Origin: Flavobacteriales bacterium | GTDB lineage: Bacteria > Bacteroidota > Bacteroidia > Flavobacteriales > BACL11 | Reading direction: 5' to 3' | Assembly (NCBI GenBank): GCA_014381465.1 | Contig: JACNLP010000079.1 | Location: 1 to 45,149 of the forward strand | Length of the DNA stretch: 45,149 nucleotides | Shown: positions 1 to 45,149 of the stretch, piece by piece | Numbering within the stretch: position 1 is the first letter of the stretch | Layout of the letters: each line of letters starts with the position of its first letter | Program-made: the position numbers and the translations under genes | The notes under the pieces: model-generated | What the model was told of the DNA's origin: nothing | Databases searched by the model: none | What the model saw: the letters and a program-made list of their open reading frames with translations, nothing else

Positions 1-763
1 TGCGTTTTTCTTCTAAAGGTAAAGTATTGTCAAAAAGTTCAATTTCTTTTTCAGTAGAAAGGTGAAAAACATGAAGCCTTGTATTGTGTTTTTTTGCCAA
101 TTCCACTGCCATAGAAGAAGATTTATAACAAGCTTCAGCACTTCTAATATTTGGGTGTTCGCTAATTGGTACTTCCTCTCCAAACTGAGCTTTTGCTTTC
201 TCAATATTTTCCTGAATAGTAGCTTCATCCTCACAATGAACAGCAATTAACATAGGTGATTTTTGAAAAATCTCTTTCAATACGGATTTATTATCAACCA
301 ACATATTGCCAGTTGAAGAGCCCATAAATATTTTAATTGCCCCAACTGTTTTAGGATCAGTTTTTAAAACTTCATCTAAATTGTCGTTACTCGCTCCCAT
401 AAAAAAGCTGTAGTTGGCAATTGAAGTTTCTGCTGCAATTTGGTATTTATCCTCTAGTAGTTCTTGTGTTAAAGCTTGCGGATTGGTATTTGGCATTTCC
501 ATAAAAGAAGTAATTCCACCAGCCACTGCTGCTTTACTTTCAGTGTAAATATTTGCCTTATGTGTTAATCCTGGCTCACGAAAATGAACTTGATCATCAA
601 TTACGCCAGGCAATAAATGAAGTCCTTCTGCATCAATAATTGTATCTGCTTCAGTAGTGATTTTTGATGCAATCTCTTTTATCTTTTGATTTTCAATCAA
701 CACATCTGCTTTGTAAATTTTCCCTTCATTTACAAGAGTTGCGTTTTTTATTAATGTGAGCAT
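1..763 (-). CDS. pyrC: Dihydroorotase, class I (partial, C-terminus off the left edge)
   Basis: Only the first 254 codons are in the window; the reading frame stays open to base 1. Dihydroorotase cyclises carbamoyl-aspartate to dihydroorotate in de novo pyrimidine synthesis in the cytoplasm. Reading from the ATG at 763, I see the amidohydrolase signature GVIDDQVHFREPG (residues 53-65), the SFMEMPNT segment, KIFMGSSTGN with the lysine position that is usually carboxylated, and metal-site histidines in IAVHCEDE and LHVFHLST. The first histidine of the usual HxH zinc motif is glutamine here (Q58-V-H60), a substitution I recall from Bacteroidota homologues. Hydantoinase or allantoinase relatives are possible, but the HFREPG and MPNT segments favour dihydroorotase. 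The 129 bases upstream hold two repeat structures and no clear promoter box. Confidence 0.85.
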   Translation of the reverse strand, partial: MLTLIKNATLVNEGKIYKADVLIENQKIKEIASKITTEADTIIDAEGLHLLPGVIDDQVHFREPGLTHKANIYTESKAAVAGGITSFMEMPNTNPQALTQELLEDKYQIAAETSIANYSFFMGASNDNLDEVLKTDPKTVGAIKIFMGSSTGNMLVDNKSVLKEIFQKSPMLIAVHCEDEATIQENIEKAKAQFGEEVPISEHPNIRSAEACYKSSSMAVELAKKHNTRLHVFHLSTEKEIELFDNTLPLEEKR

Positions 764-791
764 TTTTAGGATTTTTATTGGGCTTTACACA

Positions 792-839
792 CCCCTAAGC
801 CCTTACTTCACATGCGTTCAGCACATGCTTTTTAGAGGG
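792..839. repeat. Imperfect inverted repeat enclosing a direct repeat
   Basis: The left arm CCC-CTAA (792-798) pairs with TTAG-GGG (832-835 and 837-839) with one bulged base. The enclosed sequence carries two copies of CACATGC (809-815 and 822-828). It lies between the dihydroorotase start and the upstream glycosyltransferase, so it could be a weak RNA hairpin or a genome-specific intergenic repeat. No T-tract follows on either strand, so it is not a typical terminator. Confidence 0.35.
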
Positions 840-856
840 ATTTTTGTTTATTTGTT

Positions 857-891
857 ATCTAAATACTAATGTCTAAAGTCTATTATCTAGT
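857..891. repeat. Degenerate 7-bp tandem repeat
   Basis: Five consecutive heptamers with a TCTAA-like core lie in exact 7-base register: ATCTAAA (857), TACTAAT (864), GTCTAAA (871), GTCTATT (878) and ATCTAGT (885). The array ends at the stop codon of the glycosyltransferase at 893. The approximate consensus is RTCTAAW. No function is evident. Confidence 0.5.
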
Positions 892-892
892 T

Positions 893-1624
893 CTATCTTT
901 TCCATTTTCTAAAAAAACTTTTGAGTTTCATTTGGATTACTCCAATAACGGCTTCCATAAAAATTCCACCACTCATTTTTGATTCTCCTTCAGTCCTGTC
1001 CGTAAAAATTACAGGAACTTCAACTACATTAAATCCATATTTCCAAGCTTTAAATTTCATTTCAATCTGAAAGGCATAACCAACAAATTGAATTTTATCA
1101 AAATTAATAGTTTCTAAAACTTTTCTTTTGTAGCATTTAAAGCCGGCAGTTGAATCATGAATGGGCATTCCCGTTATGAATTTTACATATTTTGATGCAA
1201 AAAAGGACATGAGTAAACGCGCCATTGGCCAATTTACAATATTAACCCCCTTTACATATCGTGATCCAATGGATAAATCTCCACCCTCATTTGCATTGGC
1301 ATTATATAGTCGAATTAAATCATCAGGATTGTGAGAAAAATCAGCATCCATTTCAAAAATAAATTTGTAATCTTTTTGCAATGCCCATTTAAACCCATGA
1401 ATGTAAGCTGTTCCAAGTCCTAGTTTTCCAGTTCTTTCTTCAATATGTAATTGTTCAGGAAATTCTGACTGTAGTTTTTTTACAATACCTGCTGTTCCAT
1501 CAGGAGAACCATCATCTACAATTAGGATGTGGAAAACCTTATCCAAAGAAAAAACCTTACGAATTATCTTTTCGATATTCTCCTTTTCGTTATATGTTGG
1601 GATGATGATTAAACTATCTGACAT
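893..1624 (-). CDS. Polyprenol-phosphate mannose synthase-like glycosyltransferase (GT2)
   Basis: A 243-residue family 2 glycosyltransferase of the dolichol/polyprenol-phosphate-mannose synthase type. Such enzymes transfer mannose (or another hexose) from a nucleotide sugar to a polyprenyl phosphate at the inner face of the membrane. Visible motifs are IIIPTYNEKENI near the N-terminus, VDDGSPDG (residues 36-43), the metal-binding DAD (93-95) followed by FSHNPDD, and the late FTDRTEGESKM segment typical of this family. The protein ends there with no GtrA-like or multi-TM extension, so it is a soluble or peripheral catalytic unit. It starts at ATG 1624, 34 bases from the end of the acetyl-CoA synthetase gene, and may be co-transcribed with it. 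The donor sugar cannot be told from sequence. Confidence 0.85.
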   Translation of the reverse strand: MSDSLIIIPTYNEKENIEKIIRKVFSLDKVFHILIVDDGSPDGTAGIVKKLQSEFPEQLHIEERTGKLGLGTAYIHGFKWALQKDYKFIFEMDADFSHNPDDLIRLYNANANEGGDLSIGSRYVKGVNIVNWPMARLLMSFFASKYVKFITGMPIHDSTAGFKCYKRKVLETINFDKIQFVGYAFQIEMKFKAWKYGFNVVEVPVIFTDRTEGESKMSGGIFMEAVIGVIQMKLKSFFRKWKR

Positions 1625-1658
1625 GCTGCAAAAATAAGTAAACAGATTTATAAAATTG

Positions 1659-3554
1659 TTATTGTGCTGAACTTTTGATTTCTTCTACAACAGCAGGATC
1701 TAAAAGTGTGCTTGTATCTCCTAAATTCTGAGTATCTCCTTCAGCAATTTTTCTTAAAATTCGTCTCATAATTTTTCCAGAACGCGTTTTTGGCAAGCCA
1801 CTTACAAATTGAATTTTATCCGCTTTTGCAATAGGACCTACATTCTTAGTTACTAAATCATTTATTTCTTTTTTAAGAGCATCTTCATTTTTTGGGGTGT
1901 TGTGGCAAATCACATAGGCATAAACACCATTACCTTTTATAGGATGAGGGAAGCCAACAATTGCTGTTTCACAAACATTTTCATGTTCATCCATTGCACT
2001 TTCAATTTCGGCAGTTCCTAAATTATGCCCTGAAACTATCAGCACATCATCTACCCTTCCTGTAATTCGGTACATTCCATTTTCATCTCTTAATGCTCCA
2101 TCTCCTGTAAAATATTTATTCTTAAAAGTTGAAAAATAAGTTTCTTTAAACCTTTTATGATCACCATAAATTGTGCGTGCCATTGATGGCCAAGGGAATT
2201 TCATGCACAATCTTCCTTCTACAGAATTTCCTTTAATTTCTTCTCCTTTTTCATCAACTAAGCAGGGTTGAATTCCCGGAAGTGGGAGTGTTGCAAATGT
2301 TGGTTTTGATGGAGTAACACCAGCTAAATTTGATATCATAATCCCTCCTGTTTCAGTTTGCCACCATGTATCTACAATTGGACAATTTCCATTTCCAATT
2401 TCTTTATCATACCAATGCCAAGCATCTTCATTTATGGGCTCGCCAACTGTTCCCAAGACTTTTAATGATGATAAATCATAAGGTTTTACAAAGTCTAATC
2501 CTTTAGCTTCTAAAGCACGAATTGCAGTTGGTGCAGTGTAAAAAATGTTGACTTTATTTTCTTCTACAATTTTCCAAAATCTTCCAGCATTTGGGTAAGA
2601 GGGAACGCCTTCAAACATCATTGTTGTTGCTCCTGCTAAAAGTGGTCCGTAAACAATATATGAGTGTCCGGTAATCCAACCAATATCTGCTGTACACCAA
2701 TAAATATCACCTTCATTATATTGAAAAACATTTCGGAAAGAATACTCAGTATAAATCATATATCCAGCAGTAGAATGCTGAATTCCTTTAGGTTTTCCTG
2801 TAGAGCCAGAGGTATATAAAATAAAGAGAGGATCTTCAGCATCCATTATTTCAATTGGGCAATCAGCATTAACTTTCTTTATTTCTTCTTTCCACCAAAT
2901 ATCCCTTCCACTTTGCATAGAGATTCTACTTTTAGTACGCTCTAATACTATGCATTTTTCTATTGATGGAGTAGATTTCATTGCTTCATCAGAAATATCT
3001 TTTAAGGGTGTGATTTTTGCTCCTCTAAACCCACCATCAGCAGTAATAAGAATGTTGCAAGTAGCATCATTTATTCTATCGGATAATGATTTTGCAGAAA
3101 ATCCAGCAAATACAACTGAGTGAATTGCTCCAATTCTGGCACAAGCCAAAACTGCAATTGCCAATTCAGGAACCATTGGCATGTAAAGACAGATTCTATC
3201 TCCTTTTTTTGCCCCATTATTTTTTAAAACATTAGCGAATTCGCAAACCTCAGAATGCAATTCTTTATATGATAAATTCCTGCTTTGTTCATTAGGTTTG
3301 TTGGCAATCCATTTTATAGCTGTTTGTTCCCCTCTTTTTTCAAGGTGTCTATCCAGACAGTTTTCAGTTATATTCAATTCCCCTCCTTCAAACCATTTTA
3401 TTTCTGGCTTGGTAAAATCCCAACTTAAAACTTTATCCCATTTTTTTTTCCAAGTGAAATTAGCAGCTTTTTCTTCCCAAAATTGCTCTGGATTTGAGAT
3501 GCTTTTTGCATACTCTTTTTTGTACTCATCAAAGTTTGAAATATTTCTCTCCAT
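1659..3554 (-). CDS. acsA: Acetyl-CoA synthetase
   Basis: A 631-residue AMP-forming acetate:CoA ligase, close to the family's usual length of about 650. It activates acetate through acetyl-AMP to acetyl-CoA in the cytoplasm. Motifs in order: the phosphate-binding loop LYTSGSTGKPKG (about residues 246-257), the acyl/AMP-site DTWWQTETGG, the hinge segment GRVDDVLIVSGH, and the C-terminal PKTRSGKIMRR with K594, the lysine that is acetylated in regulated Acs enzymes. The residue after the SGH motif is asparagine (N511), where the enterobacterial consensus has arginine. A TATCTTTG promoter box (minus strand, 3575-3582) lies about 20 bases upstream of the ATG. Acetate from the deoxyribose/acetaldehyde genes at 34.7-37.9 kb could feed it, but they are far away. 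Confidence 0.95.
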   Translation of the reverse strand: MERNISNFDEYKKEYAKSISNPEQFWEEKAANFTWKKKWDKVLSWDFTKPEIKWFEGGELNITENCLDRHLEKRGEQTAIKWIANKPNEQSRNLSYKELHSEVCEFANVLKNNGAKKGDRICLYMPMVPELAIAVLACARIGAIHSVVFAGFSAKSLSDRINDATCNILITADGGFRGAKITPLKDISDEAMKSTPSIEKCIVLERTKSRISMQSGRDIWWKEEIKKVNADCPIEIMDAEDPLFILYTSGSTGKPKGIQHSTAGYMIYTEYSFRNVFQYNEGDIYWCTADIGWITGHSYIVYGPLLAGATTMMFEGVPSYPNAGRFWKIVEENKVNIFYTAPTAIRALEAKGLDFVKPYDLSSLKVLGTVGEPINEDAWHWYDKEIGNGNCPIVDTWWQTETGGIMISNLAGVTPSKPTFATLPLPGIQPCLVDEKGEEIKGNSVEGRLCMKFPWPSMARTIYGDHKRFKETYFSTFKNKYFTGDGALRDENGMYRITGRVDDVLIVSGHNLGTAEIESAMDEHENVCETAIVGFPHPIKGNGVYAYVICHNTPKNEDALKKEINDLVTKNVGPIAKADKIQFVSGLPKTRSGKIMRRILRKIAEGDTQNLGDTSTLLDPAVVEEIKSSAQ

Positions 3555-3574
3555 ATTATAAAATCTAATTTGTT

Positions 3575-3582
3575 CAAAGATA
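3575..3582 (-). promoter_or_regulatory. Putative -7 promoter box (TAnnTTTG) for acsA
   Basis: The minus strand reads TATCTTTG, an exact match to the Bacteroidota -7 consensus TAnnTTTG, 20 bases before the acsA ATG. I do not see a TTG -33 element at the usual distance, so only half the promoter is supported. The divergent gene at 3654 must have its own promoter in the same 99-base gap; TAGTTTAG at 3623-3630 is a one-mismatch candidate. Confidence 0.4.
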
Positions 3583-3653
3583 AAATTATTTTAATATAAT
3601 GAAATAATTACTTGCATTTTTGTAGTTTAGCACCTCATTAAAAAAAAGAAATT

Positions 3654-4568
3654 ATGAAAAAGACTTTACTATTATTAAGTATGTTATTTACAATCGGTTT
3701 AAATGCACAAATTGTTGATTGTAATGAATTATTCTTCTCGGAATATATAGAAGGACCTGGGAATAATAATGCAATTGAGATTTATAATCCAACAAATAGT
3801 CCCATTAACTTAAGCGGTTATACCATAAATAGATATTGGAATGGAGCTACTTCTGGCCCAGATATATGGCCTTTAAGCGGAACTCTAAATACTGGAGAAG
3901 CTATAGCAATTGGTAACGGACAAGTGGATTCTGTTTGGGTTTCTACTTATTGGTCTCTTCCAGTTGACCCTGTTTTTTATTCTGCTTGCGGACAACACGG
4001 AAGTGGCATTTATCCCACACCTTTTTATTTTAATGGTGATGATGCTATGACTTTAGAAAAGGCTGGGAATATTATCGATATATTTGGGAAAGTAGGAGAA
4101 GATCCAGGGCAAGCATGGACAGATGATGCGTCAGCTGGATATACGGATGCAAATGGAGGAACATGGTGGACTAAAAGACAAACATTAGTAAGAAAAGCAA
4201 GTGTAAAAAAAGGAGTTACTACTAATCCTATTTTGTTCAACCCTACTTTGGAATATGACTCCCTACCAGATGCAACTTATTCAGGAATGGGAACACATAG
4301 TTGCGATTGTAGTATTATTAGCTCAATAAATGAAACAAATGATATTTCTTACATTATGTATCCTAACCCTGCAAATCTTGGGGCTATTGTAACGGTTAAT
4401 ACAAATTCGAAAATTAAAAGAATTAAATTGATAAATATATTAGGGGAAGTTGTTTCTCGCCCATCAAGCAATAAAATTGAAACTGATAATTTAGCTAAAG
4501 GAACTTATATTGTAAATATTATATTTGAGGATGGCAGAGAAGTTGATAATAAATTAATTGTTGAGTAA
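3654..4568 (+). CDS. Secreted lamin-tail-domain protein with type IX sorting domain
   Basis: 304 residues. An N-terminal signal peptide (about residues 1-18, ending LNA) is followed by a lamin tail domain recognisable from LFFSEYIEGPGNNNAIEIYN and INLSGYTINRYWNG. This domain occurs in extracellular bacterial proteins, often beside nucleases or phosphatases. A linker leads to a C-terminal type IX sorting domain of about 70 residues, starting at MYPNPANLG and containing IKLINILGEVV and LAKGTYIVNI. The protein is therefore expected on the cell surface or in the medium. I see no catalytic domain; a binding or accessory role is likely. It is the first gene of a plus-strand set with a TonB-dependent receptor and a phospholipase-D-family protein, and it is separated from the receptor by a terminator-like hairpin. 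Confidence 0.85.
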   Translation: MKKTLLLLSMLFTIGLNAQIVDCNELFFSEYIEGPGNNNAIEIYNPTNSPINLSGYTINRYWNGATSGPDIWPLSGTLNTGEAIAIGNGQVDSVWVSTYWSLPVDPVFYSACGQHGSGIYPTPFYFNGDDAMTLEKAGNIIDIFGKVGEDPGQAWTDDASAGYTDANGGTWWTKRQTLVRKASVKKGVTTNPILFNPTLEYDSLPDATYSGMGTHSCDCSIISSINETNDISYIMYPNPANLGAIVTVNTNSKIKRIKLINILGEVVSRPSSNKIETDNLAKGTYIVNIIFEDGREVDNKLIVE

Positions 4569-4588
4569 GTAAACAATAAACAAATTTG

Positions 4589-4618
4589 AAATGCTGATGG
4601 AAACATCAGCATTTTTTT
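4589..4618 (+). terminator. Rho-independent terminator-like hairpin
   Basis: An 11-bp perfect stem, AAATGCTGATG (4589-4599) with CATCAGCATTT (4604-4614), closes a GAAA loop and runs into a T-tract (4612-4618). The hairpin ends about nine bases before the ATG of the downstream TonB-dependent receptor, leaving no space for a conventional promoter between them. It may be an attenuator or partial terminator that lowers receptor expression relative to the first gene. Confidence 0.85.
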
Positions 4619-4627
4619 ACGAATATT

Positions 4628-7450
4628 ATGAAGAGAATAGCAGTTTTATTAGGAGGAATATTGATAGCATTTGGGGCTGTTGCTCAAACGAAAATTAGCG
4701 GTACAATTACTGATGCTAACACTGGTGAAGCATTAATTGGGGCCACAGTTATCTATGGAAAAGGAATGGGTACTGCTACTGATTTTGATGGGAATTATTC
4801 ATTTAATATTCAGCCAGGTGAAAGAAGTTTAAAGGTTTCCTATGTTGGGTATAAAGAAATAAGTAAAACTATTACTGTAGGAGAAACTTCACAAACATTA
4901 AACTTTAAGTTGAAAACTGTTTTACTTAATGAAGTGCAAGTAGTTGCCGATATTGCTAGAGATAGAGAAACTCCAGTTGCATTTTCAACTATTCCTATGA
5001 AAAAAATTAGTGAAGAATTAGCTTCACAAGATATTCCAATGATACTCAATTCCACTCCTGGAGTTTATGCTACTCAAAGTGGAGGTGGTGATGGTGATGC
5101 TAGAATCACAATAAGAGGATTTAACCAAAGAAATGTTGCAGTAATGATTGATGGAATTCCTGTAAATGATATGGAAAACGGTTGGGTGTATTGGAGCAAC
5201 TGGTTTGGATTAGATGCAGTAACTTCTAATATACAAGTGCAAAGAGGATTGGGAGCTTCAAAAATTGCGATTCCATCAGTTGGAGGGACTATGAATATTT
5301 TGACAAGAGGAATTGGAAATAAAGCAGGGGGGAGCATAAAACAATCGGTTGGAAGTTATGGAAAATTAAGAACATCACTAGGTTATAATTCTGGAAAGTT
5401 AGAAAATGGTTGGGGCTATACTTTGGCTGGTTCCTACAAAAAAGGAAATGGTTTTGTAGATGAAACTTGGAGTGAGGGGTTCTTTTATTATGCTAAAATT
5501 CAAAAATATTTAGGAAATCATATTTTGAGTTTATCAGCAATGGGGGCACCTCAAAAACACGGACAAAGGTCTTATAAAAGTGATATTGCAACTTATTGGA
5601 ACAAAGCTCAGCAGATGTATAGAGCTGACTCTTTAAATGGAGAATTTAAAAGTATGGATTATTACTTTAAGGAGGCAATAAAATATAACAAACATTGGGG
5701 GCATTTAGACAGATGGACTTTGGATAATAATGGAGATACGATACATAATAGAGAAACACTAAATACAAAACAGAATTACTATCACAAACCTCAATTTTCA
5801 TTAAGAGATTTTTGGACTGTAAACGATAAATTTTATGTTTCTAATATCTTATATGCTTCTATTGGGCATGGTGGAGGAACGGCTTTGAGTGGAAATACAA
5901 ATAATTATGATACAGATGGGCAGTACAATTTGCAAGAGGCCTACAATACGAATGTAAATAATATAGATGCGCTTTATTCTGATTCACAAAATAAGGCAGG
6001 CACCTACCTTAGAAGCTCCATCAATAATCATTTTTGGTATGGAGGATTATCTACTCTTAATTATCAGGTATCTGATGAAATTTCACTTTCGGGAGGATTA
6101 GATATGCGCTATTATAAAGGGCAACATTACAGAGAAGTTTACGATTTATTAGGAGCTGACTATGCTATTGATGATGCAAATGGAATGCAAAATTCGCAAG
6201 TAAAAAAAGTGGGAGATGTAGTGGGTTATCATAATGATGGAATAGTAAAATGGTCTGGCATTTTTTCTCAAATGGAATACAGCAATGGAATGTTAAGTGC
6301 ATTTTTTAATATTTCTGGCTCTAATTCTGCCTATAAAAGAATTGATTATTTTAAAAAGAAAGACTTGATCTTAGAGGACACTACTTATTTGGAGGCTTTA
6401 GGAACTTCAGTAGCAACAGAATTAGAATTTGATGAAAATGGAAATTTGATTGGCGCACATAAAACAATGGTGGAAGATACCATTTGGCATAATGGTAACT
6501 TCTATACAAGAAATTCTGAAGAAGCAAAATTGGCTGAAACTTCTTGGAAATGGATTAGAGGATTTACCATAAAAACAGGTGCAAATGTAAATTTGGATGA
6601 ATACAATAATGTGTTTTTTAATGTGGGTTATATTTCCAAAGCACCAAGATTTAATAATGTGTATGATTATAGTAATCAACTTTTTAGAGATATCCGCAAT
6701 GAACAAGTAAAGGCAGTTGAAGGAGGTTATTCATATCGTTCCTCCTTACTTTCGGCTAATATAAATGGCTATTATACTATTTGGGAAAATAAACCTTCAA
6801 ATGGCGGAGTAACAGTTATGGTTGATGATGTGCCTTTTAAAGCAAATATAAATGGAATGAATGCTTTACATAAAGGAGTAGAAATGGATGTGGCTTTGAA
6901 AATTAATCGGCAAATTAGTGTAGAAGGATTGCTTTCATTGGGCGATTGGAGATGGACTTCTTCTGATACAGCTCGTTTTTTAGATGATGACAACAATCCT
7001 GTAATGATAAATGATACAACAGAATTAATAGCCCCATTTGATGCCAAAGGAGTGCATGTTGGTGATGCTGCACAAACTCAGTATGGCTTAAGTATAAGAT
7101 ATGAGCCTAACCATAATTCTTACATCAAATTAAGAGGTACCTATTTTGCTGATTACTATGCTGATTTTGATCCATTGTCGTTAAATGGAGATAATGCCGG
7201 TAGAGAAAGCTGGAAAATCCCAGCATATCAATTAGTAGATTTACATGCGGGATACAAGTTCAAGATATTTGATGATAAGAAACTAGATATTAAATTTAGC
7301 ATACTTAATTTGTTCAATGAAACTTATATTTCTGATGCCCAGAATAATGATCCTTTTAATGCAAGCTATCAAGATTTTGATGCAAAATCTGCTGGAGTAT
7401 TTTTTGGCTTAGGCAGAAGGTTTAGTTTGTCAGCAAGATTCAATTTTTAA
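4628..7450 (+). CDS. TonB-dependent outer-membrane receptor with carboxypeptidase-regulatory-like domain
   Basis: 940 residues. A signal peptide (about 1-19, AVAQ) precedes an N-terminal beta-sandwich domain (about 21-105; SGTITDANTGEALIGATV). A plug domain follows (about 115-240, with ITIRGFNQRNVAVMIDGIPV), then a 22-strand-type barrel ending in an aromatic residue (ARFNF). It would import a substrate across the outer membrane using TonB/ExbBD energy; a TonB gene lies at 39.2 kb. No SusD partner is present, so it is not a classical glycan SusCD pair. The flanking secreted genes suggest a ligand released by phosphodiester cleavage, but that is inference. The ATG lies nine bases after a strong hairpin, and the next gene begins 20 bases after the stop, so those two are probably co-transcribed. 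Confidence 0.9.
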   Translation: MKRIAVLLGGILIAFGAVAQTKISGTITDANTGEALIGATVIYGKGMGTATDFDGNYSFNIQPGERSLKVSYVGYKEISKTITVGETSQTLNFKLKTVLLNEVQVVADIARDRETPVAFSTIPMKKISEELASQDIPMILNSTPGVYATQSGGGDGDARITIRGFNQRNVAVMIDGIPVNDMENGWVYWSNWFGLDAVTSNIQVQRGLGASKIAIPSVGGTMNILTRGIGNKAGGSIKQSVGSYGKLRTSLGYNSGKLENGWGYTLAGSYKKGNGFVDETWSEGFFYYAKIQKYLGNHILSLSAMGAPQKHGQRSYKSDIATYWNKAQQMYRADSLNGEFKSMDYYFKEAIKYNKHWGHLDRWTLDNNGDTIHNRETLNTKQNYYHKPQFSLRDFWTVNDKFYVSNILYASIGHGGGTALSGNTNNYDTDGQYNLQEAYNTNVNNIDALYSDSQNKAGTYLRSSINNHFWYGGLSTLNYQVSDEISLSGGLDMRYYKGQHYREVYDLLGADYAIDDANGMQNSQVKKVGDVVGYHNDGIVKWSGIFSQMEYSNGMLSAFFNISGSNSAYKRIDYFKKKDLILEDTTYLEALGTSVATELEFDENGNLIGAHKTMVEDTIWHNGNFYTRNSEEAKLAETSWKWIRGFTIKTGANVNLDEYNNVFFNVGYISKAPRFNNVYDYSNQLFRDIRNEQVKAVEGGYSYRSSLLSANINGYYTIWENKPSNGGVTVMVDDVPFKANINGMNALHKGVEMDVALKINRQISVEGLLSLGDWRWTSSDTARFLDDDNNPVMINDTTELIAPFDAKGVHVGDAAQTQYGLSIRYEPNHNSYIKLRGTYFADYYADFDPLSLNGDNAGRESWKIPAYQLVDLHAGYKFKIFDDKKLDIKFSILNLFNETYISDAQNNDPFNASYQDFDAKSAGVFFGLGRRFSLSARFNF

Positions 7451-7470
7451 ATAATTAATAAATAAATAAA

Positions 7471-9591
7471 ATGAAAAAGACAACAACATTAATTTTTACA
7501 ACTCTACTAAGTTTAGTAGGATTTGCACAAGATATTGCAACTGCAAGAGCACAAGGAATTGGATCAACAGTAACTATTACAGGTATAGTAACTAATGGGG
7601 ATGAATTAGGTCCTATTAGATATATTGAGGATGCAACAGCTGGTTTGGCTTTGTATGATCCAACTGCTTTATCTGGGCTGCAAAGAGGAGATGAAGTAAC
7701 GGTTTCAGGAACATTAAAAGATTACAATGGACTCTTAGAGATGGATCCAGTAAATTCCAATACCACTAATTCAACAGGAAACTCCGTAATCCCACAAGTG
7801 GTTACACCTATTCAAATTGGAGAAAACACAGAATCGGAACTAGTACAAATTGATAATGTAATTTTTAATAGTGGGGGTTCGCTTTTTACTGTGGGGACTC
7901 ATGATTTCACATCAAATGGAGAAACAGGAAAAGTGTATATAAGGACAGGAAGTCCATTAGAAAACGCATTAATTCCAATGGGTCTTGTTACACTTGTTGG
8001 GATTTCATCACAATATACTTTTTCAGTTCCGGCTAATGATGGCTATCAAATTCTTCCAAGGGATTCTGCTGATATTATTCAAACTGGGGCTTTGATTTTC
8101 ACCTCTGCTGTGGTGCAATCTAATATTACAACAACAAGTTTTGATTTGAGTTGGAGTGTTTCAGATTCTTCCAGTACAAATTGTAATTACGGGACTACTA
8201 CTGCTTTAGGAACTGCTATAAATAATGGTGGAAACACGCTAACACATACTTTGAATTTAACAGGACTTTCTCCTGCTACTTTTTATCATGTGGAATGCTT
8301 TTCTATAAACGGAACGGATACTGCTTTCTCAAATATTGGAATTTATGCTACTGCATCCAATTCATCAGGAGTTATTCGTCCTTATTTTAATCATTCAGTG
8401 GATGTGTCAGTTTCAACTGGGGTGGATGCTCAAAATATTACAACTTATTTTAACGATACCATTAAAGCGTATATGGATTTAGCACAAAACACACTGGATA
8501 TTTGTGTGTATAATGCTTCTGATGCAACTATTGCTACTGCCATAAATGATGCCTATAATAGAGGAGTTACAGTTCGATATATTGCAGATGATGATGTAAC
8601 AAATATTATGTTAAATAGTTTAGATCCGAATATTCCAATTGTCTATCGCGACCCTGCATTGTCTGGAATTATGCACAATAAATTTATTATTGTGGATGCA
8701 AATTCTACTAATAATTCTTGGGTTTTAGGTGGCTCAACAAACTGGACAAATCCTACTAATCTGTTTAATGATTATAATAATATCATCTTCATTCAGGATG
8801 AGGCAATTGCTAAGGCATATACTTTAGAGTTTGAAGAAATGTGGGCAGGAACTTTTGGAGAAAACAAGGTAGATAATACACCCCATAAATTTGTAGTTGG
8901 CGGGAAAGATGTTGAAGTGTATTTTTCTCCTTCTGATCAAACAACATCTAAAATTTTAGAGGTAATAAATAATGTAGATTATACTTTTGAGTTCGGACTT
9001 TTAGGCTTTACTCGAAATGATTTAGGGCAAGCAGTAATTGATAAAAACACTCAATTTGGAGTAAATATCAGAGGAATAATAGAGGACGAGAACACAACAG
9101 GAAGTGAGTTTGCTAATCTTCAATCAAATGGTGTAAATGTAAAATCTCACATGGGAGTTACTTATTCTTTGCACCATAAATATGCTATTGCAGATGCTGA
9201 TGTTGTTGCCTCAGACCCTACAGTTTTAACAGGTTCGCATAATTGGAGCAATAATGCTGAAAATAATTCTGATGAAAATACTTTAATAATTCATGATGCT
9301 ACTATTGCTAATATCTATTTACAAGAATTTACTGAGCGTTTTAATGAATTAGGAACTACTAATATTGATGATTTAATTGAAATAGAAATTTCAGTTTTCC
9401 CAAATCCTTCTACTGGAATTGTAACTGTAAAAACGGATTTAGCAATTGAGAAAATAAACTTGTATGCAGTTGATGGAAAATTACTGAATACGACACAAGA
9501 ATCAGTTATTCAAATTGATACAAAAGGAATTTATTTTATAAAAATCATTACACAGCAAGGACATATTGTAAAAAGAGTAGTAGTAAATTAG
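7471..9591 (+). CDS. Secreted phospholipase-D-family protein (OB-like + FN3 + two HKD motifs + type IX sorting domain)
   Basis: 706 residues. After a signal peptide (about 1-19) comes an OB-fold-like region (about 20-205; VTITGIVTNGDELGPIRYIED, LQRGDEVTVSGTL). A fibronectin type III domain follows (about 208-300; TTTSFDLSWSV, LTGLSPATFYHVECF). Next are two phospholipase-D-superfamily half sites: HNKFIIVD (about residue 402) with GGSTNWT, and HHKYAIAD (about 568) with GSHNWS. Both fit HxK(x)4D, so the bilobal active site looks complete. The C-terminus (FPNPSTGIVTVKT to KRVVVN) is a type IX sorting domain. The superfamily includes phospholipases and endonucleases, so the substrate could be lipid or nucleic acid. 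It is the last gene of the lamin-tail/TonB-receptor set. Confidence 0.88.
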   Translation: MKKTTTLIFTTLLSLVGFAQDIATARAQGIGSTVTITGIVTNGDELGPIRYIEDATAGLALYDPTALSGLQRGDEVTVSGTLKDYNGLLEMDPVNSNTTNSTGNSVIPQVVTPIQIGENTESELVQIDNVIFNSGGSLFTVGTHDFTSNGETGKVYIRTGSPLENALIPMGLVTLVGISSQYTFSVPANDGYQILPRDSADIIQTGALIFTSAVVQSNITTTSFDLSWSVSDSSSTNCNYGTTTALGTAINNGGNTLTHTLNLTGLSPATFYHVECFSINGTDTAFSNIGIYATASNSSGVIRPYFNHSVDVSVSTGVDAQNITTYFNDTIKAYMDLAQNTLDICVYNASDATIATAINDAYNRGVTVRYIADDDVTNIMLNSLDPNIPIVYRDPALSGIMHNKFIIVDANSTNNSWVLGGSTNWTNPTNLFNDYNNIIFIQDEAIAKAYTLEFEEMWAGTFGENKVDNTPHKFVVGGKDVEVYFSPSDQTTSKILEVINNVDYTFEFGLLGFTRNDLGQAVIDKNTQFGVNIRGIIEDENTTGSEFANLQSNGVNVKSHMGVTYSLHHKYAIADADVVASDPTVLTGSHNWSNNAENNSDENTLIIHDATIANIYLQEFTERFNELGTTNIDDLIEIEISVFPNPSTGIVTVKTDLAIEKINLYAVDGKLLNTTQESVIQIDTKGIYFIKIITQQGHIVKRVVVN

Positions 9592-9659
9592 TATATTTCT
9601 GCTAAAAACAAACACTTTTATTTTTCTTTATAAATTCCTATATATCAAATAGAAAGGAG

Positions 9660-9667
9660 TAGTTTTG
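9660..9667 (+). promoter_or_regulatory. Putative -7 promoter box for the DEAD-box helicase
   Basis: TAGTTTTG matches TAnnTTTG and lies 16 bases before the ATG at 9684. No TTG -33 element is visible at the usual spacing. The 92-base gap after the phospholipase-D gene holds no clear terminator. Confidence 0.4.
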
Positions 9668-9683
9668 CACAAATTTTTTGACC

Positions 9684-11507
9684 ATGACATTTTCAGATAT
9701 AGGATTAGATAAAAGTATTCAAAAAGCCATCTCCGATTTAGGATTTGAGCAGCCAACCCCTATCCAACAGGAGAGTATTCCTTTTTTACTTGCAGAGGAG
9801 AACGACCTTATTGCGCTAGCACAAACCGGAACCGGGAAAACAGCTGCTTTTGGCTTGCCAATAATTCAGAAAATTGAAACAGATAGTAAGCAAACACAAG
9901 CTATTATTTTATGTCCAACAAGGGAGCTTTGTTTACAAATAACAAAGGATATGGGAACCTATGCAAAATATACAAAGGGGCTAAAAATTACAGCTGTTTA
10001 TGGAGGAACAAACATTCAAACACAAATAAAAGCACTCAATTCTGGCAGTCAGATTGTAGTAGGAACTCCTGGTAGAGTAATTGATTTAATCAAAAGAAAA
10101 AAACTAAAACTTGGGCATATTGAGTATGTAGTATTAGATGAAGCAGATGAAATGCTCAATATGGGATTTAAAGAAGATTTAGACACTATTTTAGCAGAAA
10201 CGCCAGAGGAAAAAAGAACACTTCTTTTTTCAGCAACCATGCCAAAAGAAGTAATGCGTATTACCAAAAATTATATGTTCAGTCCCAAAACTATTGAAGT
10301 AGCTGGTAGGAATGAGGGAGCAAAAAATGTAGAACATCATTATTATATGGTAAATGCTCGTGATAGGTATAAAGCCCTTAGAAGAATATGTGATGTAAAT
10401 CCTGATATTTACGGTATTGTTTTTTGTAGAACGCGTAGAGAAACAAAAGATGTTGCCGATAAATTAATGCAAGATGGTTATAATGCAGATGCTTTACATG
10501 GCGATTTATCACAATCGCAAAGAGACCATGTAATGGGAAGGTTCAGAAAGAGAAATTTGCAAATGTTGGTGGCCACTGATGTGGCAGCAAGAGGAATTGA
10601 TATTGATGATTTAACACACATCATAAATTACAATTTACCGGATGATTTAGAAGTTTATGTTCACCGATCAGGTAGAACAGGCAGGGCTGGTAAAAATGGG
10701 ATTTCTATTATTATTTCACATTCTAGAGAAAGAAGAAAGTTGCAAGCCATTAGTAAAATGCTGAAAAAAGATTTGATTCTGAAACAAGTTCCTGATGGAG
10801 AGGAAATTTGTGCAATACAATTACTTACCCTTATTGATAAAGTAGTAAAAACAGATGTAAATGATCAAATTGAAAAATACATTCCTATTATTGAAGAAAA
10901 GTTAGCACATTTGGACAAAGAAGAGCTTCTAAAACATTTTGTTTCAGCAGAATTTAATCGTTTTCTTTCCTTCTATAAAAATGCCCCTGATTTGAACATC
11001 AGTGCAAATAGCAAAAATGAAAGAGGCAGAAAAAATGAGAGAAGGAAAAGTGAGAGAAGAGAGAAAAAAGGAGGAAGTACAGGGCATGCGGAAAAAGGTT
11101 ATACTCGTTTCTTTATCAATTTAGGGAAATTGCAAAACTTGGAAACCCACAACCTAATTGGGCTTATCAACGAATACACTCGCCAAAGGAATATTCCTAT
11201 TGGGAAGATTGACATTTTGCGTAAGTTTTCCTTTTTTGAAGTGGATAGCAATCATGAGCAAGATGTATTAGCTGGATTGGCAAATGCCAATTGGAATGGC
11301 AATAGAGTATCAGTGGAAATTTCCAAACCACCAACTTCTAAAGGGGCTGATTTCAAAAGAAAATTATCTGGAAGTGGAAGAAAAAGATTTGATGCAAAAA
11401 GAAAAAGCAGTAGCAGTAATAAAAGAAAGAGTAGCCCAAGAAGGGGTGGTGGAGAAGGCTCTTTCAAAGACAAATTTAAGGCCAGTACAAAAAGAAAAAA
11501 GCGTTAA
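9684..11507 (+). CDS. DEAD-box ATP-dependent RNA helicase with DbpA-type RNA-binding domain
   Basis: 607 residues from the ATG at 9684. A TTG six bases upstream extends the frame by two codons but is less likely. Helicase motifs are complete: Q motif (FEQPTPIQ, 21-28), motif I AQTGTGKT (46-53), PTREL, TPGR, DEAD (about 152-155), SAT, ATDVAARGID and HRSGRTGRAG. After a charged linker comes a DbpA/CsdA-like RNA-binding domain (about 472-550; YTRFFINLGKLQNLE, IDILRKFSFFEVD), then a lysine- and arginine-rich tail. This architecture fits a CsdA/DeaD-type helicase acting in ribosome assembly, cold adaptation or RNA decay. Its stop codon overlaps that of the convergent tsaB gene. Confidence 0.93.
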   Translation: MTFSDIGLDKSIQKAISDLGFEQPTPIQQESIPFLLAEENDLIALAQTGTGKTAAFGLPIIQKIETDSKQTQAIILCPTRELCLQITKDMGTYAKYTKGLKITAVYGGTNIQTQIKALNSGSQIVVGTPGRVIDLIKRKKLKLGHIEYVVLDEADEMLNMGFKEDLDTILAETPEEKRTLLFSATMPKEVMRITKNYMFSPKTIEVAGRNEGAKNVEHHYYMVNARDRYKALRRICDVNPDIYGIVFCRTRRETKDVADKLMQDGYNADALHGDLSQSQRDHVMGRFRKRNLQMLVATDVAARGIDIDDLTHIINYNLPDDLEVYVHRSGRTGRAGKNGISIIISHSRERRKLQAISKMLKKDLILKQVPDGEEICAIQLLTLIDKVVKTDVNDQIEKYIPIIEEKLAHLDKEELLKHFVSAEFNRFLSFYKNAPDLNISANSKNERGRKNERRKSERREKKGGSTGHAEKGYTRFFINLGKLQNLETHNLIGLINEYTRQRNIPIGKIDILRKFSFFEVDSNHEQDVLAGLANANWNGNRVSVEISKPPTSKGADFKRKLSGSGRKRFDAKRKSSSSNKRKSSPRRGGGEGSFKDKFKASTKRKKR

Positions 11508-12175
11508 GATTTTTTTCCTGCTATAAAATCTTTCAAATAAAAGGGTTCAAAATAAGCTACATCTTCAAAATCTTTATTGGTATATTTTTGATTAGCCAAA
11601 ACAATCATATCTTTTGAGTTTGGATAGATTCCATCCAAAAATTTAGCATTTTTATGCTTTATTATTCCTTTACATTTTTCTGCCCCATCACCAAAAAACA
11701 AAACCTTTTCTTCTAACTCCTTTTGGTAAGACTCATTATCAATAATATCGGCTTGCACACCTCTAATTTTCTTATTATTTTTATCATAAAACGCATTATA
11801 AACCTCCATCCTACGCGCATCAATCATTGGGCAATACAAATCTGATTTTTCTTTTTTAGCCATTCCAAAAGCCATTGCTTTTAGGGTAGAAACAGAAATA
11901 AGTGGAACATCTAGAGCAAAACAAAGCCCCTTTGCAGTAGAGGTGCCAATACGCAAACCAGTATAAGAACCAGGGCCTTTGCTCACGGCAACTGCATCTA
12001 AATCCTGCATGATAAAATCTTGATTTTTGAATAATTCTGTAATAAAAACAGTGAGCTTTTCAGCATGAGAATATTGCTCATTGACCTCATGTTTTGTAGC
12101 AATAATTTTATTCTCAGAAGATAATGAAACTGAACAACTTTTTGTTGCTGTTTCTATAAGCAGAATAAGAGCCAT
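11504..12175 (-). CDS. tsaB: tRNA threonylcarbamoyladenosine biosynthesis protein TsaB
   Basis: 223 residues, the usual TsaB length. TsaB is the non-catalytic ASKHA-fold partner of TsaD in the complex that makes N6-threonylcarbamoyladenosine at position 37 of ANN-decoding tRNAs. Visible family segments are ILLIETATKSCSVSL at the N-terminus, EQYSHAEKL, and the highly conserved VSKGPGSYTGLRIGTSTAKGL. The gene converges on the helicase gene; the two TAA stops overlap (11504-11507). It follows the HlyD adaptor gene by nine bases, so it is probably the last gene of the tolC-hlyD-tsaB run. Confidence 0.95.
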   Translation of the reverse strand: MALILLIETATKSCSVSLSSENKIIATKHEVNEQYSHAEKLTVFITELFKNQDFIMQDLDAVAVSKGPGSYTGLRIGTSTAKGLCFALDVPLISVSTLKAMAFGMAKKEKSDLYCPMIDARRMEVYNAFYDKNNKKIRGVQADIIDNESYQKELEEKVLFFGDGAEKCKGIIKHKNAKFLDGIYPNSKDMIVLANQKYTNKDFEDVAYFEPFYLKDFIAGKKS

Positions 12176-12184
12176 TTATTTGTT

Positions 12185-13483
12185 TTAGTTTACCTTCACG
12201 CTAAATCCTGACTTTCTATTTTTACCATCTTTTTCCTCCTCTATGCTTTCTACTTTTGTGCCATCTTTTAGTGTTTTTGAAATCAAAGTGTATGGACCTG
12301 TTATCACCACATCACTATCTGATATACCTTCTAATACCTGAATAAAGTTATCATTCTGAATGCCTGTTTTTACAATCGTAAAATTAGCCATTTCATTTTC
12401 AAATAAGAAAACACATTCTACCTTTTTATTGTCTCCATTTTTTGCTGTGTCTTTTCTTGTAGTTACTGCTTGAATTGGAACTGAAATTACATTTTTTTCT
12501 AAGTTGGTTTGCACTTCAACAGATGCCGTCATGCCAGGACGAAACATGGTCTTATCCAATATCCTAATCTTTACTTCAAAATTAGTGACTTGATCGGCAC
12601 TTACTCCACTTACATTGGCAGAATTTGCAATTTCAGTTACAATTCCTTTAAATTCTTCTCCTAAAAAAGCATCTACTTCAATAAGGGAAGTATCGCCAAG
12701 ATGAACACGAACAATATCGTTTTCGTTTACTTCCACGGCCACCTCCATAGCACTTAAATTAGCCAAACGCATCAGCTCAGTTCCTGACATTTGCCCAGTA
12801 CCAACCACCCTTTCGCCAAGTTCAACATTTAGCCTAGAAATAGTTCCATCCACTGGTGCGTAAATAGAAGTTTTATCTAAATTTTCTTCCGCCTCATTTA
12901 AAGATGCCTCTGCGCTACTTACTGCATACTCTGAACTTTCCACATTTAGCTCAGCCACTTTATAAGCTGCTTCAATTTGCTCAAATTCTGATAAGGAAAT
13001 TGCATCTTGATTGTAGAGTCGTTTGTTTCTATTAAACTTTGCCTTACTTTCAGTTAGTTGTGCATTGGATTTTGCCAAATTTGCTTTTGCGGTATTTACA
13101 GATGCCTTACTTCTTTCCAAAATAGATTTGTAAATATCAGGTTTTATTTTCAGAAGTAAATCTCCTTTTTCTACCCTATCTCCTTCTTTAATGAGCAGTT
13201 CTACAATTTCTCCTGAAACATCTGGGGAAATTTTCACTTCTACTTCTGGCTGTATTTTTCCACTTGCTGAAACAGTTTCTATAATGCTTCTTCTTTCTAC
13301 TTTTTCTGTTTTTACTTGCAGAATTTCCTCTGTTTTAATAAGCCCTGTTAGTGAACTAATTAGCATAATAAATGCCAAAACAAAAATGCCAATTCCTAAT
13401 TTTTTAAGTTTAGAGATTTTCTTTTTTTTACCAAAAAAATAAAAAATGGAAGCAATAATGGATAAGACGAAAAATATTTTCAT
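12185..13483 (-). CDS. Efflux periplasmic adaptor (HlyD/RND membrane-fusion family)
   Basis: 432 residues. An N-terminal hydrophobic segment and a membrane anchor (about residues 31-50) lead into the adaptor core. This comprises a lipoyl half (SASGKIQPEVEVKISPDVSGEI, then VKEGDRVEKGDLL-like), a helical hairpin of about 100 residues with high coiled-coil character (ERSKASVNTAKANLAKS to LNEAEENL), the second lipoyl half (IYAPVDGTISRLNVELGERV), a beta-barrel and a membrane-proximal domain (GMTASVEVQTN). It would bridge an inner-membrane ABC or RND pump and the TolC-like channel encoded two bases upstream. The pump is not in the window; MacA-type adaptors pair with MacB ABC permeases, which is one possibility. 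The low-complexity GKKKK start is typical of Bacteroidota homologues. Confidence 0.88.
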   Translation of the reverse strand: MKIFFVLSIIASIFYFFGKKKKISKLKKLGIGIFVLAFIMLISSLTGLIKTEEILQVKTEKVERRSIIETVSASGKIQPEVEVKISPDVSGEIVELLIKEGDRVEKGDLLLKIKPDIYKSILERSKASVNTAKANLAKSNAQLTESKAKFNRNKRLYNQDAISLSEFEQIEAAYKVAELNVESSEYAVSSAEASLNEAEENLDKTSIYAPVDGTISRLNVELGERVVGTGQMSGTELMRLANLSAMEVAVEVNENDIVRVHLGDTSLIEVDAFLGEEFKGIVTEIANSANVSGVSADQVTNFEVKIRILDKTMFRPGMTASVEVQTNLEKNVISVPIQAVTTRKDTAKNGDNKKVECVFLFENEMANFTIVKTGIQNDNFIQVLEGISDSDVVITGPYTLISKTLKDGTKVESIEEEKDGKNRKSGFSVKVN

Positions 13484-13485
13484 AA

Positions 13486-14922
13486 CTATAAGGTTAAAGG
13501 TTTTCCTAGGAAGAAATCAAGGATTTTAATTTTAAATAAATAATCATATTTGGATTGTAATAAATCGGACTCTGCTTTTATGAGTTTGTTTTTTGCATCA
13601 TTATAATCATACACATTTAGCATGCCCTCATTAAATTTTTGCTCATTATAACTAAATGATTCTTGTAGCGCTTCTACCGATTTTTTAGCAAACTCATATT
13701 GTTTTTCGGCAGCAATTACATCTGCTCTTACTTGTTCGACTTGTTTCCTTAGTTGATTTTTTGTTTTTTGCAAATCATTTTTGGCACTCATTACGCCAAT
13801 TTTAGCATTTGCAATGGATGAGTTTGTCATCCAACCATTAAACAAAGGAATGCTAAGTGAAAAAGAAAGAGATTGGGAAAAATTGTCTTTCAATTGCTGG
13901 TTGAAAGGTGTAATTTCAGAAGCGTAATCATATACTGGAATTAATACATTCTCCCCTGAAATTTCAGTTTGATAACCAGATGGGAACATGCCCAAAGAAT
14001 CAATTCCTGTAATTCTTGTTCTTGCATCAGAATAGCCAGAACCCATTGAGCCGTTAAGCGTAATCCTTGGGCTTCTTTCACCTCTTGAAATAGCTAAGGA
14101 TTTATTGCTACTTTTTAATCTGTACTCTGCACTTTTTACATTTGGGAACACCTGCTTTGCGGCATTATAAATCTCCTCTGTACTTGGTATTTTGTTTTGT
14201 TTTGGCAATGAAATAGCTGGGACGACTATTTCAAAATGAATATTTTCCTTAATTTCTAATAATTGTTTTATGTTTAGAATCGCTATTTCTTTTTGACTTT
14301 TTGCTTTTACTAATTGTAAGTTTTCAGAGGCTACCTGAGATCTGCTTTCTAATAGCGAACCCTTTGCTAATTGCCCTTCATTTACCAATTTACGAATTCT
14401 TTCCTCTTGCTCAATAGAAATAGCTAATTGTTTTTGGGCTATAATTACTAACTCTTTATTAAAAAGCAGTTGTAAAAAATCGGTAGCCACAGTTATTGAA
14501 ATATCATTTATAACTTTCTTAATATCATATTGTTTTGCCATATACTCATAATTATCTCGCTTTACTTTATTCAAGTTTTGGAAACCACTAAAAAGAGTAA
14601 CAGAAGATGAAAGAGAAAAATTATTTGTTTTTACATTTAAATCGGAAAACTCATTAGTAAAAGGATCAACTGTTCTGCCATAATTATAAGCTTGAGAACT
14701 ACCTCCATTTAAAGATGGTAATAATGAAAGTTTGGATTGAAGCAGTTGTTGCTCAGAAGAGAGAACAGAAAGTTTAACTTGTTTTATATCTAAATTTTCC
14801 TCTTTTGCCCTATTAATACACTCTTGCAGAGTCCAGCTTTTTTGAGAGTATATATTTAAAGAGTGTAAAACTACTATTAAAAAAACAGCATATTTTTTTA
14901 TTTCAAATTTTATGTATCGCAA
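13486..14922 (-). CDS. TolC-family outer-membrane efflux channel
   Basis: 478 residues from a TTG at 14922. A signal peptide (about 11-26, ending YSQ) precedes the mature start SWTLQECINRAKEENLDIKQ, the usual opening of Bacteroidota TolC proteins. Two long helical repeats follow, with glutamine- and alanine-rich coiled-coil segments and the late YNEQKFNEGMLNVYDYNDAKN motif. It would form the trimeric outer-membrane exit duct for the HlyD-type adaptor encoded just downstream. No ATG occurs near the N-terminus in this frame. The true start is TTG at 14922 or a rarer codon such as ATA at 14913. A TAAATTTG sequence (14920-14927, minus strand) that could be a -7 box overlaps the TTG, which leaves the start uncertain. 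Confidence 0.88.
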   Translation of the reverse strand: MRYIKFEIKKYAVFLIVVLHSLNIYSQKSWTLQECINRAKEENLDIKQVKLSVLSSEQQLLQSKLSLLPSLNGGSSQAYNYGRTVDPFTNEFSDLNVKTNNFSLSSSVTLFSGFQNLNKVKRDNYEYMAKQYDIKKVINDISITVATDFLQLLFNKELVIIAQKQLAISIEQEERIRKLVNEGQLAKGSLLESRSQVASENLQLVKAKSQKEIAILNIKQLLEIKENIHFEIVVPAISLPKQNKIPSTEEIYNAAKQVFPNVKSAEYRLKSSNKSLAISRGERSPRITLNGSMGSGYSDARTRITGIDSLGMFPSGYQTEISGENVLIPVYDYASEITPFNQQLKDNFSQSLSFSLSIPLFNGWMTNSSIANAKIGVMSAKNDLQKTKNQLRKQVEQVRADVIAAEKQYEFAKKSVEALQESFSYNEQKFNEGMLNVYDYNDAKNKLIKAESDLLQSKYDYLFKIKILDFFLGKPLTL

Positions 14923-14963
14923 ATTTAAGAAGATTTTATTTTTTTTGGTTATTTGTAAGAATG

Positions 14964-16634
14964 CTAAAAATCATAGTAATGATTAAATAAATCTGTTTTT
15001 AAACTAATGGTGTAGAACATTGTGTTTGTTTCATCTATTTCATTCAAAAAATTGCGCTTTGTAATTCCTAAATCAATCTTAAAATTTGTTGATGGATTAA
15101 TAATGTAGCCCACATTTAATTGAAAATAATTTATATTAGTAAGATTTCCTTGATACATTTTCATTCCAAATTCATCCAATACTCCATCATTATTTCTATC
15201 TGGTCTTCCTATACCTACATGCTGTACACCTGATTCTTCAGCAAAGTTTCCAGTGGACATATACAAATCATTTCCATAAGAAGTTTTATCATTTAATATT
15301 TTACCTCCGTATTTTGCAATCATCAGTTGTGCTCTTGCCACCCATCTATCTTTTCTGTAATTTATAATCAAAAGTTTTTCTGAAAAGTTGGCACCAAGTG
15401 GATGTGCAAGCGGTTGATTATAATGTGCGTAATTCTGCATAGGATTATGATGAGCATAGGTATAAGGCCGTACCAAATTGTATTCTGTTTGTAGGGTTAA
15501 GTTTTTTAAACCAAATACATCATGCATTTTTGCGCCAATTTGATAACCATATTTTGAGCCAAACCAATCATCACCTGATTTCATTTCATCTAAACTAAAT
15601 TCATCTAGAACAAATTGTCCATAAAGGGAAGATTTAAAAGGTAATTTGTATTTCATATTTATCCCAACAAGTGCATTGTCAGGGGAATTTATAGAAAACT
15701 CCAAAGGGCGAAATAGTGCAATGGGATTGAGATAATTCACATCAAAACCTCTAGCTCCTGGAGCGTGATTTGCTCTCCATATTACAGATTCAAAAATACT
15801 AATTGTTAAATTGGAATTTACATTTACACTTAAATAATGGGCCGACATATATTTTTTGGCATAGCCCAATTGATCATAATTATCAAGTCCATTATTTTCA
15901 AAATAATTAATGTCTTGCATTTCTGCATAAAGGTTAGTGTATTGCAGCTTCCAAAAGGAAGTTTGTATGCGTAAAAAAGGATAGTTAAAAGCATTATCCG
16001 AGAGCAAAAGCGAACGATAACCATTTCCAATAAAATGTTTTCCGTGCCCAAATTGAACTGTAAAATGCTTGGCTGGTTTTATAGCCACATAGCCAGAAGC
16101 CATAGCATAATCAAATCCTGTTGATTTGAAATCTCTTGCGTATCCCTGCCCTGGAACTACTTTATTTATTCTAATAGAAGAATCTATATAGTTTGGAAAT
16201 ATCGCTTGATTTTCAGCAAAAGAAGAATAAAAAGAAACGGATTTCCCTATATCTCCTTCAATAATAAAACCTCTAGTATTGGTAAAAGTATTTGTGCCAC
16301 TAACTGTTTCTTTTCCTTTTGAAAAGTGTATAATTGGAGAAGCAGTAATATTAAAATCTTCTCCTTTAATTATAATAAGGTGCTCTGAAAATAATTTTCG
16401 CTTGTACCAATTATTCCAATTATTTGGGAATTTATAATTTAGTAAAGAATCTAAATTTACTTTTTTATTTACGGAAGATTTTATTAGCGGTTTAAAAGAA
16501 GTATGAATGTTTGTTTCCATAATTTCTTTTTCATAAATCAAATTTGCTTCATGGTTAAGAGGTAAATTGCTATGCTGAGAAAACAAGCTAAAATAAGCTC
16601 CAAAAAAGGCACTAAAAAATAATAATCTATGCAT
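14964..16634 (-). CDS. Wzi/RemB-like outer-membrane beta-barrel protein
   Basis: 556 residues with a signal peptide (about 1-19, ending LFSQ) and then alternating hydrophobic strands rich in aromatic residues, typical of an outer-membrane barrel. Segments such as VQFGHGKHFIGNGYRSLLLSDNA and YLNPIALFRPLEFS resemble proteins annotated as capsule-assembly Wzi-like or gliding-motility RemB in Bacteroidota. Wzi-type proteins anchor capsular polysaccharide to the outer membrane. The gene overlaps the end of the WecA/TagO-type transferase gene by eight bases and is therefore probably transcribed with the polysaccharide genes, which supports a surface-glycan attachment role. The assignment rests on recalled family features, not on a search. 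Confidence 0.6.
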   Translation of the reverse strand: MHRLLFFSAFFGAYFSLFSQHSNLPLNHEANLIYEKEIMETNIHTSFKPLIKSSVNKKVNLDSLLNYKFPNNWNNWYKRKLFSEHLIIIKGEDFNITASPIIHFSKGKETVSGTNTFTNTRGFIIEGDIGKSVSFYSSFAENQAIFPNYIDSSIRINKVVPGQGYARDFKSTGFDYAMASGYVAIKPAKHFTVQFGHGKHFIGNGYRSLLLSDNAFNYPFLRIQTSFWKLQYTNLYAEMQDINYFENNGLDNYDQLGYAKKYMSAHYLSVNVNSNLTISIFESVIWRANHAPGARGFDVNYLNPIALFRPLEFSINSPDNALVGINMKYKLPFKSSLYGQFVLDEFSLDEMKSGDDWFGSKYGYQIGAKMHDVFGLKNLTLQTEYNLVRPYTYAHHNPMQNYAHYNQPLAHPLGANFSEKLLIINYRKDRWVARAQLMIAKYGGKILNDKTSYGNDLYMSTGNFAEESGVQHVGIGRPDRNNDGVLDEFGMKMYQGNLTNINYFQLNVGYIINPSTNFKIDLGITKRNFLNEIDETNTMFYTISLKTDLFNHYYDF

Positions 16635-17691
16635 TATTCTTGTTTCTTCTTCTTAGAATAATAAATGGGATTGACATTGCTAAATATGCGATAAGTGCCA
16701 AAATAGTTATTGCATAATTAATATTTATATCTAGTAATAACAAAGAAATAAGTATCATAACTATACTTGCAATATAAATTATTATTGCTGTCTGCTTATG
16801 TGAAAATCCTAAATCTAGTAAAGCATGATGAATATGATTTCTATCTGCATAAAGTGGAGATTTCCCTCTTACTAATCGTAAAATAAAAACTCTCAAAGAA
16901 TCAAATAAAGGAACTGCTAAAATAGAAATTGCCATAAGTGGTCCTTTATTTACATAGCTAATTTCTTCAGAAATAATACCTGTTTTTATAAGATCAATAG
17001 CTAATACTGCAAGTGTAAAACCAACTACTAATGAACCAGTATCTCCCATAAAAATTTTGGCTGGATGAAAATTATATTTTAGGTATGCCAAAAGAGTTCC
17101 TGTTAATGAAAAAGAAAGAATTGTCATTTCGTAATGAGCTGCCATAAAAGTAAAAAAACCAAAAGCTACAGATGCAATAATACCAATTCCTGCAGCTAAT
17201 CCATCAATTCCATCAATTAAATTGTAAGCATTAGTAATAACTACAACTGTAAAAATTGTAAATATTAAACTTATCCAAGAAGGTAGTTCAAATACTCCCC
17301 AAACACCATGCATATTTGTAATTTCAAAATCGGCTAAATAAACTATTATTAGGATAGCTACTAGTTGTCCAATCATTTTTCTTGTAGGGCTAAGCGATAA
17401 GAGGTCATCAATAATTCCCACAAAAAATATTATAATAAGTGCTGAAAGTACAAATTGAATATTCTCATTATCCTTTATGCCAATCCCCCAAAAAAGAAGT
17501 GCGAAAGCTATACCTGAAAAAATACCAATGCCTCCAAAAACAGGGATTCTTTTTTCATGTGAAGCACGCTCACCAGGATTATCGTAAAGGCGTCTGCTTT
17601 CAGCAAACTGAATTATTTTAGGAATTACCAAATAAGTAATAAGTAGGGAGGTAAAAAATCCAAAAAAGATATTAATTACTATTTGATCCAA
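16627..17691 (-). CDS. WecA/TagO-type undecaprenyl-phosphate sugar-1-phosphate transferase
   Basis: 354 residues with about ten membrane helices. This polyprenyl-phosphate N-acetylhexosamine-1-phosphate transferase would start lipid-linked repeat-unit assembly at the inner membrane. Family motifs are present: an N-terminal helix with YDNPGERASHEKRIP, the aspartate-rich IIDDLL, NAYNLIDGIDGLAAG, FHPAKIFMGDTGSL, and the histidine motif DRNHIHHALLDLG. The HIHH motif places it with WecA/TagO rather than MraY. It starts at TTG 17691, as no ATG or GTG fits the N-terminus, five bases after the gmd stop. It is the likely initiating enzyme for the polysaccharide encoded from 15 to 34 kb. Confidence 0.9.
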   Translation of the reverse strand: MDQIVINIFFGFFTSLLITYLVIPKIIQFAESRRLYDNPGERASHEKRIPVFGGIGIFSGIAFALLFWGIGIKDNENIQFVLSALIIIFFVGIIDDLLSLSPTRKMIGQLVAILIIVYLADFEITNMHGVWGVFELPSWISLIFTIFTVVVITNAYNLIDGIDGLAAGIGIIASVAFGFFTFMAAHYEMTILSFSLTGTLLAYLKYNFHPAKIFMGDTGSLVVGFTLAVLAIDLIKTGIISEEISYVNKGPLMAISILAVPLFDSLRVFILRLVRGKSPLYADRNHIHHALLDLGFSHKQTAIIIYIASIVMILISLLLLDININYAITILALIAYLAMSIPFIILRRRNKNNA

Positions 17692-17696
17692 TTCCC

Positions 17697-18731
17697 TTAT
17701 CTTTTTGAGTTGTTTTTTAATCCTTCTATATCAGATTCAACCATTATTTTGCATAAATTTTCAATAGTAGTTTTTGGTTTCCAGCCAAGTAGCTTTTCTG
17801 CTTTTGCTGGGTTGCCAATTAAAGCATCTACTTCTGCTAATCTATAATACTTTTCACAAACCCTAACTATCGTTTTCCCTGATTGTTTATCAATTCCTTT
17901 TTCTTTTTTTCCAACTCCTTCCCACTGAATTTCTTTGCCTATTGTGGCAAATGCTAACTCAGTAAATTCTCTAACAGTAGCAGCTCTATTGGTTGCCAAA
18001 ACAAAAGTATCGGAAACATCATGTTGCATCATTCTATACATTCCTTCTACAAATTCTGGGGCATACCCCCAATCTCTGCTTGCATCCAAATTGCCCAATT
18101 CTATACAATTACCTTCACCAGCATTTATTCTCGCAACTCCATCTGTTATTTTTCTGGTTACAAATTCTAATCCTCTAAGCGGAGATTCATGATTAAAAAG
18201 TATTCCACTGCAAGCAAAAATATTATAAGATTCTCGATAATTCTGTGTCATCCAATGAGCATATAATTTTGAAACCCCATAAGGGCTTCTAGGGTAAAAA
18301 GGGGTTGTTTCTTTTTGTGGGATTTCTTGCACTTTTCCGTAAAGTTCAGAAGTAGAGGCTTGATAAAACTTTATGTTTTTATCCACAATTCGGATGGCTT
18401 CAAGAAGATGTGTAACTCCAATTCCTGTAATCATACTTGTTGCAATTGGCTGATCAAAAGATACATGAACAAAACTTTGAGCTGCCAAATTATAAATTTC
18501 ATCTGGTCTAATTTCAGAAACCATTCTTATTGTACTAGAGGCATCAATTAAATCGTGTTCTATTAATATAAGATTCGGATTTTCCTTAATTCCTAAATAC
18601 TCAATACGCCAAAAGTTTTGCGAACTTGTTCTTCTATAGGCTCCATAAACCTTATAGTTTTTAGCTAGTAAAAATTGGGCTAAGTAAGCACCATCCTGCC
18701 CTGTTATTCCAGTTATAATTGCTTTTTTCAT
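17697..18731 (-). CDS. gmd: GDP-mannose 4,6-dehydratase
   Basis: 344 residues. An extended short-chain dehydrogenase that converts GDP-D-mannose to GDP-4-keto-6-deoxy-D-mannose using NADP. The Rossmann motif [10 protein letters not shown] is at 8-17. Catalytic residues lie in [10 protein letters not shown] (T127 or S126 and E129) and [15 protein letters not shown] (Y151, K155). The core also has [22 protein letters not shown] and the C-terminal [23 protein letters not shown]. The product is the precursor of GDP-fucose, GDP-rhamnose and GDP-perosamine; no Fcl, Rmd or Per gene is in the window. Because gmhB and gmhA lie next to it, a heptose substrate (as for DmhA-type homologues) cannot be excluded. 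Confidence 0.88.
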
Positions 18732-18776
18732 TAAAGGAGGTTACTTGTTTTAGGTGTAAAAATACTCATAAATAAT

Positions 18777-19280
18777 TTAATGGGCTATTATTTGCTCTGT
18801 CCAATTATATAAAGTGAATATATTATCTACTTTTATAGTATTTAACCCCATAGTTTTTCCTGCTACAATATCAGAAGGAGAATCGCCAATTAAATATGAT
18901 TTTTTTATTCTGATTTCAGGAAAATCTTTAATTGCATTTTCAATCATTCCTGTTTTTGGTTTTCGGCAATTACATTTGCTTTTTTCTAAATGAGGGCAAA
19001 AATAAATTTTATCAATTTTTCCACCCACTTGCTGAATATTTTCTATCATAGTTTGATGTAAAATAATCAAATCGTTTTCGCTCATTATACCTTTGCTAAT
19101 TCCTTGCTGATTAGTGATGATGATGATTCTATTAAACAATTGGCTTAATATTTTTATTGCAATTAATGCCTGTGGCATAAACTCAAATTCTTGCCAATTT
19201 CTCACATATCTTCCTTCCAATTTTTTATTTATAACACCATCTCTATCTAAAAAAAGTGTATCAAAACTTGAGTTTTCCAC
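18777..19280 (-). CDS. gmhB: Heptose-bisphosphate phosphatase-like HAD hydrolase
   Basis: 167 residues of the histidinol/heptose-bisphosphate phosphatase group. The HAD nucleophile motif is FLDRDGVINK (D12, D14), and the late GDSPSDIVAGK motif completes the site. A zinc-binding loop reads CPHLEKSKCNCRKPKTGM, with the C-x-H and C-x-C ligands typical of GmhB. It would dephosphorylate manno-heptose 1,7-bisphosphate. The start is GTG at 19280, which overlaps the gmhA stop (TAGTG), indicating translational coupling. The heptose-7-phosphate kinase and the nucleotidyltransferase (HldE or HddA/HddC) are not in the window. Confidence 0.85.
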   Translation of the reverse strand: MENSSFDTLFLDRDGVINKKLEGRYVRNWQEFEFMPQALIAIKILSQLFNRIIIITNQQGISKGIMSENDLIILHQTMIENIQQVGGKIDKIYFCPHLEKSKCNCRKPKTGMIENAIKDFPEIRIKKSYLIGDSPSDIVAGKTMGLNTIKVDNIFTLYNWTEQIIAH

Positions 19281-19852
19281 TAGAATAATTCTTCTTCAAT
19301 TAATTGGCAAATTATATGCCCTATAAGAATGTGTGCTTCTTGAATTCTTGGCGTATCACTTGAAGGAACTCTAATTATGATATCGCAAATACCCTTCATT
19401 TTTCCTCCATCTTCTCCTGTAAATCCTATTGTTATCATATCCATTTCTTTAGCTTTTTGCATAGCTTTTACCACATTTGGCGAATTCCCAGAAGTAGAAA
19501 TCCCAAGTAAAACATCTTCTTTTCTTCCTGCTGCCTCTGTCATTCTAGCATAAGTTTCTTCATAGCCATAATCATTGGCAACAGCTGTAATATATGAAGA
19601 ATTTACATGAAGAGCCTCTGCATAAAGGGGTTTTCTATCCTTATAAAATCTACCGCTAAGTTCTGCTGCAATATGTTGTGCATCTGAAGCAGAACCACCA
19701 TTACCGCACAATAGCATCTTTTTGTCATTTCGAAAAGCATCAATGCAAACTTTTACAATTTGCTCAATAGTTTGTAACAAATTCTCATCCTTTAATATAG
19801 TGCTAAAATTTTCTTTTGATTTTTGTATGCAATTTGAAATTCTATTTATCAT
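19280..19852 (-). CDS. gmhA: Sedoheptulose-7-phosphate isomerase
   Basis: 190 residues, normal GmhA size, with a SIS fold. It converts sedoheptulose 7-phosphate to D-glycero-manno-heptose 7-phosphate, the first committed step of ADP- or GDP-heptose synthesis. Conserved elements include LCGNGGSASDAQHIAAELSGRF, GISTSGNSPNV and the C-terminal TPRIQEAHILIGHIIC with the catalytic histidine region. It is coupled to gmhB through a one-base overlap. A TAATTTTG box on the minus strand (19878-19885) lies 26 bases upstream and could be a promoter, although it sits inside the end of the GT4 gene. Confidence 0.92.
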   Translation of the reverse strand: MINRISNCIQKSKENFSTILKDENLLQTIEQIVKVCIDAFRNDKKMLLCGNGGSASDAQHIAAELSGRFYKDRKPLYAEALHVNSSYITAVANDYGYEETYARMTEAAGRKEDVLLGISTSGNSPNVVKAMQKAKEMDMITIGFTGEDGGKMKGICDIIIRVPSSDTPRIQEAHILIGHIICQLIEEELF

Positions 19853-19882
19853 CTTTATTTGGTTTTTGGCTAAAATACAAAA

Positions 19883-21028
19883 TTATAATGTTTGATAAGC
19901 ATCTTTAGTTTTCTTCCCAATTTCCTCCCAACTATATTTTGTTTTAATTAGTTCCGCTCCATTTTTCCTTACTCTTTCCAATTGCTTTTCATCACTTAAA
20001 ACACTATTAATTTTATCTGCCAAAGAAGTGGGGTTTTCACTTTCAAATAAAAAGCCATTTTCATTGTCTTTTAGAATCTCTTTTAGAGGCGGAAGATTGG
20101 AAGTAAGTACTCCTTTTTCAAAACTAAGGGTCATCATTAACACTCCACTTTGGTATATTTTTTTGTAAGGCAAAACTACCAAATCTGATGCGCAATAATA
20201 ATGAGGAACATCTTTATTTTCTATAAATTTAGTATGTAATAAACAGTACTCTTGTAAATCATTTTCTTTAATTATTTTTTGATATGGTGAAAAATCATTT
20301 TCCCATACCCTTCCTGCAATTACAAGTAAAACATCTGGATTTTTTTCAATTACTGATTTTAAAGAGTTTAATAATATTTCTAATCCTTTTACTTTTTTTA
20401 TCATCCCAAAAAAGAGTAATATTTTTTTATTTAATGGGATTTTTAATCTGTTTCTTGATGCTATTTTATCGTTTTGAATGCTTATAAATGGGATGTAATT
20501 TCCATGAGGAATAATTCTTATTTTTTTAGTATCAATCTTGCTTAATTTCAAGATTTCTATTTTGGAAAATTCATTATGTGTTAAAACCAAATCTGTTAAT
20601 TTGTAAATCCAAGTTATTAAAATAGAATTTTCATTTTTACTAGCAAAACTATTCACATCATGAATCGTAAGCACTACTTTTCCCCATAGGATCTTTACTA
20701 AACACACATTAAAAAAGATAAAAATATTTGTATAAAAAATATGAAAATGAAATACAGAACAACCCATAATTCGAGCATGAAAAACAGACCGAATACTTCC
20801 TAAAATATATTTAATTCCATTTAATAATTTGAACTTACTAGAAAATAGAAAACCGTAAAATTGATAAAATTCAAGTCCTGAAATCTTAGGATTGTCCGTT
20901 TCTTTATTGGTATATAAACTCACATCAACCCCAATATTTGTTAAGCCCTGTGCTTGTCCAAAAAGATAAAAATGATGTGAACTTCCATGTGCCCCTAAGG
21001 GGTCTATTATTGCTACTTTTCTTTTCAT
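19883..21028 (-). CDS. Glycosyltransferase family 4
   Basis: 381 residues from ATG 21028 (MKRKVAIIDPLGAHGSSHHF). A 29-codon upstream extension is open but would cover the promoter box and is unlikely. It is a GT-B fold retaining glycosyltransferase. The N-domain carries the acceptor side, followed by the linker IIPHGNYIPF and the C-domain donor site with ILLFFGMIKKVKGLEILL, VIAGRVWEN, DVPHYYCASDLVVLPYKKIYQSGVLMM and the EX7E-like segment before FLFESENP. It would add one sugar of the polysaccharide repeat unit or a core glycan; donor and acceptor are unknown. It is divergent from the MBOAT gene and is followed 31 bases later by gmhA. Confidence 0.88.
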   Translation of the reverse strand: MKRKVAIIDPLGAHGSSHHFYLFGQAQGLTNIGVDVSLYTNKETDNPKISGLEFYQFYGFLFSSKFKLLNGIKYILGSIRSVFHARIMGCSVFHFHIFYTNIFIFFNVCLVKILWGKVVLTIHDVNSFASKNENSILITWIYKLTDLVLTHNEFSKIEILKLSKIDTKKIRIIPHGNYIPFISIQNDKIASRNRLKIPLNKKILLFFGMIKKVKGLEILLNSLKSVIEKNPDVLLVIAGRVWENDFSPYQKIIKENDLQEYCLLHTKFIENKDVPHYYCASDLVVLPYKKIYQSGVLMMTLSFEKGVLTSNLPPLKEILKDNENGFLFESENPTSLADKINSVLSDEKQLERVRKNGAELIKTKYSWEEIGKKTKDAYQTL

Positions 21029-21040
21029 AATTTTAGGAAA

Positions 21041-21070
21041 CAAATATAAAATCTTTTCATAGACAAACAA
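21041..21070 (-). promoter_or_regulatory. Putative promoter of the GT4-gmhA-gmhB run
   Basis: The minus strand has TTG (21070-21068), a 19-base spacer and TATATTTG (21048-21041). This fits the Bacteroidota TTG/TAnnTTTG promoter and ends 12 bases before the ATG at 21028, implying a very short leader. Confidence 0.5.
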
Positions 21071-21075
21071 ATTTA

Positions 21076-21083
21076 TATATTTG
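21076..21083 (+). promoter_or_regulatory. Putative -7 box for the MBOAT gene
   Basis: TATATTTG on the plus strand matches TAnnTTTG and lies 49 bases before the MBOAT ATG. No convincing TTG -33 element precedes it. It overlaps the upstream edge of the divergent minus-strand promoter region. Confidence 0.4.
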
Positions 21084-21132
21084 CCACAAAGATGGAAATA
21101 AAAACAATATAACATTCGACTAAATAAGCTAA

Positions 21133-22599
21133 ATGCTATTTAACTCCTTACAATTCCTGATTTTCTTTCCTATTGTGGTAAGTATTTTCTTTTTGTTGCC
21201 GCAAAAAAGAAGGTGGATATTATTACTGATTGCTTCCTATTATTTTTATATGTGTTGGAAAGTGGAGTATATTGTTTTGATTATTGCATCTACGCTAATT
21301 GATTATTATGTTGCTAAACAAATGGCTGCATTAACTAAAAAAGCCAAAAGAAAAAAATGGCTACTTATTAGTTTGTTCTCAAATCTTGGCATTCTATTTG
21401 GCTTTAAATATTTTAATTTTATAAACGAAAATGTACAAGCCATTTTCGATAACTTTAATATTTTTTATGGAGTCCCTACTTTTGATATTTTACTTCCTGT
21501 GGGGATTTCATTTTATACTTTTCAAACCTTGAGTTATACCATAGATGTATATAATGGAAAAACCCCAGTACAAAATCATTTAGGAATTTTTGCGGTATAT
21601 GTGTCCTTTTTCCCTCAACTGGTTGCAGGCCCTATAGAAAGATCAAATCATTTACTACCACAATTTTTTGTTGAGCATAAGTTTAGTTACGATAGAGTGA
21701 AATTCGGGTTACAACAAATGTTATGGGGGTTTTTTAAAAAAGTAGTTATTGCTGATAGGTTAGCAATTGTAGTTGATGGTGTTTATAATAATTTAGATAA
21801 TTATTCGGGATTCTCACTTCTTGTAGCAACTCTATTTTTTACTTTTCAGATTTATTGCGATTTTTCTGGATATTCAGATATTGCAATTGGCTCAGCAAGA
21901 GTAATGGGTTTTGAATTAATGGATAATTTTAAGCGTCCTTATTTTTCAAAATCAATTTCAGAATTTTGGCAAAGATGGCATATTTCTCTTTCAACTTGGT
22001 TCAGAGATTATTTGTATATTCCACTTGGAGGAAATAGGGTTGTAAAGTGGCGGTGGTATTATAATTTATTTATTACCTTTTTGGTAAGTGGGTTTTGGCA
22101 TGGTGCTAATTGGACTTTTATTGTGTGGGGGGCACTGCATGGTACTTATCTAATTATGGCTATTGGTTTAAGAAAACCTAAACAATATATTCTTGATTTA
22201 TTTAAACTAAACAACACTTATGCTCATAAAACATATCAAGTAGGGTTTACTTTTTCTTTAGCTGTTTTTGCTTGGATTTTTTTTAGGGCAAATAATATTT
22301 CGGATGCCTTTTATGTAATTAGTAATATCTTTTCTGATATTGGCGATTATACTAATTTATCGTTAATGAAACTAAAACTAAGAGGGCTTGGGGTGAGTCA
22401 AAATGATATGTTAATTTCATTTGGATTAATTGTATTTATGGAACTCTATAATTTATACGAAAGAAGTGGGTGTGTTTGGAAAAAATTGGGAAATAAACCA
22501 AAATGGATAAGATGGGGAGTTTATTATATTCTGATTTTTGGCATTTTATTTTTAGCACCTTATTCTAGAGTTAGTAACTTTATTTATTTTCAATTTTAG
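21133..22599 (+). CDS. MBOAT-family O-acyltransferase (AlgI-like)
   Basis: 488 residues with about eleven membrane helices. The MBOAT family includes AlgI, DltB and PatA, which pass acyl groups across the membrane to extracytoplasmic acceptors. Diagnostic segments are LLPVGISFYTFQTLSYTIDVY, FFPQLVAGPIER, QIYCDFSGYSDIAIG, FWQRWHISLSTWFRDYLYIPLGGNR and the catalytic-histidine region SGFWHGANWTFIVWGALHG (H323 in FWHGAN). The downstream gene, starting on the next base after the stop, encodes an SGNH-like membrane-anchored protein, the usual partner arrangement for O-acetylation of a surface polymer. The gene is inverted relative to both flanking polysaccharide runs. Confidence 0.93.
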   Translation: MLFNSLQFLIFFPIVVSIFFLLPQKRRWILLLIASYYFYMCWKVEYIVLIIASTLIDYYVAKQMAALTKKAKRKKWLLISLFSNLGILFGFKYFNFINENVQAIFDNFNIFYGVPTFDILLPVGISFYTFQTLSYTIDVYNGKTPVQNHLGIFAVYVSFFPQLVAGPIERSNHLLPQFFVEHKFSYDRVKFGLQQMLWGFFKKVVIADRLAIVVDGVYNNLDNYSGFSLLVATLFFTFQIYCDFSGYSDIAIGSARVMGFELMDNFKRPYFSKSISEFWQRWHISLSTWFRDYLYIPLGGNRVVKWRWYYNLFITFLVSGFWHGANWTFIVWGALHGTYLIMAIGLRKPKQYILDLFKLNNTYAHKTYQVGFTFSLAVFAWIFFRANNISDAFYVISNIFSDIGDYTNLSLMKLKLRGLGVSQNDMLISFGLIVFMELYNLYERSGCVWKKLGNKPKWIRWGVYYILIFGILFLAPYSRVSNFIYFQF

Positions 22600-23529
22600 A
22601 TGAACAAAGAAGTGAAAATATTAGTGAAAAAAGGGAGTGTTTTTATACTGCCAATAATAGCTTGGATTTGCATTGTGATTGCAATAGACCCTTTCAATTA
22701 TTTTAATGTATCTGATATAATTTCTGAAAAATCTAAAAAACAATCTGCTCAAAAATTAAACTCCCTTCTTTATAATGCAATTAATTTTAAAAACAATCCA
22801 ACTAATAGTATAATTATTGGTGATTCAAGAATTAGAAAATTGCCAAATAAAAGAATTAAAGAGCTAACAGGAGATGATTATTACACTCTGCATTCTAATG
22901 CTGCAAAACTCAATGAAATAATTGATTTGTTTTGGTTGGCAAATGACTATTCTCAATTAGAAAATGTGATAATAGGCATCAACTTTAACTTATATAACGA
23001 ATATGCATATTCAAATAGAGTTGCTGATGTGAAAGAATTAATTTACAATCCTTTTATATATATCTTTAATTGGAATATTGCAGAAACCATTTATTTAGCA
23101 TTAAAGAATGAATTTTTTGGAAAAGCAAAAAAGCAAAAAAAAGATAGAGATAAGTTTTGGAAACATACAATTTCAACTGTTGCTAAAAATCATTATTCAA
23201 AATGGAAATATCCTAAAACTTTGCTTTCTGAACTTTCAGAAATTGATGCATATTGCAAAGAAAAAAACATTAAACTCACTTTATTAATTGTGCCGCATCA
23301 TAAAGAATTTCATGATAGATTAGTTGAATTTGGTTTGACAGAAGAAGAAGAAAGTTTCAAAAATGAAATAAGTAGATTTGGAACTACTATTGACTATAAC
23401 TTTCCAAATACAATTACTAATTGTAAGGAATGTTTTGGAGATCCTATACATACAACCGATTCTATAAGTAGAATAATTGTGGAGGATTTATTCTCAGATT
23501 CATTAATAATAGGTAAGCTGTTACAATAA
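22600..23529 (+). CDS. Membrane-anchored SGNH-hydrolase-like partner of the MBOAT protein
   Basis: 309 residues. A single N-terminal membrane segment (about 13-30) leaves the remainder in the periplasm. An SGNH-type block I reads IIIGDSRIRKL (GDS at 74-76). A possible final D-x-x-H dyad is D281-P-I-H284, shortly before the C-terminus, so catalytic Ser, Asp and His can be proposed. No named family is recognised beyond this. Proteins in this position after MBOAT genes (AlgJ/AlgX or DHHW types) complete the transfer of acetyl groups to polysaccharide. The ATG follows the MBOAT stop directly (TAGATG), which suggests coupled translation. The 3' end overlaps the convergent GT2 gene by nine bases. 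Confidence 0.6.
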   Translation: MNKEVKILVKKGSVFILPIIAWICIVIAIDPFNYFNVSDIISEKSKKQSAQKLNSLLYNAINFKNNPTNSIIIGDSRIRKLPNKRIKELTGDDYYTLHSNAAKLNEIIDLFWLANDYSQLENVIIGINFNLYNEYAYSNRVADVKELIYNPFIYIFNWNIAETIYLALKNEFFGKAKKQKKDRDKFWKHTISTVAKNHYSKWKYPKTLLSELSEIDAYCKEKNIKLTLLIVPHHKEFHDRLVEFGLTEEEESFKNEISRFGTTIDYNFPNTITNCKECFGDPIHTTDSISRIIVEDLFSDSLIIGKLLQ

Positions 23530-24429
23530 CAATCCTTCAAAATAGGACTTATTTATAAGCCAAAAAGTAGAACTATTTTTTCTTATTTTAGGATTTACTA
23601 AAATCCGAATATTGTTTTTAAAGAATAGCAAGCAGATAAAACAGTAAGCATAAAGTCCTCCTATTTTTTTTAAGAAATAGATGTGATTTCTGGTAGTTTG
23701 CTTTAAGAAAAAATTTCCTCTATAAGTTCTCTTTTTTTCTGTTTTGAATGACTTTGTTAAACTCCCTACTTTATGAAAAAAGCTAATGTTTGGGGCATAA
23801 TACATTTTATGTTTTCCATTTTTGAAAATCCTATACGAAAAATCGGTGTCATCAAAATAGACAAAATATTTTTCGTCCATGAAACCAATATCTTCAAAAA
23901 TTTCTTTTTTAGCTAAAAGGCAGCAAGTTGGGGCGTACTCAATCTTCTTAATTTCATCATATTGTCCTGTGTCAATTTCTTCCATTCCTCTATGCAATGG
24001 CAAAAATCCTTTACTTTTTACAAACCAACTTCCTGCATACCAAATTTTTTTCGGATTATCAAAATACATCATCTTTGGAGTTACCAAACTACAGTTTTTC
24101 TCATTCTGAACCTTTAATAATTTGCTTATCATTTCCCTTTCAAATTCCACATCATTATTGATAATAAGCACTTGATCACAACCATCTTCTATGGCTTTTT
24201 TTATACCCTGATTATTTGCTTTAGCTACTCCATAATTACTTTTATTTTTTATTATAATCAATCTTGAATCTTGCTCTTTTTCTAATACAGATAAGGTGTT
24301 ATCAGTTGACGCATTATCAATAACATATAGCACAATATTGTTATGAGATTGCTTCCAAACACAATCTAAGAATGGTTTCAACACATCATCAGAATTATAT
24401 GTTATTGTTACCAAACCTATTTTTTCCAT
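23521..24429 (-). CDS. Glycosyltransferase family 2 (rhamnosyltransferase-like)
   Basis: 302 residues. The GT-A catalytic domain opens with IGLVTITYNSDDVLKPFL and has VIDNASTDNTL, SNYGVAKANNQGI and the metal-binding IINNDVEFE. The acceptor half includes DEKYFVYFDDTDFSYRI and HKVGSLT, as in WbbL/RfbF-type transferases that add rhamnose or related sugars. A hydrophobic C-terminal stretch may associate with the membrane. It is the last gene of the sulfotransferase-containing operon and overlaps the preceding gene by 13 bases. A role in building the repeat unit is likely; the sugar is not determined, although the nearby dTDP-rhamnose-4-epimerase-like gene would fit a deoxytalose or rhamnose donor. 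Confidence 0.88.
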   Translation of the reverse strand: MEKIGLVTITYNSDDVLKPFLDCVWKQSHNNIVLYVIDNASTDNTLSVLEKEQDSRLIIIKNKSNYGVAKANNQGIKKAIEDGCDQVLIINNDVEFEREMISKLLKVQNEKNCSLVTPKMMYFDNPKKIWYAGSWFVKSKGFLPLHRGMEEIDTGQYDEIKKIEYAPTCCLLAKKEIFEDIGFMDEKYFVYFDDTDFSYRIFKNGKHKMYYAPNISFFHKVGSLTKSFKTEKKRTYRGNFFLKQTTRNHIYFLKKIGGLYAYCFICLLFFKNNIRILVNPKIRKNSSTFWLINKSYFEGLLL

Positions 24430-25283
24430 CTTGATAAGTCTTCTGATAATAATGTTTCTAAAAGAGAAATGTCTTGTGCAAATATTTGATTTATTTCAGC
24501 TCTAAGCTTTAGAGATAATTCTGGCTTTTTATCCTTTTTAAATAACATCTTTCTAATACTTTTTATTATCGTTTCTGGGATTATAAAATTCAAGAGTTTT
24601 CTTAAAAACACCAAAGAATAAATTTTCCTAATTAAATTGTTTTTTGGACTACTAAAAGTGTTATGTTTTTCTCCAACTTCTGCCATAAAACTACTATCTA
24701 CCCCTAAAAATTGATACACTTTTTCAATAACTTCTTCTATCTCATTTTTGAAATCTTGATAAAAAATAATATGGACATTTGTACTCTCAAATACATCTAA
24801 ATATCTTTTTACTTGCTCAAAATACAAACCCAATTCGATATATTGTTGGTAAAACAATTTTGATTTTCTACTTCTATTTTCATTTTCCAAAACGCTTTCA
24901 AATGGTTTATTGATAAGCCCTAAACGATAGTCCATTAAATAATGGGAAAAAGCTCTATCTGTAGGATTTCTAAGCATTATAATAATTTTCCCGTGATTAT
25001 TATATGTCTTGATTTTTTCAGGAACCTCTTTGTAAAATAAATAAGAAACGCTTGCCTCTCCATATTTTTTTTCTTGCTGTGTTGGGAAAAGGTTGTGGTA
25101 TTTTTCTAATGTGTCTATTCTGTTTTTTCCATAATACAACCCTTGTTTTTGTAAAGCTAAATCTGAAAAAAAATCTGTTTCCTTCTGAGAACTCATCTCA
25201 ATTTCTGGGTGTTCATTTAGATAATGATATAAAGAAGTTGTACCCGCTTTTGGAGCACCTACTATGAAAAAATCTACTTTCAT
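24417..25283 (-). CDS. PAPS-dependent sulfotransferase (A)
   Basis: 288 residues with a P-loop-like sulfotransferase fold. The 5'-phosphosulfate loop is VGAPKAGTTSLYHYLNEHPEI (core at 9-17), and the 3'-phosphate site is IIMLRNPTDRAFSHYL (R105, S113). The later HNTFSSPKNNLIRKIY segment and a C-terminal LLSEDLSRWKK end match the Sulfotransfer_1/heparan-sulfate-like group. It would transfer sulfate from PAPS to a sugar hydroxyl in the cytoplasm. Its ATG overlaps the stop of the upstream sulfotransferase (ATGA). It is paralogous to the genes at 30677 and 31570, which share length, loop and tryptophan-ended C-terminus. The acceptor is presumably a sugar of the locus-encoded glycan. Confidence 0.9.
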   Translation of the reverse strand: MKVDFFIVGAPKAGTTSLYHYLNEHPEIEMSSQKETDFFSDLALQKQGLYYGKNRIDTLEKYHNLFPTQQEKKYGEASVSYLFYKEVPEKIKTYNNHGKIIIMLRNPTDRAFSHYLMDYRLGLINKPFESVLENENRSRKSKLFYQQYIELGLYFEQVKRYLDVFESTNVHIIFYQDFKNEIEEVIEKVYQFLGVDSSFMAEVGEKHNTFSSPKNNLIRKIYSLVFLRKLLNFIIPETIIKSIRKMLFKKDKKPELSLKLRAEINQIFAQDISLLETLLSEDLSRWKK

Positions 25284-26290
25284 TTAACAAAAAATCTTTT
25301 CTTAACAACTTCAAATATATTTCCCATTCTATTAATATTTAGTAAAAAAGACAATACTAACTTTATTGGGAAAGTAATAATGTAAAAAATAATCCCAATT
25401 GGGGGAAAAGAAAATTTCTTCATTTTATACCCAAACTTATTCATCATTTTATTAGATATTTTTTGCGATAAATAAATTTCAGCATTTGAAAGCCCTCCCT
25501 TTTTCCACTTTTCAATTTTAGAATTATCAATCTCCAAATTTTCTTCTAAATCATTTTCTGTTGATGAACCAACAACAGGAATTTTTAACATCTTTTCTTG
25601 GAAATCAATTTCAAGGAAATCACAAATCCCCTTTATACTGCTTTCTGATTTAGAAAGCAACTCTTCAAACTTTATAATTTTCACCTTTTGGTTATCAGAA
25701 TGTTTTGAGGTATAAAATAATGAAGAACTCCAAACTTTTGCAGTTAGTATCGGATGATAATTAATATACGCTCTTACAACTTCAGATAAAGGAATTTTGG
25801 AAGCACCTAAAAACTTTCTCTTCCATTTATTTTTTTGAGAAAGCAATACATCCCTTTGATCTCTAACCATATTTATCACTTTTGCATCAGGAAAAAAATC
25901 TAAAATTTCATTCAAATAATACATATTTTTTGGAGTTTGCTCACAGGAAATAGTTGCTGAATTTTCAGTAGTAATTTCTTTTAAGAATAATTCATATATT
26001 TCTAAGTGATTTAAATTTTTCCTATTAATTATTTTACTTGATTTTGCATTAAATTGGGCAATCTTATTTTGATTAAACAAACCATTTTTTTCAATACAAA
26101 ACAAATGAGAAAGTAAATTAATTTGCTCTTTTTTAGTTAAAGTGATTTTTACTGAATTTGTCCAAATTGTACCAAAAAAATGCAACTCTTTAAAAGTATG
26201 AATAGCAGAGTGATTTCCTAAAATTCTTCCCATCATAGTTGTTCCGCTTCTACTACTTCCTACAATAAATATTTGTTTGAGTTTACTCAT
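25280..26290 (-). CDS. Sulfotransferase-family protein (B, divergent type)
   Basis: 336 residues. The N-terminal loop IFIVGSSRSGTTMMGRILGNHS fits the 5'-phosphosulfate-binding motif, and KVINMVRDQRDVLLSQKNKW fits the 3'-phosphate region with a serine after the arginine. The body differs from the three other sulfotransferases here, being longer and lacking their LRNPxDRA motif; it resembles the Sulfotransfer_3 group. The C-terminus holds a hydrophobic stretch (about 298-320; IGIIFYIITFPIKLVLSFLL) that could attach it to the membrane. It overlaps the glycoside-hydrolase-like gene by eight bases and the next sulfotransferase by four. It probably adds a sulfate at a different position or to a different sugar. 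Confidence 0.85.
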   Translation of the reverse strand: MSKLKQIFIVGSSRSGTTMMGRILGNHSAIHTFKELHFFGTIWTNSVKITLTKKEQINLLSHLFCIEKNGLFNQNKIAQFNAKSSKIINRKNLNHLEIYELFLKEITTENSATISCEQTPKNMYYLNEILDFFPDAKVINMVRDQRDVLLSQKNKWKRKFLGASKIPLSEVVRAYINYHPILTAKVWSSSLFYTSKHSDNQKVKIIKFEELLSKSESSIKGICDFLEIDFQEKMLKIPVVGSSTENDLEENLEIDNSKIEKWKKGGLSNAEIYLSQKISNKMMNKFGYKMKKFSFPPIGIIFYIITFPIKLVLSFLLNINRMGNIFEVVKKRFFVK

Positions 26291-27680
26291 CTAAATAAGT
26301 AGTTAAAGTTAGACTGTATGGTAAGCATTCAACCAGAAAATCATGTTGCATTATGTAAGATTGCGACATCAAACCTCCATTTATATTTGCTTTGTCAAAT
26401 AAATTAGTACTATAATTTGAAATGATTTTTACTTTTTTTGAGGGCTTATTTCTAGATAAATATTTTTTATCTGACCAATTAATTACAAGCTGAGCAACAC
26501 GCTTTTGTTTTGAAAATATTTGATACTTGTATATTTGATCTTTTATGACTTCTTTTCTAACGCTTATATTATCATAATGAAAAACACTCCCAATAATATT
26601 CAGTGTATTATAAGTGCTTTGTATTTCTAAAGTGTCACTATTGTTTCTAAAAATAGAGCCACTATAATCTCTTCCTCCCAAATTATGAAAAGTAGTTAGT
26701 TCAATATTTTCTAATTGCGTATTACTTAAAAGCTCTAAAAAATATTGGGCAACATAAAGCGATTGTAATGTAGTATTTCCTGTTGTCCAAGATATTTGTA
26801 AATTCCATTCTGTTACCCAAATTGGTTTTTTGAATAATCCGTAATACTCTTGAACTTCATTTGGATAATCTTTAGAAAAATATTTTATTATCCTTGCTTT
26901 ATACAAATCAAAGGCTTCCTCTTTTGAATTTCCCTCTGGAATTTCTGTAAGCATTTGTCCAAATTCTTTCTTTCCTTTCACCACTCTTGCGTAGGAATGA
27001 ATAATTATAGCATCATAAAAATCCATTTTTACTAATTTATTATTCCACACTGTATGCCTATGATTCTTTTTATTAACAAGCGGAGCAGCAACTATTGCTG
27101 TTTTAATATTAGGAAATTTTTCTTTTATTTTATCAGAACATTTTTTTGCTGACTTAATATAATCATTAATTGTATAACCTTTTGCAAAAAATGTTCTATT
27201 CGATAGCTCGCTTCCTAATTCAACACCAACAATATCAATATTATTTGATTTGATTTTTTCAATCATTTTAATAATATCATCATTATCTACAAACATATTG
27301 GCAACTAATACTGCCTTAGCATTTGTTTTTTTTGCTAAAACAATAAAATCATCTAAATAATTATGAGTATGTCCTTTTTTAATAGTAGATTTTACAAGCC
27401 CTCTTGAGCGTTTTGAAAATCTTCCAGCATCATATTTATCAATTTCTTCAAAATCAAAACCATATCCGCTTTTCCCATAATGATAAAAATTACCCACTGC
27501 TCCTCCAGGGAATCTTAATAATTTAGGGTTAAGCGCGATTACTTTATTAAGAAAAGAAGTGTCTTTAACATCCCAATAAGCAAAAGTATTAGAAGTTGCA
27601 AAGCCAAATAAATTACTTTTATCCTGCTGAGCAAAAGCTAATTGAGAAAATAATAAAAATATTACAATAACTATTTTCAT
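26283..27680 (-). CDS. Secreted glycoside-hydrolase-like protein (clan GH-A type)
   Basis: 465 residues with a signal peptide (about 1-17, AFAQ) and a TIM-barrel-like domain. LLRFPGGAVGNFYHY near the N-terminus resembles the substrate-binding start of GH51/GH79-type enzymes. IVGVELGSEL provides a candidate acid/base glutamate at the end of strand four, and KPIWVTEWNLQ a candidate nucleophile glutamate at strand seven. A C-terminal region of short beta strands (about 350-465) is typical of accessory domains. A family cannot be fixed by eye; GH39, GH51, GH79 or an uncharacterised family are possible. Its place inside the biosynthetic operon, with ATGA overlap to the epimerase gene, suggests it trims, edits or releases the polymer rather than feeding on it. 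Confidence 0.6.
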   Translation of the reverse strand: MKIVIVIFLLFSQLAFAQQDKSNLFGFATSNTFAYWDVKDTSFLNKVIALNPKLLRFPGGAVGNFYHYGKSGYGFDFEEIDKYDAGRFSKRSRGLVKSTIKKGHTHNYLDDFIVLAKKTNAKAVLVANMFVDNDDIIKMIEKIKSNNIDIVGVELGSELSNRTFFAKGYTINDYIKSAKKCSDKIKEKFPNIKTAIVAAPLVNKKNHRHTVWNNKLVKMDFYDAIIIHSYARVVKGKKEFGQMLTEIPEGNSKEEAFDLYKARIIKYFSKDYPNEVQEYYGLFKKPIWVTEWNLQISWTTGNTTLQSLYVAQYFLELLSNTQLENIELTTFHNLGGRDYSGSIFRNNSDTLEIQSTYNTLNIIGSVFHYDNISVRKEVIKDQIYKYQIFSKQKRVAQLVINWSDKKYLSRNKPSKKVKIISNYSTNLFDKANINGGLMSQSYIMQHDFLVECLPYSLTLTTYLDE

Positions 27681-28807
27681 TTAATCAATCCTTTTTGTTT
27701 CAACTCATTAAGAGATTCTTCATATTTGTCTTCATTGATTTTTTGCGTTTTAACCCAAGCAACAAAGTTAGTTATCCCTGTTTTAAAATCAAAAGTCGGC
27801 TTAAATCCTAAATCTTTTTTAATCTTAGTTAAATCAGCATAATTATGTCTAATATCACCTAATCGATATTTTTTACTGATAGAAATTTCTACATCTGATT
27901 GGTACAATGACTTGAGAGTCTCAGCAACTTCACTTACAGTAGTAGCAACACCAGACCCAACATTGAAAATTTGATGATTTGCCTCCGATTTTTCAAGTGC
28001 AAGAATTGTAGCATCAACTACATCACTTATATACACAAAATCTCTACTTTCTTTTCCATCCTCATAAATATCAATGTTATTTCCATTCAAAATTCTAGTA
28101 GAAAATATGGACAAAATTCCGGTATATGGGTTGCTCAAAGATTGACCTGGACCATACACATTTTGATACCTTAAAGCAACAGCAGGAATATTAAGCGTTT
28201 TACCCATCAATAATACCATTTGTTCTTGCTGATGTTTTGTAATTCCATAAATTGAAGCTGGATGAATTTTTGAATTCTCATCAGTAGGCTTTACAGATAA
28301 TTGATTTTTACATTTTGTACAAATAGATTCAAAAATCTGAGATGCCATATTTTTGTCTTCCCTTTCATTTGGATAAACAACTCCGTGCAAATTACATTCA
28401 TACTTTCCTTCCCCATAAATTGATCGAGAGGAAGCTATAATGACTTTTTGTACTGTATGCTCCTGATTAGCTAAAATATCCAACAAATGAGATGTTCCCA
28501 TAATATTTACCTCATTATATTTACTAATCTCATACATAGATTGACCAGTTCCAGTCTCTGCTGCCAAGTGAATAACAGCATCTTGACTCTTTAATGCTTT
28601 TTGCCAATCTGCTTTATTTCGTACATCTCCTTTTATGAAAGTTGCTTTATCTTTTATTGATTGATATAGTGGAGAATCTTGATTATTCCCATGTATTTGT
28701 TTTGAAAGATTATCTAATATCGTAACATTATAACTTTTCTGCACTAATTTTTTAGTTAAATTAGAGCCAATAAATCCTGCTCCTCCTGTAATGAGAATGT
28801 TTTTCAT
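27677..28807 (-). CDS. NAD-dependent epimerase, dTDP-L-rhamnose 4-epimerase-like with Cys/His insert
   Basis: 376 residues, an extended short-chain dehydrogenase. The cofactor motif GGAGFIGS is at 8-15. The catalytic tyrosine and lysine lie in SIYGITKHQQEQ (Y187, K191). Between the two halves of the active site is an insert (about 136-172) with C138, H141, C163 and C166, reading YECNLHGVVYPNERE then CTKCKN. That arrangement recalls dTDP-L-rhamnose 4-epimerases that make dTDP-6-deoxy-L-talose and suggests a structural metal site. The rml genes for dTDP-rhamnose are not in the window, so the substrate must come from elsewhere or differ. It overlaps the polymerase gene and the glycoside-hydrolase-like gene by ATGA junctions. 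Confidence 0.72.
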   Translation of the reverse strand: MKNILITGGAGFIGSNLTKKLVQKSYNVTILDNLSKQIHGNNQDSPLYQSIKDKATFIKGDVRNKADWQKALKSQDAVIHLAAETGTGQSMYEISKYNEVNIMGTSHLLDILANQEHTVQKVIIASSRSIYGEGKYECNLHGVVYPNEREDKNMASQIFESICTKCKNQLSVKPTDENSKIHPASIYGITKHQQEQMVLLMGKTLNIPAVALRYQNVYGPGQSLSNPYTGILSIFSTRILNGNNIDIYEDGKESRDFVYISDVVDATILALEKSEANHQIFNVGSGVATTVSEVAETLKSLYQSDVEISISKKYRLGDIRHNYADLTKIKKDLGFKPTFDFKTGITNFVAWVKTQKINEDKYEESLNELKQKGLIK

Positions 28808-30066
28808 ATTAGTTGCTTTTGATGTGATGTGATTTTATAAAATGTATTGGTAAATCCAGAAATAATAAATAGGAAGAAAAATGGGCGTAATAATAAAGGT
28901 TCGGACATAACTGAAATAAGCATAATAATCATCCACAGCCATTTTTTTTCTTTTATTATTTGTTGTTTAAAAAACATATATAAAAATAAAATTGCAGTTG
29001 GAAATCCCATTGCAGCAAGTAAAAACATAACTGAATTACTGCTCCCCTTATCCGTTCCGGATACTTTTGATTCTATCCCTATCTGTTGTTGTAAAGCGCT
29101 TAAAGTATTGGAAGAAAAATAAAATTCTTGTCTCATTTTGGTAAACTGATCAATGTCTAACCCAATCCCTGTTAGTGGATTTTCCAAAGCTATAAAAAAT
29201 GGCTGTGTTAAATCAAATAATCGTTTCTGAAAAGACGCTTCTTTTTCTCCTTGAATTTTTTCATCAACATTTACGCTAAACATCATATATACTGGTATCA
29301 AAGAAATAAATACAAGCGGAATTAATAATTTATTTGCTCTAAATTCATTATACACATACACTCCTCCTTGTATTAATAAAATAGCCAAACCTGTTGTGGA
29401 ATAAGTGGTTAGAATAGCGAAAGATGAAAGTAACAGCATTGATTTTTTTTCTTTTATTATAAATGCTTCTAAGAAAAAAAACATATTTAAAAAAGCTTGC
29501 AAAACTCCTGGCTCCCAAAATAACCCTTGATTTCTGCAAAATTCTATCCCAAAAACATTTACAATCCCTCTTTCTGTAGAATAAAAAAATATATTTAAGA
29601 AGGATTCTGATTCGTGATAAGTTGAAGTAATTATAGAAAGGTTATTTTTTATAAAAAAGAATGCTATAAAATTAAAGAGGGCATGATATACAACTAATTT
29701 TAAAATGAAATGAATTCGGTTTACAAAAATTGAATTTGTTCTATTGTTTTTAAAATATGTTAAAACTATTACAGATACCGAAACAACCATAATATAATAG
29801 GCATATTTGTTTTGAGATTGCTCACTAACTGCAAAGAAATAATTAACAATAAATAAACTAATAACAGAGATTAATGTAATAATAGAGGAGTTGATTATTC
29901 CTTTATTTAATTTCTTGCCGAAAAAGACATAACTAAATATTAATAATCCTATAAAAAGTGCATATAATAGATTTCTATTTAGAACAAATAACAATCCTCC
30001 TGTACTCATGATTAACATAAATGTAATCAGATTATCAATAAATTTTTGTTTTAATGTATATTTCAT
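28804..30066 (-). CDS. O-antigen polymerase/ligase-like membrane protein (Wzy-type)
   Basis: 420 residues with about ten to twelve hydrophobic helices. A large extracytoplasmic loop contains NVFGIEFCRNQGLFWEPGVLQAFLNMFF, where RNxGLFWEPG is a recurring Wzy/O-antigen-ligase motif. Another loop lies near residues 260-340 (NPLTGIGLDIDQFTKMR). It would polymerise lipid-linked repeat units on the periplasmic side after Wzx flipping. Sequence alone does not separate polymerase from ligase; the adjacent Wzx gene and the single copy favour polymerase. Its stop overlaps the epimerase start by ATGA, and 35 bases separate it from the acyltransferase gene upstream. Confidence 0.8.
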   Translation of the reverse strand: MKYTLKQKFIDNLITFMLIMSTGGLLFVLNRNLLYALFIGLLIFSYVFFGKKLNKGIINSSIITLISVISLFIVNYFFAVSEQSQNKYAYYIMVVSVSVIVLTYFKNNRTNSIFVNRIHFILKLVVYHALFNFIAFFFIKNNLSIITSTYHESESFLNIFFYSTERGIVNVFGIEFCRNQGLFWEPGVLQAFLNMFFFLEAFIIKEKKSMLLLSSFAILTTYSTTGLAILLIQGGVYVYNEFRANKLLIPLVFISLIPVYMMFSVNVDEKIQGEKEASFQKRLFDLTQPFFIALENPLTGIGLDIDQFTKMRQEFYFSSNTLSALQQQIGIESKVSGTDKGSSNSVMFLLAAMGFPTAILFLYMFFKQQIIKEKKWLWMIIMLISVMSEPLLLRPFFFLFIISGFTNTFYKITSHQKQLI

Positions 30067-30101
30067 TTTTTAAAACTAGGTTATTTAAAAAACAATTCTA
30101 A

Positions 30102-30683
30102 TTAACATTTCTTCCATTCTTTTGAATCATGATTATATCGTTTTATTACCTTGGCTGGAGAGCCCACAGCAATAGAATAATCAGGAATATTTGAAGTTAC
30201 AACAGAATTAGCTCCAATAACACAATGCTTTCCAACTGAAGCTCCAATAACACAAGTATTCTCTCCTAACCAAGTATTTTCGCCAATACTTACAGAAGAT
30301 TTGTAAATTATTTTTTGTGATTTTATAGGCACTTCTATATCTTTATATTCATGCAAGTTATCCGAAATATATACTTTGTCAGAAATGAGTACATTCTTAC
30401 CAATTACTACTTCTTTAACACTAACTATATGTGAATATCGTCCAATATATGTACCATTTCCTATTTCAATTTTGGAACTGACTTCATTATTTTTTAATAC
30501 AAGCAACCATGCCCCTTCATTGATATACACCTTATTGCCAATACTTATAAATTTTGCTCCGTTTATTTTAAATGGAAAACAAATAGATGATTTTTTACCA
30601 AATTTTCCAAAACTTGATGCATAAAAAATTAAGAATATAATTTTTAATAATTTCTCCTTAAATGATTGAATCAATTCTAACAT
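30102..30683 (-). CDS. Left-handed beta-helix acyltransferase (hexapeptide repeat)
   Basis: 193 residues. Hexapeptide repeats of the LbH fold run through the C-terminal half, including IEIGNGTYIGRYSHI, VVIGKNVLISDKVYI and ENTWLGENTCVIGASVGKHCVIGANSVV. It ends with the SIAVGSPAKVIKRY segment common to acetyltransferases of the WcaF/NodL type. It probably O-acetylates a sugar of the polysaccharide in the cytoplasm using acetyl-CoA, adding to the modification by MBOAT and sulfotransferases. It overlaps the upstream sulfotransferase gene by seven bases. Confidence 0.85.
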   Translation of the reverse strand: MLELIQSFKEKLLKIIFLIFYASSFGKFGKKSSICFPFKINGAKFISIGNKVYINEGAWLLVLKNNEVSSKIEIGNGTYIGRYSHIVSVKEVVIGKNVLISDKVYISDNLHEYKDIEVPIKSQKIIYKSSVSIGENTWLGENTCVIGASVGKHCVIGANSVVTSNIPDYSIAVGSPAKVIKRYNHDSKEWKKC

Positions 30684-31573
30684 TCTTTCCAGGTTTTTAA
30701 ATTTATACCTAATGTGTTTTCTAACTCTACAATATCATCCATAAAGTAGTTGTTATAACATTCTTTTCTTTGATTTTTGTTTAATGGTTTTTTAGCTGCT
30801 ACCTTATTATTTGAAGCATGAATTAAATTTCTAATTTTCTGACGAATAGCAAAAGAAGGAAGAAAAAACTTGGCTAATTTTTTTACAAATGTTTCTTTTT
30901 TTAAAAACTTTTTTAGTTTTTTTGATCTTGCCTTACTAGCTTGATTACTTGCAATATTAATATTTAGTTTAATATTTACATCCAAATTTAAAAACTCTAT
31001 TATTTCTTTTACTTTATCTTTTCTATTATTTATAAAGTCTGAAAATAAAATGACACAAAATTGTTCTCTATCAAAATAATTAAAATACTCCTTAAAGTGC
31101 TTTGCATACATACCATGATTGATATATCCAAATCTAGAGTATGACACCATATCGTTATTTTCTTCAAATTTCTTTAGTCGTTTTTTTTCTTCTGCTAATG
31201 CTTCTAAAAACACCAAATCTTCATATTCATCTCTTTTAGAATGTAAAAATTGTGAATATGCCCTATCTATAGGATTTCTTAATAGCACAATAAACTTCAT
31301 CTTTTCTCCATATATTTCCTTAATTCGTTTTGGGCATATGTTTATGCTCAAGTAAGATGCTGTAAAATCTCCTATTAATCTCTTTTCTTTGAAATCAGAA
31401 AAATATGTTTTTTCATACCACTCTACTCCTTTACTCCAGTTATCATTATTATCAAAAAAATGAGGTTCCTTAAAAGATGAAACTCCTATTTCTGGATGCT
31501 GTTTCAGAATTTCATATAAAGTAGTTGTACCTGATTTAGCGGCTCCAATACACATAAAATTAGGTGAATTCAT
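30677..31573 (-). CDS. PAPS-dependent sulfotransferase (C)
   Basis: 298 residues from ATG 31573, chosen because it forms an ATGA overlap with the upstream gene. A TTG nine bases earlier also opens the frame. The 5'-phosphosulfate loop is CIGAAKSGTTTLYEILKQHPEI (core 10-18), and the 3'-phosphate site is KFIVLLRNPIDRAYSQFLHSKRD (R99, S107). The C-terminus is lysine-rich and ends LGINLKTWKEC, like its two paralogues. A cytoplasmic sugar sulfotransferase acting on the locus glycan is the best interpretation. It is downstream of, and adjacent to, paralogue D, suggesting tandem duplication followed by divergence. Confidence 0.9.
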   Translation of the reverse strand: MNSPNFMCIGAAKSGTTTLYEILKQHPEIGVSSFKEPHFFDNNDNWSKGVEWYEKTYFSDFKEKRLIGDFTASYLSINICPKRIKEIYGEKMKFIVLLRNPIDRAYSQFLHSKRDEYEDLVFLEALAEEKKRLKKFEENNDMVSYSRFGYINHGMYAKHFKEYFNYFDREQFCVILFSDFINNRKDKVKEIIEFLNLDVNIKLNINIASNQASKARSKKLKKFLKKETFVKKLAKFFLPSFAIRQKIRNLIHASNNKVAAKKPLNKNQRKECYNNYFMDDIVELENTLGINLKTWKEC

Positions 31574-32478
31574 TTTTTCCAAAGCGTTAAGTTTTCATCT
31601 ATTAAATTTGAGAGTTTTATTATGTTTTCTTGAAAATAGTTATTCAAAAATTCTCGAGTTTCCTTTTTCATAGGTTTTACTTTATTGGTAGATGCTTTTG
31701 ATAGTTTTTCCCAAATTTTATTTTTTATCATTTTAGGTAAAATTCTTTTTAGTAAGCGCTTAAACTTATTCTCTTTCATAAGAATTTTTTTTAAAGAATT
31801 ACTTTTCCATCTTGTCCCTCCTACATTATGTCGTTTACTATAATCTATTTTTTGATTTTGATTAACTTCTAAAAATTGGAAAACATTCTTCAAAACTTTA
31901 TCTGTATTATTACTAAAATCCTCATGCAGAATAATAAAAACATCATTAAATGATTCTGAATATGCCTTTACCATTTCATAATACATGCCCATCTCTTTGT
32001 ACAAAACCATTGGAGTTAAAGATTTATCTTTTTCTAATCTCTTATTTTCTATTTTAAGGGCTTGCTCAAAAGTTAGTTGCTCTACTAATCCTCTGGCAAC
32101 ATGTTGATATGCTGAATATGCCCTATCTACAGGGTTTCTTAGCATGATAATAATTTTTATATTGTGCCCTAATTTTTCTTTAATATTCTTAATTGCTTCT
32201 TTATAAAAATGCAAATAAAAAACAGAAGATTCTCCTACTGCTTTGTATTTTTCGGTTTTATTAAAAAGTGATTTGTACTCTTCCCATTTCCATATTCCAA
32301 AATGCAATCTTTCTTTTACTTGATTCTTAATTAAAAATTGGGGTTCTTTTACATTTACCCCTTCTTTATTAAAAGAGGGCATAAAAATATCTGGGTGTTG
32401 ATTTAGATAATTATGTAAAGATGAAGTGCCACATTTTGCAGCACCAACAATTAAAAAATTTGGCAATTTATTTTTCAT
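31570..32478 (-). CDS. PAPS-dependent sulfotransferase (D)
   Basis: 302 residues. The 5'-phosphosulfate loop reads VGAAKCGTSSLHNYLNQHPDI (core 12-20), and the 3'-phosphate site reads IIMLRNPVDRAYSAYQH (R114, S122). It shares the HNVGGTRWKSNSLKKIL-type late segment and the tryptophan-containing C-terminus (LIDENLTLWKK) with the other Sulfotransfer_1-like paralogues at 24417 and 30677. It is the first sulfotransferase after the flippase gene, with an ATGA overlap to it. The acceptor sugar is unknown; a separate regiospecificity for each paralogue is plausible. Confidence 0.9.
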   Translation of the reverse strand: MKNKLPNFLIVGAAKCGTSSLHNYLNQHPDIFMPSFNKEGVNVKEPQFLIKNQVKERLHFGIWKWEEYKSLFNKTEKYKAVGESSVFYLHFYKEAIKNIKEKLGHNIKIIIMLRNPVDRAYSAYQHVARGLVEQLTFEQALKIENKRLEKDKSLTPMVLYKEMGMYYEMVKAYSESFNDVFIILHEDFSNNTDKVLKNVFQFLEVNQNQKIDYSKRHNVGGTRWKSNSLKKILMKENKFKRLLKRILPKMIKNKIWEKLSKASTNKVKPMKKETREFLNNYFQENIIKLSNLIDENLTLWKK

Positions 32479-33830
32479 CTTTTTATAAAAGGAATGTAAA
32501 ATGTATAAAATCCAAACTTCTTTTTTACAACTAATACCATACTTAAATTCCAGAATATAAGACTACTCATACTAGCAATTGCAGCACCATTTATTCCAAA
32601 AATGCCAAATTTTGAAAGAGGGCTGCTTGCAGGAATTAAAAGGAAATTCAGTAAGATATTCAATATTGCCCCAATAAATAATATATTCATGTAAACAACT
32701 TGATTCCCTGTCATTTGTAATATATTCCCTACAGATCCTGAAAAAGAACTTATTAATCTTCCGAAAGATAAGAAAATAAATGCCATTACACCTACTTCAA
32801 ACTCTTTTCCAAACATACCTAAAAAGAATTTTGGATACATAAAGAAGATAATAACTAAGGGAATGCTAGTCCAAAGAATCATTTTTGTAGATTGATGCAC
32901 CACTCTTTTTAGCCCCTCCATATCATTTTTACTATACATTTCAGCAAATTTTGGAGAAGCAATACTATTTATTGACATTAATGCTACTGCTGCAAACATT
33001 GATAATTTAAAGGCCGTATGATAAATCCCTACTTGCTCTGAAGTTGTCATAGCTCCTAACATTAATTTATCAGTCCAAATCATAATAAATTGAACCGATT
33101 GAGCAAACATTAAAGGTATTGAAATTTGTAATAATTTCTTATAACTCATCACTTCGAATTCGGCACTTTTTATTCCTGAAGATTTTTTTCTCAGCCAATA
33201 TTTATAAGAAAAATATGACATAACCGAAACAATAATAATACTTACTACATAAGCGTAAACGGGTACATCAGAAAAAGTATAAAATTGATAAATAATAAAT
33301 ATAACGATAATCGTAAATAATGTTTGGGAAATACCATAAAAGAAAGAAAATTCAGCAATTCTTTTTAGTCCCCTTAAGCTCTGATAATGTAACATAAAAA
33401 AAACCAATGGCAATATAAAAAAAGCATTCAGCTGAATATAAGCATATTGCGTGCCAATTAAACCTGCAATTGGCTCAGCTAAAAAATACATTAATAAAGA
33501 TGCTATTACTGATGTTACAGATAAAATTAAGACAAATTGCTTTTTTAAATACACTATACTTGTCCACTTATTTTGTGAGGCAAAAGCAGCAAGAAAACGA
33601 ATAGAAGCAGTATCTAATCCAAGCTTTGCAAAAAGTGTAAACAATCTTAAAACTATAATTGCAAGTACATAATCTCCTAATCCTTTTGCTCCAAATAAAT
33701 TTGCAATTACTAAAGTTAAAATATAACCAACAGCTAAACCCCCAAATCGCAATAAAAAGGAAATGCTACTTCCTTTTAGCAACTCTGAAAAATCCTTGTC
33801 TTGTAATGCTTTAAGAAATTTTTCTTTCAT
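32475..33830 (-). CDS. Polysaccharide flippase (Wzx/MOP superfamily)
   Basis: 451 residues from ATG 33830. The frame extends to a TTG at 33851, but that lies inside the cysQ end, and the ATG sits two bases after the cysQ stop. About twelve to fourteen hydrophobic helices begin with SSISFLLRFGGLAVGYILTLVIANLFGAKGLGDYVLAI, the typical opening of Wzx-like polysaccharide transport proteins. IWTDKLMLGAMTTSEQVGIYHTAFKLS is a conserved mid-protein signature. It would translocate the undecaprenyl-linked repeat unit across the inner membrane before polymerisation by the Wzy-like protein. Sulfated or acetylated units would have to be accepted if modification is cytoplasmic. Confidence 0.92.
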   Translation of the reverse strand: MKEKFLKALQDKDFSELLKGSSISFLLRFGGLAVGYILTLVIANLFGAKGLGDYVLAIIVLRLFTLFAKLGLDTASIRFLAAFASQNKWTSIVYLKKQFVLILSVTSVIASLLMYFLAEPIAGLIGTQYAYIQLNAFFILPLVFFMLHYQSLRGLKRIAEFSFFYGISQTLFTIIVIFIIYQFYTFSDVPVYAYVVSIIIVSVMSYFSYKYWLRKKSSGIKSAEFEVMSYKKLLQISIPLMFAQSVQFIMIWTDKLMLGAMTTSEQVGIYHTAFKLSMFAAVALMSINSIASPKFAEMYSKNDMEGLKRVVHQSTKMILWTSIPLVIIFFMYPKFFLGMFGKEFEVGVMAFIFLSFGRLISSFSGSVGNILQMTGNQVVYMNILFIGAILNILLNFLLIPASSPLSKFGIFGINGAAIASMSSLIFWNLSMVLVVKKKFGFYTFYIPFIKR

Positions 33831-33832
33831 TT

Positions 33833-34624
33833 TTATTTTACTAAAAACCAAGGGTTCAGTAAATCCTCTTTATTATAAACTACATCTGCTGAAGAGTTGT
33901 ATTGCTTAACGGAAAACCCCGCATATTTTACAATCGCATGCCCTGCTCCAGTATCCCATTCCATAGTTGGTGCATATCTAGGATAAGCATCTGCTTTCCC
34001 CTCTGCTACCATACATAATTTTAAGGATGAGCCAATAGCCAACACCTCAACATCTCCATATTGTTTTTTCTTTTCTTCAAAAAAAGCTTCAGTTTCTTCT
34101 GACATATGCGAACGGGAACCAACAATTACATAAGAATCTCTATTGTAATTTATTGGTAATTTATCCGATATAGAAATTAAGTCGTCCAAGTTATCAATAA
34201 TATAATTTTGATTTATTTTATATGAACCTAAGCCCTCTAATGCAAAATATAATTCCTCTTTCACAGGAACATAAATCACGCCCATTATTGGATTTCCATT
34301 ATGAATAAGAGCGATATTTACAGTAAACTCTCCATTTCTTTTAACAAATTCTTTTGTCCCATCTAGCGGATCAACTAACCAAGAATATTCCCAATTTTTT
34401 CTTTCCGAGTATTCAATTTTAGCACCTTCTTCACTCAAAAAAGGGATATTAGTGTCTTTAAGGTGAGTTTCAATAACTGCATTGCAATTCTTATCTGCTA
34501 AGGTGAGTGGAGATTTATCATCCTTATGCTCAACTGCAAAATCGGAAGCATACACTTCCATTATTGCATGCCCACCTTCAATTGAGGCATTGATAGCTTT
34601 TACTAGTAATTCTTTAAAATTCAT
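33833..34624 (-). CDS. cysQ: 3'(2'),5'-bisphosphate nucleotidase (PAP phosphatase)
   Basis: 263 residues of the inositol-monophosphatase superfamily, CysQ type. It hydrolyses 3'-phosphoadenosine 5'-phosphate, the by-product of PAPS-dependent sulfotransferases, to AMP and phosphate. Metal-site motifs are SEEG (64-67), VDPLDGTKEF (84-93) and the C-terminal MEWDTGAGHAI. It heads the minus-strand operon carrying four sulfotransferases, only two bases ahead of wzx. This placement strongly suggests that PAP clearance is dedicated to sulfation here. Inositol phosphatase activity is possible but less likely, given KEFVKRNGEFTVNIALI, which is characteristic of CysQ. Confidence 0.92.
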   Translation of the reverse strand: MNFKELLVKAINASIEGGHAIMEVYASDFAVEHKDDKSPLTLADKNCNAVIETHLKDTNIPFLSEEGAKIEYSERKNWEYSWLVDPLDGTKEFVKRNGEFTVNIALIHNGNPIMGVIYVPVKEELYFALEGLGSYKINQNYIIDNLDDLISISDKLPINYNRDSYVIVGSRSHMSEETEAFFEEKKKQYGDVEVLAIGSSLKLCMVAEGKADAYPRYAPTMEWDTGAGHAIVKYAGFSVKQYNSSADVVYNKEDLLNPWFLVK

Positions 34625-34655
34625 TTTTTACTTGTTTTTGTTTTTTTACTTTTTG

Positions 34656-35516
34656 TTAAACTTCTGTTGGGTGCCAAGTGGTTTTGATTTCTTGTAATTT
34701 TTCAATAAAATAAGGGGATTGACTTTCATCACTATCCCAATTTGTTTTTTTATAAATGTATGACCTTTTCAGATTTTCTACAGCCAGAGTTTTGATATTT
34801 AAAATTTGTTTTTCATTATTTCCACAATAAACAATCGCGTTCACATCCATGTGTGATGAAAAATGATCTATCAATTCACTTCTTTTTCCTGTCAAAATAT
34901 TTACTACCCCATGTGGAACATCAGACGTATTTAGCACCTCAGCAAAAGAAATACTTACCATAGGATTTTTCTCAGAAGATAAAATTATACAAGTATTTCC
35001 ACCGACAATTATTGGTGCAATCATGGATACTAACCCTAAAAGTGGGAATTCATTTGGTGCAATTACAGATACAACTCCCATTGCTTGCGGAACTGAAAAA
35101 TTAAAATGATTGGATGCAACCGGATTTACAGCAGAAAATATTTGCTGAAATTTATCACCCCATCCTGCATAATATATTAAGCGGTCAATTGATAGTTCTA
35201 CCTCTTTTTTTGCTTGAGGTTTTGAGCTTCCTGTAAGAATTAACTCATCAATAAATTGTAATTTTCTGTCCTCCAACATTTCAGCAATTCTATACAAAAT
35301 TTGCCCTCTATTTAAAGCAGTTGCATTTGCCCATTTTTCTTGGACTTTTCGTGCTGCAACTACTGCATTTCTAAAATCCTTTCTAGATGAAAGACACATA
35401 TTTGCTAATAATTTTTCCTCTGAATTTTTTACATGAAAATATCTTCCAGATTCTGTTCTTGGAAACTTCCCCCCAATAAATATTTTATAAGTTTTTAATA
35501 CTTCAATTCTTGCCAT
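34656..35516 (-). CDS. Truncated aldehyde-dehydrogenase-fold protein lacking the catalytic cysteine (ALDH16 second-domain-like)
   Basis: 286 residues, compared with about 480 for a full aldehyde dehydrogenase. It covers the N-terminal oligomerisation strand and NAD-binding region (YKIFIGGKFPRTESGRYF, then SVIAPNEFPLLGL), but ends before the catalytic-cysteine loop, so it should be inactive. Its ATG overlaps the stop of the full-length ALDH gene by one base (TAATG). Together the two proteins total 770 residues, about the size of bacterial ALDH16, whose single chain has one ALDH domain followed by a truncated second one. I infer a split ALDH16 in which this subunit supports folding or assembly. 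A decayed duplicate is the alternative, but the frame is intact. Confidence 0.8.
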   Translation of the reverse strand: MARIEVLKTYKIFIGGKFPRTESGRYFHVKNSEEKLLANMCLSSRKDFRNAVVAARKVQEKWANATALNRGQILYRIAEMLEDRKLQFIDELILTGSSKPQAKKEVELSIDRLIYYAGWGDKFQQIFSAVNPVASNHFNFSVPQAMGVVSVIAPNEFPLLGLVSMIAPIIVGGNTCIILSSEKNPMVSISFAEVLNTSDVPHGVVNILTGKRSELIDHFSSHMDVNAIVYCGNNEKQILNIKTLAVENLKRSYIYKKTNWDSDESQSPYFIEKLQEIKTTWHPTEV

Positions 35517-36970
35517 TATTCAAATTTTAAATATGATTTTAAACCATGTAAACCACCTTCCCTTCCAAATCCACTCTCTTTAAATCCTCCAAAAGGTGAA
35601 GTTGGATCAAACTTATTATAAGTATTTGCCCACACAACCCCCGCATTTAATTCCTTAGTGAGTTTGAAAATCTTTGAACCTTTTTCTGTCCAAACACCAG
35701 CAGATAAACCAAAAGGGGTATTGTTTGCTTTTTCAATTACCTCATCAATGGTTCTGAAAGTTTGAATAGCTAAAACAGGTCCAAAAATTTCCTCTTGTAC
35801 AATAGTATGTGATTGAGAAACATTTAAAAATAAAGTGGGAGGACACCAATTTCCTTTTTTGGAAGGACTACACTTTGCTTGATAAATTTCTCCACCTTCT
35901 TTTTTCCCAATTTCAATATACTTATTAATTAATGAGAGTTGCTCAGCAGAATTAATAGCCCCAATATCTGTATTTTTATCTAGTGGATTACCAACAATTA
36001 AAGTGGATATCCTCTCTTTTAATTTTTCAATAACAAGCTTGGAAACATTTTCTTGAATCAATAATCTGGACCCAGCACAGCACACATGTCCTTGGTTAAA
36101 AAATATCGCGTTTACAATTCCTTCAACAGCTTGATCAATTGCAGCATCTTCAAAAATAATATTCGCACCTTTACCCCCAAGCTCTAGAGTAGATTTCTTT
36201 TTAGTTCCTGCAATACTCTTCTGAATTATTTTCCCCACAGTAGTAGATCCTGTAAATGCAATTTTATCAATATCTGGGTGGTTTACTATCTCAGCACCCG
36301 TTTCTCCTGCTCCTGTAATAATGTTTACAACACCTTTTGGAAGCCCACATTCCTGAATAATTTCTGCTAATTTAAGAGCTGTTAATGAAGTAGTTTCTGC
36401 TGGCTTTAAAACCACTGTATTTCCGCAAGCAAGCGCAGGAGCAATTTTCCAAGCTGCCATCAAAAGAGGAAAATTCCAAGGAATTATCTGGCCTGCAACA
36501 CCCAATGGCTTTGGGGTTTTATTGGGGAAAGCATATTCTAATTTATCTGCCCATCCCGCATAATAAAAAAAGTGATTGGCCGCCAATGGAATATCAATAT
36601 CTCTGGATTCACGGATTGGTTTTCCGCCATCCATGCTTTCAATCACAGCAAATTCTTTTGCTCTTTCCTGTATCATTCTAGCAATCCTAAAAATATATTT
36701 TCCTCTTTCTTTTGCTTTTAAATTTGACCAGATTTTGAATGCTTTTCTAGCTGATTTCACGGCTAAATCTACATCTTTTTTGTTTGCTTCAGCAATTTTT
36801 GCAATTAGCTGATCTGTTGCAGGATTTATAGTATCAAAATATTTTTTTGATTTAGGTTTTACAAACTCACCACCAATAAACAAATCATATTTTTTTTTCA
36901 ATTTAATATGATTTGTACTCTCAGGAGCAGGAGCAAAATCCCAACTTTTATTTAAATCTATTTTACTCAT
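35516..36970 (-). CDS. Aldehyde dehydrogenase (catalytic subunit, ALDH16-like)
   Basis: 484 residues with all catalytic elements: VIPWNFPLLMAAWK (the oxyanion asparagine), FTGSTTVGK, LELGGKGANIIFED (general-base glutamate) and FNQGHVCCAGSRLLIQE (nucleophile cysteine). The EIFGPVLAIQTF and PFGGFKESGFGREGG segments complete it. It oxidises an aldehyde to a carboxylate with NAD(P). The N-terminal stretch with SWDFAPAPEST and the coupled truncated second gene are reminiscent of ALDH16. It follows deoC by five bases. DeoC produces acetaldehyde, so conversion of acetaldehyde to acetate is a reasonable role; other aldehydes are possible. Confidence 0.9.
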   Translation of the reverse strand: MSKIDLNKSWDFAPAPESTNHIKLKKKYDLFIGGEFVKPKSKKYFDTINPATDQLIAKIAEANKKDVDLAVKSARKAFKIWSNLKAKERGKYIFRIARMIQERAKEFAVIESMDGGKPIRESRDIDIPLAANHFFYYAGWADKLEYAFPNKTPKPLGVAGQIIPWNFPLLMAAWKIAPALACGNTVVLKPAETTSLTALKLAEIIQECGLPKGVVNIITGAGETGAEIVNHPDIDKIAFTGSTTVGKIIQKSIAGTKKKSTLELGGKGANIIFEDAAIDQAVEGIVNAIFFNQGHVCCAGSRLLIQENVSKLVIEKLKERISTLIVGNPLDKNTDIGAINSAEQLSLINKYIEIGKKEGGEIYQAKCSPSKKGNWCPPTLFLNVSQSHTIVQEEIFGPVLAIQTFRTIDEVIEKANNTPFGLSAGVWTEKGSKIFKLTKELNAGVVWANTYNKFDPTSPFGGFKESGFGREGGLHGLKSYLKFE

Positions 36971-36975
36971 TTCTT

Positions 36976-37875
36976 TTAATCTTTTGAAAAATAATCTAAG
37001 GATTGATAAATGCCACTTTCTGATTTTACTAATTGCATCAAAACATCATTTACTAAACTACTGGCTCCAAAACGGAACAAATCTTTATTCATCCAATCAG
37101 AACCTAAAGTTTCGTTCAACATCACTAAATATTGTAAAGCAATTTTGGAATTTGAAATTCCACCAGCTGGCTTCATCCCAATTTTTATACCTGTTTTTTT
37201 ATGATAATCTTTTATCGCATTAAGCATAACGAAAGTGACTGGCATAGTAGCAGCTGGACTAATTTTCCCGGTAGAAGTTTTAATAAAATCTGCACCTGCA
37301 TAAATCGCAATATCACTAGCTTTTCTTATATTATCTAAAGTATCTAGCTCTCCTGTTTCCAAGATAACCTTTAAATGTGCATTTCCGCAAGCCTCTTTAA
37401 TAGCTGCTATTTCATCATAAACAAAATTATATTCTCCTGATAAAAACTTTCCTCTAGAAATTACCATATCCACCTCATCCGCCCCTTGCTCAACAGCAAA
37501 TTTTGTATCAGCAAGCTTTACCTCCAAAGTAGATTGTCCGCTTGGAAAAGCTGATGCAACTGAAGCAACATTTATTTTACTTCCTCTTAATTCTTTTTTG
37601 GCAATCCCTACCAAAGTTGGATACACACAAACAGCTGCTACAGTTGGTAAATCTGGAATAGAATCGTGTAAATGTTGTGCTTTATAGCAAAGATGCTTTA
37701 CTTTTGAAGGTGTGTCTTTTCCTTCTAAAGTAGTTAAATCAATCATACTTAGAGTCAAATATAGCCCTTGTATTTTTGCAGATGTTTTGACGCTTCTTGA
37801 GCAAAATCTATTGACCCTTTCATGCACGCCAACTTTATCAATTGTTGGTGTTTTATTTAAATCTAGTAATTTCAT
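36976..37875 (-). CDS. deoC: Deoxyribose-phosphate aldolase
   Basis: 299 residues from ATG 37875. An upstream TTG (37887) overlaps a TATTTTTG promoter box and is unlikely. It splits 2-deoxyribose 5-phosphate into glyceraldehyde 3-phosphate and acetaldehyde. Class I aldolase features include SMIDLTTLEGKDT, VCVYPTLV, VASAFPSGQSTLEVKL, EVDMVISRGKFLSG, KVILETGEL and the Schiff-base lysine in DFIKTSTGKISPAAT, followed by KPAGGISN. The length and the N-terminal extension match the longer, animal-like DeoC form. It begins the deoC-ALDH-ALDH operon, and its product acetaldehyde is the likely substrate of the next gene. Confidence 0.93.
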   Translation of the reverse strand: MKLLDLNKTPTIDKVGVHERVNRFCSRSVKTSAKIQGLYLTLSMIDLTTLEGKDTPSKVKHLCYKAQHLHDSIPDLPTVAAVCVYPTLVGIAKKELRGSKINVASVASAFPSGQSTLEVKLADTKFAVEQGADEVDMVISRGKFLSGEYNFVYDEIAAIKEACGNAHLKVILETGELDTLDNIRKASDIAIYAGADFIKTSTGKISPAATMPVTFVMLNAIKDYHKKTGIKIGMKPAGGISNSKIALQYLVMLNETLGSDWMNKDLFRFGASSLVNDVLMQLVKSESGIYQSLDYFSKD

Positions 37876-37884
37876 AATAATTCC

Positions 37885-37900
37885 CAAAAATACAAAATTA
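37885..37900 (-). promoter_or_regulatory. Putative tandem -7 boxes for the deoC operon
   Basis: On the minus strand TAATTTTG (37900-37893) is followed at once by TATTTTTG (37892-37885). Both match TAnnTTTG and end nine bases before the deoC ATG at 37875. No TTG -33 element is evident. The position rules against the TTG start at 37887. Confidence 0.4.
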
Positions 37901-37933
37901 TATTTTTAAATCTGAATGATAAAAAAAAAGCAG

Positions 37934-37960
37934 AAAAAAAGGGAGTAACCTCCCTTTTTT
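37934..37960 (-). terminator. Rho-independent terminator after the cysC-nucleotidyltransferase pair
   Basis: GGGAG (37941-37945) and CTCCC (37950-37954) form a stem with a four-base loop, flanked by A and T tracts on both sides, so it could work in both directions. On the minus strand it lies about 20 bases after the stop at 37982 and separates that operon from deoC. Confidence 0.8.
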
Positions 37961-37981
37961 CTTTTTATTCAATGGATTGAA

Positions 37982-38458
37982 TTATAATTCCACTTCACTT
38001 GTAAGTAAATATTTTTCTACATCTGCTTGAATAGATTCGTCAACTAGCGTTCTCCAATCATCATTTCCTTCTTTAATAGAATTTCTGATTCCAGTTGCTG
38101 AAATCCAACCAATATTCTCAGGTGGAGTAAACTCATTTATTTCATAACCAACACCTCTACCAAAATTAACGCTTTCGATATCTGGAATAATAATAACCTG
38201 CACATCATGTCCTTTATCCGAATGATATTTTTCAATCATTTCCACTGTTTGTTCTGTTGTGAAAGGGTTTTTTTCGTCTGGAGCAATATCTCTTACCATA
38301 ATTAGTGCTGGAATTCCAGCATTTATTTTTTGCATAATTAAAGATATATGCCCTTGATGATAAGGTTGAAATCTTCCCACAAAAATACCATATTTTTTAC
38401 TATCGTTAGTGGTAGGATTACCACCATGATTTTTTACATCCCATTTTGCTATTTCCAT
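37982..38458 (-). CDS. Small HxGH nucleotidyltransferase of unknown substrate, paired with cysC
   Basis: 158 residues of the adenylyl/cytidylyltransferase (nucleotidylyl transferase) superfamily. The ATP-binding loop is GIFVGRFQPYHQGHISLI (HQGH at 34-37), and the second motif ISATGIR is at 119-125; both are intact. It resembles nicotinamide-nucleotide adenylyltransferases (NadM type), but the N-terminal 20 residues and the short length do not settle the substrate. It starts 17 bases after the APS kinase stop and ends before a terminator, so the two form a two-gene operon. ATP sulfurylases of the Sat type belong to the same superfamily, so an APS-related activity is conceivable; NMN adenylylation is the conservative alternative. 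Confidence 0.7.
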   Translation of the reverse strand: MEIAKWDVKNHGGNPTTNDSKKYGIFVGRFQPYHQGHISLIMQKINAGIPALIMVRDIAPDEKNPFTTEQTVEMIEKYHSDKGHDVQVIIIPDIESVNFGRGVGYEINEFTPPENIGWISATGIRNSIKEGNDDWRTLVDESIQADVEKYLLTSEVEL

Positions 38459-38475
38459 TTTTTCTTTTTTTAAAT

Positions 38476-39087
38476 TTATACTAATGTTTTACTAATAATA
38501 CCTTCCTCCACTAAGTAGTCCACCACAATTTGAGCACATGTTTCAATATTATGTTTGTCGGTTTCTACAACTAATTCAGGATTTACAGGTTCTTCATAAG
38601 GAGCATCAATTCCAGTGAATCCTTTAATCTCACCAGCTCTTGCTTTTTTGTAAAGCCCTTTTGGATCTCTTGCTTCACAAATCGAAAGGTCTGCACTTAC
38701 AAATACCTCTATAAAATCTTCCGTACTGATAGTTTTTCTAGCACTATCTCTATCTTCTCTATAAGGAGAGATAAAAGCAGTAAGCACAATAGAACCAGAA
38801 TCTGCAAATAAATTAGCTACTTCTGCAATTCTTCTGATGTTTTCTGTTCTATCTGCAGGGGAAAATCCAAGGTCTTTATTAAGCCCCATTCTTACATTGT
38901 CGCCATCCAAAATATAAGTTTGCAAACCCATATCGTGCAATAGTTTTTCAGTAGCATTTGCTACCGTAGATTTTCCAGAGCCAGATAATCCTGTAAACCA
39001 TAAAACTCTTGATTTGTGCTGATTTCTTTTTTCTTTTAATTCCCGAGCAACTCTATGCTCATGGAAGTGTAAATTTTCTGTTGCCAT
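38476..39087 (-). CDS. cysC: Adenylyl-sulfate (APS) kinase
   Basis: 203 residues, a standard APS kinase. It phosphorylates adenosine 5'-phosphosulfate to PAPS, the donor for the sulfotransferases at 24-32 kb. Features are the P-loop [11 protein letters not shown] (31-41), [16 protein letters not shown] (60-75), [12 protein letters not shown], the lid region [10 protein letters not shown] and [22 protein letters not shown]. The N-terminal [17 protein letters not shown] is usual for the family. Transcription probably starts at the TTG-N18-TACTTTTG promoter 23 bases upstream. No cysD, cysN or sat gene is visible in the window, so the source of APS is not shown. Confidence 0.95.
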
Positions 39088-39110
39088 TTTCTGTTTGTTT
39101 TTTAAGGCGG

Positions 39111-39139
39111 CAAAAGTACACTTTTTAGGGAGAAAACAA
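39111..39139 (-). promoter_or_regulatory. Promoter of the cysC operon
   Basis: On the minus strand TTG (39139-39137), an 18-base spacer and TACTTTTG (39118-39111) match the Bacteroidota -33/-7 consensus. The spacer ends in AAAAAGTG directly before the -7 box, as in the gcvH promoter. The rest of the 102-base gap to tonB shows only A/T-rich sequence. Confidence 0.7.
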
Positions 39140-39189
39140 AATGATTTTTACAAAAATAATAAAAGCTATAAAAATAGTTTTTATCTTAT

Positions 39190-39846
39190 CTAATTAAGCG
39201 TAAAGTTAATAGGAATAGTGTACTGCACATTCACTGGTTTTCCCCTTTGCATTCCTGCAGAGTTATAAGGTAAGAGTTTTACAACTCTAACAGCCTCAGC
39301 ATCTAAGTATTTATCTACACTTCTAACTACTTTTACGCTAGTTACTTTTCCTTTTTTATTTACGACATAACTTACATATACTTTTCCAGTAATATCGTTT
39401 TCTTTTGCAATTGGCGGATATTTTGTAGTTTTCTGAATAAATTTCATGAGTCCTAAATCGCCACCAGGGAAAACTGGCATTTGCTCAACCACCATAAACA
39501 CCTCATCAGAATCTTCCTCTTCTTCTTGCTCTATAAAATCATTCTCATCTGTATCGGTATCTTCTACTTCTAATTCATTTTCTATTTCCACCTCATCTTC
39601 AACAATTTCAATTATTTCTGGTGGAGGTGGGGGTGGAGGTGGAGGTTTTTCTTCCTGTCTTGTAATAGGAATAATTTCTTCTTCCATATCATCCATTTGT
39701 AATTGCCCTAAACTATAATCTGTTTTTTCATAGCTTTTCCATTCAAATGCAAGCAACACTATAAATAATGCAATTATCAATCCAATTTGAAAAAACAATC
39801 CTCTTTTGCGTTCTATACTTATTTTTGGGTTTTTCTTAGCTTCCAT
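39190..39846 (-). CDS. tonB: Energy transducer TonB
   Basis: 218 residues. One N-terminal membrane helix (about 15-33; GLFFQIGLIIALFIVLLAF) is followed by a periplasmic spacer with a nine-proline run and a long acidic stretch (EDEVEIENELEVEDTD). The C-terminal TonB domain (about 130-218; KYPPIAKENDITGKVYVSYVV, DAEAVRVVKLL, VQYTIPINFTL) contacts TonB boxes of outer-membrane receptors. It would transmit proton-motive force from ExbBD to receptors such as the one at 4.6 kb. No exbB or exbD is adjacent. It sits between gcvH and cysC without obvious functional links; the acidic rather than basic spacer is common in this phylum. Confidence 0.92.
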   Translation of the reverse strand: MEAKKNPKISIERKRGLFFQIGLIIALFIVLLAFEWKSYEKTDYSLGQLQMDDMEEEIIPITRQEEKPPPPPPPPPEIIEIVEDEVEIENELEVEDTDTDENDFIEQEEEEDSDEVFMVVEQMPVFPGGDLGLMKFIQKTTKYPPIAKENDITGKVYVSYVVNKKGKVTSVKVVRSVDKYLDAEAVRVVKLLPYNSAGMQRGKPVNVQYTIPINFTLN

Positions 39847-39896
39847 ATATTACTGTTTCTTAAAAATATTAACGAATATTTACTTTCTATATTTTA

Positions 39897-40274
39897 TTAA
39901 TTTATCATTTCCTGATAAGAGACGCTATCCATTAAGCACTCTAACTCACTTAAATCAGATAAAGCAATTTTTACCACCCATCCATCTCCATAAGAATCTG
40001 TATTTATCAATTCTGGTTTATTTTCCAATTTGGCATTAAATTCTAATACCTCTCCACTTACTGGCATAAATATATCGGATACTGTTTTTACTGCTTCAAT
40101 AGTACCAAATACTTCATCTTTATCTAGTGTTTCACCTTCAGTATCTATATCCACATATACAATATCACCCAATTCTCCTTGTGCAAAAGCTGTAATACCA
40201 ACTACAACATTTTTACCTTCAACTCTTACCCATTCATGGTCTTTACTATATTTCAAATTTTCTGGAAAATTCAT
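39897..40274 (-). CDS. gcvH: Glycine cleavage system H protein
   Basis: 125 residues, normal size. The lipoyl domain carries [20 protein letters not shown] and the lipoylation motif [21 protein letters not shown], with lipoyl-lysine K63. It shuttles the aminomethyl intermediate among the P, T and L proteins of glycine decarboxylation. The gcvP, gcvT and lpd genes are not in the window, so it is a stand-alone gene here, as is common in this phylum. A strong promoter (40289-40317) precedes it. The tonB gene lies 50 bases downstream and may be co-transcribed. Confidence 0.96.
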
Positions 40275-40288
40275 TTTTTAAATTTTTT

Positions 40289-40317
40289 CAAAAATACACT
40301 TTTTATATTGCTAACAA
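40289..40317 (-). promoter_or_regulatory. Promoter of gcvH
   Basis: On the minus strand TTG (40317-40315), an 18-base spacer and TATTTTTG (40296-40289) fit the phylum consensus. The box ends 15 bases before the gcvH ATG. The spacer 3' half AATATAAAAAGTG resembles that of the cysC promoter. Confidence 0.65.
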
Positions 40318-40339
40318 AATCACTGAATTAAAAACTATT

Positions 40340-43300
40340 TTATCCTGCCAAAGTAAACCTTATACTAAAACCAGCATTGGTAATTGCACCTGGAAATGTA
40401 GTAGAAAGAAAAGGATTTGTAATTACTTTATCATAAAATGCTTTTATATTTAGCCGATCGTTTATTACATAATCTGTCGAAAATTTAATTGTTATTATTT
40501 GCTGCCCTGCAGTAATTTGCTCCTCATCTTCCACCACTTTTCGTATAACGGTTCTATTATTTCGAATATTTAAGTCTAATTTTAAATCCAAATCACTACT
40601 TATCTTTTTACCTCTTCCTCCAGATAAAAAATTAAATGATACATCTTTAATTCGATAACCCGTACCAATTACATATTCATTACTTGCTATTTCAGTAAGC
40701 TGATTATTAGATAAAGAGAGGGAAAGCATCCTACTTTTCTTAATTTCAAAACGAGTGAGTAATGAGTTTTTCCAAGTCATATCTAATTTAAAAAGCGGGC
40801 TGAATTGCTCATTGATAGATACTTGTGAGATGTCGTACTTGCTGTGATAGCTCATATTATTTAGGTTCATTTGTACATCTCCATTTTCATCTTTATAATC
40901 TAAGTTAGAAGAAAAAGAGCTTACACTATAAGTACTTCTATAAGCATGCCCGAGAGTAAAAGTTTCAAAATATCTTTTAATAAACTTTACTTTTGTGAGT
41001 CCGTTATAAGTAATTCTCCAATTGGGAAGTGGGATTTTCGGAAATTTATTTAAGGAAACTCCTATTGCATCTTTCCCGGTATAAGCTGCTAAAAATGCTG
41101 GAATCATAACATCTTGTGAAGTGGGACCGTAACCGCCTATTATACTGTCCTCTCCAATTGCAACATTTCCAAATTCAATTGGGAATCCTGTTACAGGATC
41201 AATTCCTCCATTAAAATCAGGATTTTCAGCCGCTAATCGTCTGGCAATATCATTTCTGTAATTTCTGAATTTGGCAAAAGTTTTAGAAGAATATTGCTCA
41301 TCATCTTTTAAGAAAGCAGTACTCCAAGAAATTATCGAAACACTAAACCCTCCTGTTTCAATAGGGCTAAATGACCTAAAGCTGCCTAAACTATCGGCTC
41401 TCCAATATTCTTGTTTGTTTAAGGATTTTGTTTTGTTGGCGGTAAGTTCAATTCTAAATTGTTTAATTGGTTCCACTGTGCTTCTTAGGGTAAGGTTAGA
41501 GGAATAATTAGTTTTAAAAAGTGTATTTAAGGAAGCATTAGTAGTAAGCCAACCCTCAGAAGCTGCCCTATACCTAATATCATTCTGGCTACCAAAAACA
41601 AAAGGAAGCCCAGGAGCCATCATACTCCATTGCTGTCCCATAAAATGTGGTTTTGGCATAAATCCTGGCAGGAAAGTCCCTCTATTTTCTGAATAATTTA
41701 CGGATATATTTTTAACGCTAAGTAAAAAACGAGTCATATGTTTGAACACTTCATATCTATTTTTCTTATCATCTTCTTGTTCTTGATTTTGCTCATTATT
41801 CCTACCTCTTTGGTTTCTTCCTCTACGATTATTAGCCGATTGATTTACTTTTTTAAAATAAGGAACTTTATTATAAAGGGTATTCATGTTAATTTGCCCA
41901 TTATACTGGCGAGTATTAGAATTTTGAATGTTGTTTCCCAAATACTGCAAAGATTTTGGTGCAGCCGTCCAATCGTAACTGCCACTATAGCGAGTATTAA
42001 GCGACATGAAATCTAGAAATGGGATTTTATTTAACGGCACTTGATAATTAACATTTATGTTTTGATGATAATTGGTTGCTCTTCCGAATTCCCAAAAGTT
42101 CTGCCAAATTGTATCTCTTTTCTCTTTATAATTTAGGTCAGTTTTCGAAAGCCCGCCAGCAGGCTCATCAATCACGGCTTTGTTATTCACTACAAGATCA
42201 ACCTTTAGCGTTCTTGTTAAATCATATTTTACTTCATACATCCTATTCCAATTAAAAAACTTATTATAAGTAGGAAAAATAAGCATGTTAGAATTATTGA
42301 TGTTCCTGAGCTTTGTTTCATTATAGTGTCTTTCTAAATCTGTACGGAAAGAAAAAGATTTTGGCATAGTATTGAAATTAAAATCTTTTATTAAGCGTAC
42401 ATATTTCGACTTTCCCAAATTTGCTTTTGCAAAAGGCTTGATGTTTTTGGGTGTAGTATGGTAATTATAAGTAATTGCGCCTCTATAGAGTTTAGTTTTG
42501 TTAAATTCTGTATTAATATTTCTAATAAAAGTTTCATTGAATGAATAAGAAAGTGATACATTTTCAATATCATATACTTTTGCTTTTTTTGCCTTTGCGT
42601 TTTTGCTTTTTTTCTTATTAAATGCTTGAACTTTTCTTACATTAGTAAAATTAATACTCTTGCGTTTTACATAGTCCTGTGCAATATGCTTCAATTCATC
42701 CTTTTCTTGTTTTGTATCAAGAGTTTCTAGGGTTGTTTTAAATAAAATGTCGGGGTCAAGCGGATTGTATTGTGGATTTTGAATTACTTCTGAAATGCCC
42801 ATATACATTGGTATTTTCACGCCATAATCTTCTGGAAAGAATTTTCCTAATTCAAAAGTTGAAGACATATCATACTGATAAATATTCACTCTTTGTCGCT
42901 CGTTAATTTTTTTCTCAATACTTCCAAAACCTATAGTGCTCATGCTTCCTGCAAAAGTTACTGTACCAAAATCAGCAAGACGAGTAGTAAGCCGAGTATT
43001 TGCTGCCCACCCCCCATACTCATCAAAATCAGTAAGACGCAATTCGTTCACCCAAATTTCTCCACATTTAGAAAACCCATCATCTGCACTTTGTATATTT
43101 AGTTTTTTAGGATTCCTAATCCCAATCATAATGGTTTTGACTCTTGCTAAATTCGGATTTCCAACAATTTGTATCTTCTTGCCGCTAGAAAGATGTTTAA
43201 TAAATGGATCAGAAACATTGGAGTGCGTACCATTTCTGATAGCATCATTTCTTTTTTGTTTTGCTTTTTGAAATTCCTCAAAAGCAATATCAATTTGATT

Positions 43301-45149
43301 GGATGATGGCCAAATGGCATTGGCGCTACTTGCCCCATGTGGCGTGGCTTTTAAACTCACTTCATACTCATAATAGTTAGAAACAAAATCAGTTCCTAAT
43401 CGGATAAAGCAGGAAAAATCACCATCTTTCAAATCATCATTTTTCCCCTCTGCATGTACAAACATTTTGATGCGTTTGTAGGAACGGACATCTAAATCGG
43501 AAGTTTTGTAAGCAGCTCTGGAATCTCCATCTTTCAAATCACAAACTTTCAAAACTAAGGATTGCTCGTTTTGTCTTCTTAGGGTAGTTGTTGTATTATC
43601 AACTTCTTGTTCAATCCCTGGTGGAATTACATAGTTAATCGGACTTCTTTTCCCGTTTTCCTCCACATTTACTGCTGTTACATCAAAAAGAGTATTATCC
43701 TGATCATCAATTGGGAGGTACTCCCCTGGAGATGATAAATCAAAATTGTACCTTCTCCACTCACCTCTTACTAAATCTAAGGTAGCAAAACGGCAAACAA
43801 TTGGCTGCTGAAAATCAGCAAAAACCATTCGCATAAAACGAATAGATTTAAAATCCTGAATGCCGCCAACTGTTTTATCTGGTTTGTAAACAGGTACTCT
43901 AAATTGATACCATTTTACCGAGCGTGTATTTCCATTTTCTGTTTTTACATTTGCGGTAAAAACATCCGAGATGTAACTATCGCCCACACCCATATTTGGG
44001 AAAAGATGAACTTTATATTGAAAATAACTTTCAGATTCACTTAGTGTATTATCCTTATTGATATCCTCCGTATTTGGGATTGTGGTAGAAGAAGTTGGGT
44101 AAGATTCGGGAGATTGATCGGTGGTTACAGAATTACCATCCATATTATTAAAATTCAAATATCTATCCAAAACATTTGTCTGATTATTATCAAAATCACT
44201 TCCTCTATAATAATGATAATTATCGCCTGAAGGATCATTTTCTGCATTTTGATAGGCAATAGAAGCCGTTCCTAAATTAGGTGCATTTGCAATTTCTTGC
44301 AAGTAGCTATCAAAGAAAAGCTTTTCATCTGTTGTGCGTAAACCATCAAAACCAACATCTTGGTAATCTCTAGAATTTGGGTCATTATCAAAAGCATTTA
44401 CAATGGAAAAACTAGTTGGAACTCTTCCCCAAACGGTAGTATCTACATTTTCAATAGTGGAAGAAATTGGTAAACCATTCTCAAAACTTTTGTACCCATC
44501 TTTTAAAATATCTTCTGATACATTCCCCAATTGAAAATACAAATCGCCACCACTATGATTAATATCTCCATCTTCCAAATCAAAGGGATCCATCATCCAA
44601 AATTCAATGAATTCTATATTAGCTGCTTCAAAATCATTTGTTTCTACTTTCCGCATCAATCCAGCCCATTTATTAGAAGGGTTTTGCAATGTTCCATCAT
44701 CATTTAATTCTGAAACATTGTAATTATATGGTCCTCTTTTGTTTGGGTAATAGGCAACATCCAAAAGGGCTAAATTGGAAATCTGACTTCCTAAATCTGG
44801 GTCTTTATTTGGAAAAACCTCCTTTTCTAATACTTCACGAGAATAATGGTAAGATTGCTGAGCAATAGTGTTTCCGTTTGGAAGCGTAATCACTTTATTT
44901 ACTCCTGGAGGAGTTATAGAAGTACTTCTGTAAAACAGAGGGTCAATGGTGTACCATGCCACTTTTGCTCTCTGAAAACCACTAATCAAATCATTATTTA
45001 ATTCTGAGTTTGGAAAAATATTTTCTTGCCCTTGAGGAATACTTGATAAAAACCAAGCCCCCATATTTTTCATATCAATTCCTGTTTTGCTGGCCTCAAA
45101 ATCATCAATATAAGAAACTCCCGAATTCCCCAATGATTTATGATGACCA
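40340..45149 (-). CDS. sprA: SprA, type IX secretion translocon / gliding protein (partial, N-terminus off the right edge)
   Basis: 1602 codons of the C-terminal part are present; the frame remains open at base 45149, and complete SprA proteins are about 2400 residues. SprA (Sov in Porphyromonas) is the giant outer-membrane barrel through which type IX cargo leaves the cell. Recognisable segments include SYIDDFEAS near the right edge, followed by MGAWFLSSIPQGQ. Later come KWAGLMRKVETNDFEAANIEFIEFWMMDPF, IRFMRMVFADFQQPIVCRFATLDLVRGEWRRY and GEIWVNELRLTDFDEYGGWAANTRL. The remainder is a long series of barrel strands that ends in SIRFTLAG. The type IX sorting domains at 3.6-9.6 kb are the sort of cargo it exports. 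An internal TTG at 45133 is not the true start. Confidence 0.95.
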   Translation of the reverse strand, partial: GHHKSLGNSGVSYIDDFEASKTGIDMKNMGAWFLSSIPQGQENIFPNSELNNDLISGFQRAKVAWYTIDPLFYRSTSITPPGVNKVITLPNGNTIAQQSYHYSREVLEKEVFPNKDPDLGSQISNLALLDVAYYPNKRGPYNYNVSELNDDGTLQNPSNKWAGLMRKVETNDFEAANIEFIEFWMMDPFDLEDGDINHSGGDLYFQLGNVSEDILKDGYKSFENGLPISSTIENVDTTVWGRVPTSFSIVNAFDNDPNSRDYQDVGFDGLRTTDEKLFFDSYLQEIANAPNLGTASIAYQNAENDPSGDNYHYYRGSDFDNNQTNVLDRYLNFNNMDGNSVTTDQSPESYPTSSTTIPNTEDINKDNTLSESESYFQYKVHLFPNMGVGDSYISDVFTANVKTENGNTRSVKWYQFRVPVYKPDKTVGGIQDFKSIRFMRMVFADFQQPIVCRFATLDLVRGEWRRYNFDLSSPGEYLPIDDQDNTLFDVTAVNVEENGKRSPINYVIPPGIEQEVDNTTTTLRRQNEQSLVLKVCDLKDGDSRAAYKTSDLDVRSYKRIKMFVHAEGKNDDLKDGDFSCFIRLGTDFVSNYYEYEVSLKATPHGASSANAIWPSSNQIDIAFEEFQKAKQKRNDAIRNGTHSNVSDPFIKHLSSGKKIQIVGNPNLARVKTIMIGIRNPKKLNIQSADDGFSKCGEIWVNELRLTDFDEYGGWAANTRLTTRLADFGTVTFAGSMSTIGFGSIEKKINERQRVNIYQYDMSSTFELGKFFPEDYGVKIPMYMGISEVIQNPQYNPLDPDILFKTTLETLDTKQEKDELKHIAQDYVKRKSINFTNVRKVQAFNKKKSKNAKAKKAKVYDIENVSLSYSFNETFIRNINTEFNKTKLYRGAITYNYHTTPKNIKPFAKANLGKSKYVRLIKDFNFNTMPKSFSFRTDLERHYNETKLRNINNSNMLIFPTYNKFFNWNRMYEVKYDLTRTLKVDLVVNNKAVIDEPAGGLSKTDLNYKEKRDTIWQNFWEFGRATNYHQNINVNYQVPLNKIPFLDFMSLNTRYSGSYDWTAAPKSLQYLGNNIQNSNTRQYNGQINMNTLYNKVPYFKKVNQSANNRRGRNQRGRNNEQNQEQEDDKKNRYEVFKHMTRFLLSVKNISVNYSENRGTFLPGFMPKPHFMGQQWSMMAPGLPFVFGSQNDIRYRAASEGWLTTNASLNTLFKTNYSSNLTLRSTVEPIKQFRIELTANKTKSLNKQEYWRADSLGSFRSFSPIETGGFSVSIISWSTAFLKDDEQYSSKTFAKFRNYRNDIARRLAAENPDFNGGIDPVTGFPIEFGNVAIGEDSIIGGYGPTSQDVMIPAFLAAYTGKDAIGVSLNKFPKIPLPNWRITYNGLTKVKFIKRYFETFTLGHAYRSTYSVSSFSSNLDYKDENGDVQMNLNNMSYHSKYDISQVSINEQFSPLFKLDMTWKNSLLTRFEIKKSRMLSLSLSNNQLTEIASNEYVIGTGYRIKDVSFNFLSGGRGKKISSDLDLKLDLNIRNNRTVIRKVVEDEEQITAGQQIITIKFSTDYVINDRLNIKAFYDKVITNPFLSTTFPGAITNAGFSIRFTLAG

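Follow-up and report, generated by a model that had tools for sequence, protein, structure and literature searches.

In the 45,149-nt stretch of DNA from a marine bacterium analyzed here (the window), three open reading frames follow one another on the same strand with intergenic gaps of 59 and 20 bases. They encode a secreted protein with a lamin tail domain (LTD), a TonB-dependent receptor, and a secreted enzyme of the PLD superfamily that we read as a nuclease (Table 1). The initial annotation had described two type IX-sorted proteins around a TonB-dependent receptor, on one strand and without SusD, and both the reading frames and Pfam bear this out; Pfam matched no SusD in these three genes or in the three neighbours that were also scanned (acetyl-CoA synthetase, glycosyltransferase and DEAD-box helicase). 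The two outer proteins are predicted cargo of the type IX secretion system (T9SS), given their type A C-terminal sorting tails and a match to SprA_N, a component of the T9SS machinery, within the window, and both would be located at the cell surface. The three proteins have acidic overall pI values (4.62 for the LTD protein, 5.96 for the receptor and 4.36 for the enzyme), and their charge gave no DNA-binding signature.

Table 1. Features of the three-gene set (positions in the window).
Feature	Position	Strand	Details
Secreted LTD protein	3654..4568	+	304 aa; Pfam, NCBIfam
LTD domain of LTD protein	about 3723-4091	+	PF00932, E 1.1e-12
T9SS type A sorting tail of LTD protein	about 4356-4562	+	PF18962 (Por_Secre_tail), E 4e-9; TIGR04183
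Hairpin then T run; possible partial terminator	4589..4614	+	-17.1 kcal/mol, z -5.6; LTD-receptor gap
TonB-dependent receptor	4628..7450	+	940 aa; Pfam, AF2 model
CarboxypepD_reg domain of receptor	about 4694-4942	+	Pfam CarbopepD_reg_2, E 9e-19
Plug domain of receptor	4961-5287	+	Plug PF07715, E 1.1e-14; barrel C-terminal to plug
Secreted PLD-superfamily enzyme, read as nuclease	7471..9591	+	706 aa; Pfam, fold
DUF5689 (OB-like) domain of enzyme	7537..8076	+	48.9 bits, cut-off 28.6
First HKD motif of enzyme	8674..8742	+	H402, K404, D409, G421, N424; alignment
Second HKD motif of enzyme	9172..9243	+	H568, K570, D575, G588, N591; alignment

The LTD part of the first protein resembles the NCBIfam model of ExeM, with a score far under the cut-off of that model. 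As for the hairpin that follows its gene, a simple terminator scan gave the stem on the opposite strand only; it was missed on the + strand because the T run overlaps the stem there. Of 58 relatives, 26 have a terminator-like hairpin in the corresponding gap, against a mean of 5.65 in shuffled sequences. The shuffling preserved nothing beyond base content, and the receptor-nuclease gaps that served as a comparison are in many cases shorter. This hairpin and the N-terminal DUF5689 domain of the enzyme had both been overlooked in the initial annotation; the latter is absent from the hmmscan Pfam listing.

The second protein is assigned to the TonB-dependent receptors by its plug, which is predicted to sit inside an outer-membrane barrel, and transport through it is predicted to depend on TonB. 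In the fold comparison, its AF2 model (pLDDT 84.9) matched TonB-dependent receptors with a plug. The nearest solved structures were receptors for siderophores, PQQ, citrate and copper, at 10-14% identity, and the fold search gave nothing decisive on cargo. Nor does barrel kinship alone imply a nucleic-acid cargo, as the barrel is also found in paralogues with unrelated neighbours: none of the 22 barrel-family paralogues with identities up to 38% has an LTD neighbour, as judged by a small model made from window-family sequences. They adjoin unrelated genes, and their barrels still score 242-527 bits with the window-family barrel model. The controls for these scores were 28 partial-ORF receptors, obtained as loci from 146 plug matches in three genomes; at least two other plug matches of the same genomes (L198 and L200, 338-339 bits) belong to the receptor family.

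The enzyme consists of a DUF5689/OB-like domain, an fn3-like domain, two HKD domains and a T9SS tail (Pfam PLDc_2 in two stretches, E 2.5e-34; Por_Secre_tail, E 1.7e-7). It carries two intact HxK(x4)D motifs, as members of the PLD superfamily do, and the HKD residues of both are invariant in all 26 aligned sequences (the window enzyme and 25 of 32 PLD-type candidates from the linkage analysis below). The top Foldseek match was PLD3, with structures of PLD3 and PLD4 with ssDNA listed, and the best single-chain fit was the nuclease Nuc (TMt 0.83); the second entry was a phospholipase D (7e0m), and vaccinia F13 and phosphatidylserine synthases were further among the matches. By sequence, the best match among solved structures was a protein named mitochondrial cardiolipin hydrolase (Zucchini/MitoPLD). 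Nuc of Salmonella and NucT of Helicobacter share the HKD motifs and the fold; Nuc also matches in sequence (E 7.7e-7), NucT weakly (E 0.08), and the NucT models (NCBIfam PRK13912) stayed under their cut-off (65.9 vs 297 bits for the best model). Unlike these two nucleases, the window enzyme has two HKD domains per chain as well as DUF5689, fn3 and T9SS parts. We consider it a putative nuclease, on the basis of its fold and of its exchange with Endonuclease I in relatives.

We found the same gene set in scattered lineages across Bacteroidota, and since the trio recurs in relatives it is more than a chance arrangement. Linkage was counted in the top 80 of at least 584 confirmed stretches, a sample that favours close relatives and consists almost entirely of metagenome assemblies. 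There, 68 of 72 testable loci have the LTD gene directly upstream of the receptor gene, a nuclease is encoded no more than two genes from the receptor in 55 of 56, and the full trio is present in 54 of 56, with the LTD, PLD and EndoI labels assigned by small models made from window-family sequences. The 68 loci include L089, considered as a natural LTD-receptor fusion and rejected, as it has a second signal peptide mid-sequence and its single ORF is probably a frame error; in L093, an OB-only protein occupies the place where the nuclease is expected. Pfam recognized the LTD in 69 and the T9SS tail in all of 70 LTD proteins, which had already been selected by our own LTD model. The initial annotation had proposed conservation of the trio as a check, and the absence of conserved linkage as an argument against its reading; these locus counts exclude such an absence. 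Outside the family the trio is sparse, being present in 6 of 23 other genomes of the order Flavobacteriales. A scan of 246 further genomes of the phylum gave 14 receptor matches, two of them within a trio as labelled by the same small models, which is a lower bound given that three candidates were scored per genome.

The third slot is shared by two kinds of enzyme. Among 66 third-slot proteins, already selected by our own PLD and EndoI models, Pfam identified 34 as PLDc_2 and 32 as Endonuclease_1, and 63 carried a T9SS tail. The PLD/EndoI label changes at least 12 times (fewest changes) on the receptor tree, a quick single-gene tree without bootstraps, counting all PLD- or ENDO-labelled rows, including L188 and L189 outside the LTD clade. 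The LTD-linked receptors form one clade of 91 rows (SH-aLRT 99), and the swap is also seen within the window's own family. An exchange between two unrelated nuclease folds points to nucleic acid, and not phospholipid, as the substrate.

In some loci the nuclease gene is followed by genes related to nucleotide breakdown. Directly after it, Pfam identified 5_nucleotid_C and Metallophos protein genes (the EndoI-type locus L129 of Brumimicrobium oceani), and by blastp a split 5'-nucleotidase follows the nuclease in 13 of 104 loci for its first gene and in 11 of 104 for both; in the window genome, the 5_nucleotid_C gene lies on a different contig from the trio. MFS genes beside two EndoI variants were considered as nucleoside transporters and rejected, as they match sugar-transporter models instead. 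Phosphate may control the trio, the sole hint being that LTD + Endonuclease I proteins of Flavobacterium johnsoniae, orphans without a receptor, are among the phosphate-depletion responders described in PMC8115612.

Taken together, we propose, with a probability of roughly two in three, that the trio is a SusD-less, T9SS-based locus for nucleic-acid utilization. The T9SS would place the nuclease and the LTD protein on or just outside the cell surface, where the nuclease, of the PLD type in the window, would cut extracellular DNA or RNA while its OB-like DUF5689 domain holds the strand. The LTD protein, which would be produced in excess should the hairpin work as a partial terminator, would take the role of SusD and retain the polymer or its fragments at the receptor. 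The receptor would then carry oligonucleotides or nucleotides to the periplasm, and periplasmic 5'-nucleotidases would free phosphate and nucleosides. Of the earlier proposal of a system that cuts an extracellular phosphodiester and imports the product, the nucleic-acid option gains from the linkage, the EndoI swap and the 5'-nucleotidases, import remains an expectation, and the phospholipid option is disfavoured.

The locus resembles several known systems. In the polysaccharide SusCD loci and the phosphate-induced PusCD of Flavobacterium, as presented in PMC8115612, genes for a TonB-dependent receptor, a surface protein and a degradative enzyme likewise occur together; in contrast to these, the window locus is SusD-less, its surface partners are T9SS-sorted and its enzyme is a putative nuclease. 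ExeM/NucH nucleases combine LTD, OB-like and exonuclease-endonuclease-phosphatase (EEP) parts, and deletion of the OB-like region almost abolishes the nuclease activity of Shewanella ExeM (PMC6085458). Here, the LTD and OB-like parts are distributed over two proteins, which lack an EEP domain and stay far under the NCBIfam cut-offs (61.8 of 1300 and 18.2 of 300).

HKD enzymes include phospholipases D, and several structural relatives of the window enzyme have lipid names (the cardiolipin hydrolase, 7e0m, F13 and the phosphatidylserine synthases); the enzyme could thus be phospholipase-like, and the receptor could import a phospholipid head group or a lipid product. We demoted this reading after finding Endonuclease I in place of the PLD enzyme in 32 of those 66 third-slot proteins, and regard it as very improbable: PLD3 and Nuc lead the fold comparisons, and DUF5689 also occurs in a protein that DNA uptake requires. 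It is also unlikely that the nuclease and the LTD protein serve surface defence or the cleaning of biofilm or matrix while the receptor imports an unrelated, co-regulated cargo, such as iron, a vitamin or the metal cofactor of the nuclease. The cargoes of the nearest solved receptors, the unrelated neighbours of paralogous same-family receptors and the several roles of extracellular nucleases (PMC6085458) agree with this alternative, but a linkage that persists across several Bacteroidota groups despite the change of nuclease fold is hard to explain by it.

The trio could also serve natural transformation by taking up DNA across the outer membrane, the role put forward for RA0C_RS04915/RS04920; the nuclease would then nick or trim the entering DNA. 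RA0C_RS04915 and RS04920, the latter a DUF5689 protein, are essential for transformation of Riemerella anatipestifer (PMC8459023), and a tonBA mutant was inhibited in transformation without an iron defect (PMC8383284). Like that pair, the window locus has a CarboxypepD_reg outer-membrane barrel together with DUF5689, here inside the nuclease itself, the only DUF5689 match in a genome that has ComEC and DprA. The likeness rests on the domain order of presumed RS04915 homologues, not on Riemerella sequences themselves; barrels fitting the published description reach 76-84 bits with the window-family barrel model, less than the paralogues that have other neighbours. The two such barrels tested had no plug at the Pfam cut-off, whereas the window receptor is plugged; the DUF5689 protein beside the presumed homologues has no nuclease domain and looks by eye like a lipoprotein, and no LTD protein adjoins. 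None of ten ComEC neighbourhoods held a Riemerella-type pair. The near-constant presence of a nuclease gene (55 of 56 testable loci in the sample of 80) and the 5'-nucleotidase genes in some loci also speak against uptake for transformation. The 16 family members with a completeness of 90% or more (G003 and G026 with 6% contamination, G001 and G024 with the receptor cut by a contig end) all keep the receptor, but ComEC was found in 5 and DprA in 8; 11 lack ComEC, and 8 lack both. A nutritional role is therefore likelier than transformation, and we demoted the pure transformation reading, which we consider improbable.

A broader possibility, more doubtful than the utilization locus itself, is that the receptor family holds a TonB-driven outer-membrane channel for polymeric DNA or long oligonucleotides in Bacteroidota, and that the LTD protein, delivered by the T9SS, stands in for SusD. 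The plugged branch with LTD partners would use nucleic acid as food, and transformation would be the function that the Riemerella-type branch either acquired or left behind. The odds of this are lowered by the barrel shared by paralogues with unrelated neighbours.

We found no description of the three-gene set in the open-licence literature searched. In marine sediments, Bacteroidota have been proposed to play an important part in the consumption of extracellular DNA (PMC8289736), and the papers searched propose no outer-membrane route for nucleic acids in this phylum apart from the speculative Riemerella barrel. The locus would offer a concrete candidate that combines a putative nuclease with a surface binder and a channel, and would make the question testable in cultured carriers.

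Pfam confirmed that two proteins with type IX secretion (T9SS) tails flank a plug-bearing receptor in the window, all in one direction, as the initial annotation had it; the source genome measures 1.98 Mb and is 97% complete. The DUF5689 domain of the HKD enzyme was found by a genome search with that model; hmmscan did not give it for the window enzyme, yet did for two homologues. Across 26 aligned sequences, each HKD motif keeps its catalytic H, K and D without exception. We found no description of this three-gene set in the openly licensed papers searched.

Genes and domains of the trio and its surroundings in the window
Feature	Position	Direction	Remarks
Lamin-tail (LTD) gene	3654-4568	same as other two	Pfam: lamin tail domain, T9SS tail
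Receptor gene	4628-7450	same	Pfam: CarboxypepD_reg, TonB plug
HKD enzyme gene	7471-9591	same	Pfam: two PLD-like stretches, T9SS tail
DUF5689 domain in HKD enzyme gene	7537-8076		48.9 bits (cut-off 28.6)
DEAD-box helicase gene	from 9678		next after trio
Acetyl-CoA synthetase gene		divergent	upstream of trio
Dihydroorotase and family 2 glycosyltransferase genes	1-1624	(-)	beside trio, also in many relatives
Large ORF with SprA_N domain	40340-45133	(-)	E 3e-173; T9SS translocon gene

The SprA_N ORF lies about 31 kb from its presumed T9SS cargo. Bacteroidales loci such as L099 (15476-17669) have amidohydrolase and glycosyltransferase genes on the trio's other side, and the neighbourhood may be ancient.

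The expected linkage of the three genes across genomes held among relatives fetched with a 13-member receptor alignment. In the best 80 of at least 584 confirmed stretches, the LTD gene was directly upstream of the receptor in 68 of the 72 loci having 1.2 kb or more on that side, a same-strand nuclease gene lay within two genes of the receptor in 55 of the 56 loci where both sides had room, and the full set was present in 54 of these 56 (29 PLD, 24 Endonuclease I, one both). The count includes L089, where LTD and receptor read as a single ORF, probably through a frame error. The LTD gene was not directly upstream in L093, L106, L107 and L118, the last with a broken receptor ORF and the LTD gene one position further up; the sole nuclease miss was L093, and in L105, L113 and L146 the nuclease gene precedes the LTD gene. 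Pfam, run on 70 LTD proteins picked by our own model, recovered LTD in 69 and the T9SS tail in all 70. In L123 (Bacteroidales, 12169-19380), the receptor is followed by three consecutive ORFs with Endonuclease I matches, which suggests local duplication. Record titles place the 80 loci in Bacteroidota groups, apart from L122, called only "bacterium", and L140. The latter (CP034120.1) is a complete genome whose title reads Glaciecola amylolytica (Pseudomonadota); it has the set with Crocinitomicaceae-like neighbours, reflecting either a mislabelled record or a transfer.

Among 37 genomes of the window's family, its own included, 34 had the receptor and 30 the HKD protein, some copies being cut by contig ends. 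Four of the seven others (G004, G008, G018 and G027) keep the LTD gene and receptor but encode another protein, of 713 aa, after them; Pfam assigned the G004 copy to Endonuclease I (E 3.7e-26) and also recovered a T9SS tail, and the other three cluster with it. The remaining three (G002, G010 and G033) are 62-88% complete. The set also occurs in 6 of 23 genomes from other families of the order: G044, G057 and G049 carry it with the HKD enzyme, and G042, G055 and G048 with Endonuclease I (Pfam was run for G042 and G048). Across 247 genomes spread evenly over the phylum, with three candidates scored per genome, 15 had a receptor match at E 1e-150 or below, the window's own among them. Only two of the other 14 stood in a full trio (L181, 44% identity; L182, 42%), and none of the remaining 12, nor any of ten weaker paralogues of the order, had an LTD neighbour, all 22 being at 38% identity or below; the set is thus scattered, not universal, in the phylum. 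In the paralogues L188 and L189 the next protein lacks a Pfam match (a lipoprotein by eye) and is followed by an Endonuclease I protein that has Ig-like/cadherin-like domains; this may be a further variant on the same theme.

In a quick single-gene receptor tree of 116 rows, LTD-linked receptors grouped together in a single 91-row clade (SH-aLRT 99). Of its rows, 84 are the window itself or carry an LTD neighbour according to our own model. The PLD/Endonuclease I label required a minimum of 12 changes on the tree.

The LTD-receptor gap of the window contains a hairpin of 12 base pairs that leads into a run of Ts (-17.1 kcal/mol, z -5.6), which a simple terminator scan scored on the opposite strand only. 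Of 58 relatives, 26 have a terminator-like hairpin in this gap, often of different sequence (mean in shuffles 5.65); for the receptor-nuclease gap the count was 5 of 65. The gap hairpin is a putative partial terminator, by which LTD protein would be made in excess over the receptor.

The initial annotation left the target as DNA or phospholipid. By sequence the HKD enzyme is closest to Zucchini/MitoPLD (E 1.6e-11), whose deposited name is mitochondrial cardiolipin hydrolase, then Nuc (E 7.7e-7), with a weak match to NucT (E 0.08). Its predicted model (pLDDT 86.3) matched the folds of PLD3, phospholipase D (7e0m) and PLD4 at the top, and later those of vaccinia F13, polyphosphate kinases and phosphatidylserine synthases; among single small chains, Nuc, Zucchini and NucT fitted best. 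Since these matches include both nucleases and lipid enzymes, fold alone cannot choose between them. The swap in the third slot guides the choice: 66 proteins picked there by our own models comprised, by Pfam, 34 PLDc_2 and 32 Endonuclease_1, 63 with a T9SS tail, and because these unrelated nuclease folds, whose common chemistry is cutting nucleic acid, replace one another, nucleic acid is the probable substrate and phospholipid is disfavoured. In Brumimicrobium oceani the nuclease gene is followed by one for a 5_nucleotid_C protein (E 6e-15) and then one for a Metallophos protein (E 3e-19). By blastp, 13 of 104 loci have the former immediately after the nuclease and 11 have the Metallophos gene as well; all are of the Endonuclease I version, and they fall in two distinct regions of the receptor tree. 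In the window's genome a 5_nucleotid_C gene is on another contig.

Nucleic acid might be taken up for transformation. In Riemerella anatipestifer, natural transformation is described as requiring both RS04915, an outer-membrane protein with CarboxypepD_reg, and the adjacent RS04920, with DUF5689 and choice-of-anchor J (PMC8459023). A tonBA mutation is reported to inhibit transformation with iron acquisition not decreased (PMC8383284). There the barrel adjoins a separate DUF5689 protein, whereas in the window DUF5689 lies within the nuclease. Three genomes (G054, G041 and G038; Pfam on G054 and G038) have a CarboxypepD_reg barrel of 945-959 aa adjoining a DUF5689 protein, from which domain order we infer RS04915/RS04920 homologues; in G054 and G041 an exonuclease-endonuclease-phosphatase protein, identified by Pfam in G054, is encoded divergently next to the pair. 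A model built from just the barrel of the window family gave these barrels 76-84 bits and 22 paralogues without an LTD neighbour, two of them in these same genomes, 242-527 bits. None of 28 other plug receptors matched it; these were partial ORFs, the ones supplied as loci among 146 plug matches. The Riemerella-type barrel thus appears to be a remote relative within a family that includes these LTD-less paralogues too. L093 (Marinilabiliales, 10001-13779), with a receptor, then a 296-aa OB-only T9SS protein, and neither LTD nor nuclease, has a gene order halfway towards the Riemerella-type pair.

In structure, the receptor comes nearest to receptors for siderophores, PQQ, citrate and copper (10-14% identity). 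The idea of phosphate limitation rests on a phosphate-depletion table for F. johnsoniae (PMC8115612), in which two LTD plus Endonuclease I proteins, marked orphans, respond. All 16 family members with a completeness of 90% or more have the receptor; five have ComEC, eight have DprA and eight have neither. Since the set persists in genomes that lack the inner-membrane DNA channel, the trio more likely serves to feed the cell than to transform it.
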